Assembly: GCF_003473485.1 (NCBI RefSeq)
Contig: NC_053047.1
Location: 7,889,001 to 7,953,000, forward strand
DNA: 64,000 bases
Direction: 5' to 3'
DNA from: Medicago truncatula
Taxonomy: Eukaryota > Streptophyta > Magnoliopsida > Fabales > Fabaceae
The notes under the pieces are model-generated. The model searched no databases, was not told the DNA's origin, and was given only the letters and a program-made list of their open reading frames with translations. Position 1 is the stretch's first letter, and every line of letters starts with the position of its first letter. The translations under genes and the position numbers were made by a program. This document shows, in pieces, positions 1 through 64,000 of the stretch.

Positions 1-158
1 TATCTGAAGAGCTTGCTGATAAACATGGAACTTCAACAATAATCAGATCAAAGAGTGCTTTTCCTCGTATTTTTAGTATGAAATCATTCAAAGTCAACAA
101 AAGTAATGGTTCTGATGAAGAATCTGAACTTGAAAGAGATTCAGAATCTTCATTATAA
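1..158 (+). CDS. 3' end of an unidentified plus-strand gene (partial)
   Basis: An open frame runs from the left edge (third base) to a TAA at 156-158 and gives about 51 residues. The tail is basic and serine-rich in the middle (RSKSAFPRIFSMKSF) and ends in an acidic serine-rich stretch (DEESELERDSESSL). It looks like the cytosolic C-terminal tail of a larger protein, but I do not recognise the family and assign no function. The coding call rests on an uninterrupted frame with plant-like codon use, followed by AT-rich sequence with no further coding signal. The rest of the gene lies outside the window. Confidence 0.5.
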   Translation, partial: SEELADKHGTSTIIRSKSAFPRIFSMKSFKVNKSNGSDEESELERDSESSL

Positions 159-920
159 GAAATTTAAGAATATCATGTTATGTAATTTTTCATGCAAAAT
201 CATATATCATGTCTAGTTTATAGTCTAGTTAACTGTGTTCGTAATTATATGTGGGATGATTAGTGTTTAAAAAAATAGAATGAAAATCAAATCCAGGAGA
301 TCTACGCATCATAGTTTACCTGGTTTAATCGGTTCAATTATGATTGATCCCCTTGACGAATAAATACATAATTGAAAAAAATGAAAGTCGGTTGAACGAG
401 ATCAATCCAGTTCGTTCTCAGTTCAATCATAATGCAATGTAATTAGGATCAAACAAACCGAGAAACTCATCAATTCTCAATTTAATGTGGTGAACTAAAT
501 TTTGTTTTTAAAATATTGGTATGCATACACCTGATTTTTTTTTTCTCTCTTCACTCATGAAAACTATTAGGAAAAATAACAAATTAAATTCAAAACATTA
601 TATTAGTATACTAAAGAAACATTATATTTGTAAAATATTAAAGTGAGTACGTGACTAAATCATCGTGGCCCATGATCCATAAGTTGCAAATTTCTTCTTT
701 TTGCTACTTGTATATATCTATTGACTGATTTTCCCTCTAAATTTTCTATATGAAAATTTTCAAATTAGTTAATTTAATTGCAGATTAGACCCTATTGACT
801 AAGTCAAATTAATTTAGCTAATATAATGCACAAAAATATATACGACTAATTGTACATGTAACTATAACCACCCACTACCTCCATTTCTCATACAACTCTT
901 GTAAAACCAACTTCCCCACT
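159..920. other. Intergenic region, no gene seen
   Basis: AT-rich spacer. About 290-500 holds a degenerate repeat with several variants of a 'ggttcaatc' motif. The same motif style recurs in intron 4 of cystinosin gene A (about 6295-6560), so this is probably an old dispersed repeat. No coding potential was seen on either strand. The right part is the presumptive promoter of the nodulin-like gene. Confidence 0.5.
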
Positions 921-925
921 CTCTC

Positions 926-931
926 TATAAA
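926..931 (+). promoter_or_regulatory. Likely TATA box of the early nodulin-like gene
   Basis: TATAAA in a CT-rich context (ctctctataaacacatc), about 107 bases before the ATG at 1033. The spacing fits a plant TATA box about 30 bases before a start site near 960 and a leader of roughly 75 bases. It is inferred from sequence and position only. Confidence 0.5.
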
Positions 932-1032
932 CACATCTATATATTATTAAACTAACCCTAATTCCTCAAAACTTTAAACACAAACAAAACTCTTTCTGCA
1001 CTCTCATTATTATTCGCACCCCCACAGCACAC

Positions 1033-1781
1033 ATGATAACAATGGCATCTTCTTCTTTCTCTTTGTATTCCACCACTTTACTTGTGCTTCTCTTGGCTCT
1101 TTTCTCTTCACTTCAATGTTCTATTGTTGCTTCAACTGAATTTGAAGTTGGTGACCTAAAAGGTTGGGTTGTTCCACCCTCTAACGACACCGATATCTAC
1201 AATATTTGGGCTTCCAACAAAAGGTTTCAAATTGGCGACTCCATTCGTATGCCCTAAATCCCTCTCTTTCTTTTCATCCTTCATCCATATAATTTTAGGG
1301 TTTTAAATTGCAGTCACGGTAACCGTTATATTTTATTTATACTAAAAAAAAAAAACACGGTCAAATGTGGTCGGTTCAACTTTCATTACAGTCACATGCA
1401 TTAGATACTTTGATGTCTCGTCTTAATCGCACTCACGAACTTTTTTTCTTTTAGAAAAATATTATAACTTTTTTTTATGTGTTTGTAGATTTCAAGTACA
1501 AGAAGGATTCAGTGATGGAAGTTGGCAAGGAAAATTACGATGATTGCAATGCGACACAACCAACATTTTTCTCAAACAATGGAAACACTGAGTTCAAGTT
1601 AAATCATTCAGGGACATTCTACTTCATAAGTGGTGCAACAGGACATTGTGAGAAAGGACAAAAGATGATTGTTAGAGTGATGATTCAAGATGTTCATTCT
1701 AAGTCTTCTGGTTACCATGTTCCTGTTGGTGTTTTTCAAATTGTGTTTGTTTTGGCATTTGTTGCTTCCTATGTAATTTGA
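1033..1781 (+). CDS. Early nodulin-like protein (phytocyanin domain), two exons
   Basis: Exons 1033-1246 and 1489-1781 join in phase 1 through a GT-AG intron and encode 168 residues. A second in-frame ATG at 1042 is an equally plausible start. Order: signal peptide (about residues 1-34, hydrophobic core LLVLLLALF), a phytocyanin domain starting FEVGDLKGW, then a hydrophobic C-terminus preceded by small residues (SKSSG), which looks like a GPI-attachment signal. The join restores the family-typical GDSI-H-FKYKKDSVMEV. Two disulfide-type cysteines are visible (DDCNAT and GHCEKG). The copper-ligand cysteine of true plantacyanins is serine here (YFISG), as is usual for early nodulin-like proteins, so blue-copper activity is unlikely. 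Family members are extracellular, membrane-anchored glycoproteins. No neighbour suggests a specific role. Confidence 0.9.
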
Positions 1782-3135
1782 GTACTTAGGAAATTTAATT
1801 TGTTTGCTAGTAATAGTGCATTATGTTTCTCTTTAATTTGATTCTAGCTTGCTTTGGTATGTAATCAAGGTTATTGGATTTGTTTGGAACATTATTTCAT
1901 CTAGTATACATTCTATTATTACTTATGGTGTTATATTTTAGTAAGACCAACATTATTCATTAATGACTCAGAGGTAGTCTATCTTTGATGACAAGTAGAA
2001 TCTATTCTAAAACGAATGAGATGAAAATTACATGTTGAATGAAGGAAATGAAAAAGTTAGATTTTTAGATAAAAATGATAACCGAATTTATGAAAAAACC
2101 AAAATATATTATTCGTGATAAATTGAAGGTAATTTAGCACTAATGACAAATAGAAGTCGATTATAGTAACTGATTTTAAAAATAATTATAATAACTTATT
2201 TTAAATTAGCAAGAATAAACTACCTCCAATTCATTAAAGGATAACATAGAAAAAAAATCATCCTCTCCTACTTGGGCAGCATCATCCCTCACTCTAAAGT
2301 TTTTCTATTAAAAAAATAAGTTTCTTATAGTTGAATTGTGTCACATATATACAAGTCCATAGTGTCACCCTATCGTGTCACATAATCATGAGATCATATA
2401 AAATAATAATGCAAAAAGAGGTTGCATTTAGATTCCACTTGACGGTGTAGTTATCAATCAATGTCTATCCTTTTCTCTTCTATTACTTTAATATTTTAAT
2501 TTAATTCTAACAAATATTTTTGTGTTTCTCTAAAATAAAAACATTCTCTATAATATTCTAAGTACAATAATTTTTATTGAATCAAGAGTGAGGAAAACAT
2601 TACAGAGCCGTTAGACATTTTGATTAGATCGGCACTTTTAAGGAACTCAAATCTCGTATCGTTCACCCATGTAATATCTATATAGAAAAAGGGGAAAACA
2701 AATGTACAAGAGGGGGCTCAAACCGAACCTTCAAAAAAAAAAATTAATGAAAAAAAAATACAAAAGAATGAAAGTTAGATAATCAATAACGGTCCTTGTA
2801 AAAATTCCCCCAAACAAAATCAGGCATAAATTCCTACCAAACCGTGTCTGAAAAATGTGAAGATGACATTATAAGTTAAGTACAATAAAAATTTGACCAT
2901 ATTATATAAAATAAAAACTCAATAAGTTGGAAGATAAAAATTTGACCATATTATATAAAATAAAAAAAACTCAATAAAAATTTGACCATATTATATAAAA
3001 TAAAAACTCAATAAAAATTTTGGCCTTATAAACTCAATAAGTGAAATGTAAATTTCTTCATAAACTATTGCATATATAAATAATTCCCTCACATAAGTTG
3101 GAAGATATTTCGTTTCATATATTTATGATCATAAG
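1782..3135. other. Intergenic region between the nodulin-like gene and cystinosin gene A
   Basis: AT-rich sequence with no credible ORF. It contains the 3' UTR of the nodulin-like gene, a short tandem repeat at 2885-3020, and the promoter and leader of cystinosin gene A. I see nothing else to annotate. Confidence 0.5.
2885..3020. repeat. Three-copy AT-rich tandem repeat
   Basis: Three near-identical copies of a unit of about 45-50 bases, each holding aaatttgaccatattatat followed by aaaataaaaactcaata. It lies just upstream of cystinosin gene A (ATG at 3136), so it falls within its proximal promoter. It is probably replication slippage. Confidence 0.8.
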
Positions 3136-6100
3136 ATGGAGGAGACAGCATGGAACTCTGAAACCTTTAAAATAGCATACACCGTGTTTGGATGGATAGC
3201 TTTTGTGGTTTGGTCTAGTAGTTTTTATCCTCAATTTATCTTGAATTATTCAAGGAAAAGGTATAATCACTTTTTGTTATCTTATTAATTATTTAAGTTT
3301 TTCTCTTGAAAGCAAGATTTTTTATGTGGAAAGTTGAAAATTGTAGTGTGGTGGGATTGAACTTCAACTATTTGATATTGAACAACACCAAACATACCTT
3401 GTACCTCATCTACAATGCTTCCTTGTACTTTAGCCCTAATGTTCGGTTTCAATATCATCAAAAATATGGATTTGATCAGGTTAATAATCATTTATTTCAT
3501 CAATTCATCACTTTTTTCTTCTTCTTCTTCTTTTCTTCCCTTTTCCTTTTATCTTATGTGTGTACTATTTTCCATGTTTCCAATTGATAAAAATTGAGGC
3601 CTAAAGTCATTTTAAATATATGGACTTAGCCTCTAAGGAGGATTGTGTAATTAATTACACCATGTAGTTACTAAACAAAAATTTACATTTTAGATTAATT
3701 TAATAAATGATATATGTGATTTATATTACAGACTTTTAAATATTTTTGCTTATAATATAGATCTGATATGTTTATTTTTATAATAACTCATTAACTAAGA
3801 TATGTACTATATTATTACTTAATAAATTAGTAGTAATTATGTGTCTATGAAAAAATAGAAGCATAGAAAGTATTAGTATTTTCAATTTAAGTACCATAAG
3901 TTAATTCAATTACTGCTTACAAAAATGTAATAAGAAAAAGAAAAGGATAAGTATTAAACATATTAGATATTTTTTTGTAAGACAATAAACATATTAGATA
4001 ACTTGTGGCCCACTCTTTTAACTCCGAAGAATCTATTTTTTTCTACCTAAAAAATCTTCTTGGCTATTTGCATTTATCATCTGTATGGGTTAAGAAATGA
4101 AACTTAGAGAGGAAAAAGTTAGAAGATGATTTAGATATTTGGTATAAGAGAAAATGAATAGAAAGAACGCCCGAATTCTTTATCAAACCATATAATCTTA
4201 TACTGTTGGATCTTGAGGGAAAGTGAGTTACACGCTATATTTTAACCCAAAATATTATAACATTGAGTTTATAAGTTCAACACTCATATTTTTATCCGAT
4301 ATAAAACTTCTACATAACCCTAGTTTGATTGAGTAAAATATGAGAGAAAAGATAAAAATATAGTGATAAATGATAGACACATATGATAAGAGTAATAATA
4401 ATAATTCAGTTACGTAGTTATTAGACTTTGTTCATGCTTAGTTAGTTGGTTGATACTCAATGAACTTTATCTTTAATTTAAAATGTGATGAAATAATAAG
4501 GGTGGCACTGAAAGAGAATTTTATTTTTATTTTGGTTTGTTTGTTTTAAAAATGAAATTTAGAAAAAAATGATAGAAAATAAAGTAAAATGAAATAAAAT
4601 AAGTTACAAATGAGAGGCTGTTTTTCTTGCGTGAAACTAATATCTCTACCTATAATCATAGGACTAATTTATCGATTCAAGTATAACCATAATGGATAAC
4701 AAAACTCTATCTCAAAATATTTATAAAATTTTAAAAACATAGGGATCCAAAATGTAAAATTCAAAAAAATAAATGGGAACTAACATGTCAATTTTTGAAA
4801 TGTGTAGTCACAAATTTGCATAATTTAAAAGAATTGAGAGTACTTCCTTTTTTCCACTGTCTAATTTAAATATTTTGGTTTCTTAATTTCTTTGGTATTG
4901 CAGATGATACCTGTAGCTGCAAATGACGTTGCCTTCTCAACACATGCTGTTTTGTTGACCTTAGCGTTATTGTTCCAAGTTGCAATTTATGAGGTATTGT
5001 TTCACATCAATATCAATTGTTGGATAGAAGTTTTTACCAAAAAATATTGTTTGGATTTATCATTATATACAAGTTGGACCGCTGAAAAAGACCTATGACA
5101 TAGTTTAAAAAAATCTCAAACACCACACTTTTTCATCTATCCATCCATTCAACATCTCATTTTATATCTTATATATATATATTTTTTTTTATCATTTCAT
5201 CAACATATCATATCATTTTCATTTTTTTCTTCTTCATTCCAAGTTTCCAACGTGTATACATATACATGGGATGTACACCACACAATTTCCTATTTTAATT
5301 TGCTAATAGTAATTGATATCCTTTTTATACTTATAGTTCAAAATAGAGTTAATTTATGTTTCCATCACATATCTTTTTATTTCTCTTGTGACGTCAAATA
5401 TAATTTCATTAATAAAAGTCTGGCAACAAATAAAAAATACAGAAGAAAAAAAAAGACACATGGAGTCTCTTCAATCCACGTATGATACTGATTATAAAGA
5501 ACATATTTACTTTAATAATAATGGAAGTTTGATTGGTCTTTTCTAACATATAAAAAATTTAAACTATACCAATAAATAATAATAGTAAAATTAATATAAT
5601 TCCCAAAAATAGAACTAACATAGGAGGAAGATTGCCGATGACCATTGAACGCCATAACCACATACGAAGCATTTGATTTGATTCTGCTATAAAATCTAAA
5701 AAGGCCGCATCTTTTGCAAATTTCAAACCCTTTGGCATATATTTTTTTTTTTATCAGGTAGCCTAGCGGCTAGAATCCACCTTATAAGGTGAATAAGTGG
5801 GGTGTCCGGGGTTCGAACTCATGTCATGCATATAATAACTGCATATATAGTTTATTCTTGAAAAAGATCTAAAATAATTAGAGGTATGTCACTAATAAAA
5901 TATTTAATGTAGTTCAAAATTCAAAAGGATGTTATAGAGTGATGATGGCTCACCTTAAGCATTCTAGACTTATGCATTGTTTTAGAAGAGCTAAAATCAT
6001 GATTTTACATTTAGCTTCTTTTTTTTTTTGTGCAGCGTGGGAATCAATCAATATCAAAAATCACAATGGGAATCATCACTGTGGTGTGGATTACTGTTGG

Positions 6101-8056
6101 AGTTTGTTCCTTCATAGCATTCCCTTCCAAATCTTGGCTTTGGCTAATTTCCATCTTTAAGTAAGATATTTTTACCCCCATAATCTTTTATTAAGAAAAA
6201 AATTGAGGAGATAAAATATTCTCTTGGTCAATTGATAAAATTAAAACTAGATGAAGAAAATAATATTTCAAATGTCATTTTTTATGTACGGTCTTAAGCA
6301 ATGTTTTCAAAAACAAACTAGATGGTTCAATCAGTTGAATTGAGGATCGGCCAATTTATCAGTTGACAACTACAATAGAGTCAAAGTCTTGTACAACTTG
6401 ATCGAATCGGCTTGAACTATGGTTGGTTTCACGTGTTCCTTTTTTTAAAATGTTTTTTAAATTCAAATTTATTTAATAGTCGTCCAATTTAACCGTGGTT
6501 GAACTAATTGAACTATGATATGAAAGTCTCATCTGTTTGATTTTCGATCCAGTGTGAAAATATTGGCCCTGTGATATGAAGGCTTTAGGTTTAGTGTTAT
6601 ATTCTATGTCATTGAAAATCAATATTTGGTTATATTTCAATTCATATTCTAACTATTGAAATAAATATTTTGTGCAGCACAATGCAAGTAGTTCTGGCAA
6701 CTATCAAATATATTCCACAGGTTAGAATTTCTTTCTTTCATTCTGACTCTCTAATGAGTGAAAACCAAACTTAAACCCTTGTAGGCCTCTTATTTAAAAT
6801 TTTACTAAAATCGAATAGAAATTCAAATAACTTTGTCAAAAAAATAAATTAGATCACACAAGCTATGTTGTAATATTACTATATTTGTTTTTTTAACCAG
6901 TGTTCTAAAGATATTTGTTAAAAAAATTCATGTAATACAGGCATTTATGAACTTCATGATCAAGAGCACAGATGGATTTAGCATTGGAAATGTGTTCCTT
7001 GATTTCTGTGGAGGAATGGCAAATTATGCTCAGATGGTTATACAATCAATTGATCAAAGTATGTCTTTATTTCCAAATTCACATTATATTAACATTCCAC
7101 ATGACTTAATGCATCAATGCATGTAATATAATAACATTTCTTCTCTTTTTTCATTCTAGACTCTTGGGTGAATTTCTCTGGGAACCTTGGAAAAGTATTG
7201 TTATCTCTGGTAAGAATTGGTCCCTTTACTCTTTCATTCATTTCAATTTTGATGAGTTGATATCTTCCTTTTTCATGTTTCTAATTCTTAACCTACAAAA
7301 TTTGTATTTGAATAGTGAATTTTCTAAGGACTTGCATCAAATTCCTTTGGAATTCAAAGAGCATACATGTTTGTTTAATGATCTTTTTTTTTGAAAGAGT
7401 CCTATATTGCATGAGAGATGACCTAGAGTGTTTATAAAATCGGGGTAATCCTCACCACAAAATTCGATTTTGTGGAATTGTGTTAGGTCAAACCTAAATT
7501 TTAAATTTTTTTTTCATTGGTAGTTACAAACACGAATGTGTCACTCATTTTTGTAAGTAAAATCATGTTTTACCATGTTGTCACAAGGTCAACAGTTTTA
7601 TAAAGTAATATTACAACACGATAAGATGGTAAATCATTACAAAAAAAAACTATGTATAGTGACTGATTTAACAACCGACTTAAAGATCGAAAATGTAAAT
7701 TAGTCGCTAACATTAGCGACTAGTTGTTTAGGAAATTTTTACAAATTGGTTTCTAAATCGATCACTAATTCATTAAGCGACAAATTTAGACACCAATGTA
7801 GGTTGAAAAATTGATTGCTTAATCGGTCATAAAGACAACATTTTTTTTAAGTTAAAATTACCTTAATTTTCTTACTTGTGTATATTGTAAACATTTTCAG
7901 GTTTGTATGTTCTTTGATCTTCTTTTCATGTGTCAACATTATGTGTTGTATCCATCAAAGAAAACATCATCAATTTCTCCTTCTAAACTCAATGACAAGA
8001 TCAAAGAGCCCCTCATCAAGTCTCCTTCAAATGTGCCTGTGGCTGAAAATGTTTGA
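3136..8056 (+). CDS. Cystinosin homologue, tandem copy A (lysosomal/vacuolar cystine-H+ carrier family)
   Basis: Eight exons: 3136-3260, 3347-3479, 4904-4993, 6036-6160, 6678-6720, 6941-7058, 7160-7209 and 7901-8056, all GT-AG, giving 279 residues. Family members are seven-helix PQ-loop carriers that export cystine from lysosomes or the plant vacuole by proton symport. Both PQ loops are present (SSSFYPQ in exon 1, KYIPQ at the end of exon 5). So are the family blocks [47 protein letters not shown] and [14 protein letters not shown]. The aspartates matching human D205, D305 and D346 by my alignment are kept. The tail (EPLIKSPSN) lacks the animal GYDQL sorting motif, as expected for plants. Start chosen as the first ATG after the AT-rich leader. 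Genes B and C downstream share every exon boundary and phase. Confidence 0.95.
5755..5825 (+). repeat. tRNA-related SINE-like fragment in intron 3 of cystinosin A
   Basis: A-box-like gtagcctagcggctagaat is followed about 45 bases on by the B-box-like ggttcgaactc, then AT-rich sequence. This is the internal pol III promoter layout of tRNA-derived SINE heads. It does not fold into a convincing tRNA. Confidence 0.45.
7640..7840. mobile_element. Probable MITE in intron 7 of cystinosin A
   Basis: A block rich in the words gcgac and gtcgc, centred on a short palindrome (tagtcgctaacattagcgacta, about 7697-7720) with further inverted gcgac/gtcgc motifs outside it. The layout is that of a small non-autonomous DNA transposon. 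I could not fix the ends or a target duplication. Confidence 0.4.
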
Positions 8057-8470
8057 ATTTGTAATTATGTTTGGTCACAATACATATTAATGTATATAAT
8101 TAGTCACCTGTATGATAATTAGTATGTACAGGCAAAGTTCCGTTGCAGCAAGGTGAGAGCAAATTGACAGTTGAGACACTAATAGAACCAAAATAATGTA
8201 ATGATCCGAAAAAAAAAACATATAGGAGATTGATACAACAAGATCATTCCACAAACTTAACTTTTTTAGTCTGTTAGTCTGAATTTCTAACTTGATTAGG
8301 ATATCTTCATTATACTATAAAAGTATGGATTATGGAATATAAATATAGGATCAAAGACATAAATGTTTCCTTAAACATATTGCATTCATATTTTCCATCA
8401 CTTCATCTAACATAACAACATACAACGAACTAAGGTAAGAAAAGAAAAATCAACAGATAAGTTCCAACAG

Positions 8471-8626
8471 CTATGAAGCACGGACACTCCTCGGATTAGG
8501 CGTGTTTCCGTAACACCGACACGACACCGATACATATAATTATGCTGAATTATATGATTTTCTCAAATTATTAGCAGTGTCCACGTGTCAGTGTCATGTG
8601 CCTGTGTCCGTATTCGTGTTTCATAG
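8471..8626. mobile_element. Palindromic (foldback) element, family 'CTATGAAGCAYG', copy 1
   Basis: Termini ctatgaagcacg and cgtgtttcatag are inverted repeats. Internally, cgacacgacaccgata pairs loosely with gtgtcagtgtcatgtg. Related copies are at 26000-26168 and 37490-37680, and an end-eroded copy at about 31010-31135. No ORF. It is best read as a MITE or foldback family. I found no convincing target duplication here. Confidence 0.7.
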
Positions 8627-8799
8627 TCCAAGAGTATTCACCAATCAGTTTTAAAGAAACAGTTTATCAAAGACATAAATCCCTCCCTAAACATATTGCA
8701 AATCTCATTTGCCTTAAATTCATCAACCAACCATAACAAAAAATTAAAACAAACGAAAGTAAATAAAACTTTCATCAAATAAGGTGCAAGTTATTCAGA

Positions 8800-9720
8800 G
8801 AATAGTTCACCTATGATTTACGGCTTAAACCTCATTGCACTACCCGATTTCCACACTGCATGTCACATCCACATTTCCTCCAGCACTCCTTTATAAACTT
8901 CCTAACCAGATGTCCCTTGCATGGTTCAGGTTTGGTCTCAATCTTAGTCGAATTCTGCTCTTCTCCTATCAAAAATTGCTCGTTCCCAACCAAACTTCTG
9001 AAAATACCGATGCGTGTGTTAACTTACGCTGGGGGTTCAGTGTGAATTTTCAACGTAAATTAAGTCATGTTGCATGAGTTAAGTCACGCTAAGCTTAAGA
9101 CATGCGTGACTTAACTCACGCCAGGGGAATTTTAGAAGTTTGATTGGGAGTGAGCAAATCTTGTTAGGAGAAGAGCAGAATTCAGGGCTAGTCCTCTCAA
9201 TTGGGCACTCTTTACAATACACATAATGATGATGCTGGGGTTTCTTTACCATAGACATGCAATCTGTTAAAAACTTTTCACTCAACAAACCTTGCGAATT
9301 GTAAGCAAACTCTCCACCAGTTTCTTGAGAGCATGCACAAAGGAACTAACAAGGATAAAGACAGTCGCCTGAACAATCGGAGCAGCAATCCTCATCCACA
9401 ATCCGAGCAAGTGAAATATTAACATTTGCACTTTGATACATTGTTTTACATGGAATGTAATTAAATTTTAGAATATCCTCACTGTTGGTTTCGTCTAATA
9501 ATGATATTTTAATGTTTTCCGAACCTTTTGTTATGTCTTCGACATATCAAAATGATTTCTTTTTATCCTCAGAAAGAGTTTGCCTTGACCCAAGGGTGAA
9601 GAAGAATCACTAAGAGAATTGATTCTTCGCTTAGCAAATTGTCTTGCCATCAATTTCTTGTTCTTTGATGATTCAGACATTCCCTGATCTTTCGAACTAC
9701 AAATGCAAAGAAAATATAGC
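8800..9720 (-). pseudogene. SUVR-type histone-lysine methyltransferase pseudogene fragment (pre-SET region)
   Basis: Reading the minus strand, about 9546-9195 gives blocks typical of plant SUVR proteins: DITKGSENIKISLLDE, FNYIPC, NISLARIVDED, CCSDCSGDCLYPC, CACSQETGGEFAYNSQGLL, FLTDCMSMVKKPQ and YCKECPIERT. After a foldback insertion (8950-9188) it resumes as KIETKPEPCKGHLVRKF, IKECWRKCGCDMQCGNRVVQ. This is the cysteine-rich pre-SET zinc cluster. It is interrupted by in-frame stops (after YPC, and at VVQ-stop where the family has R), and the catalytic SET domain is not recognisable downstream. An upstream piece (about 9560-9700, SSKDQGMSESSKNKKLMARQ) is preceded by an acceptor-like tttgcatttgtag, so part of the original exon structure may survive. 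It is non-functional as it stands. Confidence 0.8.
8950..9188. mobile_element. Foldback DNA element inserted in the SUVR pseudogene, 5-bp target duplication
   Basis: Arms of about 55 bases: left begins gaattctgctcttctcct, right ends aggagaagagcagaattc plus a few bases, and the pairing continues inward (cgtgtgttaacttacgc against gcgtgacttaactcacg). TAGTC flanks both sides (8945-8949 and 9189-9193). Removing the element and one TAGTC rejoins the host reading as CPIERTKIETKPEPCKGH, which matches the SUVR family, so the insertion site is certain. No coding capacity. Confidence 0.85.
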
Positions 9721-10250
9721 ATATACAAAACTTAGTTGCATGATGCATATACAAAAATTGGAGAAAATTCATATGATTTGTTTCCAAACAAATCAAAAGG
9801 AGAGTGAAACAATTCATATCAAACTTCGAAAAATGAGTTACTATGACCGATTATATACAAAGAATTCATGGCATCTGGCCTAACGATTTCAATATTTTTT
9901 TTTTGTTGAGCAATAACCTTTTTTTTCGGTTATCATGATATTGATACAAAGTTTCCACTACCGCTTAACAATAACTAATCTTTGTTAAAGAACTTGTGGG
10001 ACACACAAGACGAATTCTCTCCTTTGTTTTTCCATATGCATGAAACAATAATCGAACTTCTGACCACATGTTTAAGTGTTCTAATTAAGTCCTGCCACTT
10101 AGTCTGGTAGCCTAATGAAAGTGAAGTGTCTGTAGTTCAAACTTCAACCTTTACATATATTATGCATTGTCTCTTACTGATTGAGCTAGTCCATTGTTGG
10201 TAACTTACCTTTTTCTATTCACTACTAGAAGAAAAAAAAAATTAGCAACG

Positions 10251-10456
10251 AAAATTAACGAAGGAAAAAATAATAATTCACTCTTCACAAGATTCAGTGA
10301 CATAAAATTTTTCTTTGCTAATTTTAAGTTTTTTAGTAGTAATTTTTGTCATTACACGTATGTCGAAGATAGCCCAATTGAAAACATGTTTATATCGTGG
10401 CCGAATGAAAAGTACACTGTTTTTTTTTTTTTTTTGGCTCAAGATATCAAACATGT
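10251..10456 (+). repeat. Left copy of a ~210-bp direct repeat flanking a LINE fragment
   Basis: Shares ordered blocks with 11125-11341: taataattcactctt, tttttctttgcta, attacacgtatgtcgaag, cccaattgaaaaca, and gaatgaaaagt before a tract leading to tcaaacatg. The two copies differ by substitutions and small indels, so the duplication is not recent. It could be the residue of an element with long terminal repeats or a local host duplication. I cannot decide. Confidence 0.65.
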
Positions 10457-10468
10457 TTATATTGTGTA

Positions 10469-11104
10469 TTGCAGAAAGTTTCGGCCTCCCAATATAGTCT
10501 CTTTGCCAGTATCTTTGGAGCTCATGGAAGCGTCAAGCATATGTTGGAGGATTGGATGTTAGCACAAGATCTTCGCAGCAACGATAACACACATGGCACC
10601 ACTGTCGGATTAATGCCAACCATTCCCAACGGTATTCAATGGCGGCGTCCAGCTTCAGGCAGATTTAAATGTAATATTGACACATCCTTCTCTCACTCTT
10701 CTAATAAGTTAGGCATATGAATGTGCATTCGAGATTTCGAGGGTAATTTTGTACTCGCAAAATCTATGTGTTCAGTGGATGTGGGGGAAGCTCTAGGCCT
10801 CAACCATGCACTTCAATGAGTAGTTGACTTGCGGTTGGATGGTATGAATTTCTCTCTTGACTCGAAGGCTGTTGTTGATGCTTTTAATGGTGCAAGTAAT
10901 GATGATACTAATTTTGGCAGCATTATTATTCATTGTAGACAGCTATTTATTAATTATTTCCATAACTCGAAGGTAGAGTTTAGTCGTAGGCAAACAAATA
11001 GGATTGTCCATCAATTAGTTAAAGCGGCCATGTTGAAAGCTAGCTCTCTATTTGATGATGCACCGCCTTGTCTTGATGGCTTGTTCAATAATGAAATGAA
11101 TTAA
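10469..11104 (+). mobile_element. LINE (L1-like) remnant: RNase H-like domain
   Basis: One frame reads QWRRPASGRFKCNIDTSFSH, NKLGI-stop-MCIRDFEGNFVLAKS, DVGEALGLNHALQ-stop-VVDL, NFSLDSKAVVDAFN and ends at TAA 11102-11104. This is the RNase H-like C-terminal domain of plant non-LTR retrotransposons and related host proteins. The two in-frame stops both fall where the family has tryptophan (TGG to TGA). The reverse transcriptase upstream is absent. It lies between the two halves of the direct repeat 10251-10456 / 11125-11341 and directly upstream of cystinosin gene B. Confidence 0.75.
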
Positions 11105-11124
11105 TCTTTTTCCCCTAAAAAACA

Positions 11125-11341
11125 AAAATTAACTAAGGAAAAATAATAATTCACTCTTAACAAAATTTAGTGACAAACGGTTTTTCTTTGCTACTTTTAA
11201 CTAACTTTTCTTTGCTAAATTAAAGTTTCTTAGTAGTTATTTTGGTAATTACACGTATGTCGAAGGTAACCCAATTGAAAACATTTATATGTCGTGGCAG
11301 AATGAAAAGTTACACTGTTGGAAATGTATATCAAACATGTT
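11125..11341 (+). repeat. Right copy of the ~210-bp direct repeat flanking a LINE fragment
   Basis: Counterpart of 10251-10456 in the same orientation. It carries an extra internal duplication of ttttctttgct. It ends about 300 bases upstream of the cystinosin B start codon, so it borders that promoter. A shorter word, ggctattattagaacacat, occurs twice just downstream (about 11369 and 11441). Confidence 0.65.
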
Positions 11342-11641
11342 TTTTTGTGAATATAAGCGAATCTCACAAGGCTATTATTAGAACACATTCCTAAATTAAT
11401 TCTAACAGTAATTTTGTTGGCCAAAGATTTAAGAAATACTAGGCTATTATTAGAACACATGATACTCATGACTAGGGCAATATATGAGTGTACACACACT
11501 TTAAATAATTAAATAAATGAAAAATGTGTCACAATTAACCCTAACTTTCCTCATTTTGTGTGATTTTCAACCATAATTTGTTTCACTCATCATAACATAT
11601 ATAACACATCAATAGCTTTGGGTTTTGGTTAAAAAACTTCC

Positions 11642-14600
11642 ATGGCTTCTTGGAATTCAATTAAACTTCGTGTGACATATGAAGTTTTGGGTTGGTCTGC
11701 ATTTGTTTCTTGGTCTATTAGTTTCTACCCACAAATCATTTTGAATTTTCAAAGGAAAAGGTATGTACCATAAATAAATCATTTCCTTATACTATTGTAG
11801 CCAAATGTTAATTTGGATTCTTAGATTATGAGAGCATTACAAACATATTATATCTAACAATAAGATCTCGAACAATGTTCTTGAGTGATTGAATCTTTTT
11901 TTGAGAATTGATTCTTCTCTAATTTCACTAATGGAGGAAGATGAGGTGGATGTGGAGTACATGTGTAAGAACATTTTTTTTATACGACAATGAGATTTAT
12001 TAGGATCTTTTTATTCATAAAACCAACCATGTTAAATCTTTTCATTCATAAAACCAACAATGTTTGTTTTAAGGGAAAAATCAAACAATGTTAAATTCTA
12101 TATGAAGTGTTTTGTAAGTGCAACTTATATGGTAAAATGTTGTGGACGAGTGATGTAATAGGATGTATATTCCAACTCACAATATCCATTTTCTTATGAG
12201 TAAATTTTGTTGTTAGACTCTTTTAAATTAACCAATTCAAAGTAGAAAGTGTTTAACTGAATTTAAAGACATCAATACATTTATTGTAATATTTTAAAGG
12301 GTGCTGTTAACCAGTGCCATAAGAAATAATAAATAGGTAATAAATAAATGGATCTCAATTGATTTACCTAAATTAAAGTGCGATATAAATCAACTAATTA
12401 AAATAAGATATAGTTGTATTTATTGTTTGTTTTTGTAGCACTAACATCATCAATTTTGTAGCAGATAAAAACGATAAGTTAAAAAAAAAAACATAAAGAC
12501 AAGATGTAAAAAAAAGAACAATTTTTTTTTTTAATAATACCTAATAAATTGAACGTAGCGTAAAAAAAAAGATTGAATATTTTATTTTTTGAAAGAAAGA
12601 AAAAAAGAAAAAAGAAAGAAGATTGAATATGGTATTGATGATGGCAGAGAGATATTGAATATAACATTTATTAATTTTAATTAGTTGAAATATTTTACAC
12701 TTTAATTAAGGTAAACCAAGTGAGATCAATTTATTTATTGTTCCTTATCCAGTGCCTAGCATTTCCCTATTTTAAATTAACATGAATGTATTTTATTTTC
12801 TATAAAGAAAAAAATGAATTTATTTTCTTTACATTATCTATTTAGTGGTTTAATTATAAGAACTATGGGAGGAGCTATAATATTAATGTATGTACTTGTT
12901 TATCAAGTTCTTCAAATTTGTTTCATTATTATTATTAATTGATTTGGGTTTTGTTTTGATTAGTGTTGTAGGGTTGAACTTTGATTATGCAGTGCTAAAC
13001 ATGGTGAAGCAATGTTACTATTTGGTCTACAATACCACTCTTTACTTCAGCCCTGTCGTTCAGAGGCAATACGGGAATAAATATGGACACAAACAAGTAA
13101 TTTATTATACTATACTATATAAGAAGCATGTTTTTGGTTGTGTATTATATCATAATCATCATGATATTATGGGGTGTGACACACAATGAGCCTTTCTCAT
13201 GTTGGTCTCTCACATCCCACATACTTTTTCATTGTTACTATAATGCGGCATTTTATTAGAAGTTCGTGTTCAGTTGTGTATTTTATCATATTCGTCATGA
13301 TATTATGGGGTGTAACTCACAATGAGCCTTTCTCATGTTGGTCTCTCACATCCCACATACTATTTCATTATTACTATAATGCGGCATTTCATCCGAAGCT
13401 CGTGTTAAGTTGTGTATTTCATCAGATTCGTCATGATATTACGGGGTGTAACTCACGATGAGCCTTTCTCATGTTGGTCTCTCACATTCCACGAACTATT
13501 TCATTGTTAATATAATGCGGCATTTCATACGAAGCTCGTTTTTTCCCATGTTGATCTCTTATATCCCACATACTTTTTCATTGTTACTATAATACAATAT
13601 TTTATTATAAGCACGTTTTCAGTAGTGTATTTTATCAGAATCATCATGATTTTATTGGATATGACTCACAGTGAGCCTTTTCTCATGTTGGTCTCTCACA
13701 TCCCACGTACTTTTTCATTGTTACTTTTTTTTTCTTTAAGGTCAAGTTCATTGTTACTATTACTAACCTCAATTATCACTATGGAATATATGTTAATATT
13801 GTTAGATTTAATTCAAGTTAGTTTAGATGATTAGTGTTTTTAATCAAGGTTTGTTTGGTTAAAACATAAGATAATTAAGTTAGTTATTAGTTTGTTACAT
13901 TTTAGCTTGTTTTTAGCAACGTTAGTTAGGGCTTGTGAGATAGCTTGTCACGCAAACCAAGTAGCCAAGCATGTATATAACTATCATTGTATGTGTAATT
14001 CACAACTAATGAATTCACAATTTTACATACTTTAAACCTTCTCATTCTCACTTCTTCTTATTCTTTTTAAATTCCTAAAATCAAAATCCCTAGATTCATG
14101 AGAACCCTAGCTTGCATTGCAAGCAATTGATTGTTGCGCTAACAAATATTATGTGAGTGAACTAAACTTTTTTTTATTTTGATTTTTCAGATGAATCCTG
14201 TGGCATTGAATGATGTTGCATTCTCATCCCATGCTGTTCTACTTTCTGCAATTACCTTATACCAGATTGCAATTTATGAAGTACATATATATATTTTTCA
14301 ATACACTCACTATTATTCTTGTTTATAATTGATGATTGTTTGTACTAAAATCTGCAAATTTGACATGTAGCGTGGAAATCAAAAAGTGTCTAAGGCTGCT
14401 TTAGGACTCGCAATTTTCGTGTTGATAATTTCAGCAATTTGTGTCTTCATAGCTTTGCGTAATCGCCACTGGCTTTGGCTGATAAGCATCTTCAAGTATG
14501 TGTATTCTATGCTCATCTAGTTCTTTGATCAATGACAATAGTTATTTTAGTTTGTGGATTCTTAATTTGTTGTTTTTTGTATTCAGATTTTAGGCAAATT

Positions 14601-16587
14601 TCTCTCTTAATGGTCTTTGACCTTAAATTTCATGGATACATTAATTCAAGAGAAAAAGTCCTCAAGATTTTCCAAAATTGCAATGATCACCAATTTCATG
14701 AATAACATGTACATTTTATAATAATTTAGCTTCTCTAAACTCTAAGGTGATCTTGAACCATCCGATCTAGCGTAAGTGATTAATGTGCAAAGTGTGAGAG
14801 TGTTCTAAAGATCGGATTATGAAGTTTGATTCCTGCTATTAACAAGGGTCATGTCAATCGGTACTCCATGGACACCGACTAAGGATACCAATTGGAAGTT
14901 TAACTTTGTATGGATTGATTACACAATTTTCAATGCAATAACAACTATATACATTCCTTAGTAAAAAAAAACTATTATATAATATCCTTTTTTAGTATCC
15001 TGACTAGTGCCCCAAGAGCGTAAGTTAGCATTTCCCTATTAATAAAGTGGGTTTTTTTTTTTTTTTTTTTTTTGTGGTCAGGATTTGAATCCTAAATCTT
15101 GCATATATTACGCATTGTCCCTATCTTAATAAAGTGTAATCTTTCTTTTTATGATACTAATGCAAGTACTGTATAATTTATATATTTTTTTTCTATAAGG
15201 AATATACTTTTTATCTTTAATGGAATGTTGCTCTAGTTGTTTAATTATTATCTTTGTTAAATTTTATTTGAGCCTATTATCATCACTAGAGTTGTTACTT
15301 TACTATTGTTGCTCTTGTTTTAATCATGTTGAAATTGATCATGTTACAGTGTGGTCCAAGTTGCTTTGACAGTTATAAAATACATTCCTCAGGTGAGGGA
15401 TTTCTCCTAATTTACCTTATTTTCGATCAATTTATTTCATTTGTTCATATTAAAAGGCTTTAAATAAATTTATAAAAACATTAACTTATTATTACATAAT
15501 ATAAATTAATATTGATTTCAACATTTTTCAGTGGTTGGTCAAAAATGTATATTTTATTGGCCTAACTAGGACATTTTTAAATATTTAAACTTTTTTTTTA
15601 CCAACTATTTAAACTTGTATTATTGAAATTATTTAACTATTCATATTCAATTAATATATTTGTGTTTATAATTATAGGCAGTGTTTAACTTCATGAGAAA
15701 AAGTACCGAGGGATGGAGTATTGGTTTGGTTTTACTGGATTTTTTTGGAGGGGTAGCAAACTTTTTGCAAATGATTACACAATCAATTGATCAAGGTGTG
15801 TTATCTTCTTAATTCAATTACCAAGTTTATTTTATTTTATTTTTTACTTTAAACTTTGAACTATCATTTATTACATCTTTATTCATCAATAGGTTCTTGG
15901 AAGAATATATATGGGAATATAGGGAAAGTTCTTGTTGCAGTGGTATGAAATATTGATCTCTTATCTTCATATAATTTTTTTCTTTCCTATCCTTTTACAT
16001 TATTTATTTATTTATTTATTTATTTTATATGTCACATCCCCTTCCATTTCAACCTAAATACTTCTCTTCTCGTGAACTTAGTTCAGTTGGTATAAACAAT
16101 GCATAATGTATGTAAGTTTCGGGATTCAAACCCCAGTCACTACCAAAAAATCTGAACTAATCACAGAATTTTATGGACTAAGGGAGCTAAGTAATATTAT
16201 AGTAGGGCGTAAAATTATTTAATATTTTTATTTTTTATTTAAATTTTAATTGCAAAACTATAATATTATTTTTAATTCTTCATTTTTTTAGATATTTGTA
16301 TAGAACAAACAATATTTTTTTTTAGCAAGAACGATAATAATTTTTTACACAATGTACTTGGGTCATATATCGAGTTTTTTTAAAAAAAAAATTAATATAA
16401 TTTGTTTATGTTGATATATCATTGTTTTTGATCAAATATTTATTCATTGTAGATATCTATCATGTTTGACCTACTTTTCATGTTCCAACATTATTGCTTA
16501 TATCGTCACAAATCAGAGACACTTGTTGAACCTGCCAAGTCTCAAGATCAACAGTTATCAGAGAATGCTGCTTCAAATGCAGTTTAA
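11642..16587 (+). CDS. Cystinosin homologue, tandem copy B
   Basis: Eight exons: 11642-11760, 12964-13096, 14191-14280, 14371-14495, 15350-15392, 15678-15795, 15893-15942 and 16453-16587, all GT-AG with the same phases as copy A, giving 270 residues. PQ loops ISFYPQ and KYIPQ are intact, as are [10 protein letters not shown] and [10 protein letters not shown]. Differences from copies A and [16 protein letters not shown] has Leu where A, C and (as recalled) human cystinosin (N301) have Asn; exon 2 has [12 protein letters not shown] in place of the TKH block; exon 4 has [10 protein letters not shown]. The frame is intact throughout, so it is probably expressed, but substrate handling may differ. 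Intron 2 contains a 136-bp tandem array (13120-13735). The start is in good context (catggcttct) and aligns with the MxxWNS start of copies A and C. Confidence 0.94.
13120..13735 (+). repeat. 136-bp tandem repeat array in intron 2 of cystinosin B
   Basis: The phrase gtgtatttyatca recurs at 13140, 13276, 13412 and 13626. The first two steps are exactly 136 bases. The last step is 214 bases and contains a copy lacking about 58 bases. Each unit also carries atgagcctttctcatgttggtctctcacatccca (written here in two parts: atgagcctttctcatg, ttggtctctcacatccc) and ttactataatgcggcat. The array lies wholly inside the intron. Similarity between neighbouring units suggests unequal exchange rather than transposition. 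Confidence 0.9.
16070..16140 (+). repeat. tRNA-related SINE-like fragment in intron 7 of cystinosin B
   Basis: A-box-like cttagttcagttggtat and B-box-like gggattcaaaccccag are about 40 bases apart, with gcataatgtatg between. The same layout occurs at 24250-24312 and 56709-56790. No full tRNA fold. Confidence 0.45.
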
Positions 16588-17329
16588 TCCACAAATTATC
16601 TCTAGTTTAGATTTTAAACTAGAATGTTTAATCATAGAGCATAGGTGCTAGAAATTTTGAAAGGGATTTAATCTCTTTCCAAGAAATGTTCTCTATGATT
16701 TATTAGGTTCACTAGAATATTCACCACTTGTAAATATAATTATTTTTTCTAGCTAGCTACATTTGTATTGTTTCAAATCAAAATTTAAATTGAATGGTTA
16801 GGAGGATATGGTTTTTTGTTTCTATTTTTTGTTAGACATCTCTTTAAATTATTTTGAGACATCTTTAAAACATCCTTTTATGCTATGATGAAATATGATT
16901 AACGTCTTTGTGAAACTTCTATATGCAATGATTTTTTATGCTATTTGCATTGATAATGTCGTCGCAAATTCATCAAAATTGAGTCATTATCGATGGTTTT
17001 TTGTTGTTATCAACGAGGTTTTTGGCCATCAGCGACGGTGATTTTTATGGTACTGAAAGTTATGAGTTTTTGCTTTGCAAGAACATTTAGGATACTATGC
17101 TGAAATTTAAGTGATTGGTAATTCTGCATCAATTATGAATAAAAAAAATGTTTGATGTAAAAGACAGATAATATATATTTTTATATATTTTAAGATTTTG
17201 TGTAGAGATAGATTGTTTCAATCTTTTAATTGGTCCTGAAATATTAGTTTATTGTTGCTCCCCATCTTTATCTGGACTTGCAAGCATACTATGCCAAGAG
17301 ATTTGAAACTACAAAGTTTAACATGGTTT

Positions 17330-17470
17330 TAGGTTCATAAAAATTTTGAAATGGCTTTGATCTATGTTCGAAGAAAGTTCTCTATCATTTGCGAGCTTCG
17401 CTAGAATATTAAACCTTTGTAAATATAACTTTTTTTCTACCTACATTAGTTTTGTTGCATAATGGTATTG
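17330..17470 (+). pseudogene. Relic copy of the cystinosin B 3' UTR
   Basis: Matches the sequence after the gene B stop (about 16635-16780) in order: aaattttgaaa, ttctctatsattt, cactagaatatt (gctagaatatt here), acttgtaaatata and ctacattwgttttgt. No exon-like sequence lies immediately upstream, so only the 3' end of a former duplicate, or a short tandem copy of the UTR, remains. Confidence 0.6.
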
Positions 17471-17736
17471 GCGTAAAAGGCCAATCTATATTATCCTTAC
17501 GATGATTCAATAAGAAAGTCCATTTTAAATGGCCAAACAATGGAGAGATAATCAATGAACAATAAAAATCAAATCAAACCAAAATTATTGGATCTTTATT
17601 GGTTTAGGTCAAATTATGAGTCAATGGTGAGACATTGTCGAGAGTAATGACCACCTATAATAATGACCACATGCCTTCATTACATCCCAAAATTATTCAA
17701 GCTAGTTAGTTATATATGATTTTATGAGGTCGATAA

Positions 17737-18056
17737 TTTTTTTTATACGACAATGAGGTTTATTTGCATCCTTTCATTCATAAAACCAACAATGTTTTTT
17801 TAAGAGAAAAATCCAACAATGCTAAATTCAATATCAAGTGTTTTGTAAGTGCAACATATATGGTAAAATGTTACATACAAGAGAAGTAATAGGATGTATG
17901 TTCGATCTCACAATACCTATTTTCTCATGAGTAAATGTTGCTGTTAGACTCTTTTAAAGATATCAATACATTTATTGTTATATTTTAAATTAACGTGAAG
18001 TTATTTTCTTTACCTTATCTATTTAGTGGTTTAATTATAAGAACTATGGGAGGATC
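17737..18056 (+). pseudogene. Relic copy of cystinosin B intron 1, left part
   Basis: Collinear with gene B intron 1 (about 11978-12290, then 12775-12880): tatacgacaatgagrttta, ttcataaaaccaacaatg, agtgttttgtaagtgcaac, ggtaaaatgtt, gtaataggatgtat, gttagactctttt and tagtggtttaattataagaa. The relic lacks about 470 bases (about 12298-12771) present in gene B, so one copy gained or lost an insert after duplication. It is cut by the hAT element at 18057 and resumes at 19425. Confidence 0.8.
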
Positions 18057-19424
18057 CAGGGACGGATCCAAGAATTACAGAAAGTGGGGTCAAGATCGTT
18101 TATCATAAATATTTAAACAAAAATATATAAAATCATAACCATTAAAATGATGAAATCATTACCATTAAGCAAAATAGTGAAAATTACAAAAGGTATATGA
18201 CTATATCAAAAAACTAAAGACACGAAGAATTACAATTTCCCTCATCTTGACGTCATATTTTGAAAGCATTGCAAGATTTTTTCATTTTCAACACTATCAA
18301 ATATATCACTCTCATATGTTACCAAACAACCATTCAAAAACTCATCTCCCTTACGAAGAAAAGTCCCAAATGGTCGTTGCGGGAAATTATGTTCCTTTGG
18401 TTGACAAGGCCCTTTTGCTAAATAAGCTCTTCGAATTTCATCTCTATCATTTGGATGATAACATGACAATTGTTTCCTTTCTCTAGGATCAGCCGGAAGA
18501 TTTTCCAAATCAACCTCTAGAAATCCGTTTTTGAATGATGGCCCTGGTTGTTCATGTGTTGGTGTTGGTGTAGTTTCCACTTCATTAACTTCTTGAGACT
18601 CTGATGTTCTTTTGTAGTAACTTTCCATTTATAGCATATTCAAATAATATAACTAATTAATTACTTGATTCCAATACAAGCACAAGTGAGACATAATAAA
18701 AATTGGGGCAAAAATACTAAACCTAATAATACAGTATAAGTCAAAAATTGGGGAAAAAAATAAATCTCAATAATATAGTAGAACTAGAAGACAAAAATAA
18801 GAATAAAGGTAACAACTTACATGGGATTAATGTTTATTAACATAGCAACAACAACATAACATAATGTTTTTGCAACAATAGTGCTGTGGAACTGGAAGTG
18901 AATAGCTACTTATACTAGTGGTGTGGTGATGGTGTGGAATTGGAAGTGAATCGCTACAAAATAACAACAATAGTGGTGCGGTGTGGAACTGGAAGTGAAT
19001 CGCTCCAGCTAAGTAACGGAAGGATTTTGCAATTTTGCAAATTGTAATTGCACGCAGCACTTAACTTTTCATTCTTTTTTTGTTTGGTAAAATTATAAAA
19101 TACTACTGCTAGGCCAATCTGCACAATTACTTTTCATCTTCTAGTGAGTTTGTGACCACTAATTTTCTTTTAATATTTTTTTCAATATATAAAGTAAATG
19201 TAGTACTACTATTTTTAACAAATATAATATAATAGTTTATATTGTTTGTCTCAAGTGTATAAATTGAGTTATGTGTAAGCAACCTAAAAAATTAAAGTGG
19301 GGTTTTCTTAAAGAAGAATATTATAGTGGGGTCAAACATATAAAAATATGGTATTATTGGTTAAAAAAATTGACAAAGAGTGGGGTCAGCTGACCCCAAA
19401 ACCCTCTACTTGCATCCGTGCCTG
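18057..19424 (-). mobile_element. Deleted hAT transposon with 8-bp target duplication
   Basis: Terminal inverted repeats: left cagggacggatccaag, right reads (reverse complement) caggcacggatgcaag, both followed within 30 bases by tggggtca. Flanking 8-base duplications are ggaggatc (18049-18056) and ggaggagc (19425-19432), with one mismatch. The uninterrupted gene B intron 1 has ggaggagc at the same place, proving the empty site. The 1368-base element keeps only a 5' transposase piece on the minus strand (18628-18242, 128 residues, LPADPRERK...AYLAKGPCQPKEHNFPQRPFG). This is the N-terminal TTF-type zinc-finger region of plant hAT transposases. The DDE and dimerisation parts are missing, so it is non-autonomous. 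Confidence 0.92.
18242..18628 (-). CDS. Truncated hAT transposase N-terminus (TTF zinc-finger region)
   Basis: 128 residues starting MESYYKRTSES. A low-complexity leader is followed by the conserved NLPADPRERKQ, YHPNDRDEIRRAYLAKGPC and QPKEHNFPQRPFGTF segments found at the start of plant hAT proteins of the TTF/MYM-type zinc-finger class. After FLRKGDEF the sequence departs from the family and soon stops, because the body of the element is deleted. It cannot transpose DNA by itself. A short protein could still be made if the element is transcribed. Confidence 0.75.
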   Translation of the reverse strand: MESYYKRTSESQEVNEVETTPTPTHEQPGPSFKNGFLEVDLENLPADPRERKQLSCYHPNDRDEIRRAYLAKGPCQPKEHNFPQRPFGTFLRKGDEFLNGCLVTYESDIFDSVENEKILQCFQNMTSR

Positions 19425-19475
19425 GGAGGAGCTATAATATTAATGTATGTACTTGTTTATCAAGTTCTTCAAAAA
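19425..19475 (+). pseudogene. Relic copy of cystinosin B intron 1, right part
   Basis: Continues the relic beyond the hAT element with gctataatattaatgtatg and tacttgtttatcaagttct, identical over about 45 bases to gene B intron 1 (12872-12916). It stops before the exon 2 position: no sequence like exon 2 follows. Confidence 0.8.
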
Positions 19476-21115
19476 AAAAATTTGAAGAAACTAAAATGAA
19501 ATATATTACTGCAGCCTGTAAATTTCAGCACAAGTAGTGCAAAAACCCCAGCTGAAAGAGTATCAAATTACAACCTCATAACAAAGGGTAACAAAGTAAT
19601 AAGATCAAATGACAAAGGGTAACAAAGTAATCTGATCAAGTAGCCCGAAAACCTGATTTTTGATCAAGAACAGATAACAATGATCCAAAACAAAAGGATG
19701 ATAGTTAGGAAGATTAATATTGTCCATAAAATGACAATTCGTGTTACAAACATGTTTAGAATTTGTATTGATACAGTTCGAATTATATAATCTGAACTGT
19801 TTTTTCCTTGAAAAGGGGTGTTCAGATTATATATTTTGAAAAAATCCGAATTGGTGAAGAACTCATTTTTTCACCTATAACAAAGGAAAAACTGAATTCG
19901 GATTATGAAATCCTAATTGCTCAAGGGTATTTTCGAAAAAAAGTTAGGATGCACTAGTAAGGGATAGGGTAGAAAAAGTAATAGTCTCATCCTAAAGAAT
20001 AACCTTCAACAAAGTTTGCCTCACATAAGCCCAATTCTGAAGCCCACTAAATGAAGCATTAGTAGCATTCAAACTCCAGTTCAATTTCAACATCACGGTG
20101 TATCAAGATTAATTACAGAAATTAAAAAAAGAATATTTGATCTTAACTCTCTAGCTTCCATAAAAAATTTATTCAAAAAATAAAAAATGGATTTAATACT
20201 CTTTTGCTTGGTTTAGAGGTACACAAAATCTTATCAAAAATGATTTTAATTAAATTTCAACTGAATTCTGAATAATATGTTTATCTAGTATTTTTTTTTA
20301 CTAAGATTGATCTAAAGAAAAGGATTGTCTATAAGTAATAGTTAAGTTGGACGCCTTCATTTGGATTCGAATCCAAAATTTTATAGTGTGTATGAGTTTC
20401 AGTGGTCTTTACCACTTCGTCTATGGACAAAAATTTAAAGAAGAGAAATTTTTTAATAAAAATTTGACTTCAAACCTCTGAATTTACCCGCGATATGAAT
20501 TCTATTCATAGTTTTCATACCAATATTTTACAAAAAGAAAAACATTAAATAAGGAAAAGTATTATTGTTTTTTGAATAAATCAAGGAAAAGTTTTTTTTT
20601 TGAAGGAAAAGTATTTGGATATTAGCAACAAATAAATGAAAGAATGAATCAGGTTAGTTTCTTGGACCAAGTTCATGGAAACTAAAGTCCAACAAAATGA
20701 ACTAGTAAAGAAAAAAATCAACCAATAAAGTTTGAAAAAAAAAACACGTCAGCAGAGTATGTACGTGGAAGTTTAACAAGCTATATTCAAAGTTAATATT
20801 TTGGTCTATGTTTAAATTTCGGTTTTTTTTTTTTTTTTTTGACAAGGTTAAATTTCGGTTATTATTTAGACTTACATATCAGTATAGATTGAGTGTCAGT
20901 GTAACATTATTTTACATAAATTATGCAATAAAGAAAGATATGACGATAATATTATCATCAAATAAAGTGAAGGAGAAGAGAACTCAATTTATGTGTCAAC
21001 AAGTTTATAGACTCATTTATTATTGAGTTCAACAAGAAGGTTGTGAATAAAGTTATTTATTATTCACTATGTTAATTTAATCACACTTATTTCTTCCAAA
21101 ACATAGACAAAGAAA
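19476..21115. other. Intergenic region upstream of cystinosin C
   Basis: AT-rich, no credible gene on either strand. It holds homopolymer tracts (A runs near 19472, T runs near 20823), repeated words such as taacaaagtaat, and the presumptive promoter of copy C in its right part. Confidence 0.5.
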
Positions 21116-24024
21116 ATGGTTCCATGGAATTCATTTCCCTTACAAATAATCTATCAAATATTTGGTTGGTTAGCTTTTCTTTCATGGTCTCTTGCTGGCT
21201 ACCCTCAACTCATCTCAAATTTTCGTAGAAAAAGGTTAGTTAAATTTTTTTTTTTACATAATTTTTTTCATCTTTTCTTCTTCATGTTTTTACTAATTTT
21301 TATTTTTTCATTATTTTTCTTATGACTTTTTTCAGTGTGGTGGGGTTAAGCTTAGATTATACAATCTTGAACTTTACTAAACATTGGTCGTATCTCATAT
21401 ACAACGCTTCCCTCTTCTTTAGTCCAGTTATTCAGAAACAGTACTTTGAGAAATATGGTTATGGACAGGTATGTATATTCTTTTTTATATTCTGATTTTC
21501 AATTTTATGCAACAATGGAAAAAAGTATGATCATATTTGTGATGAAACTTGTGTATGTATTCAAGATTTTCAATAGTGGTCGCGATAACGGTTGCAGCCG
21601 CAATATATGATATTGTGGAAAACCGTGATCAAATACGGTTTACTAGCCTCAATCGCGGCTGCGTTGTGACTTCAGCAATCACAAAATTCATTAAGTTTCG
21701 GTATAAGATGCATACCTTTATTTGCAACACACTCTTTAAGACTCTTCTTAGCATACTATTTGGACGGTTGAAATTCAAATGGGTCCCATTAAAATATGAC
21801 TAAAATGTGAGTGTTTAGAAGAGTGTATTGCTGATACTCGTCGATAATAAAGGAATCAAAAAGATAGTTAATTTTTCTTATCAATAAAGGATGGTTATTG
21901 TTTTTGGTGAAATGAAGGATGCTCAACTATCTTTTGTTAATTGTAGATGATACCTGTGGCTGCTAATGATGTTGCTTTCTCCACTCATGCAGTTATAATC
22001 AATCTGATTGTAATATCTCAATTTGCAATCTATGGAGTAAGTACATATAATCAACTTGTTGAGTTCTTGATAATTCAAAGATGGTATTTGTTTTCATGTT
22101 TGAGTACACTTTGCTTCAGACCAAACGTCTGTTTTGAGGCGCGTTCAAACATGAAAGCAAAAACACTGAGAATCTGTTTGATTTCATACTTTTTAGATTG
22201 TTTATTCTACAAATTGATTTAAAAAAAAACCTCGATGATTTCAAAATTGTCATTGCGTAATTTTTTAAACTTTTCTTGTTTAACCGATTTTAAATCCTAA
22301 CATAAAATCTGCTTTTTTTTAACTAATATATCGTGAATACAACGTGCTAATTTTGTAATTAAAAGTGAAACTGAGAATAAAAATAGAAAATGTTTTCTCA
22401 AACCAAACAAGTCCTAATAATAGTAAATAAGTTGCTGATTTTTCTAAATTGCTTATGCAGCAAGGAACTCAGAAGTTATCCAAATATGTGATTGCAATAG
22501 TTGCTGTTGTATGGTTAAGTGCTGCTGTTTGTTTTTTCATAGCATTACCAACCCAATCTTGGCTTTGGCTAATCTCCATTTTCAAGCAAGTTTCTTTCTC
22601 ATTTAAAAGTTTGAACATTCAATTCATATACTTCAATTTTTCATCTCATATGTATGTAGTTAAGATTTTGTCTTTGTTTATGAATCATATTGCGTGATAA
22701 TATCAACTTATTTTGTATCCTGTTGGAATGAAAAATGTTAAAAATTTGTAATAATGTCGATTAAAAAGCTAGACCTAGAGATAGAAAATATGATTGATCC
22801 AATTACGAAGAATTTTAGTTATACGAACGTAGGGAAACTGAAGACTTGAAGGACAACCTAATGTTTTTTTTTTTATTGAATCTCGATGCATGCCTACAAA
22901 AAACTATGAACAATCTTTGATATATAAAACCTTAAAACTACCGTTGATTCATAAGAGTAAGAAACGAAAAAGTTGGAGTTATTCGGAAAAAAGTCGTAAA
23001 TGTGAGTCTCTTTTGTGATCTTTCAATGTTGACATGATCCTTAATTTTTCCTTTTATTTCATCAATTTGTAACAATTCTCTTATTTTGATATAATTGTTA
23101 TTATTGTAGCTTTGTTTTGTATGATTATTAGATTTTCATCTAATAATTTGTTGAAATTAATTATATTGCAGCTCAATTCAAGTCTGTATGACCCTCATCA
23201 AATATTGTCCCCAGGTTCTAATGTCTTACCTTATATGTTCATCTTCAAATTTTAATAAGCTACTATTAGTTTTCAGGCTAGTCCATGCTTAAAATTCATG
23301 TTGTGATTCTTAACTCACCAACCGAGCTACCTATCTCAGACAATAGAATCACTAGTTTTACATCGGTGTCTAATTTACACGGTCGATGAATCTCATTAAT
23401 TTCATTTTTTAAAGGTTTGAAATGTATTAACTTAATTAATCCCCTAATAATTTGTTGCTAAGTTATGGCTATTTTTGTTATGAAATATAGGCATTCATGA
23501 ATTTCTTGAGAAAGAGCACAGATGGATTTAGCATTGGCAATGTTCTCCTTGATTTTTCAGGAGGGATATTTAATTATTCACAAATGGTTGTACAATCCAT
23601 AGATCAAGGTTTGTGATTTTTACTGGCAAGTAAAATTAAATTAGACCATGCAATCAAATTATTTGACTAATAGTGTTGGTAGTTATGACTTATGAATTTC
23701 AACTTTTTTTATATTTAGATTCATTGGTGAATTTCTATGGAAACATAGGTAAAGTAATGATATCTTTGGTATGTAATCTTTTCTTTTACTCCACATCTTA
23801 GATGAAAAAAACATATTATTATTATTAAATTCCAAATGGTAATTAATTTTAATTTTTAATCACAATTGCAGGTAACTATATTCTATGATTCAATTTTAAT
23901 GTTTCAACATTATATACTATATTCTCACAAGAAAGTGTCAATTACTTCTGAAAATTCTGAAGAAATCCAGAAACCACTAATGTACTCAAGTTCATCAGAT
24001 CAACAAATCCATGATTCAGTGTGA
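21116..24024 (+). CDS. Cystinosin homologue, tandem copy C
   Basis: Eight exons: 21116-21234, 21336-21468, 21947-22036, 22461-22585, 23172-23214, 23491-23608, 23719-23768 and 23872-24024, giving 276 residues. Phases are identical to copies A and B. Intron 4 has a GC donor (ttcaa|gcaagt), the rare GC-AG class; only this donor preserves the SIFN/SIQV join. PQ loops are LAGYPQ and [30 protein letters not shown] and [13 protein letters not shown]... ([11 protein letters not shown]) show the carrier core; the last TM has Tyr-Asp in place of Phe-Asp, with the aspartate kept. Introns are the shortest of the three copies. The start [15 protein letters not shown] is the closest of the three to the recalled Arabidopsis cystinosin N-terminus (MASWNSFPLEITYEV). 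Confidence 0.95.
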
Positions 24025-25600
24025 ATTTTATCATCCTCTACCAGAAGTTGGAGGTTCTTAAAGCATGTAGTGTACAAAACCAAAATGAATCAATATACCT
24101 TGTGTAATTAATGCTTGTCTGAATATTTTTAACAAATAAAATCATCTTGTATATATCATTTTAATAGTTTTTATTCTAGTTTAAGTTGTTTTATTCAAGA
24201 TGTTAAACAATCATTTTAGTTATCTAAAATAAATATTTGACTGTCCTAGTAAGCTTACTCAGTTAGCAAGGACAATGCTCATATATACAAGGTCCAGAGT
24301 TCAAACCCCGAATCAAACTCATATTCCTTTTTAAGGAGAGTCTTGTTATCGATAAATTGTTATGCCAACCCCTTCATGTTAGAATTGGATCATATTCATA
24401 GACAAGAACAAGTACAAGTACAACACATCAACATTTGTTAAGTCGTGGAAATAAGTTAAATTGTCAAAATGAGTCTACGAACTTGCATATATCGTATGTT
24501 ATTTCAAATTTATTGATTAGTTAAGATATACAAGAGATTTTTTTTTATTTATTTTTTTTATAAAAAGAACCTAAGTTAACTAAAAAAACAGACTTCAGAT
24601 CATTCAAAATGTTTCTTAAATTTAACAAATAATTTATTTAAATAATTTTAATTTTTTGATATTATTATAATATTAAAATTTGAACAATGATTTAAAATTA
24701 TCATATGTTATTAACTTTTTCATTTAATCAAATTAGAAATAAGTTTATAAACTTGGTACATTTATATATTTTAACTCCCAATAAACACTTAGGGAGTATT
24801 TGTTGAGTTTAACAATGTATTTATAATTTTAATATAAGTAAATACTCTCTCCGTCCTCGATTAAATGAATCATTTGCTCATTTCACATGTAATAAGAAAA
24901 ATGTATAAGTGAAAGAGATAGAAAAATAGTTTAAAATGTTTTTGTTAAGTATTGATGCATTCACCATTATTATAAATGTAAAGTAGAAGATATTGAATTG
25001 AGAATGATAAAAGTAGTATTAATTAGAGTTGTAAATATATAAAAAAAAATTAATACTGTATTGAAAAATAAAATGAATTAATTATTTTAAGACAATATTT
25101 TTTTTTACAAAAGACTCACTTGTCATCAGAAAAGTTAGTATTACACTGACATATGAATTTGAGTCTAGTAGTAGAAGAAATTAGACTCACCCACTTAGTA
25201 TTTGATATATTTCGAATATGAAGATATGAATATGATTAATGAATTTACCTTTCATTACAAAAATTATGAGATTTTTTTTAGAAACATCTTCTTTTCAACA
25301 AGTAAATTACAATTTTTACACTTAAAAACCATGACATATGTATCAAACTTTTTTTTTCTTTGGTAGATTATATATGGAAGATTAATCTTGATCATGCAGC
25401 AACATTGAAACTTTTAAAGAGAATTTACCGTCCATTTAGATTCCACAAAATTCAAAGATTAATCTTCACAGTTACGTGTAAGGATGATACTCAATTGATG
25501 TTAAAAGACTTGATCTGACCCAACTCTATCCCGAGTTGAAATCATCTAAACTTTTTTTAAATTTTTTTTTATGACATCATTCACCTAAAATCTCTGTCTC
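24025..25600. other. Intergenic region between cystinosin C and the FRS gene
   Basis: AT-rich with no gene. It contains a SINE-like fragment at 24250-24312 and, at about 24843-25130, one recognisable Stowaway-like end (actctctccgtcctc) whose partner end is too eroded to call. Confidence 0.5.
24250..24312 (+). repeat. tRNA-related SINE-like fragment
   Basis: A-box-like gcttactcagttagcaagg and B-box-like gagttcaaaccccgaa are about 35 bases apart. Same family layout as 16070-16140 and 56709-56790. Confidence 0.4.
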
Positions 25601-25999
25601 TCTCTTCCAATTCCAAATATCACAAACCAAACAGTTCCAAATATCAGAAATTCTACGGTTCTTCCAATTCTTCTAACTTCTCAGGTTCCATTCTCACTCT
25701 CTTCCCTTTTCATTTTTCTCAATTCACTTCATCTGATCATCATCAACACTTAATTATCATTCATTTAGTCACACTTAATTTGTTTTTCCTTTTCAGCTAT
25801 ACTATTCTGTAATCTTCTTGTTAATTTTTCATCATAATATTGAAATTATGTGTAAATTTTCTGCTTAATTAAATGGCATTAGAAAACCCTAACCCTATAA
25901 TCTAGTTCACATTTTTAAGAGACCTAAGTGGTTTTTTGTGTATATCTCCGTATGCAAGTGTAGAGACTAATCCATCGAGCTCGTTAGGACCCTAACGAG

Positions 26000-26168
26000 C
26001 TATGAAGCATGAACACGGACACCAGACACGACACGACACTGACACGCTGATACATCAAATAATTTGTGAAAATCACAAAATTGAGTGTAATTATATGTGT
26101 CAGTGTCGGACACGACACGTACCCGATACCAGGACACGCCTGCCCTGAGAAGTGTCCGTGTTTCATAG
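26000..26168. mobile_element. Palindromic (foldback) element, family 'CTATGAAGCAYG', copy 2
   Basis: Ends ctatgaagcatgaacacgg and ccgtgtttcatag; inner arms cacgacacgacactgacac and gtgtcagtgtcggacacgac. The left end touches a 24-base near-palindrome (25978-26001, agctcgttagg / cctaacgagct). It lies in the inferred leader intron of the FRS gene. Confidence 0.75.
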
Positions 26169-26460
26169 GTAATGAGTGACAAATCTCTCTCTCAATAGAT
26201 TTGACAGTGCATTCTCAAGGCTGAAATTGAACCCAAAATATCTGATAAAGTTGGAAGAGATCATTTACAATCTCATTCAAGTGTTGTTTGGTGACCTACC
26301 TATTGTTTATGAGAACTTCACTTTTTCAATCTTTAGGATTTTTGTCAAAAATGTTTTTTCTTTAGTATTGGCAAATTTTAGTAATTGCCCAAGTGGTTAA
26401 TGAGCCCCGGTTAAGTACACATTGTTTGAGAGAATCGGAGTTCGAAAGAAGCGAGTAGGA

Positions 26461-26568
26461 AAAAAATGAAATGCAGTGGACCTTAATCAATCACCAAAAG
26501 ATTATAAAGTAATAAAGAAGTAGCCGATATTGTGGTGATTGATTAAGGTCCGCTGCATTTCTTTTTTG
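26461..26568. repeat. Hairpin with 29-base near-perfect stem
   Basis: Arms 26468-26496 (gaaatgcagtggaccttaat..., ending caatcacca) and 26533-26561 are reverse complements with a single mismatch. The spacer is 36 bases, and A-rich and T-rich flanks extend the pairing. It could be a tiny foldback transposon or a transcribed hairpin. Confidence 0.75.
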
Positions 26569-27424
26569 AAACTATTAGCTGCATTCAATGTTTAGATTGT
26601 GACCACATTGTGATTCTTAATATGGTGCAAAATCGCTGTGGCCACAATGCAGTTGCTGGGATATAAAAAACCCCGATACTTCGGCTTCCACAATCTTTGT
26701 CGCGTTGAGATCGGAAAATCATAGAAGATTTTGTGGCCACAATTGTGGTTGCAGAGATAGACAAAACTTTGATGCTGCAGCCACAATTGTTGTCGACATT
26801 TTTAAAGCCTTGGCTGCATTTGTTCAGTCACAACAACCGTAACTGCAATTTTTGAAATGAACTTGTTGAATTTTGGCAGCAGTCACAGCACTACTACTAT
26901 ATAATGTGTAATGGTCCAGTTTCTATTAGCTTCTATTTATGGGACTTTCTCAATTGAAATAAGTTTATAGTTCTTCTTAAATCTCAATTAAAATACACGT
27001 ATATATGTTTATGGAGAGTTGAAGAATAAGTTTTAGAGCGGTGTTTATGGACATGCCTGTTCAATTGCTGTGCAAATAACACGTCAAAAGTTACAAGTCA
27101 TAACTATAACACAAACTGTTTTTCCTGTTTTCTATTATTATCCATTTTGATACAATTTACATTATTTCTCTCATTCGTATTCTGCAATAGAGATATAGTG
27201 TGTGCTTCTTTTTTATAAAATTAGCCATCATTGTATTTTGATCAAATCCTTTAAGCATTGTATTTATCGCCAAATGTCTTCTGTCACCATTGTATTTTGC
27301 CCTCTAACTTGTTTTCCTTTTCGTGTATTTAGATCACAAGTCCACGGAGTATACCGAACCTGATATAACAAGGCAGTCCTAGGAAAATTATGCAAAAAAT
27401 GAATGTCTAATATCACTTCGGATA

Positions 27425-29734
27425 GTGATTGATATGGGGCAGGAGAATCAGAGCCCCAAGGATTCCTGTGCTGCAGACAGTAAAGTGATCGTTGGCAATG
27501 AGACTGATTGTACAAGTGCAAATGCTCATCCTGTTAGCCTTACTCAGATGGAAACCAATGATGAATGTCAGACCTCAAATACTTCCAATGAAGATCAATT
27601 GCATATTGACGTTGGCAGAGGACCGCTGTGTCAAAACCCTGATGCTACCTCTATATCAGTGACTGTTACTGATGTAAAAAATGAGGAGGAAATATATGTT
27701 GCACCAAATATTGGCATGGAGTTCGAATCGGAAGACCATGCTTACAAGTGTTATAACAAGTATGCTATTCTGAAAGGTTTCAGCATAAGAAAGGATTTCA
27801 TCAACAAAAGTAGGATAGATGGTTCAGTGATGTCCAGAAGATTCACCTGCCATAGACAAGGTTTTCGTCCTAACAAAGGCTATACAAATCCAAAGAAATT
27901 TCAACAGGAAACAAGAACCGGTTGCTTGGCACATTTGACTATTTGTCGTCAGCCAAATGGCAAGTTTCGTGTCACTAGTTTTGAAACTGAGCACAATCAC
28001 GAGTTTATAACACCGTGTAATGCTCATATGCTGCCATCACAGAAAAAAATGAATTTCGCTCAAGCTCTTGAAGTGAACATAACCGAGTCCACGTTGGATG
28101 GAGTACCAAAACTGGGAATGGGATTTGATTCCGAGGAGCATGCATATGAATTTTATAATACGTATGCTGCACAAGTAGGTTTCAGTGTGAGAAAAGATTA
28201 TGTAAATAGGAGTAAAGTTGATGGTGCTGTAGCATCAAGAAGATTTACTTGCTTCAGGGAAGGTTTTCGGCAGAAAGAGAAACGAGATACAGATGTAAAG
28301 AGACCTCGGAAGGATACTAGAATTGGATGTTTAGCACAGCTGATTATTTCTCGTCAGCCTGATGGCAGGTATCATGTATCTAATTTTGAAGAAAAACACA
28401 ATCATGAGCTTGTGGCTGCGAGTAGAGTTCATATGTTACGATCGCAGAAGAGATTAGCTGCAACTCAAGCTGAAGACAACATTGTTGATGAAGGTTTTCA
28501 TGATCTGGATTACGACCTTGTGAATTATGAATATCAACTACCTTTCAAACGCACAAGAGAAATACAAGAGGAAGAAGTCGAAAAGATTAGGCACTACTTT
28601 CAAAGCAAGAAATCAAAGGATCCTTCTTTCTTTTATGCTTTTCAGCATGACGCCGAGAATCAAATAGCTAACATATTTTGGGCTGACGCAAAGATGAAAG
28701 CAGACTACAGTGATTTCGATGATGTTGTTTGTTTTGATACGAGTTATAAATTTTATAAAGACTCCCGGCCGTTCGCTCCATTTCTTGGTATAAATAATCA
28801 CAGGCAAGTGCTTATTTTTGGAGCTGCACTTCTATACAATGAATCTGTGGAATCTTTTAAATGGCTGTTTCATGTTTTCATGGAGGCTATGTCTGGAACG
28901 AAGCCAAAGACAATCCTAAGAGATCAAGATGCAATAGTAGCTGAAGCTGTTAACTCCATACTACCTCAAACAAATCAACGAGTTTGTGTATGGCATGTCT
29001 ACCAAGATGCCCTCAAGCAACTGAGTCATATGTTAGTTGAATCCGATTCTTTTGTAAATGATTTGAGCAGCTGCTTTTTTAATCATGAGGAAGAAGAGGA
29101 TTTTGTTAATGCCTGGACTACTCTCATGGACATGTATAATCTGTGGGAAAATGAATGGTTGCGTCAAATATACGAAACCAGAGACCAATGGGCCATAGCA
29201 TACGAAAGACATATTTTTTGTGCCGACATAGCAAGCTTACTTGTGCAAGAAAATCTTACTGGCAACTTGAAAAAGCACCTAAAGAACGACTCAGGTGTTC
29301 TTCCATTTCTCAAGCATCTCGGGAAGATGGTGACTGATTGGCACTACAAGGAATTAGAAGCTAATTATGACGCAAGCCGACATATGCCAGCACTAATGGG
29401 TGATATCATTACGCTAAAGCATGCAAGAGATCCATACACACCAAAGATATTTGAGTTATTCCAGAAAGAATATGAAGCATGTCTAAATCTAGTGCTGGAG
29501 CATTGCAGTGAGAGTGGATTGTTGTATAATTATAAAGTTAGCGTATATGAACAAGTCCGAGAGTATACAGTTACTTTCAATTCATCGAATGAGACAATCA
29601 GTTGCAGCTGTAAGAAATTTGAGTGTGTCGGAGTCTTGTGCTGCCATGCATTAAAAGTTCTTGATTATAGAAACATAAGGATAGTTCCATCCAAGTACAT
29701 CTTAAAGAGATGGACTAAAGATGCTAGAGTTTGA
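27425..29734 (+). CDS. FAR1-related sequence (FRS) protein, domesticated MULE transposase
   Basis: Single-exon CDS of 769 residues; a second ATG at 27434 (MGQENQ) is also possible. Order: acidic N-terminus; FAR1 zinc-binding domain 1 at about 98-194 (GMEFESEDHAYKCYNKYA...TEHNHEF); FAR1 domain 2 at about 230-328 (GMGFDSEEHAYEFYNTYA...EKHNHEL); MULE transposase-like core at about 430-540 (CFDTSYKFY with D438, LRDQD at 498-502, RVCVWHVYQD); SWIM zinc finger with C727, C729, C739 and H741. FHY3/FAR1 relatives are nuclear DNA-binding regulators derived from Mutator-like transposases, best known in light and clock signalling. The specific target of this member cannot be told. Two FAR1 domains in tandem are less usual than one. 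It lies convergent to the TPX2-family gene, with a probable leader intron upstream. Confidence 0.93.
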   Translation: MIDMGQENQSPKDSCAADSKVIVGNETDCTSANAHPVSLTQMETNDECQTSNTSNEDQLHIDVGRGPLCQNPDATSISVTVTDVKNEEEIYVAPNIGMEFESEDHAYKCYNKYAILKGFSIRKDFINKSRIDGSVMSRRFTCHRQGFRPNKGYTNPKKFQQETRTGCLAHLTICRQPNGKFRVTSFETEHNHEFITPCNAHMLPSQKKMNFAQALEVNITESTLDGVPKLGMGFDSEEHAYEFYNTYAAQVGFSVRKDYVNRSKVDGAVASRRFTCFREGFRQKEKRDTDVKRPRKDTRIGCLAQLIISRQPDGRYHVSNFEEKHNHELVAASRVHMLRSQKRLAATQAEDNIVDEGFHDLDYDLVNYEYQLPFKRTREIQEEEVEKIRHYFQSKKSKDPSFFYAFQHDAENQIANIFWADAKMKADYSDFDDVVCFDTSYKFYKDSRPFAPFLGINNHRQVLIFGAALLYNESVESFKWLFHVFMEAMSGTKPKTILRDQDAIVAEAVNSILPQTNQRVCVWHVYQDALKQLSHMLVESDSFVNDLSSCFFNHEEEEDFVNAWTTLMDMYNLWENEWLRQIYETRDQWAIAYERHIFCADIASLLVQENLTGNLKKHLKNDSGVLPFLKHLGKMVTDWHYKELEANYDASRHMPALMGDIITLKHARDPYTPKIFELFQKEYEACLNLVLEHCSESGLLYNYKVSVYEQVREYTVTFNSSNETISCSCKKFECVGVLCCHALKVLDYRNIRIVPSKYILKRWTKDARV

Positions 29735-30709
29735 GCTTTCAGTTTTTAGAGCCAAATTTAAACATGTCATTTAGAAAGGTTTTTAATTATGCAAGGCTCA
29801 CATGGTTGTCATTTTTTGTGTTTCTTTTCAATCTCATTACTGATACAAGGGAGCATTTTGTTTGCTGAAAAACCTCAAGGTTGAGAGAAAAGGACAACCT
29901 ATGTATAATTTCATTTGAAATTTGTATATTACTAGTCTGTCTTAGCATTCATATATTTTGTGTTTGCATTTTTTGATGCATAGATTGCTTTGTCATTTTA
30001 TAGCCCCACAACATCTTTGTAATTGGAATTTATTGAAGCCTTTTCTTGTTATCTCTTTCCTGTTTTATTCTATGTGATACTACACTAATCTTAGAAAAGA
30101 AAGGTTTTTTGCTTCAATTTGAACTTTTTTCTATGCTAAAATTATCATGCACTTCACCCATCATAACACTCAAGACATGTCCAAATGACAGTAGAAATTA
30201 TCTTTTGGACATTTTAAACTACATGATGGGAATGTTATTTGAATATATTGAGGTACAAAATAAAGATATTGGTACCCAAACAATGAAGAAAAAAGAGAGG
30301 ACTAAACAATCATTTTGATCCCTTAAGTCTGAGACATTTTCACTTTAGTTCCTAAGTGTATCAAAATTATATAAATATCCCTAAGTGTGTCTTTGAGTAG
30401 TAATTTCACGGATCAAGTTGACTACTAGTAGACATATTTGATGACCAAACTATCTAACAAAAGACACATTTGAGGGCAAAATTCACTCAAGAAAGATACA
30501 TTTCAATATATTTTTATAATTTTTGATACATTCAAGAACTACTGCGACACTGCCACGCCAAAATGAATGCTTAGTCAGAAAAAGAGGGTGAAAATAGACA
30601 AAGGGTCAGAAAGCTGCCAAAGTTGCTATAACTTGGTGCCTAGTTAATGTGGTAGAGCTTCATTTCTGTGAAGCTACATTTACAAGATTTTATCCTCTCA
30701 ACATTGTTC
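29735..30709. other. Intergenic region between convergent genes
   Basis: Holds the 3' UTRs of the FRS gene (plus) and the WVD2-like gene (minus). AT-rich with no credible ORF and no recognised repeat. Confidence 0.5.
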
Positions 30710-33700
30710 TTATTTGTAATTTCTACCATTTTGGTTCCTATGCTGAATATTTGGTGATGTATTCTCGTGAGCCGTAATAATCTTCATTGAATTTGAAGTC
30801 AGAGGATGATGTGCCAAGATAGGACCATTCTTTGCAATGAAATTCTTGGTGCCATTGTTTTTCAGTGAAGGTCTGTTAAGAGGTAAAGAAGTTTTGCACT
30901 CTTTCATACTGAGAATTGGATGTCTTCCCTCATTAGATGATTCATAATGTGTCTGTATAACCTACAAAACAAACAGAAGATGAACATTTACCAAATTTTT
31001 ACTATTATGGACACAACACTGACATGTCGACACCACCAATACTTTGAAAATAAAAACTATATAATCGAAAATAACTGAATGTGTCGGTGTCATGTAAGTG
31101 GCCGACACTGACACGTGTTCAAAGTACATAGACATGGACTTAATGAAAATCTCCCCATTTACCAATTTGAAAAACAAGATTACCTTTCTTGTTTCAATAT
31201 TTGATGCTTTCCTTTCCTTGTAAAAATCAGGTAGTGGTCTAGCTTGGAAGCAAAAGCTTTGGCGCAGTTTTCTTCTAATCTCGCTACCTGTTTTCTCCTG
31301 CAAATAAGAGGATTATATATTATTATTGATTCTCACAATGAAATACTCTCCTATAAACTTGAGACTCGAAATATAATTAATATTGTTAATTTGTTTGTTA
31401 CCAACCTTGAGTTTTGTATGCAGCTGCTGTACTTTTTGTTCTTCATTAGCATTGAACTTTTCTTCCAGTTTCTAAAATTGATGAAAAACACAAGTACTTT
31501 AATGATCATATAAAGTAAACCTCGTAATCATTTGAATAGAAGAGAAACATAAGGGTTTTTGTTGTACCTTCTTTCTTCTTGCAGCCCTTTCTTCTGTCCT
31601 CAAGCTGAAAGGTGATGATATAATTGGTGATCTCATTTTGTTTCTGCGTAAAAATAGTATTTCAGAAACAGTGGTACAAATAGACCATTATTGACAAAGG
31701 AAGATGGATTTATTGTGTGTTTGAGCGATCATCTATCAAATGTTTTCGATGAAATTTATCTTTGCGAAATTGTTTTGCGAGTGAGTTTGAAGTAAAGTGA
31801 CTGTTTTTGGATTTAATCGACTTCAACACACGTTCACAGTGATATGTTTCAAACATCAGAAAACAACTTGTTGAGCTTTGAATTCGTGGTTTGAGTGCAA
31901 CGAACACTGTTCCAAAAAAGATATTAATGATACTGCTGAAACACATATATTTGTCCACTTGGTGGCTATATTCCAACCTTAATCTAATAAGTTTCGATTC
32001 TTTCCAATGGTTTGAATAAAAAAGGAATTAGACAACGAACTATTCAATATTGGATTCTGTCGAACACTCTGAAAATTTGATTGCTTGTGTGATCAAAGTT
32101 AAAACGACTTACTCTCCAGAGAGCAAGCGCCATTTAGGACCGGCTGTATGGTTGCGCGAGGCTGATGAATCAGTAGGTGTCTTGTTCCTGTGATTTTACA
32201 GAATTTATAAATACGATATCAGGATAAGAACGGCCAGAGAAAACTTGACACTGAAAGCAAACATAACTTTGTAGAAATCAGGTACCTTTTCTTTTCTGTC
32301 AATGGAGTCAATGATGAGTGCTTTTGCATCTCCTTAGAAGCCTAGAATTAGTAAATTTGACTCATTTTAGCATTTTTTACAGCAATTGCAACTTGGAAGA
32401 TCAGTCCAAAACTGAAGTTGGATTGACTATCAAATCAAGATTTAAATCATGAATCATAAGACCTATTTTTCGAATCGAATCTTACTATGAATCGTAAGAT
32501 ACATTATCAATAAAAATATGACATTTTAAGCTAATATATCATATACAAATCATTCAAGTCATAATCCAAATGACAAAAGAAAAATTGCTGCATATACAAA
32601 GTCGACCAAAAATGAATCATCATAGTGAACCAGGATTCATCAAAATGAATTGAGATTCATGTCCAAAATCCAAAATATTTTTAGACTTTAAATATTCATA
32701 CTGTTGAGTTTAGTTTTGTATCGAATCGAGATACTACTCAGATGTATCATAAGATATTAATAGTAAGGAATTAAAAAGACAAAGTAAAGAGGCTGAAATA
32801 CCATAGTTGGAGTTTTTAGAGGAGTCAAGCTATCCTTTGAAACCTTGGAAGAAGAAGCACCAACTCTTGTACTTTCAAATCTCCTCATCACTGATGCAGT
32901 CAATCTATTAAATTCTCTAATAGGTGTGAAATTAACTTTCTTTGGAGTTGGTCTCTTTATATCTGCATTGCTTAATGCAGAAGGCCTATTGTTGCTCATT
33001 GGAGTAGCAAAGTTATCTATTTTGGAAGAAATAGGAGCAGTAGATTTAACAGGTGTAGTAGTGGTGAACTTGGAGGTTCCATTATTAGATTTTATCAAGT
33101 TAAAGGAAGAAACTGGTGGTTTCTTCTTGCTGGTTGATGCCAAAACTTCTTGATCAATGCTAGAGACCTGCTGCAGTAAGTAGCAATATCTTAGTGATAA
33201 GGACATGACCTAAAAAAAAAGACTTAAACACAGTTTTGATCCATCTAATCATTCTTATTTACGATTTTTGTGCCCCTAAGAAAGTGACAAGTGAGATACT
33301 TATGTCATAAATTCAACTGCCAACCATGTAAGTAGATCTGGATTTGTTGTCGTTACAAATTACACGAATTCACACAGTCAACACAATCGGTGGACATATG
33401 GCCAATATTTCAAGTTCGGTATTTTAGAGTTTTTAAAAAAATATGTCTGCTTTCTGCATCGTCCAATCATGATCCAATGGTTACTATTGTGCTGACTGCA
33501 TGGAATTTGTGAATGCAGCAAAACTAAATCCACATGAGTATGTCGCTTAAAAGATCATAAAAAATCAACCTCAATGCATACACTTGGAAAAATGGCACAC
33601 ATTTCGACAATCGTGGCACCAAAATAGTGAATTTGAAAATGAAGGTACTAAAATCGAAATAAAACAAAATAGGGACTTCACACTCAAATGTGCCTCTAGA

Positions 33701-35773
33701 AGTGACGTACCGCAAAAACAAACAGACCAATAATAAAAAAAATTCCTCAAAATAAATTAACATAATAACCTTCAATATTGGTGTCATGATTTGAAGCGTA
33801 TCAACATTTTCATCCTCTTTTCGCAGTTCATCCCTTAATGAATTCCTTAAAACAACTGTTTTTTCCAATATTGGTGTCATGATTGGAGGTGTTGCACAGA
33901 ACTTTTCACTTTGCTCTTGAAATGTGTCAGCATTTTCAAGTCTCTTTTGCAATTCAACCATCATTGAATTCCTTAGAACAACTCCTTGTTCCATTTGTGT
34001 CTCGCATTCTTCTAACTTGTTACTTTCAGATGCAATACATTTCTCCATATTTGAATCCAAAGCATGACTCAAAACCTTTCCATCATCTCGATCTTCTTTG
34101 ACAACCACTTCATACTTTGAATCTTTCTGCGAATCATTGTTTTCATCATTATCCTCTTTTTCTGTGACATTGTTTTGTGAAGCAGCGTTGTTTTGCTGTT
34201 CAAGCAATGCAGCTGCTTTTTGAGCAGCAAGTTTCTTGTAATGAGCTTCAAAGAAAGCTTTCTTCTGTGCAACTGAACCTGGTTTTGAATATCGTTCGGC
34301 TTCTTCGACGTATCGGTTGTGAGAGAAACTTGACCATTTCTCCCATGCTAGTGACTCTGACATGAACCTTCCAAATGAGACTGATTGTCCAAGTGCATGA
34401 TTTGTGTTGATGTTCTGAAATGAATAAGTTTCATAGTTTTTTCAATGTGAACATTCACAAAACATATGTATTTTTTCGATCAATTCAACCTATCCATATA
34501 CTCCCAAAACAAAATCTTAATGTTTAATGTATCATGTTATGATGTAATATGATACAAGTGTATGTTTGGTTCCACTTTTCGATGAGGCAATTTTTTATAG
34601 CATGTTTGAATATTCTCAAGTAGAGTTGATTTTATATCTAAAATTGATTCTAAAAGCTAGAAGTTGAAGATTTTGCCTATAGAATTTTTTATGCACGTAG
34701 AAAGTAATTGATCTTACATTTCAGATATTAAAATATATTTACTATCAATATTAGTTACACATGAATAGGAGGCAAGCGGGCAACAAGCTGCACCGCTAGA
34801 CCTTTTAGGATGGCAAAACCAATCCTCGTAAACACAACATTCATGGACCAATAGAATTGATTTTTAGTCTCATATTTACATGAAAATATCCAAACAAAAA
34901 TCAATTTACATACAATACAAATCAGTATTAGCCATAATCAATCTTCCATCATTCAAAATAATTTTTTGTCATGGCAAAACCAATTTTATGTAAACTATTG
35001 TGACAATAGAAGATGCACCTATAGTGTAAAATAGTTTTACACCGACATTCAATGAGTGTCTTGTATTCTGGCCAATCATAAATATATTCTGAATCTAGTT
35101 GTATGATATATGACAGTGTAAAGCTATTTAAGTGGTAACTTATGACAGTGTAAAACTAGTTCAAAAAATGACAGTGTCCATTCAACTCTAAACTATTCTT
35201 AATCTTACATGTTTGATTAATGGGCCAAAGACAATACAATTATTACATATAATTACAAAATATACGCTATTTACAACATAATCTAATCAATCATCAAAGA
35301 TTAACAAACATAAATAAGCAAATTATCAAGTCCAAGGAAAATTAAACTTCACTGTATCATGCTATATGATAGCAAACCAACTCATCATTCAATCATTTAA
35401 TATTCATAAGTAAAAATAAACAAACTCTCAAGTTCATTAAAGATCAGTTAAAGGGGTCCCATATTTTGAAAATTATGGCAATTAATGTTATAACAACATA
35501 AATTAATGAACACCAAATTAGAAATATTTATATATTGTTTTGTTTCATAAACTACATGCATAACAAACCGAATAAAATTCCTCAAAAATAATATTCTGGA
35601 AAAATGTAGAAATAAATAGTGAATTATTTTAGTGTAAAAAAATGAATGCAAAAAAATAACTAAAAAGTGAAGATAGAAGTGATAGATGAATGAAAGAACA
35701 TTACCTGATTGGAATCATTGGAAATTCCAGAAGCATAACAAAATGGTTGCATGAGACAAGCTGAGTCTCCCAT
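30710..35773 (-). CDS. WVD2-like 7 protein (TPX2 microtubule-binding family)
   Basis: Nine exons on the minus strand: 35773-35705, 34414-33770, 33170-32802, 32341-32286, 32187-32113, 31643-31568, 31471-31406, 31297-31184 and 30961-30710, giving 573 residues. The N-terminus MGDSACLMQPFCYA joins in phase to INTNHALGQSVSFGRFMSES and SLAWEKWSSFSHNRYVEEAE, the signature of the WVD2-like 7 group. The TPX2 domain lies at about 414-480 (SPFSLRTEERAARRKKKLEE ... IRRKLRQSFCFQARPLPDFY). Family members bind and stabilise microtubules. The middle is acidic and low-complexity, and an 11-residue unit (VVLRNSMMVEL / VVLRNSLRDEL) is repeated. The acceptor of exon 3 is NAGNAG (ctgcag|cag), so a one-residue variant is likely. 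Intron 8 carries a palindromic repeat. Confidence 0.92.
31010..31135. mobile_element. End-eroded palindromic element, family 'CTATGAAGCAYG', copy 4
   Basis: acactgacatgtcgacacc and gtgtcggtgtcatg form the inner arms, with ggacac and gtgttc outside them. The terminal ctatgaag motif is gone. It lies within intron 8 of the WVD2-like gene. Confidence 0.5.
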
Positions 35774-36208
35774 GATGTTGTTGTTTTGTTTTTTCACTCC
35801 AACAACGTTGAAACCTCAAACTATGTCACAATTATTTGACCCTGTTTGTTTAGTTAGAGTTAGTTAGTTGCAATATTATTTTATTAATATATTTTATATG
35901 GCCGTTTGTTTGTATAGTATTCAAATTTGAAATTTGAAATGTAAAAGGCATGTGGGGGTATGATGTGGAAAATCAGACAAAAAGTGGAAGTGTGTGTTGT
36001 GGAAATCTTTTCTCGTTTTTCAAACTGTGGGGTCCAACAACAACAGCAACAAGGTGTTTGGATAATGAGGAGCCTCGAGCCCTCGACCCTTGTTTTATTT
36101 TACCGTTAAAATCTATAAGAAAAAACTATGTTTATCAAATTGGTAGAGAAAAATCGAAACCGAGACTTTGAGAGGAGCACGTTCCAGTTAATTCAAATGA
36201 TTAATGAA
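35774..36208. promoter_or_regulatory. Upstream region of the WVD2-like 7 gene
   Basis: Intergenic. It holds the leader and promoter of the minus-strand gene. A purine- and A/T-rich stretch is followed by a short GC-richer part (36010-36180). No ORF that I credit. It ends at the target duplication of the solo LTR. Confidence 0.35.
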
Positions 36209-36213
36209 ATATG

Positions 36214-37487
36214 TGTTGGAACAAAATGTGTTTCACAATGAACCTTATTGAGTTTTGATGATAACAAGGTATTAAAAATTGTCAATTGGTTATTACTAAT
36301 AATTGTTCAAGTGTACATGACCAAAGGCTAGTCAAGTAATTTCAACAGGTCCTGGAAGAACAATGGAAAGAAAAAGAATTCTAAGCATCTGAAGAAAATC
36401 GCTCCTGAAGTTCAGAGTGCTTCTGAAGTGATGACGTCATCAGAAGCAGAAGATCATCAGAAGCAAGGTTTTCATCAGAAGCAAAATACCTTCACCAGAA
36501 GCTGCATTTGATCCCTCAATCAAACTGAAGATTCAAAGTAGCTGTTTCTCAATTCAGTCTTATCCAAGAAGAACGAAGAATTGAAAGGGAGGTTCCAACG
36601 GATATATGGATAGCACTGAGCACTTGTCTCTCTTTACTAGAGTTGACAAAGTACAAGTGTACAACCACTACCTCCACTACTCTGTTTTTGTCTACGCTAC
36701 AAGACAAGACAACAGCCTTGCCTGCAGAATGTGCGCCTTCAAGATGGGAATGAATTTGAAGCTAACTCTTCAAAGGACTACACCCAAATCAGGCAAAGGA
36801 TCACTGGTGGATGATTAAAGGAATTCAAACGACTCTTTAGACGTGCTGATTATCTCAACGTCTCTTTCACACCTCTATATAAAGGAGTGAAGACTTGAAG
36901 ATTGTAGATAGAGATATACAAGTTCAAAAGCGCCAAAACTCTGTCAAATTGATTCTACAAAGCACACAGAATTTCTGCACTGATTTGATAAATCTTAGAA
37001 ATTCAAAGTCTAGAGTCTTTACTGTATTGTATTGAGAACACCACTGATTGTATATCAAGTGTTCAAGTCAAACTCAATTATCTGTACTTTTGTTTGATTA
37101 GAAGTCTCTTGCTTAGTGCTTGAGCATAGAAGTCTCTTGCTTAGTGCTTGAGCATTGGAAGTCTCTTGCGTGTGTGCTTGAGCATCTTTGTGAAGTCTCA
37201 TACTTAGAAAGTATTGAGCAGTTGTAATCTTGTTGATTATAGTGAAAATCTCTTTGGAAGTGCAAGGGGGGACTGGACTACTTCCGTGTTGTGGAAGGAA
37301 CCAGGATAACTGCTTGTCTCTTTGTCTTTCTTTTCTCTACTCTGTTCTTTTCCGCTGCACATCTAATTCTGATCTATTCATCAGAAGCATTCACAAACTG
37401 CTTCTGAAGGTTTATCAGAAGTAGATTAATTAAGAGAGAAGAAGAAAACACAATTCAACCCCCCTTCTTGTGTTTTTCTCACCTTCA
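36214..37487 (+). mobile_element. Solo LTR, Ty1/copia (SIRE/Maximus-like)
   Basis: Begins tgttggaacaaaatgtg and ends tttttctcaccttca, i.e. TG...CA. It is flanked by the 5-base duplication ATATG (36209-36213 and 37488-37492). The length is 1274 bases, with no internal coding region, so the element was removed by LTR-LTR recombination. The body is rich in tcagaag words and contains a three-copy unit of about 29 bases (near 37100-37190, gaagtctcttgcttagtgc). The start motif with gttttgatgataacaa is, as I recall, typical of SIRE/Maximus elements. Partial relatives are at 48262-48835 and 60515-60620. The intact target duplication points to moderate or young age. Confidence 0.9.
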
Positions 37488-37489
37488 AT

Positions 37490-37680
37490 ATGAAGCATGA
37501 AGATTTCTCGGATTAGGTGTGTTTTGATGCGGACACGCGTTTGTGTTCGACACGACACCTATAATTGCATTAAATTATGTCATTTTCTTAAATTAGTATT
37601 TGTTTTGGTGTGTCTGTCTCAAGTAATTATATGGATCGGTGTGTGTCAGTGTGTCTGTCCTGTTTGCGTCCATGCTTCTT
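37490..37680. mobile_element. Palindromic (foldback) element, family 'CTATGAAGCAYG', copy 3
   Basis: Starts tatgaagcatgaag and ends gcgtccatgcttctt; inner arms are gttcgacacgacacc and gtgtgtcagtgtgtctg. Its left end overlaps the right target duplication of the solo LTR, so the LTR element inserted at or within the very edge of this repeat. Confidence 0.65.
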
Positions 37681-37796
37681 GGGTAATATAACATGTTACG
37701 AGCAAATGTTTATAAATGGGCGATTCTTACTTTATAAGAAAGAATTATGTTCTTCAAAAAAAATAATATGTTCATTATTATATAAACATATGATAT

Positions 37797-38835
37797 ATAT
37801 CAAATTTATTCTCGACGAGCTATGCAAAAAGCATTATTAACCCACGGCAAGAAAGGACAAAATACAAACAAAGTGCCGCAAATATACGGAACACCTAAGC
37901 CCCAAAAACAAACTAAAAAGCCACACCAACTGGTATTGAGGCCGACATATACAAATGGAACAAGAAACCACTTGCATACCATTGCCTCAACTACCTAAAA
38001 AGCCCAAAAATAGCCCAGCCACCGAAAGAATACTCCACCTAATTAAGCAAGCAGCAGCAGCGCCTGCTATAGCATGAAAAAAAAAATCTGCTAAACCTCC
38101 ACAGAGACTAAAAACTCCCCAAAAATACATATTGCAAAGGCCAAAAGAACCAGCAGGACACAGCTGCCTAAACACCAACACCCCCAACCTCCACACCATC
38201 ACAACCGGGTAGGTGGCCGACTTAGGCACCATTGAGGGTTCCAACACCACTCTAAAAATAAACAAACCGGTATACTCGTTCAACTCCTCGTCCATTTCCA
38301 AGCCAACACTTTGAAGGCGCCGAACTCTTCCACAACCTCTTGAAAACTCCTTTCTCCTCCACCCTCGGCTCCACCCCACCTCGCTAAGGACAATACCCTC
38401 CAACCTCTTATAGGCCGAGCTCACCGTAAAAATACCGGACTCATCTAACTTCCACCTCCATTTATCCTCTTAGACAATCTAGCTCCCTCCAAATCTTCCT
38501 CAAGGCTTAAAAGCACCTCCTCTTCCCACATGAAAAGATGTCTTCTCCAAGTAAAATTTCACTCCGAGCCAAACTCCGACACCCAACCCACCTCTCCTAC
38601 CTTAGCCTCCTTTTGGTCCGAAATAGAATAGAGCCTCAGATACCTACTTCTAAAACTACTATCTCCTCTCCATATGTCACCCCAAAAACTAGAGTTGAGA
38701 CCATTACCAACTTGTCGCTCCAACCCCGAATTGAACCAATTAAGCTCCCCAAAATCACCAAGCTTAATTAGGCCCTTCCACCAAATAGAAGCCCATCTCG
38801 GCTCCCCTCTAGACAATCCCATCAAACCTCCTCCC
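37797..38835 (-). mobile_element. 5'-truncated LINE with 17-bp target duplication
   Basis: A 17-base direct repeat atataaacatatgatat lies at 37780-37796 and 38836-38852, the hallmark of target-primed reverse transcription. On the minus strand the 5' part reads WWKGLIKLGDFGELNWFN, LERQVGNGLNSSFWGDIWRG and SRYLRLYSISDQKEAKVGEV, the end of a plant LINE reverse transcriptase ORF leading into the zf-RVT region. Further on, VSSAYKRLEGIV and FGAFKVLAWKW continue that region in shifted frames with stops. Only about 1 kb of 3' sequence was copied, with no obvious poly(A) tail. It is incapable of movement. Confidence 0.88.
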
Positions 38836-39082
38836 ATATAAACATATGATATTAAAGTCTATTCAAGATTCATTAGATCATTTTATCAAGTCGAGATGTT
38901 TACACATAGGCATGATCTAAACATTTGTTTACAAGTGAAACAATTCTTATTTGTAAGAAACAATTCTTATATGTAAAGATGAGTTAATTTATACAAATAT
39001 ATAAAAATTAAGTGTTTTGTTAACTTGTGTCCTAAGGGCACAATATAAGAAACTAAATAAAAAAATTTAATCTTGAAAGTTG

Positions 39083-41602
39083 TGAAGTAGATAAAATAGT
39101 CACAAGGAATGGGGGTTTGAATTGTGACCCTTTAAAAATTAAACCTGTAACTTAAAATTGATTCTCAAGTTGAAACTTGGAATGGTTAAGTTAAAAGCAG
39201 ACTTCAGAACGTTCTGATGTCTGAGTGCAAAAACAGCTTAATAAAATAAATGTGTTTGTGTGTGTTGTGTATGCAGTAAGTAAAGAGTATAGGGAAGAGA
39301 GAATCAACACACAACAAATTTATAGTGGTTCACCCAATGTGGGTTAGTCCACTCCTCACAATCTTGTGGGAGTTTCCTCTATGATGCTTGAGATAACCTC
39401 TCAAATCCTGCACCTTACAATATGTGTTCACCTAAACACTTACAACTCTGTATTCTCTAAGCCTCAGCAGGCTTGCACCTTGTTGCTAAGTTAACCACTT
39501 AGACTTTTACTAACTCAGCTCAAACTAACACTTTAGTACCCCTAAAGCTAGATGAGATTTGTTTTTTCTTCTTGCTAAGTTGCCCACTTAGACTTTTGCT
39601 CCTTCTGCTCAAACTAACACTTTAGTACCCCTAAAGCTGGATGAGACTTTCTTTTCTTCTTGCTAAGTTACCCACTTAGACTTTTGCACCTTTAGCTCAA
39701 ACTAACACTTTAGTACCCCTAAAGCTAGATGAGACTTTACAAGATGTTTGAAACTTGAATGATTGAAATCAGACAAGAGAAGAAAGGAATGAAGTGTTAT
39801 TTTTAAAGAGATAACAAAGAGTATTGATGTGCACTAAGGAAACAAGAGCCTTAGAGATTGATCAATTTCAATTTGCAAGAGCTTCAAACAATCTTTGTTG
39901 TTTTCTTGTATGCTTTGCAATTTGTGTGGAGTTTGAATGTTTGATAAACAAACAGAGGAGGAAGAAGAAGTTATCTTTGAAAGAGATAACAAAGAGTATT
40001 GATTTGCACTAAGTAAACGAAAGCCTTAGAGATTGATCAATTTCAGTTTTGCAAGAGCTTCAAACAATCTTTGTTGTTTTCTTGCATGCTTTGCAATGGT
40101 GCAAGTTTTGCTAATGCCTTGATCTCTATTTATAGAGTCTTTGGGCTCATATAGCCGTTGTAGGGTGTCCAATGGTGTTATGCCATGTGTCCTGGGTCCC
40201 ACAAGCTTTAACTTGAAATTCTGGGCAAACATTATGATCTCTGATGAACATCAGAATGTTGTTGTGTTCATGATGATCTTCATCTGGGTTCATCATGTTC
40301 TTCATCTAGGTTCATCATGTATGAATGAACACATGAAATTCTGGGCTATGCATATGCTTTTCATATGAATTTCTGGACAATAACCAATGTATGGACTTTT
40401 CTTTATACATCAGAATGTTCCTTTCCCAGATTTTGCCTTGGGACCGGTGCAGGAAGATATAGTGGGATTCTGCATCTTCATGCCCATGCTTTGAGGGATT
40501 GTGTTGTCCTTGTACAGTACCAACTCTCATACGTGTCTATCTCTTGTTGAAGATGGCAGATCTGCTTTGCTTTTGCTTTTTGCTTTTCACCTACTGTACT
40601 GTTCATAAAGTAAGCATGTGCTAAGCTGAACATTCTGACCATCAGAATGTTTAATATTCATGATGTTCTTCATCTGGGTTCATCAAGGATGAATGTCTGA
40701 TGAGTTTCTGGGTCCATCCAATACGTGACATGAGATTTGTTCAATTTTTATCCTTCAAAAGTTACTTCTCCATATGCATCAAAAGTTTCTTGAAAAAGTA
40801 GGATAAAGTTGAATCAAATCTGTCTTGGATTTGGTGCAAGAGAGAGAGGATAGTGGATCTGCAGTCTTCAGGCCCATGCTTCAAGGAGATTTGCTTGATT
40901 CATCTCAGAGTACACGTTATCTCTGATGCAAGATCTCCTTTTGCTAGCTTTTCCATCTTTCCACCAACTACACTGTTCATGGCTGGAAGCATGTGCAGAA
41001 GTGAACATTCTGATCTCAGAATGTTCCATTTGTTCTTACTTTAGGTTGATTTATAAGACTTAACTTTTAATGTAATCAAACCTAATAGTAAGATACAACT
41101 GAAGTGCAGTGAATGCATCATCTAGGACAATATTCTCTTTGGAATATTCCTAGTACTTTAATGTTCATAGTCTTGGATGAACATTAAAGATCCTTTTGAC
41201 ATAGATCCTTGTCCATGCCTTTATTTGTTGATAGATCCATGCAGATGTACTTTTCTGGACCTTTTATTCATGTAAAGTGTACTTGCATGCTCTTCACGTT
41301 CTTGATGAATTTGGGTAGCTTCTGAACAACCTTCTGAACTGGGTTGCTTCTGAACTCTCATCAGAACGTTCTGATCAACTCTCTGATCAACATTCTGAAC
41401 TAACTTTCTGAATTTCAGAATTAGTTCATGGATTCAATGTCCTTTGATTTTATGCATCTTGGTATGATTCAAACCTTGTTCCTGTCTTAGTGAAAACACT
41501 CAAGAGCACAAGTTAAATACCAAGGAATTAATCAAAGTCCATTTAATCTTCAATCATTAAAGTTTATTATCTTTAAAATTAATTAGGGATTTTGCCTCAA
41601 CA
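39083..41602 (-). mobile_element. Solo LTR (probably copia) nested in a MITE
   Basis: Read on the minus strand it starts TGTTGAGGCAAAATCCC and ends ...TTATCTACTTCA, flanked by AGTTG at 39078-39082 and 41603-41607. The length is 2520 bases with no internal coding region. It contains three tandem copies of an 88-base unit (39484-39740, gctaagttrcccacttagac ... cctaaagct) and a direct repeat of about 115 bases (39807-39922 and 39977-40097). Many aacgttctgat / tcagaatgtt words are also present. The perfect target duplication argues for a fairly young insertion. Superfamily assignment is tentative. Confidence 0.85.
39484..39740 (+). repeat. Three-copy 88-bp tandem repeat inside the solo LTR
   Basis: Units start at about 39484, 39571 and 39661 with gctaagttrmccacttagac. 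Each contains ctcaaactaacactttagta, then cccctaaagctrgatgaga, and ends with cttctt. It is internal to the LTR at 39083-41602. Confidence 0.85.
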
Positions 41603-41689
41603 AGTTGTGCATTCATAACCTTAAAAGTTTGAGACTTACCTTTTCAATACAATATTTATTGTGTCCTTGCCCTAAGGCACAAGTTAACA

Positions 41690-42740
41690 TTCCAAAAACT
41701 AAATATCAAGTACAATTAAACTGAATAACTAATAAAAAATAATTTAAAAATAGTTTTTGAGAAGAAAAAAACCTAAAAAAATTATTAAGATAATTACTGC
41801 AAAAAATTAAAAAATGGTTGAATCAACTCCATTTTAACAAAACTATAATTTAAATGAGATTTAACCAACCACTAAGGTACTCCCTCCGTTACTAACTTTT
41901 TTTTTGAGAGAAACATCCGTTACTAATTATAAGTAAATTTCACTTTTTAGGTTAATTCAATTAATAATGTATGTACTTATAACTATAATTAGCTAACGAA
42001 GGAGTAAGTGATTTTCGGTCCAACTAATGGAATCAACTGCTTCAGATTTTTAAAACATTGATTAGGAGTTATAGGATTCACATTGTGAAAAGTGTAGAAA
42101 AAAATTCCAATGTTTCATGTGCTGATATCTTATTGTTCACTGGTTTGAATTGAATCATCAAATTGAAATTAATGTTTGTTCTGTCCAAAAACAAGAAAGA
42201 ATTATTTTTAGTATAAAAATTAAACATTCATCCAACCAAAACACTATGAATCCAATTTTTTTAAGTTAATTTTTGAAAATGTTTGATATGATTTGATTAG
42301 ATGCATTTGTAAAAAAAAAAAAAAAAATTACACCATCAGTATATAAAAATCAATCTCTAATTAAATAATCCTAGAAGAAGTAATTGAGTATAATGCATGT
42401 TTCTACTTTCTAGTAATAGGAGCAAGAATGAAAAGAACAAGGAAGGTATTTACATGTTTTTAGAAGTTTCAGGTTCTAAAAAAACATTCTAATATAAAAC
42501 TATTTAAGAAACGTTTCAACATATGAGTTGTGACATTACTTGGGCAGACAGAATTACTAGGATGTGACTATTATGGGATATGTTTGGGGAAAAGGAAATA
42601 AAAATAAGTGGAATTATTTAAATATTATGGTCTTGAATAGAAAAACTAAATTTTGCAACTAGGATTATATACATTTTCTTCATATCATGGTGATTGACAA
42701 ATAAAATAGAATCAAACAGAGTAAAATTATGAATTACAAA
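41690..42740. other. Intergenic region downstream of the PPR gene
   Basis: AT-rich. It contains a small Stowaway-type MITE (41880-42004) and the probable 3' UTR of the minus-strand PPR gene. No other gene seen. Confidence 0.5.
41880..42004. mobile_element. Stowaway-type MITE
   Basis: Ends ctccctccgttactaa and gctaacgaaggag are inverted repeats, flanked by TA on both sides (41878-41879, 42005-42006). An internal repeat of the left end (catccgttactaattataag) suggests a local duplication. Length 125 bases. Confidence 0.8.
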
Positions 42741-44456
42741 TTATATTACACTTTCAAGATCAACATCCAAAACTTCACTTTTATCTTTGTGAACCATATT
42801 GTACAATGATACAGATGGCTTTAATCCCAAATTTACCATATGTTGCAAAACAACCTCAGCTTCCTTCAATTTTTCATCCTTGCAAAGAAGTCCTATGGTT
42901 GAACAAAAACTTGCCACATTTGGAACCATTCCTTTACCAATCATTTCATTGAGTAACCTAAGAGCCCTATAACAGTTTCCTTCTTTGCAATAACCATGAA
43001 TCAATGTATCATATATGACACTATTAGGTTCCATGTTTAACTCATCCAATGATTTAAAGAGTTTAGATGCTTCTTTCATGCTACCATTCATACATAACCC
43101 ATGTATTAATACACCATATGTGTATACATCTGAAACCAAACCAGATTTCTCCATTAAAGAATGTATTTCAAATGCTTTTTCCATATAATTTATTCTTACA
43201 AATCCATTGAGTAGAATTGTATATGTCACTTTGGTAGGAGCAATGTTTCTCTCTTCCATTTCCTTGACCAAGTTTAGAGCTCCTGCTAAATTTCCGACTT
43301 TGGAATATCCAGCAATCAGAGTATTATATGTCACGACTGTCGGCGATAGTCCGTTTGACTTCAATTCGTTATATAATCTAACGGCAGTATCGATCTTTTC
43401 CGCGTCACAATACCCTTTGATCAATGTGTTATATGTAAATATATTAGGCCTTAGGCCAACACGGTTTACACGATAAAACAACTTCACTGCTTCTCCAAGC
43501 TTCTTCATTCGACACAGCCCATTTATTAAAAGGTTGTATGTCATGATGCTACATGCTATATCTTTTTCGCGCATTTCATCAAACACGTTAAAAGCTTTAT
43601 CTATGCTCCCGTCGTTGCAATATTCACCAATCACAGAGCTGTAAGTATAAACATTAGGCACAATTCCGCTTAGTTTCATGCTTTCGTACATTTGAAATCC
43701 TTCCTTTTGAAGGCCTTGTTTGAAAAACCCGTTTATTAATACGCTGTAAGTGTGCTGATTGGCGACTAGATCCAATCCTTTCATTTTGCAAAACAACTTC
43801 TTTGCCAAATGAACATCACCATTCTTGCAACAACCATCGATCAATGTAGTGTATATTACAACATTAGGAGACAAACCAGTCTTTTCCATCATACCCAGAA
43901 GCTGAAAACTTTTCATCAAGTCACCGGCTTCACAACAACCCTTGATCATGATCCCAAAACTGTAAACATCAAGAACAACCTTGTTCTTTAACTCGTCGAA
44001 AACTAACCATGCTCTGCAAAAACTATTTGATCTAATAAGTAAGTTCAAAAGATTATTGAATGTGTTTGATATAGGAGCATGGCCCTTATGAATCATCTCA
44101 TGTAAGAAATAAAGGGCTTCATCTGGTGATTGAGAATGAACATAAGCATTAACAATTGCTTCATAGAGAAGAGAACAGGTTGAACTAGAGGTGAAATGCG
44201 TTTGTGTTAGTTCTTCCATAAGTGAAGAATGGGAGAACATAGACGAAGTGACTTGACCTGAGATTACGCGGACAAGTACAGATTGAGCCTGAGATTGCAG
44301 GCCAGAGGAGAGGAGACGGTTTAAGATGAACGATACGGATTGAGAGGTGTGTTGAAGGCCTTGACATGTTGAGGGAATGAAGAATGAGAAAGCTTTTTCT
44401 GGAGGAAGTTTCACCATCTTCTGAATCAAAATCAGAGCTTCATGGGAAGGAGACAT
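42741..44456 (-). CDS. P-class pentatricopeptide repeat protein (At4g11690/ABO8-like)
   Basis: A single exon of 571 residues. After a divergent N-terminus come about eleven tandem 35-residue PPR motifs, from roughly residue 95 to 555 (for example VVIYTTLIDGCCKNGDVHLA, FTYNTLIKGYCDAEKIDTAV, VTYNTLIAGYSKVGNLAGAL, VIYDTLIHGYCKEGNCYRAL). No E, DYW or SMR domain follows, so this is a P-class protein, which normally binds organellar RNA sequence-specifically and aids splicing, stability or translation. Order and wording resemble what I recall of Arabidopsis At4g11690 (ABO8, mitochondrial nad4 splicing); orthology is an inference. The N-terminus lacks a strong visible transit peptide. A leader intron upstream is likely. 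Confidence 0.92.
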   Translation of the reverse strand: MSPSHEALILIQKMVKLPPEKAFSFFIPSTCQGLQHTSQSVSFILNRLLSSGLQSQAQSVLVRVISGQVTSSMFSHSSLMEELTQTHFTSSSTCSLLYEAIVNAYVHSQSPDEALYFLHEMIHKGHAPISNTFNNLLNLLIRSNSFCRAWLVFDELKNKVVLDVYSFGIMIKGCCEAGDLMKSFQLLGMMEKTGLSPNVVIYTTLIDGCCKNGDVHLAKKLFCKMKGLDLVANQHTYSVLINGFFKQGLQKEGFQMYESMKLSGIVPNVYTYSSVIGEYCNDGSIDKAFNVFDEMREKDIACSIMTYNLLINGLCRMKKLGEAVKLFYRVNRVGLRPNIFTYNTLIKGYCDAEKIDTAVRLYNELKSNGLSPTVVTYNTLIAGYSKVGNLAGALNLVKEMEERNIAPTKVTYTILLNGFVRINYMEKAFEIHSLMEKSGLVSDVYTYGVLIHGLCMNGSMKEASKLFKSLDELNMEPNSVIYDTLIHGYCKEGNCYRALRLLNEMIGKGMVPNVASFCSTIGLLCKDEKLKEAEVVLQHMVNLGLKPSVSLYNMVHKDKSEVLDVDLESVI

Positions 44457-46620
44457 ATTTCTCTTATCAGTACAGTACTGTCACCTCAAGCATATAAATA
44501 AGCTTATTTGCGTTTTGCATGATACACAGTCAAAGAAGTCACAACTTGTTGACGGGGTTTCGGACAATAAATCACAGCCATAATTCAGTTGAAGGTTATA
44601 GACAAACAAGTTTCACATAAAGGAACAGACCCAGATCAGTTTTCCTTGAAGCAGGTCACAAATCTCAGCCATCCATTAGAATAACATCATTTTCTTCGGT
44701 TATATCACGATAATTCTCTGGGGGGCCATTTTCCAACCACTCCACCTTATACTGAGAACACAAACCTGTTTCATTTCTTTGAAGTTTGCTCGAGAATATT
44801 TTTACAGTATGTGATTTTCTCTGCCAACTTTCTTTGGCAGGTGCTTTGTTCTAATCTGCACAAAAGATAACCATTTAGGAAAGGTTCTAGAGAAAACCCT
44901 CAAACCAAGTAACTACTCATTAACTACAGCTGCCAACTTGCAACCCACAAAAGTGAAATAATTATTGATGGAAAATAAAACATGGTCATAAGTAAAATAT
45001 AATAAAGCCATTAATCGAGCAAAAAGCAAAGGAAGTGGTATGGGCGATTCACAACTTCAAACACCAAAAGAAGAGATAACATCAAAATATCAGTTGGCAT
45101 CTTCTATAGGTACATTATTAAGAAACGAAGCAATTTTAAACTACATGGATACAAGTTCCACATAGGTAGCTAAGTTGATGAGCTAAGGGACATTGAAAGA
45201 GTTTTAAGCAGGAGGTCCCAGAGTAGATTCCGGGAACTAACATGGCGAAATGAATTGGAGTACCGATGTGTACCATGCATCCGAATTTTTGTATAGTAAT
45301 GTACATATCTTACCAAAAACAAGTCATTTATGGATCTTATCAGGAAAGTCGTGCAGGTCTGATACAATCCATTTTTTACTTCGCAAGGATCAAGATCAAA
45401 TTAACATTCTAATTAGTAATTAGTAATTAGTAATAACTAACATTTTCCAGTAAAAAAAACTGCATAGATAGAACTATATGTCTAATTTTGAAAATTTAAG
45501 GACTTCCCTCAAATCAACAACATATGTAATTGGAAAACAGGGTACCAAAGGCTATGTTATCATGTTGACCGTTAAATTACCACTTTATTTAATAATAATA
45601 TTGAAGACATAAAAGGTGCCAACAAATGAAGGCCAATGTAGAGATAAATATATAGCAGTAATGAATGTCATATTTGGACTTCCAAATGGTCATTGTTAGT
45701 AGGCAAAGGAATGAACTGCAAGTTCTCTATTTAACACTTACATTGTTACACATCTTCATAACACCAAACTTTCTTCACTTTTCTTATTTTAGTAGTGTTT
45801 GTTTCAGATTTTAAAAAAGTCATTTGTAAAAAAAATCATTTTTAAACTCAAAATGAAAAGCTATTCCTAGTAGCTTTTTACAAATCCATTTTTTCTAAAA
45901 ACACAAGGAACTTAAGTGTAAGAGTTGTAAATCTTAAAAAAAAAATGATTTTTATGATAATAAACAAACGGAAATTAGCTTCAGCTTTTCTAAAAAATAT
46001 CTAGATATTTAAAAAAAAAAAATCATTTTTATAACCTGAAACAAACGCACCCTAAAAACTTCTCATTTGAAGTAGTTTTTAGATTTTGTTCAAACTCTCA
46101 ATTTTTTTCTGAAAATTTGTAAAATTGATTATTTTATTTAAAAAAAGTTGTAACAAACAAACTCTAAAATTGAAGCACCTAAACTAAAAGCTTTTTGATA
46201 TCAACTTCTACTGAACAAAACAAGAAACCATGCATACTCAACCAACAATATCAACTCTCAAGCACATTACAACAATTAAAAACTCAAAATAAACATAAGA
46301 AAACTCATTGAAACATTTCAACAAACACCTTACGTACAAAACTCAATCCTATACCAAAACAATAACTCTATACCCATCAACACTATCAAAAGAAACAACC
46401 CAAACACCCAATAATTTCAGCATTAAAAAAATGCACTTTCCAAACAAAACGATCATCAAATTCAGATTTAAGTCATTTAACCAATGCACTAATCATTCAG
46501 CATGAAATGAATGAGCATGAAAATGTGAGTTACCTTCCTATAGAGAAGTGCAACGGCTTTGCGTTCGATGATGGAGGTGGACGGCGGCGATGTTGCGTCG
46601 GTGAGTCCACGACGGGGAGA
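44457..46620 (-). promoter_or_regulatory. Probable leader exon and 5' UTR intron of the PPR gene
   Basis: On the minus strand, a GC-richer segment (about 46620-46534) ends ctataggaag|gtaact, and an acceptor ttttgtgcag lies at 44856. The stretch 44855-44457 then leads to the PPR start codon. This fits an untranslated first exon plus an intron of about 1.68 kb. The intron holds a MITE at 45795-46050 and nothing coding. Inferred from splice signals only; the leader exon could instead belong to another transcript. Confidence 0.4.
45795..46050. mobile_element. MITE with gtgtttgtttcag ends
   Basis: Left gtgtttgtttcagattttaa and right end ttataacctgaaacaaacgc are inverted repeats. The interior is A/T-rich and itself partly self-complementary (aaaatgaaaagctattcc / tagtagctttttac). 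No target duplication could be fixed. Confidence 0.65.
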
Positions 46621-46723
46621 GAGGTGGGAAAATTATTGAGTAATCACTAAGTTATATTTTTTTTTGAGAGAATATTAGAAAAAAATCTCGAGTAAAATAA
46701 AATAAAATAAAATCAAGGTTATA

Positions 46724-46996
46724 CTCCCTCCGTTTCAAAATACATGTCCATTTTGGAGAAATTGCACTAACCAAGAAACTAAATAAATTTTGTTATTTTT
46801 GATGAAAATATGTGTGTTTTCTATAATACCCTTAATCATTTATTATTTCATTTTATTTTTTTCCTCTCTCTACAATAAATATGCAAGGGTATTATTGACA
46901 AAATAATAATTAATATTGCATTGAAACTTGAAAGTGACAAATATTGTGAAACAAAATTATTCTCTAAAATGGACAAGTATTATGAAACGGAGGGAG
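46724..46996. mobile_element. Stowaway-type MITE
   Basis: Ends ctccctccgtttcaaaat and attatgaaacggagggag are inverted repeats, flanked by TA (46722-46723 and 46997-46998). 273 bases, non-coding. The interior repeats the end motif again (tgtccattttgga / aaaatggaca). Confidence 0.92.
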
Positions 46997-47021
46997 TACT
47001 ATATTAACATGGTTAGTCTTC

Positions 47022-47080
47022 GCGAGTCTAGTCCAGTTGATATTGATATGTACAAGTTCCGGTGTTCGAACTCCGACCAC
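47022..47080 (+). repeat. tRNA-related SINE-like fragment
   Basis: A-box-like gagtctagtccagttgat and B-box-like ggtgttcgaactccgac. Same layout as the other four fragments in this window. Confidence 0.4.
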
Positions 47081-47689
47081 CACAAAAAAAAAAAAAATTA
47101 ATGGTAGTTATGTGGTTATTTAAATAATTTTATAATTAGAGTTTGATGTAGTATTTTTTTTTTGTTGGGTACAAAGTCTAATGTAGTATTTTATATTTAA
47201 GATAGATGGAATAATTCAAACAAAAAATGTTGTTCATTATTCTATCCTTCTTAAATATAAAATACTAACTCAGACTCTAATTATAAAATTATTTAAAAAA
47301 AAAAAAACAAAATTACATTTTTTATAAGACCATTTTGGTGTTTTCAACCATATCAATGATTTTTTTTACCAGCCTACTACTATTTATTTTACATATTTTT
47401 TTGTTTGGTTAAGTATTTTACAAATATATCTTTTATTTTGCTTTTTACATAAAATTGTACCGTAGAACTAGTTAGTCATATATTTATTCAATCAACAAAA
47501 AATACTATCTTGAAAATATAAATTAACTCTTTCTTAAAACATAAAATTGTAAAAAATAAAATTAGCGACAAATTTAATATTACTATCAACTTTTTTAATT
47601 AATGTGATTTGACCAAATTGTTCATGGAAGGATACAACAATAAAAAAACTCACTTTCCTTATCCAAATTGGTCTTATATTCATGGGTTT

Positions 47690-48260
47690 TTTTTTTCTTC
47701 GCACAACCGGCACCCGTTTCCTGTCCGCTGTTGCTTTTCCAGATCGACACTTTCAATCAGATTTCAAGTTTTGGTGGTTTTAGATCTTGTGGTTTGGCTA
47801 ATTGTATGTTGTTTCTTGGTTCGGGGAGGCGGGTGGCGGAGTCGTCGTTTGTGCCACCGGTTGTGGAGTCCATAGAGACTGCTCGTGGGCGTTTTGCTGT
47901 GGGTTTTCCTTTCACGTTGTTACGACCTCTAATTCCAGTGTGATTAATCCTCCTTCGTCGGGCTTTTTGCCTGACCGTCGCAAGGTTATGGTGGGTGGCT
48001 GAGGTTGTTCGTGCAGCGGTTGTGGGATGTCTACTCCAGGCTGCTTTCAGTTTTGTGCAGGTTCTTCATGGTGGTTTTATGTTTGTTCTTCCGGGTGTGT
48101 TTTGTTCGTCGGTTGCCATTTGTTTGCTGCCAGAAGTTGCTGTTCTCGTGGGTATCCGACTTTGTTTTCGCTATTTTGTTTGAACAGGGATTGGGAGGAT
48201 TTAGATTGGTGATCCTTTTGCAGTGGTTGTTTCAAAAACCCGAAAAGGGTGCGGTTCGTA
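47690..48260 (+). other. GC-richer block with overlapping non-homologous ORFs
   Basis: The composition changes abruptly from AT-rich to about balanced, and several overlapping frames of 60-117 codons stay open. Their translations (for example LFLGSGRRVAESSFVPP, FVLPGVFCSSVAICLLPE) resemble nothing I know and show no consistent frame, so I do not call a gene. It abuts a truncated LTR at 48262. GC-rich sequence without homology beside retroelement debris could be part of a LINE or other transposon. Confidence 0.4.
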
Positions 48261-48261
48261 T

Positions 48262-48387
48262 TGAAGGTGAGAAAAACACAAGAAGAATTGTGTTAGCTAT
48301 TTCTTCGTTTTCTCCTACTGAAATCACTGATCAGAAGCAGATAGAGTTCAGCTTCTGAAGTGATGTTCATATTCTAAATGCAGCGGA

Positions 48388-48439
<52 letters not shown>

Positions 48440-48835
48440 CAATTATACAGGTTCCTTCCACAAACCGGAAGTCAGTCCCGTCCCCCTTGCACTTTCAAGA
48501 AGAGTTCACTAAAAATGTAATATCTGATTACAATTGTTGAGTGCTAAACTTAGCAAGAGACTTCAAACTACTCAAGCACAACTGCAAGAGATTTCATATG
48601 CTCCTAAACACAATCAAGAGACTTCCTATGCTCAAGCACAACTGCAAGAGACTTCTATTCAAACAGAATTACAAAGAAAATTGTTTGAGGTTGAACACTT
48701 GATATACAATCAGTGGTGTTCACAATACAAATCAGATACAGACTCTTAAGACTCAAGAATTTCTAAGATATGAACTTTGATAAGAAATTCTAAGTGAACT
48801 TTTAATGCAGAACAATTTCAGCAGAGTTTTAGCGC
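48262..48835 (-). mobile_element. Truncated copia LTR (same family as 36214-37487)
   Basis: On the minus strand it ends ttcttgtgtttttctcaccttca, like the solo LTR at 36214-37487 (split here as cttgtgttttt and ctcaccttca), and shares the tgcttctgat and caagagacttc-type words. Only the 3' part of the LTR is present. A GA microsatellite at 48392-48436 lies inside it. Confidence 0.7.
48392..48436 (+). repeat. (GA)n microsatellite
   Basis: An uninterrupted GA dinucleotide run of about 22 repeats inside the truncated LTR. Confidence 0.95.
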
Positions 48836-48994
48836 TTGTAGATTGTTGTAGAGTCTTGTCAGACCCGTTAAGATTGTTGTAGAGTCTTGTCAGACTCGTT
48901 AAGGTCCCTCTAGTGGCTGTTCTCCTCTTTTTTATTTATGTGATTTTCTATTTTGCTTAAAAAAAATTATAAGCCAAAAAAAGGAAAGATATAT

Positions 48995-49476
48995 TCACTC
49001 CGTCTCAAAATAGATGTCATGTTTACTATTTTTCTTTGTCTCAAATTATTTATCTTTCTTTTGATACCAATATAACATTTTTTTTTCCTTTCACCGACAT
49101 ACCCATATTTATTACATTTTAATCATCTAACTTTTTTTTTTTGTTGAGAAATTTTAATCATCTAACTAAAATTAATAAGTTGTTTTAAATAAATGAAGCA
49201 CATTTTACCATTGAGTCATGTTAACTTGTGTCCTTAAGGTATAAGTTAAGAATTCCATTAATAACAAATATTTATTATGAAAAATTAATTTTTAACTTCA
49301 TGAGAAATAAATAGACACAATTTCCAATGCATTATTTCTATTTTTGGTATCCTTAACATGTATTATAAGGGCACAAGTTAGCATTTTTCCCTTTACCATT
49401 TAAATCAACATTACTGATCATTTTCTTAAGAACCGTGTAAAACTCAAAAGAGACACTTAATTTAAGATAGAGAGAA
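48995..49476. mobile_element. Stowaway-like MITE interrupted by a second MITE
   Basis: Left ttcactccgtctcaaaatag and right ttaagatagagagaata are imperfect inverted ends. Between them lies a complete element of the tgttaacttgtg family (49219-49383), so this is one MITE inside another. Ends are approximate. Confidence 0.55.
49219..49383. mobile_element. MITE of the tgttaacttgtg family (nested)
   Basis: Ends tgttaacttgtgtccttaag and ataagggcacaagttagca are inverted repeats like those of the split MITE at 39018-41689. 165 bases, non-coding. Confidence 0.7.
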
Positions 49477-49611
49477 TATCAATTTTTACTCTCATTTTCT
49501 TCATAATCAATGAAAATTATTTTTACATTTTTCAATGAAATTTATTCCAAGGAGAACACAAAATGGTATACCCCATTTCCTTCCTACAAAAAATTATGCC
49601 CCATATTAATA

Positions 49612-50932
49612 CTCGCTCCATCTCATTATCATTGTCGTTTAAGAATGGTGCGTGATTTTTAATGAAATTATTAATTATGTTGATTTTAATGGTAAAATTA
49701 ATATATTTATTAAAATACCTCTATTAATTATAGTTATTGAGGCAGTCAAGTTGAGTGAAAATTACCTTAAAAAAAGTAGAGTGAAAATCAATAAATAAAG
49801 GTATATTAATGGAATATATATATAAATATTGCATTGAAACTTTAAATGACAATTATTTTGGGAAAAGTTATGGTGCATAAGCCATTTTCTTATGCGCCGT
49901 GTATAAACACTTCACAACTATTGGATTTACATAAGAAAAGGCAGTATAAAAACAACTTTAAACAAAAAAAAAAGTCATAAACCAACACTCTTTCTCTCTC
50001 TAAGTCTGAAACTTAGAGAGAGATGCTCTGCAAAAGAGTTTCTTCTCTGACCTCCTCTTCAAGCGCCGGCGCGGTGGCTGCCGGCCCAACAGGGCGTTGG
50101 CGCTGTGCCGGAGATAGCAAAAACCTCCGTTTTCAAAAAACATTCAAGGATCTGACATCCATTTTCTTTTTAAACTCAAATCCACCTTTAAAATTTTCGA
50201 AAAGCAAACACATATGCCTAGATCTAACTTCAAAGATTCGAAAAAAAAAGGACACGGAAGAGAAGAATTCGAAATTGATAGAAGAGAAGAAAAGAATTCG
50301 AAATTTGTAGTGTGTTATGATTTTGATGATTGTTTGCTGGAAAAGTGTTTGATGGATTTGTAGTGAAAGCTCAAAAAATGAATTGCTGAAACCATTCCCA
50401 CAGCAAAAATTTCTGGAAACCATTCCCACAGCAAAATGGTTTTGGAGTATAACACACATAAACTATTTCCACAGCAAAATGATTTTGGAGTACAACTCAC
50501 AAAAACCATTTTTTTCCTCCTCCTCCAATTGTGTCAGTCCAAAATTGAATGATGTCAATGGCTCTTAGTTTTTTTCACCTGCTGGAAACCATTAAGTACA
50601 CCTAATGGTTTTGGAGTACAACTCACAGAAACCATTTCCACAACAAAATGGTTTTGGCATAATTTTATACAAAACATACTATAATAAGGACATTTGCGAC
50701 TGTTATTGAACCAAATCAACACTCTGAAATCATTATTGAACTAAAATGATGATTTCCACGGTTGTAGTGTTGTTTCGTTTGGTTTCACTTGGAGATGTAG
50801 GGAAACAATTATATTTCAAATGGAATTTATGCACGGTGCATAAGGATTTCCTTATGCACCATAACCACTCCCAATTATTTTGAGACAAAGAAATAAAATG
50901 TTTAACTGACAATTAAAATGAGACTTAGGAAA
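49612..50932. mobile_element. Stowaway-like MITE split by a Mutator-like element
   Basis: Left end ctcgctccatctcattatca and right end attaaaatgagacttaggaa are imperfect inverted repeats with TA-type flanks. Subtracting the element at 49861-50871 and one target duplication leaves about 300 bases, a normal Stowaway size. Confidence 0.65.
49861..50871. mobile_element. Mutator-like (MULE) non-autonomous element, 11-bp target duplication
   Basis: Ends ggaaaagttatggtgcataa and the reverse complement of the right end, ggagtggttatggtgcataa, match well. Each is followed by an inner palindrome (cttatgcgccgtg / cacggtgcataag). The direct repeat caattattttg flanks it (49850-49860 and 50872-50882). It is 1011 bases long and lacks transposase. 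Inside are a GC-rich patch with a 95-codon ORF (50023-50310, AGAVAAGPTGRWRCAG), possibly captured host DNA, and three to four copies of a unit of about 55 bases with ccacagcaaaatggttttgg (50372-50660). Confidence 0.85.
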
Positions 50933-52244
50933 TATGTTTTAGTTTTTTTATTTTTTAAAAGATGTTTTAGTTTTCTTAATAAGTGTTAAATAATTTATTT
51001 ATTTATTTTGCTTACAATTTATGAGAGAAGGAGTATTACAATGCTAAGCCAATCTAAGATGTTTTCTATCACATCCATTCAGATTATACAACTTAAAACG
51101 TGTTTTGAATTTTTCGGGTTATAGAAGTAAAACGCTATCAAAATATTTAAAACCATCAAATTTTGCAATAAGTCACATACACCTTTACCTCAACAACAAA
51201 TCATCAATTTTTTTTCTATGGGCAAACTAATGAAAAGACAATCTTGAGTACCTGATATTTATACTAAAAGACGATAATATATTTACTTTTACGTTTGATG
51301 TCTATACTAAAAGCTAAATTATCAATTTTTTTTCATAAAAATAATTAGCAATATTTTATGTTTGATTTATATTATAAACAAATGTGTGTTACCTTTTATA
51401 TTTGAATTTTTTGGACCAAACCTTTAGATTCAGTATCCATGTTTAATTTACGGGAAAATTTTATACGGTCATATAACTTCTACTCTGACGAGACCCAAGT
51501 TAAAAAGTTAAAAAACAAAATGAAAAACATATTTGTCTTCAAAAAATAAATTTTAAATTTTTTAAATATTAAATACACAATTGAGTTCAAGTGATTAATA
51601 AACTTTACCATAGATAATTTGTTTAAAAGAATTTGAATTTGAATTTTAGGTGGATCAATTCTTAGTGAGACTTTATTTATCTTGACCAAACTTTAAATTA
51701 TTATAACAACTCTCTAAAAAACAGGAGAATTAACACAAAAAATTATATTTCTTACATTTTTTTTAAGAGCACAAATTATCTTTTGCCAATTTGGTATCAC
51801 ATGAAAGAGAAAGCATGCCGAGATTTTTTATTTCTGTAACAAAATAAAATCGATTTTTTTTACTATAGGTAGGGTTAAGCCCAAGCCTACCATAATCCAT
51901 GAGAGATCGCAGAAATAAATAGAAAGCGTGCGATGCAATTTACAGTTGAGATTCTTATTTCGGTGCAAAATTCTTTCTGAGTTTTGAACTTTTTCATCTT
52001 TCCCTCTTCTTTAAAACATACCAAAACCCTAATTCCCTTTCTTCTCTTGTTGTTTAAACAAAACCTATCAAATTTTTCACTCAATAAATTCATCTCTTCA
52101 AAACCCTAACCCTAACCTTCCGATTCTTTGAACTAAATCTTCTAAAACCTATCAAAACCTCTTCGAAACCCTAACCTTCTCATTCTTTTTCATCAAAAGG
52201 ATACTTCCTTTCAATTATCTCCTTTGAAACCGTTAACAGAGGAG
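50883..52244. promoter_or_regulatory. Upstream region of ubiquitin protease copy 1
   Basis: AT-rich. From about 51250 on it is collinear with the region upstream of copy 3 (about 62260-62640), and the leader from 51900 (gaaagcgtgcgatg, atttcggtgc) also matches that of copy 2 (58010 on). So the duplicated unit included about 1 kb of promoter. Telo-box motifs AAACCCTAA occur at 52024, 52101 and 52166. Confidence 0.6.
52016..52175 (+). promoter_or_regulatory. Telo-box cluster in the leader of ubiquitin protease copy 1
   Basis: AAACCCTAA at 52024-52032, 52101-52109 (followed directly by ccctaacc) and 52166-52174. This motif is known from leaders and promoters of plant genes expressed in dividing cells. 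The same motif recurs before copies 2 and 3. Confidence 0.6.
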
Positions 52245-53951
52245 ATGATTAACGGAGGTGATCAGCCGGAGGGGTTGAATCTTGATGAGTGTCGGCCAAG
52301 TATTTCATCGCCGGTAGGATGGATACCGGCTGGACTTGCCAACCTTGGTAACACATGCTTTCTCAATTCGATCATGCAATGCTTCATTCATACGGTGCCT
52401 CTAGTCGAAGGTCTTTTTACGTGCAGCCATGCTTCTAATGATGGTCACAATGGATACTGTGTTATCTGCTCTTTCCACTACCAGATGCAACTTTCCTTGC
52501 GTTATACTGGAAGAGTTATCTCCCCTAAGATCATTGTGGAAAATTTGAATCATTTTTCTTCGATGTTTCGAAGATATCAACAAGAGGATGCCCATGAGTT
52601 TATGCAATGTGTATTGGATAAACTTGATTCATGTTTTTTAGATTTGAAGAAGAATGATCCAAAATTTGAGGGCGATAATATCGTAAAGAAAGTTTTTGGA
52701 GGCAGTTTGGTTAGCAGGCTTCGGTGTTGCAACTGTGGTCGCTCTTCTGACACTAATGAACCATTGATTGATTTGAGTCTAGAAATAGAAAATGTAGAAA
52801 CTCTTTCAAGTGCTTTAGATTCTTTCACTACGGTGGAAGATATTGATGCGAAGTTTAAATGCGAGGGCTGCAACGAAGAAGTTTCTATGGAGAAACAGCT
52901 TATGTTGGATCAGACACCTTCGATTGCTGCCTTCCACTTGAAGAGGTTTAAGACAGATGGGGTTTTTGTTGAAAAGATTGACAAGCATATCGATTTCCAG
53001 TTGCAATTGGACATGCAGCCTTACACCATTTCGAATGATGCATCGTCTAAATACTATCTATATGCAGTTGTTGTCCATACTGGAATTTCATCTACTTCAG
53101 GGCATTATTTCTGCTTCGTTCGCACTGCTCCGGGTACGTGGCATAAATTGGATGACTCAATGGTTACTAAGGTTTCTGAAGAGACTGTGCTGTCTCAGGA
53201 AGCATACATATTGTTTTATGCTCGACAAGGTACACCGTGGTTTTCAAATTTTGCAGAATCTACAATTCCAAGCTTGAATCTGAGTCGGATGAATACGTCC
53301 CCCAAGTCTGTTTTAAACGAAAATATTGAAAGGAGCAGGGCTGGTGAATCCGGAGAATTTTTTGAGAGGAAGTTTGAGTATTCTTGTCCACAAAGCCGCA
53401 AGTTTATTGATACTTTTCCTCATCGCGAACAACTTCCTTTTGGGTCATCAAATCAGAAAACTCTTAATCAGAAAGTCCGCGTGCAGCATTGGAATTCTAC
53501 CAATTTGGCTTCTATTGCAAAGCTTAGTGGAAGTTCATATGTTAAGAATGTTGCTCCTGATAGAAACGAACGCAGTTTGGAAGTTTATGATTTCACAGAG
53601 AATGATGATTTCAATCCTTTAACTCCTTCCAACTCTCCTCCTTTCCAGATTTCACGCGATCATTTGAAGACAGAGAAGCAAAGGAGTAGCAGTAAAAGAT
53701 CATCATACAAGTCAAATGACAATCCTGAAAATAAAGCTGCCATTTCTTATGTGAAGAATATGCATGGTTCAAGGAGAGATGCATTTTTGAACATAATTAA
53801 CAAGAGACAAAAGATTGATTCATCGCAGTCTAACAAAGGCAGCAACAGTGCTTCCAGGAAATCAAGCCACGCTTCTGTTGTCAGCTTGCTCCCTAGAAAT
53901 CAAGCGATGCGTCTGTTGGCAGCTGGGAATTTCACAGCGAATAGTCTCTGA
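52245..53951 (+). CDS. Ubiquitin-specific protease, UBP20/21-like, tandem copy 1 (N-terminally shortened)
   Basis: 568 residues from the first in-frame ATG at 52245. The frame is open upstream to about 52146 but has no ATG, and about 55-100 residues seen in copies 2 and 3 are missing. The USP core is complete: Cys box AGLANLGNTCFLNS (C38), His box SGHYFCFVR (H287), DDS (about D303-304), and zinc-finger pairs CCNC (161-164) and CEGC (206-209). USPs are cysteine proteases that remove ubiquitin from proteins. The linker after YILFYARQGTPWF is basic and serine-rich, as in nuclear members. The C-terminus (SLLPRNQAMRLLAAGN) differs from copy 2, whose tail sequence is found here downstream of the stop (about 54192-54290). 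Translation depends on the shortened start, or on an upstream exon not visible. Confidence 0.85.
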   Translation: MINGGDQPEGLNLDECRPSISSPVGWIPAGLANLGNTCFLNSIMQCFIHTVPLVEGLFTCSHASNDGHNGYCVICSFHYQMQLSLRYTGRVISPKIIVENLNHFSSMFRRYQQEDAHEFMQCVLDKLDSCFLDLKKNDPKFEGDNIVKKVFGGSLVSRLRCCNCGRSSDTNEPLIDLSLEIENVETLSSALDSFTTVEDIDAKFKCEGCNEEVSMEKQLMLDQTPSIAAFHLKRFKTDGVFVEKIDKHIDFQLQLDMQPYTISNDASSKYYLYAVVVHTGISSTSGHYFCFVRTAPGTWHKLDDSMVTKVSEETVLSQEAYILFYARQGTPWFSNFAESTIPSLNLSRMNTSPKSVLNENIERSRAGESGEFFERKFEYSCPQSRKFIDTFPHREQLPFGSSNQKTLNQKVRVQHWNSTNLASIAKLSGSSYVKNVAPDRNERSLEVYDFTENDDFNPLTPSNSPPFQISRDHLKTEKQRSSSKRSSYKSNDNPENKAAISYVKNMHGSRRDAFLNIINKRQKIDSSQSNKGSNSASRKSSHASVVSLLPRNQAMRLLAAGNFTANSL

Positions 53952-55869
53952 CTTGACTTTAGGCATTTGGCTATGTACTTGATATTTTTGCTGTAAATAC
54001 CTTTATATCACGCCATCGTTCCCGTTATGTCACTCTTTATAAACTCTGTCGAGGCTTCATCTTTAATCAACACGGGACTTGATTTTTCCAATATATCAAA
54101 CTGTTACATTTAACTAATATGCATGTTCTTTTTAATATGATATTAGTATTACTTTGTAGGTACATCCTCTGAGACCGTCGAGGCATCCATCTTACAATTT
54201 CAATTTTAAGAACTAAAATGTGTCTGACTTTGTCTTTGTCTAACCATTTTGATTCTATGTCTAATTCCTTACATCATTGATGAAGTATGTTGGTAGAGTG
54301 AAACATAGAATCAGCAAAATGTATGAATTCTGGTAAAGTGAAATATGTTGTTTTTAACACTTTTTCTTAGTACAATGAAATTAATGACTTTTACCTATAT
54401 TTTTCTATTGTGAATCTACTATGTACTTCAAGACATGGTAGAATTTACCTTACAAGGAAATTCATAATGAAATTAATCTCTTGATTGGGGAAAAATTCAA
54501 TACTAAAGTCATTCACCTATTTTGAATTTTATGAATTGGCAAAACTGTCTAAAATTGTAAAATGTTATTCAAAATAATCTCTCTATTACCTTTCATCGTT
54601 AGAAATTATGATGACGTTAACCTTTCGTATCGAAATTACATGGAGTTCATTTCTCACATTCATGTTAAGTGACTATCAACTAATTTTTCTATGTAATTTT
54701 GATCTAGTTAGTGTCAAATTTAGAAAGAGCTAATTACTAGTAACAAATTTCAAAAACTAAATTAGTCTTCAGGGTGCTATTAGTATTATTGCTATTATCG
54801 GAGTATTTCAACTTTGAGCTTGAACGATTAGCAGACACACCATAAAATAAAAAATCAATTACTCCAATACGGTACAAATATGATAATAAGTTATATGAAC
54901 AAGAAAACTGGTCTTTCATTTGCTTAAAGAATTTAATTTTGAGTCATCTGTTTGTTATATTTTTAAATTTTCTTATGACCGGGAGAATCGAACTTGAGAA
55001 ATTAATGAGAAATATGGTTAAGACCTTCGAATCCTCCGATGCTCTTATATGGTAATTTGCACCCTCAATTCAATCAATGTTCATTTAGTTTAACGACATA
55101 TTAACAAAGTAATTCTACTCAATCTTTTGACCTAGCTATAATTCTCTCTGCAAGTGCTAACCCCTTAATCTCTTCAGTGATGAATTCGAAATCTTTGGAG
55201 GTTTTAACAGTCCGTTAATCCCTAAATCATAACCTAATAATTGTCTATCTCTAACTTAATTACTTAGGTTAAACATATTTCCTAGATCAGATTCAAAAGC
55301 CATGCATGGCTAGTGGTCATTCAAGTTCTATAAGATAAATTTACACATTCAAGATGCTAGTGCTAGTAGTTAATCATAAACATACATATGTCATTAAACA
55401 CAAGGAAATATGAATTAAACTAGACTTTCATTGATATTCAAGGGAGTTCATACAAATTAGGTATTCATGGAATTACATCAGATTCATCTAAGTCTCAACC
55501 ACAAGGAGATTAGTTACTCATAGATAAAGTACAAGATAGCTAATGCAAAAGTAAAGATTCATACATGTATTGGATAACTGACTATGTGTTTTGATGGTCT
55601 CCCACCAGATTTGCAAAGCATCAACTCTAAAATATGTGTTTTCTCTCTAAAATCTCCAACAATTCTTCAGAAAATGCGTTTTTCTTATATAGACCTAGTA
55701 AAAATCGGCCACCGAAATGCTAAAATCGGCCCTCGAAATCCTCAGAAATTCAAATTTCATGGTCTCGCTCCTGCTAAATCGGCGCCCGATAACTCCCAGA
55801 ATTACAATTAGTTTGACATAAAAATGCATAAAAAATAACTACGAAAAGAGATGACAAAGTGTCATCAAT

Positions 55870-55953
55870 AACCCTCATTAGTTTACCATTCTTGTGATTC
55901 ACATCACTTTTAAAACTGATATGAATCACAAGAATGGTAAACTAATGAGGGTT
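55870..55953. repeat. Perfect 32-base inverted repeat with 20-base loop
   Basis: Arms 55870-55901 (aaccctcattagtttaccat...) and 55922-55953 (...atggtaaactaatgagggtt) are exact reverse complements. Pairing continues loosely into the loop (catcac / tgatatg). Perfect pairing implies a recent origin or selection. It could be a foldback transposon or a hairpin RNA precursor. Confidence 0.9.
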
Positions 55954-56708
55954 GAGTTATTTTTTTGTAAAATATCTTGTCCCGCGCTCTTACAACCACC
56001 ACAATTCCACACTGCAATCTTGACTTCCTCCTTATAAAAAGGTTAAGTTATTTTTTTTAAGGAAAAAAAAGGTTTAGTTAAATACATCATTTCAGCTATG
56101 CCGATATATATTACTTTGAAATTTAAATCATTCACTCCTGGCCTGATAATATAAACATCTCATTTGTTCGTTTTAAAAATGTCAATTTCTATCCACTAAA
56201 TTAGTTGAAGAAAAAAAACAAGGTGATATTTGTTATAAGAGATTTTTCTAACCTATGCAAAATTGCATGGACTAAGATGCAATAAATGTGTCACTTTGAT
56301 CAATATATATGTTGTCTCATTAATTAACTTGTTCTTGAAAAACAATTTCATTATCTCTTCTATTAACAATTCTATTTATTTTTTGTAAAATGTTTTTTCT
56401 CTTCTAACAGAAAAAAATATACTTTATATTATAGTGGTAAAAATATATTCTTGATATATAGACTGAAATTCCATCATCCAGCCATTAATTTGATCCGATA
56501 TTTTTTTTTTTAAAATTAATAATATGAGATTGCGGAAAAAGATATTCTTAAAAAAACTTAATAATACGAAATTTCTTTTATTATTATTATTGTTGTTGAT
56601 GTATGAGATTCCGTTTATATGTTTGATCCTATATCAAATACTGAAAAAATGTACTTAATTAGATTATTTGTCAATTTTTGTTTTGATAAATTGCTTTTTA
56701 AGAGTCCT

Positions 56709-56790
56709 GTGAGCTTAGCTCAGTTGACAGGGACATTGCATAATTTATGCAGGGGTCAGGGTTCAAATCCCGGATACCTCGCTTCTCCAC
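56709..56790 (+). repeat. tRNA-related SINE-like fragment
   Basis: The best-preserved of the five: A box gcttagctcagttgacagg, B box agggttcaaatcccgga, spacing about 40 bases. No paired acceptor stem, so it is not a tRNA gene. Confidence 0.55.
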
Positions 56791-57596
56791 ATTTAATTGT
56801 ATATGTGAGCTCTAGCCACTAGGCTACTAAACCAAAAATAAAAATAAAAACTTTCTTTTTAAGAAAAAAAATTGTTTTTTAATAAAAATTGTTGTTTTTT
56901 TCTTAACTATTTATGTTCATTATTATATTGATGTATCAAATTTTATTTATTTATGTTGACTAATTAAATAGGAGTAACATTGACGCTATAATTATATTTC
57001 ATTTAGGAAGCACAAGCAAAAAGACGAGAACTTATGTGTGTGTCTTTTCGCTCTTTTTTTTTTGAACTAACGTTTGAAAATTATAAACGATGATTTTTTA
57101 TGATATTTTATTTTGATTAAAACAAAAAATATAAATGTCTGCTGCTTTCAAATTATAACAAACCAAACTAACCATGATTATCTGTTTCAATGACACCAAT
57201 AATATAACAAAAAATAATAATTTAATTCATTTTTTAAGGACACCAACAACAATCTTTTCTAAAATATTTTGCGTCCTAATCTTTTTTTTAGAGGATTTAA
57301 AATTCAATCTTTAACATTATTTTTTGCCCGCGTTTGTTACATTTGATTTAATATTTAAATTTATTCTTATCTATTTATTACATGTGTATTTGTATTGAAA
57401 ATTATATTAAGGATATTTTCTGAAAGAAAAATTCAGCCCAAAAATGATGAAAGAGGTATTTTTCTTTATATTTATTATAGATTATAGATATATAACATAG
57501 TTTTTTTTTTTTTTAAGGAAAAAATAGATTTTGCAAAAAATAAATACAATGGCTAGTACGAGAGAGAATCAATCTTCAAGAAAAGGTTAATTAATA

Positions 57597-57891
57597 CTAC
57601 CTCCGTCCCTAATTATAAGACTCTTTTGAGAATTTTTTTTGTCCATTTTTATAAGACCCCTTTTCTATTTCCAACTACATTAATTATTTCTTTACATACA
57701 TGCCCCTATTTATTATACATCTTTTTCTTCAATCAACAATAAATAGAATGTTGAAAACATAAGCCAACCCTCTTTCTTAAAGGATAAAATTGTAAAAATA
57801 ATAGTAATTACAAACATATTTAATACAAATATCCACTATTTTAATTCACGTTATTTTTTCAAAAGGGCCTTATAATTAGGGACGGAGGTAG
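57597..57891. mobile_element. Stowaway-type MITE
   Basis: Ends ctacctccgtccctaattat and ataattagggacggaggtag are exact inverted repeats, flanked by TA (57595-57596 and 57892-57893). 295 bases, non-coding. It sits about 300 bases upstream of ubiquitin protease copy 2. Confidence 0.94.
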
Positions 57892-58089
57892 TAATATAAT
57901 TTTATTTGACGAAATTAATAAGCTAACTTATATTGACCTATAAGTAGTTAAGTAGGGTTTAGCCAAAGTATATCATTATTCATGAGGGATCACATACAGG
58001 AAAAAAAGAGAAAGCGTGCGATGTCATTTTCTTGAGATTTTTATATCGGTGCCAAATATTTTCATCTTTCCCTCTTCTTTTTTCATCTT

Positions 58090-58150
58090 CTCAAACCCTA
58101 ATTTGTTTCAAAATTCTCACTCAAGAAACTCACCTTTTTGAAACCCTAAC
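58090..58150 (+). promoter_or_regulatory. Telo-box pair in the leader of ubiquitin protease copy 2
   Basis: AAACCCTAA at 58093-58101 and 58141-58149, in leader sequence shared with copies 1 and 3. Confidence 0.55.
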
Positions 58151-58184
58151 CTTCTCATTCTCTGAACTAAATCTTCTCTTTTTC

Positions 58185-60164
58185 ATGGGTATTTTTCTTG
58201 CTAAACCCCTTCCAAAATCTTGTTCAATTTCACCATGTGGTAAACAAGAACAGCAAGAGAATCACATGAATTCACTGTCAAGGGTGTCTTTAATATCCGA
58301 AACCTTAGACACGGCTCAAACGGATACTTCATGGCAACCTTCCGTTAAATCCTCTACTCTGAAACAGTTAACAGAGGAGAGGATTAACAGAGGCGATCAG
58401 CCGGAGGCGTCTGATCTCGATGAGTGTCGGCCAAGTATTTCATCGCGGGTAGGATGGATACCGGCTGGACTTGCTAACCTTGGTAACACATGCTTTCTCA
58501 ATTCAATCATGCAATGCTTCAATCATACAGTGCCTCTAGTCGAAGGTCTTTTTTCGTGCAGCCATGCTTGTAATGATGGTCACAATGGATATTGTGTTAT
58601 CTGCGCTTTCCGCTACCAGATGCAACGTTCCTTGCGTTATACTGGAAGAGTTATCTCCCCTATGATCATTGTGGAAAATTTGAATCACTTTTCTTCGATG
58701 TTTCGAAGATATCAACAAGAGGATGCCCATGAGTTTATGCAATGTGTATTAGATAAACTTGATTTATGTTTTTTAGATTTGAAGAAGAATGATCCAAAAT
58801 TTGAGGGCGATAATATCGTAAAGAAAGTTTTTGGAGGTAGTTTGGTTAGCAAGCTTCGGTGTTGTAACTGTGGCTGCACGTCTGACATTAATGAGCCATT
58901 GATTGATTTCAGTCTAGAAATAGAAAATGTAGATACTCTTTCAAGTGCTTTAGAATCTTTCACTATGGTGGAACACATTGACGCGAAGTTTAAATGCGAG
59001 GGCTGCAACGAAGAAGTGTCTATGGAGAAACAACTTATGTTGGATCAGACACCTTCGATTGCTGCCTTCCACTTGAAGAGGTTTAAGACAGATGGGGTTT
59101 TTGTTGAAAAGATTGACAAGCATATCGATTTCCAGTTGCAATTGGACATGCAGCCTTACACCATTTCGAATGATGCATCGTCTAAATACTATCTATATGC
59201 AGTTGTTGTCCATACTGGAATTTCATCTACTTCAGGGCATTATTTCTGCTTCGTTCGCACTGCTCCGGATACGTGGCATAAATTGGATGACTCAATGGTT
59301 ACTAAGGTATCTGAAGAGACTGTGCTGTCTCAGGAAGCATACATATTGTTTTATGCTCGACAAGGTACACCGTGGTTTTCAAATTTTGCAGAATCTACAA
59401 TTCCAAGCTTGAATCTGAGTCGGATGAATACGTCCCCCAAGTCTGTTTTAGACATAACTTATGGCCAGGATAAATCAATTTCAATTTTAGAGCGTGAAAA
59501 TTTTGAAAGGAACGGGGCTGGTGAATCTGGAGAATCTTATGAGAAGAAGTTTGATTATTCTTGTCCACAAAGCCGCAAGTTTCTTGATATATTTCCTCGC
59601 CGTGAACAATTTCCTGTCCGGCCATCTAATCGGAAAACTCCTAATCAGAAAATCCGAGTGCAGCATTGGAATTCTACCAGCTTAGCCTATATTGCAAAGC
59701 GTTGTAGAAGTTCGTATGCTAAGAATGTTGCTTCTGATGGAAACAAACGCAGTTCGGAAATTTATGATTTCACAGAGAAGGATGATTTCAATCCTTTAAC
59801 TACTTCCAACTCTCCTCCTTCTCAAACTCCGGATAAGAGGTTCCAGATTTCACGCGATCATACGAAGACAGAGAAGCAACGGAGTAGCAGTAAAAGATCT
59901 TCCTATTATAAGTCAAATGACAATCCTCAAAATAAAGCTGACATTGCATATCTTAAGAATATGAATGGTTCAAGAAGAGGTCGATTTTTGGACTTAATCG
60001 GTGCATCCCCAGAAAACAAGAGAAAGATGGATTCGTCGCAGTCTGACAAAGGCAGCGACAGTGCTCCCAAGAAATCAAGATGGAATTTTACTTTTAGTCT
60101 TAGCTTAACCATTTTGATTCTATGTCTAATTCTTTGCATCATTGATGAAATCTGTTGGAAGTAA
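58185..60164 (+). CDS. Ubiquitin-specific protease, UBP20/21-like, tandem copy 2, with hydrophobic C-terminal tail
   Basis: 659 residues from ATG 58185 (MGIFLAKPLPKSCS). The frame is open further upstream but without ATG. USP core: C103 in AGLANLGNTC, H352 in SGHYFCFVR, about D368-369 in DDS, and zinc pairs CCNC and CEGC. The central part is nearly identical to copy 1 (long identical runs at the nucleotide level), so duplication or gene conversion is recent. The linker carries the same basic, serine-rich repeats. The last 27 residues (WNFTFSLSLTILILCLILCI..., about 633-659) form one strongly hydrophobic helix with a short polar end, which could act as a tail anchor. Copy 1 lacks it. A membrane-anchored deubiquitinase is possible but unproven. 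Confidence 0.92.
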   Translation: MGIFLAKPLPKSCSISPCGKQEQQENHMNSLSRVSLISETLDTAQTDTSWQPSVKSSTLKQLTEERINRGDQPEASDLDECRPSISSRVGWIPAGLANLGNTCFLNSIMQCFNHTVPLVEGLFSCSHACNDGHNGYCVICAFRYQMQRSLRYTGRVISPMIIVENLNHFSSMFRRYQQEDAHEFMQCVLDKLDLCFLDLKKNDPKFEGDNIVKKVFGGSLVSKLRCCNCGCTSDINEPLIDFSLEIENVDTLSSALESFTMVEHIDAKFKCEGCNEEVSMEKQLMLDQTPSIAAFHLKRFKTDGVFVEKIDKHIDFQLQLDMQPYTISNDASSKYYLYAVVVHTGISSTSGHYFCFVRTAPDTWHKLDDSMVTKVSEETVLSQEAYILFYARQGTPWFSNFAESTIPSLNLSRMNTSPKSVLDITYGQDKSISILERENFERNGAGESGESYEKKFDYSCPQSRKFLDIFPRREQFPVRPSNRKTPNQKIRVQHWNSTSLAYIAKRCRSSYAKNVASDGNKRSSEIYDFTEKDDFNPLTTSNSPPSQTPDKRFQISRDHTKTEKQRSSSKRSSYYKSNDNPQNKADIAYLKNMNGSRRGRFLDLIGASPENKRKMDSSQSDKGSDSAPKKSRWNFTFSLSLTILILCLILCIIDEICWK

Positions 60165-60514
60165 GAATGAAACATAAAATCAGCAAAATGCATAAATTCA
60201 GATATGATGGTGAAAGATGCAACACCATATCACAATTATATTCATTTCAATTCTTACATCAACTTTAATTCACTGTGGACTAATATTTCTAAGAAATTTA
60301 GATCTTATTAGTGTCAAATTTGTTAGTAATTATAATTGCGTTATAATTACTAACAATTTCATCAACAAATTAGTCTTTAGTGTGTGCTATTAAACCATTA
60401 GCACACAGTCCTTAAAGAAAAACAGATTACTCCAATACGGTACAAATATCATAATAAGTTACATGAACAAGAAAGCTGGTGTCTCATTTGGTTAAAGAAT
60501 TTAATTGAGTCCTT

Positions 60515-60620
60515 TGTTAGAACAAGAATGGTTCATACAAGTTCTCTGGGTTTTGATGATAACAAAGTATTGAAGAATAATTGAAATACTAATATATGTT
60601 CAAGTGTACAGGATTTACAT
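60515..60620 (+). mobile_element. LTR start fragment, copia (SIRE/Maximus-like)
   Basis: tgttagaacaagaatggttc and gggttttgatgataacaaag resemble the first 60-100 bases of the solo LTR at 36214. The match fades after about 60620. No partner end found. Confidence 0.5.
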
Positions 60621-62699
60621 ATCATGTAGAAATGCTTATTATTTTAATATGCAACTTTGAAGACGTAGTCACGTCATTTGATTGTATTCAAAGTTGATTA
60701 AGTCGATGTGTCAATCTGATCCAAACTAGCACAATCTCTATCTTAAATAAATAACATAATATAACAATACTAAGAATTTTTTCTTTGAGAAAACTAAACT
60801 AGCTCATCGAAATTGGCATTGGGGAGAATCGAACTTGAGACCCTTAGAGAAAAACACTTCAAAGTCTCAAGTCAACAAGACCATATTAGCACCAGCAAAA
60901 AGGCTTTGTTGTCAAAAGCCAAAAAGGAAAAGTGTACAACATTTAAAAAAATGCGAAAGAAAAACTATTATTAAATAAAGCAACACTATCATTTTATAAC
61001 CGTCTTCGATGAGATTTGAACTCCTTCTATTAAGGCATGTCAAACTCTTATCACTAAGCAGACACCTTTTCATGTTATACCTAATTCAAGCCACAATATT
61101 TTACATACAACCACCTAGCCACTTATGTTGACATTTTATTTCATGCATTCATCTTAATTTTCAGTATTTCTATTTTCATTGTAGTTGCATCTAAGGCTTT
61201 TAGGATTACTATAAATATGATCTCTTCCTTCATGTATCATCCTCAATGACAGCTGCGAAGCTAGCAATAAATTCACGAAGGGGCCAAATATATAGAAAAC
61301 AGTACTTTTTAAGAATTAATTATTAAATTAACTTGAAAGATAAAAAACACAATAATTAATGGAACTTTGAGTTTTCTGTGTGTTTGGATGGAGGGTTTTG
61401 GAGGGGAAGGTTTCACTTTTCATTTTAAAATTACGAACACTATAAAATATTTTTTAAAAAGTTAAGGCAAAAGATCTATTCCACCCTCAAAACTCTACTT
61501 TGCGACCATTTTTTCTGCAATAAACAAACGCCGTTATTTCGGAAGACAAGATGTTGAAGACGACCAGTCAACAACCACATCAGCTGCCACTTGTCACTTC
61601 AAACAATTTACTTGCAAACACGTGTTAACAATCCACATCACCCTTGATCTGTCCAGTCAACACCATCGTTTCACATGTCCCTTTGTGCCACGTCAAATGC
61701 CCATTCACACAAAATTCTCAAAAATTATAGATTTCCCCAAGTCTTTTTGAAATACCAAATTTACCCTAATTTTTTTTGAAAGTTTACAATTTCCCCCAAC
61801 TTTCGAATTCTGCAGAATTACCCTTGTAGTTTTTGAAATTGCCCCCCAATGTTTTTTTTTATATCTTTAAAAAAATATTTTTTATAATTCACACGTGTTA
61901 GCGCAGTAAAAAAAAATGACAAACGACATAGAGTGTCGTCTGAACGTTAGTATATCATGATAAAGTAATAATTTGTACTACATATAAAGAGAAGACATGA
62001 TTTTGGACTGCATTTTCATTTTCAATTATACTCTTTAACAATTCTGCTTATAAGAATGATATCTTGTTTATGCTATTAAAAAAGATAAGAATTTATTTTT
62101 ATGACAAAAATATGTAAGAATTTATATTATATTATACATATACTTTTAATCAAAATTTAAACTTCATAAAAATTATTATTCATAATTTATACACATTAGC
62201 GTAATAAAAAGAATAGACAGACAAGCGCGGAGTGTACGTCATATTGCTAATAATAATAACTTTTACGCTTAATATATTCACTAAAATATAAAATTATCTA
62301 TTTTTTCTCATAAAACTAATTATCAATTTCTTATGTTTGTTTTTTATATTATAAATGTGTGTGTCATCTTATATGTTTGAATTTTTTTTAAGCAAACTTT
62401 TACATTTGGTATCCATGTTTAATTTATGGAAAAAGTTGTATAATTATGCTAATTTGTGCTCTAAAGACCCAAGTTAAAGAGAAAAAAAGAAAATGACACA
62501 TAAATTTTGAATTGAAAAGATAAATTTAAAATATCAAATGCAGAAGTTGGTCTTTTTTCTTTTCCTAATTTTGTATCATGTCAATAGTCAGAAGCGTTGG
62601 TCTATTTTGTGCGATGCCAAATCTTTTAGATTTTCCCTCTTCTTTCAAAATCTGTGTTCAGTTTTGAACCTTTTTCATCTTTCCCTCTTCTTTTTCATC

Positions 62700-62792
62700 A
62701 TCTCAAAACCCTAATTACCTTTCTTCTCTCATTATTTAAATAAAACCTATCAAAATTTTCACTTAAGAATTTCACCTCTTCGAAACCCTAAC
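62700..62792 (+). promoter_or_regulatory. Telo-box pair in the leader of ubiquitin protease copy 3
   Basis: AAACCCTAA at 62706-62714 and 62783-62791, at positions matching those in copies 1 and 2. Confidence 0.55.
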
Positions 62793-62869
62793 CTTCTCAT
62801 TCTTTTTCTTTGTTTTTTTTTCTCTCTAAAACCATAATTTCATACTCTAATTCAAAGTTTCAAAACCCA

Positions 62870-64000
62870 ATGTGTTGTTCATATTCACCACGCTGTGAAC
62901 AAGAACAACAAAAGAATCACATGAATTCGCCGTCTACGGTGACTTCAATATCCGAAACCCTAGCCGCTTCTCAAACGGATACTTCGTCGCAAGCTTCCGT
63001 TCAATCCTCTCCTTTGAAACCTTTAACAGAGGAGAGGATTAATGGAGGTGATCATCCTGAGGCGTTGGATTTCGATGAGTGTCATCCAAGTATTTCATTG
63101 GTGAGTTCAATATCCGAAACCCTAGACGCTGCTCAAATGGACACTTCCTTGCTTGCTTCCATTCAATCCTCTCCTCTGAAACCGTTAATAGAGGAGAGGA
63201 TTAACGAAGGTGATCAACTGGAGGCGTTGGATCTCGATGATTGTCGTCCAAGTATTTCCTCGCGGGTTTTACCCGTGCAGCCGGAAGGATGGATACCGGC
63301 TGGACTCGCCAACCTTGGTAACACATGCTTTCTCAATTCGATCATGCAATGCTTCACTCATACAGTGCCTCTAGTCGAAGGTCTTTTTTCGTGCAGCCAT
63401 GCTTGTAATGATGGTCACAATGGATATTGTGTTATCTGCGCTTTCCGCTACCAGATGCAACGTTCCTTGCGTTATACTGGAAGAGTTATCTCCCCTATGA
63501 TCATTGTGGAAAATTTGAATCACTTTTCTTCGATGTTTCGAAGATATCGGCAAGAGGATGCACATGAGTTTATGCAATGTGTATTGGATAAACTTGATTC
63601 ATGTTTTTTAGAATTGAAGAAAAACGATCCAAAATTTGAGGGCGATAATATTGTAAAGAAAGTTTTTGGAGGCAGTTTGGTTAGCAGGCTTCGGTGTTGT
63701 AACTGTGGTCGATCTTCCGACACTAATGAGCCATCGATTGATTTGAGTCTAGAAATAGAAAATGCAGATACTCTTTCAAGTGCTTTAGATTCTTTCACAA
63801 CGGTAGAAGATATTGATGCAAAGTTTAAATGTGAGGGCTGCAATGAAGAAGTTTCTATGGAGAAACAGCTTATGTTAGATCAGACACCTTCAATTGCTGC
63901 GTTCCATTTAAAGAGGTTTAAGACATATGGGATTTTTGTTGAAAAGATTGACAAGCATATCAATTTCCCGTTGGAGTTGGACATGCAGCCTTACACCATA
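62870..64000 (+). CDS. Ubiquitin-specific protease, UBP20/21-like, tandem copy 3 (partial, runs off the window)
   Basis: Open from ATG 62870 (MCCSYSPRCEQEQQKN) to the right edge without a stop, giving 377 residues. The Cys box AGLANLGNTC places the catalytic cysteine at residue 153. The zinc pairs CCNC and CEGC are present. The His box and the C-terminus lie outside the window. A 54-codon segment of the N-terminal region is duplicated in tandem (about 62938-63099 and 63100-63261; SISETLAASQTDTSSQASVQ versus SISETLDAAQMDTSLLASIQ), each copy ending in DECHPSIS or DDCRPSIS. The start context differs from copy 2, but EQEQQKNHMNS aligns with its QEQQENHMNS. As far as it is visible the gene is intact. 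Confidence 0.88.
   Translation, partial: MCCSYSPRCEQEQQKNHMNSPSTVTSISETLAASQTDTSSQASVQSSPLKPLTEERINGGDHPEALDFDECHPSISLVSSISETLDAAQMDTSLLASIQSSPLKPLIEERINEGDQLEALDLDDCRPSISSRVLPVQPEGWIPAGLANLGNTCFLNSIMQCFTHTVPLVEGLFSCSHACNDGHNGYCVICAFRYQMQRSLRYTGRVISPMIIVENLNHFSSMFRRYRQEDAHEFMQCVLDKLDSCFLELKKNDPKFEGDNIVKKVFGGSLVSRLRCCNCGRSSDTNEPSIDLSLEIENADTLSSALDSFTTVEDIDAKFKCEGCNEEVSMEKQLMLDQTPSIAAFHLKRFKTYGIFVEKIDKHINFPLELDMQPYTI
62938..63261 (+). repeat. In-frame 162-bp tandem duplication in ubiquitin protease copy 3
   Basis: The phrase ttcaatatccgaaacccta recurs with a step of 162 bases (62944 and 63106), and the downstream tctcctytgaaac, gaggagaggatta and gatgagtgtcatccaag-type blocks repeat with it. 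A multiple of three keeps the frame. Copies 1 and 2 have a single unit. Confidence 0.85.

Follow-up and report, generated by a model that had tools for sequence, protein, structure and literature searches.

How a plant genome comes to hold three cystinosin-type genes side by side, and whether such neighbours still perform the same task, are the questions raised by a stretch of 64,000 nucleotides of Medicago truncatula DNA (NCBI RefSeq assembly GCF_003473485.1, contig NC_053047.1, positions 7,889,001 to 7,953,000; hereafter the window). An earlier note on this DNA had described a tandem triplication of three complete, divergent copies and had suggested that they carry out specialised vacuolar transport of cystine or other amino acids. 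The cluster was not found described in the accessible parts of the literature on cystinosin in Medicago, nodules, the tonoplast, Arabidopsis homologues or structures.

Gene structure of the cluster

Models built from the DNA place three cystinosin-type genes head-to-tail on the + strand, each with eight exons.

3136-8056, + strand: copy A, 279 aa; spliced translation without stops, GT-AG introns; exons 3136-3260, 3347-3479, 4904-4993, 6036-6160, 6678-6720, 6941-7058, 7160-7209, 7901-8056
11642-16587, + strand: copy B, 270 aa; spliced gene model with PQ-loop match; exons 11642-11760, 12964-13096, 14191-14280, 14371-14495, 15350-15392, 15678-15795, 15893-15942, 16453-16587
21116-24024, + strand: copy C, 276 aa; spliced gene model with PQ-loop match; exons 21116-21234, 21336-21468, 21947-22036, 22461-22585, 23172-23214, 23491-23608, 23719-23768, 23872-24024
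22583..22591, + strand: non-canonical donor site of intron 4 in copy C, GC in place of GT, CAA/GCAAGT, border 22585/22586

The six internal exons measure 133, 90, 125, 43, 118 and 50 nt in all three copies, the intron phases are identical, all three frames are open and GT-AG borders are found in 20 of the 21 introns, the exception being intron 4 of copy C. Only the GC donor gives exon 4 of copy C both its conserved 125 nt and an open frame. The nearest GT (22590) would extend the exon by 4 nt and shift the frame, and no GT from 22465 to 23165, joined to the same acceptor, reproduces the conserved exon. Six of them keep the frame open but would take 24-37 residues out of the central part of the protein or put 22-36 in; alternative GT donors were set aside as unlikely. 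Without splicing at the GC donor, copy C would not be intact in its usual form.

The interval between B and C also carries debris of a further partial duplicate, interrupted by a DNA element which we take to be of the hAT type.

17299..17459, + strand: copy of the B 3' flank (16609-16775), 77% identical (self blastn)
17736..18054, + strand: copied fragments of the first intron of B (from within 11973-12873), 88-97% identical (self blastn)
19423..19473, + strand: continuation of the intron 1 copy (B 12866-12916, 100% over 51 nt), split off by the insertion
18057..19424, strand not assigned: hAT-like DNA element inside the debris, with terminal inverted repeats at 18057-18072 and 19409-19424

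The element is flanked by GGAGGATC and GGAGGAGC, which are alike at seven of eight positions, and B intron 1 carries GGAGGAGC; the first two bases of the last piece of debris coincide with the end of the element. A terminal-repeat pattern built from both element ends, first spotted by eye, occurs at exactly two sites in the window. The flank and intron 1 pieces are all the duplicate remains found between the genes, and when A, B and C were used in a six-frame search of the A-B and B-C intervals, no significant trace of the exons of a fourth cystinosin gene came up (lowest E-value 0.09).

Family assignment and transport residues

All three proteins match the Pfam PQ-loop family PF04193 in two stretches each (E-values 2e-26 to 8.5e-30), with whole-protein scores of 92-103 bits against a cut-off of 22, and A aligns to chain 7zk1_A of the solved Arabidopsis cystinosin with an E-value of 4.9e-108. 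The agreement in gene structure and the family matches far exceed chance. Against the cystinosin family TIGR00951 (TC 2.A.43), A, B and C score 186.1, 225.1 and 191.3 bits with a curated cut-off of 192.35, the controls being the Arabidopsis protein (246.9 bits) and two further M. truncatula copies, D (227.7) and E (228.4), introduced below. The matches of A and C are nearly full-length and this family is the only one listed for either. Their scores just below the cut-off could reflect drift from the cystine-transporter norm.

Pairwise identity among the three window copies is 55-59%. Identity to the Arabidopsis cystinosin homologue (7ZK1, 7ZKW, 7ZKZ; PMC9385667) is 61.1% for A, 62.2% for B and 63.8% for C, compared with 71.2% for D and 69.7% for E; A aligns over residues 5 to 278 with gaps only in the tail, where the copies are unlike the Arabidopsis protein and A alone retains the EPLI segment. 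Fifteen transport positions were taken from the Arabidopsis structure paper (PMC9385667), and 13 of them (Trp24, Pro30, Gln31, Lys55, Asp92, Lys166, Tyr167, Pro169, Gln170, Asp191, Gln201, Lys221 and Asp232) are invariant in A to E and Arabidopsis, against a background of 98 invariant columns in a core of 241 (P 2e-4). They include the cystine salt-bridge residues Lys55 (plant), Lys166 and Asp191, the luminal gate (Asp92, Gln201 and Lys221) and the Asp191 partner Asp232. The two variable positions are secondary cystine contacts, and each window copy departs from Arabidopsis at one of them, thus matching at 14 of 15 sites: Ser228Cys in A, His56Gln in B and Ser228Thr in C (Arabidopsis numbering). 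D and E retain both His56 and Ser228 and match at all 15. Neither position is family-defining, human cystinosin having Phe at 56. Copy C further shows 15 changes unique among the six plant sequences, at eight of which the human protein agrees with the others; among them are Phe28Gly, located two positions ahead of Pro30, and Ile168Cys, immediately ahead of Pro169.

Human cystinosin (CTNS; 8DKE and others) is 40.8-44.6% identical to A, B and C over 240 residues; the two PQ motifs are present in all three, as are counterparts of human Asp205, Lys280, Asp305, Lys335 and Asp346. The human protein differs in having Gly where plants have Lys55, and its match to A begins at residue 120, leaving the human N-terminal part without a counterpart.

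Other cystinosin genes and selection

A search of the genome with cystinosin queries raised the count to at least five genes, A, B and C being joined by D and E, both intact and arranged tail-to-tail on contig C7, at about 18.23 Mb; a processed cystinosin pseudogene lies on contig C5. Further PQ-loop genes in this genome (on C1, C5, C7, C8 and elsewhere on C6, the contig of the window) match PF04193 as the cystinosins do, but searches with copies A and E either do not list them or match them weakly (best E-value 4e-4). The names MtPQL3 and AtPQL3 presumably denote cystinosin genes. As far as the portion of the published PQ-loop tree used here extends, it names one M. truncatula entry, MtPQL3, beside AtPQL3 (PMC7876507), and five copies are found here. 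The neighbours of the two clusters were compared with block or whole-genome duplication in mind, but the sequence, flanks of 9 kb and 10 kb next to D and E against the window and 90 kb upstream, was too short to decide, yielding the cystinosin exons and a few short matches.

Estimates of dN/dS are 0.16 for A, 0.20 for B and 0.24 for C, and each rejects a value of 1 (p from 5e-8 to 5e-4); neither the differences among branches (p 0.51) nor that between the window copies and the rest (p 0.20) is significant. With dS of at least 0.5 on the terminal branch of each, A, B and C are old paralogues under purifying selection. For A and B, open frames and dN/dS below 1 rule out a chance or pseudogene reading, whilst for C its rejection hinges on the GC donor. 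The description of three complete homologues with the same eight exons and intron phases in the earlier note is therefore borne out by the gene models, PF04193 and the 7zk1_A match, with the proviso that exon 4 of C needs its GC donor. Its three intact, divergent copies likewise hold up, since the frames are open and each rejects neutral evolution, but its count was incomplete, as the C7 pair and the C5 pseudogene have to be added.

History of the copies

One account of three adjacent head-to-tail genes is a simple local triplication, in which one gene on this chromosome gave rise to A, B and C by unequal crossing-over followed by quick divergence, with the C7 pair as a separate, slower lineage. 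The codon tree, which excludes the C-terminal tail region, instead takes the form ((A,C),(B,D),E) (RELL 0.84), with support of 0.91 for A+C and 0.92 for B+D, and its lnL gap of 11.77 over the best tree that pairs D with E was reached in none of 400 simulations under that latter tree. In line with the codon tree, B and D share a short tail, which counted from HY has 32 residues in both, as against 39 in A, 38 in C, 39 in E and 35 in Arabidopsis, where the stretch may end short. Other signals favour the triplication: protein trees leave the copies unresolved and do not reject an A+B+C group (p-AU 0.23 and 0.34), and raw codon counts put D+E above B+D, both for codons fixed two-against-three (B+D 0, D+E 6, A+C 8), which run counter to B+D, and for codons common to a pair alone (B+D 17, D+E 27, A+C 24). 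In the codon tree, 4.2 of the 11.8 units of lnL come from a single codon, and the signal in exons 3 and 8 points the opposite way. Given the pairs A+C and B+D in the codon tree, 'triplication' is probably the wrong word, although the protein trees leave A+B+C possible, and we regard a simple triplication as unlikely. The history that fits best is probably an early divergence of two types, A/C/E and B/D, both present on two chromosomes, with one additional A/C/E-type copy arising on the chromosome of A, B and C. Dating of the copies by dS was abandoned since the estimates, near 1, are close to saturation.

Function of the copies

The reading that we consider likely is that A, B and C are old family members with such a two-type history which have kept the same substrate and have probably been tuned in their kinetics. 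They are seven-helix PQ-loop transporters, predicted to lie in the vacuolar membrane, and by analogy with the family they would use the proton gradient to export cystine from the vacuole into the cytosol (PMC9385667). The residues essential for handling cystine and protons are kept in every window copy and one secondary ligand contact is altered in each; the likely result would be an unchanged substrate with a shifted affinity, rate or pH optimum; expression probably also differs among the three, and some division of labour may follow. A change of substrate in at least one window copy, which might then carry a different amino acid or a mixed disulfide, would find support in those contact substitutions, set against the complete complement of D and E, in the scores of A and C under the cystine-transporter cut-off and in the unique changes of C. 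Against it, the residues that form salt bridges with the two carboxylates and with one amino group are unchanged, dN/dS does not differ significantly among branches and the altered sites are supporting ones: in the mutant data drawn from the structure paper, Ser228Ala lowers transport by about half and His56Ala leaves about 20% (PMC9385667). We judge such a change improbable, and specialised transport, as earlier suggested, is weakly indicated, since among the 15 mapped sites the essential residues are conserved and only secondary contacts differ. No better a chance is given to the array persisting by chance as redundant dosage copies, or with C, the copy with the GC donor, in the course of being lost. 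Debris of a partial duplicate between B and C would suit such decay, as would the GC donor of C and its nominally highest dN/dS among the window copies, a difference that is not significant, but all three frames have stayed open through a long divergence and neutrality is rejected for each.

The genome that carries these five copies is rich in genes for cysteine-rich nodule peptides. It is conceivable, though very improbable, that the family has grown until five genes are at work, that the three in tandem evolve faster and have had their binding pockets tuned residue by residue, and that the extra copies recycle cystine from nodule-peptide breakdown in the vacuole or in the symbiosome that houses the bacteria. 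As it stands, the cluster is an ordinary, somewhat enlarged gene duplication, a case of routine gene-family expansion. Should its copies prove to vary in affinity, pH optimum or the tissue in which they act, they would constitute a natural variant set at residues 56 and 228, both singled out by the Arabidopsis structure, and M. truncatula would be a plant that divides its vacuolar cystine export among genes.

Three genes and their surroundings

Three genes of eight exons apiece, assembled from splice sites and translated, occupy the region 3136-24024 of the + strand:

3136-8056, + strand: cystinosin-type gene A
11642-16587, + strand: cystinosin-type gene B
21116-24024, + strand: cystinosin-type gene C

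The six internal exons (133, 90, 125, 43, 118 and 50 nt) have identical lengths in A, B and C, all intron phases agree, and the proteins have 279, 270 and 276 residues respectively. Spliced translations, exon lengths and phases thus bear out the earlier note in its claim of three divergent open-frame copies sharing one eight-exon layout, with one splice border of C corrected. Protein identity, from pairwise and multiple alignment, is about 56.7-58.1% for A/B, about 58.5-58.9% for A/C and about 55.1-55.5% for B/C. GT-AG borders were found in 20 of the 21 introns and intron 4 of C starts with a GC donor. The closest GT leads to a frame shift and six other GT positions keep the frame open with the protein altered by 22-37 residues; since every alternative either shifts the frame or changes the protein, the GC donor is required for the normal form of C. 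Within intron 2 of B a unit of roughly 136 bp is present four to five times in tandem (13103-13725), with one spacing of 77.

A number of other features were observed in the window. Just upstream of A, at about 1034-1781, a putative two-exon phytocyanin (early-nodulin-like) gene was recognised by eye. On the 3' side of A, 8350-8789 and 8950-9183 hold a tandem-repeated stretch (71%) and an 80-bp inverted repeat, and part of the first recurs in reverse at 26000-26108. Between A and B lie frames resembling, by eye, a retroelement RNase H fragment (10409-11104), flanked by an imperfect direct repeat (10247-10421 and 11121-11319, 78%). A FAR1-type gene (27383-29731) is a single open frame with two FAR1 stretches and MULE and SWIM domains. 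Tandem ubiquitin carboxyl-terminal hydrolase genes at 52146-53948 and 57963-60161 both match PF00443, and a third frame, similar by eye, runs from 62792 to the window end at 64000.

Self-comparison and inspection of the interval between B and C revealed the following:

17299-17459: copy of the B 3' flank, 77% identical
17736-18054 and 19423-19473: copies of parts of B intron 1, 88-100% identical
18057-19424: hAT-like DNA element, 1368 bp, inverted ends seen by eye, flanked by 8-base repeats that agree at 7 of the 8 positions

The debris is evidently a further partial duplicate of B, and its order, with the 3' flank ahead of intron 1, points to one or more deletions in addition to the duplication. 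The hAT-like element splits the intron-1 debris; a pattern built from its ends matches there only within the window, and its 128-codon minus-strand frame (18245-18628) is without a Pfam match. Because debris and an inserted element lie between B and C, the array has gone on rearranging while the frames of A, B and C stayed open.

Family membership and copies elsewhere

Each of the three proteins has two PQ-loop stretches and scores above the Pfam cut-off. The crystallised Arabidopsis cystinosin aligned with residues 5-278 of copy A (E 4.9e-108), with gaps confined to the tail, and human cystinosin was the next-best match (E 2.3e-54). With TIGR00951, the lysosomal cystine transporter model (cut-off 192.35), B scored 225.1, whereas A (186.1) and C (191.3) fell slightly below; controls were the Arabidopsis protein (246.9) and two further genes of the same genome, D (227.7) and E (228.4). 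As alignment and residues fit while the scores lie just under the cut-off, A and C would thus be cystinosin members, though drifted ones.

The window occupies C6:7889001-7953000 of the genome (430 Mb, 42 contigs). Two protein searches of this genome, with A and E as queries, yielded 33 and 37 first-look candidates, all of which were scored, and the counts are lower bounds. D (18228105-18231912, +) and E (18234044-18237919, -) lie tail to tail on contig C7, each with eight exons and an open frame, giving at least five cystinosin-type genes. On contig C5, near 44.766 Mb, exons 1 and 2 and the beginning of exon 3 of a D-like copy are joined without introns in a broken frame (2778-3055 of stretch L031), matching bases 1-279 of the D coding sequence at 76% across the sites of introns 1 and 2; by its structure this is a processed pseudogene in truncated form. 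The remaining PQ-loop genes of the genome gave either no match to A or E or a weak one (best E 4e-4). Genes for late-nodulin peptides (PF07127) are present in very large numbers, with at least 159 matches from 150 of 1198 candidates scored. This family is a mark of inverted-repeat-lacking legumes.

Relationships and selection

The earlier note had proposed a tandem triplication. The mutual identity of A, B and C does not exceed their identity to Arabidopsis cystinosin (61.1, 62.2 and 63.8% in the multiple alignment) or to D and E (58.7-64.4%). A codon model of 243 core codons in the five genes, with the C-terminal tail left out, was applied to all 15 trees and favoured ((A,C),(B,D),E), which received 0.84 under site resampling, with 0.92 for B+D, 0.91 for A+C and 0.08 for D+E. 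The lnL gap to the best D+E tree was 11.77, a value reached in none of 400 simulations under that tree (maximum 2.44; kappa and omega fixed). The tail, counted from HY, is of 32 residues in both B and D as against 39 in A, 38 in C and 39 in E; the Arabidopsis stretch, possibly ending short, has 35. Other observations speak against this tree. A single codon supplies 4.2 of the 11.8 lnL units, and of the codons leaning by more than 0.2, 33 are for the best tree and 37 against, exons 3 and 8 going the other way. Codons fixed two versus three number 0 for B+D, 6 for D+E and 8 for A+C, and pair-only shared codons 17, 27 and 24. Protein trees including Arabidopsis, with or without human, did not settle the order, and did not reject an A+B+C group (p-AU 0.23 with human, 0.34 without). 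On balance an early split into an A/C/E type and a B/D type seems rather likely. Three divergent open-frame copies stand, whilst a stand-alone triplication is probably not their origin, as the codon tree joins A with C and B with D, although protein trees are undecided. Plant genomes often contain old paralogues arranged in tandem.

Under one omega the terminal branches of A (0.91), B (1.05) and C (0.79) are about double those of D (0.46) and E (0.43). When the omegas are free, dN shows the excess clearly (0.14, 0.17 and 0.13 against 0.06 and 0.07) and dS less clearly (0.77, 0.82 and 0.50 against 0.60 and 0.34). The one-omega model gave 0.17 for the whole tree, and single-branch values were 0.16 for A, 0.20 for B and 0.24 for C, with omega = 1 rejected for each (p 1.3e-7, 5.4e-8 and 4.7e-4). 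Neither free omegas per branch (p 0.51) nor a separate omega for A, B and C versus the rest (p 0.20) fitted better, so no copy, taken as a whole, shows a significant sign of relaxed or positive selection.

Transport residues and predicted function

The Arabidopsis structure study singles out residues that serve cystine contact, proton coupling or gating, and 15 from the available part of that source (PMC9385667; Arabidopsis numbering) were mapped onto A-E. Thirteen are invariant in A-E and Arabidopsis, whereas the core as a whole has 98 invariant columns out of 241 (P 2e-4). Agreement with Arabidopsis is 15/15 in D and E and 14/15 in each of A, B and C. Ser228 is Cys in A and Thr in C, and His56 is Gln in B. 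According to the same portion of PMC9385667, Ser228Ala lowers binding and transport by about half, His56Ala leaves about 20%, and His56Phe leaves about 50% with no transport at pH 6.5; no mention of Ser228Cys, Ser228Thr or His56Gln was found in that portion. Copy C also carries Ile168Cys, immediately ahead of Pro169 in the second PQ motif; in the first motif it has Phe28Gly, two positions ahead of Pro30. A keeps the Arabidopsis tail segment EPLI, C has KPLM in its place, and B, D and E lack the segment; one might speculate on a role in sorting.

A literature search, mostly of open-access main texts, found no description of the A-B-C cluster. We take PQL3 to be cystinosin. A published PQ-loop tree, in the available part of PMC7876507, names a single PQL3 gene from M. 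truncatula and three from tomato.

In the model outlined in the accessible text of PMC9385667, the transporter would open toward the acidic vacuole with Asp92 protonated, cystine would be bound between Lys55, Lys166 and Asp191, the luminal gate would shut via Asp92-Lys221, and cystine and a proton would be released to the cytosol. A, B and C have all the residues that this text names for the cycle. Specialised transport by the three copies is possible and weakly indicated; they would be expected to be cystine exporters tuned in rate, affinity or pH response, probably with separate expression.
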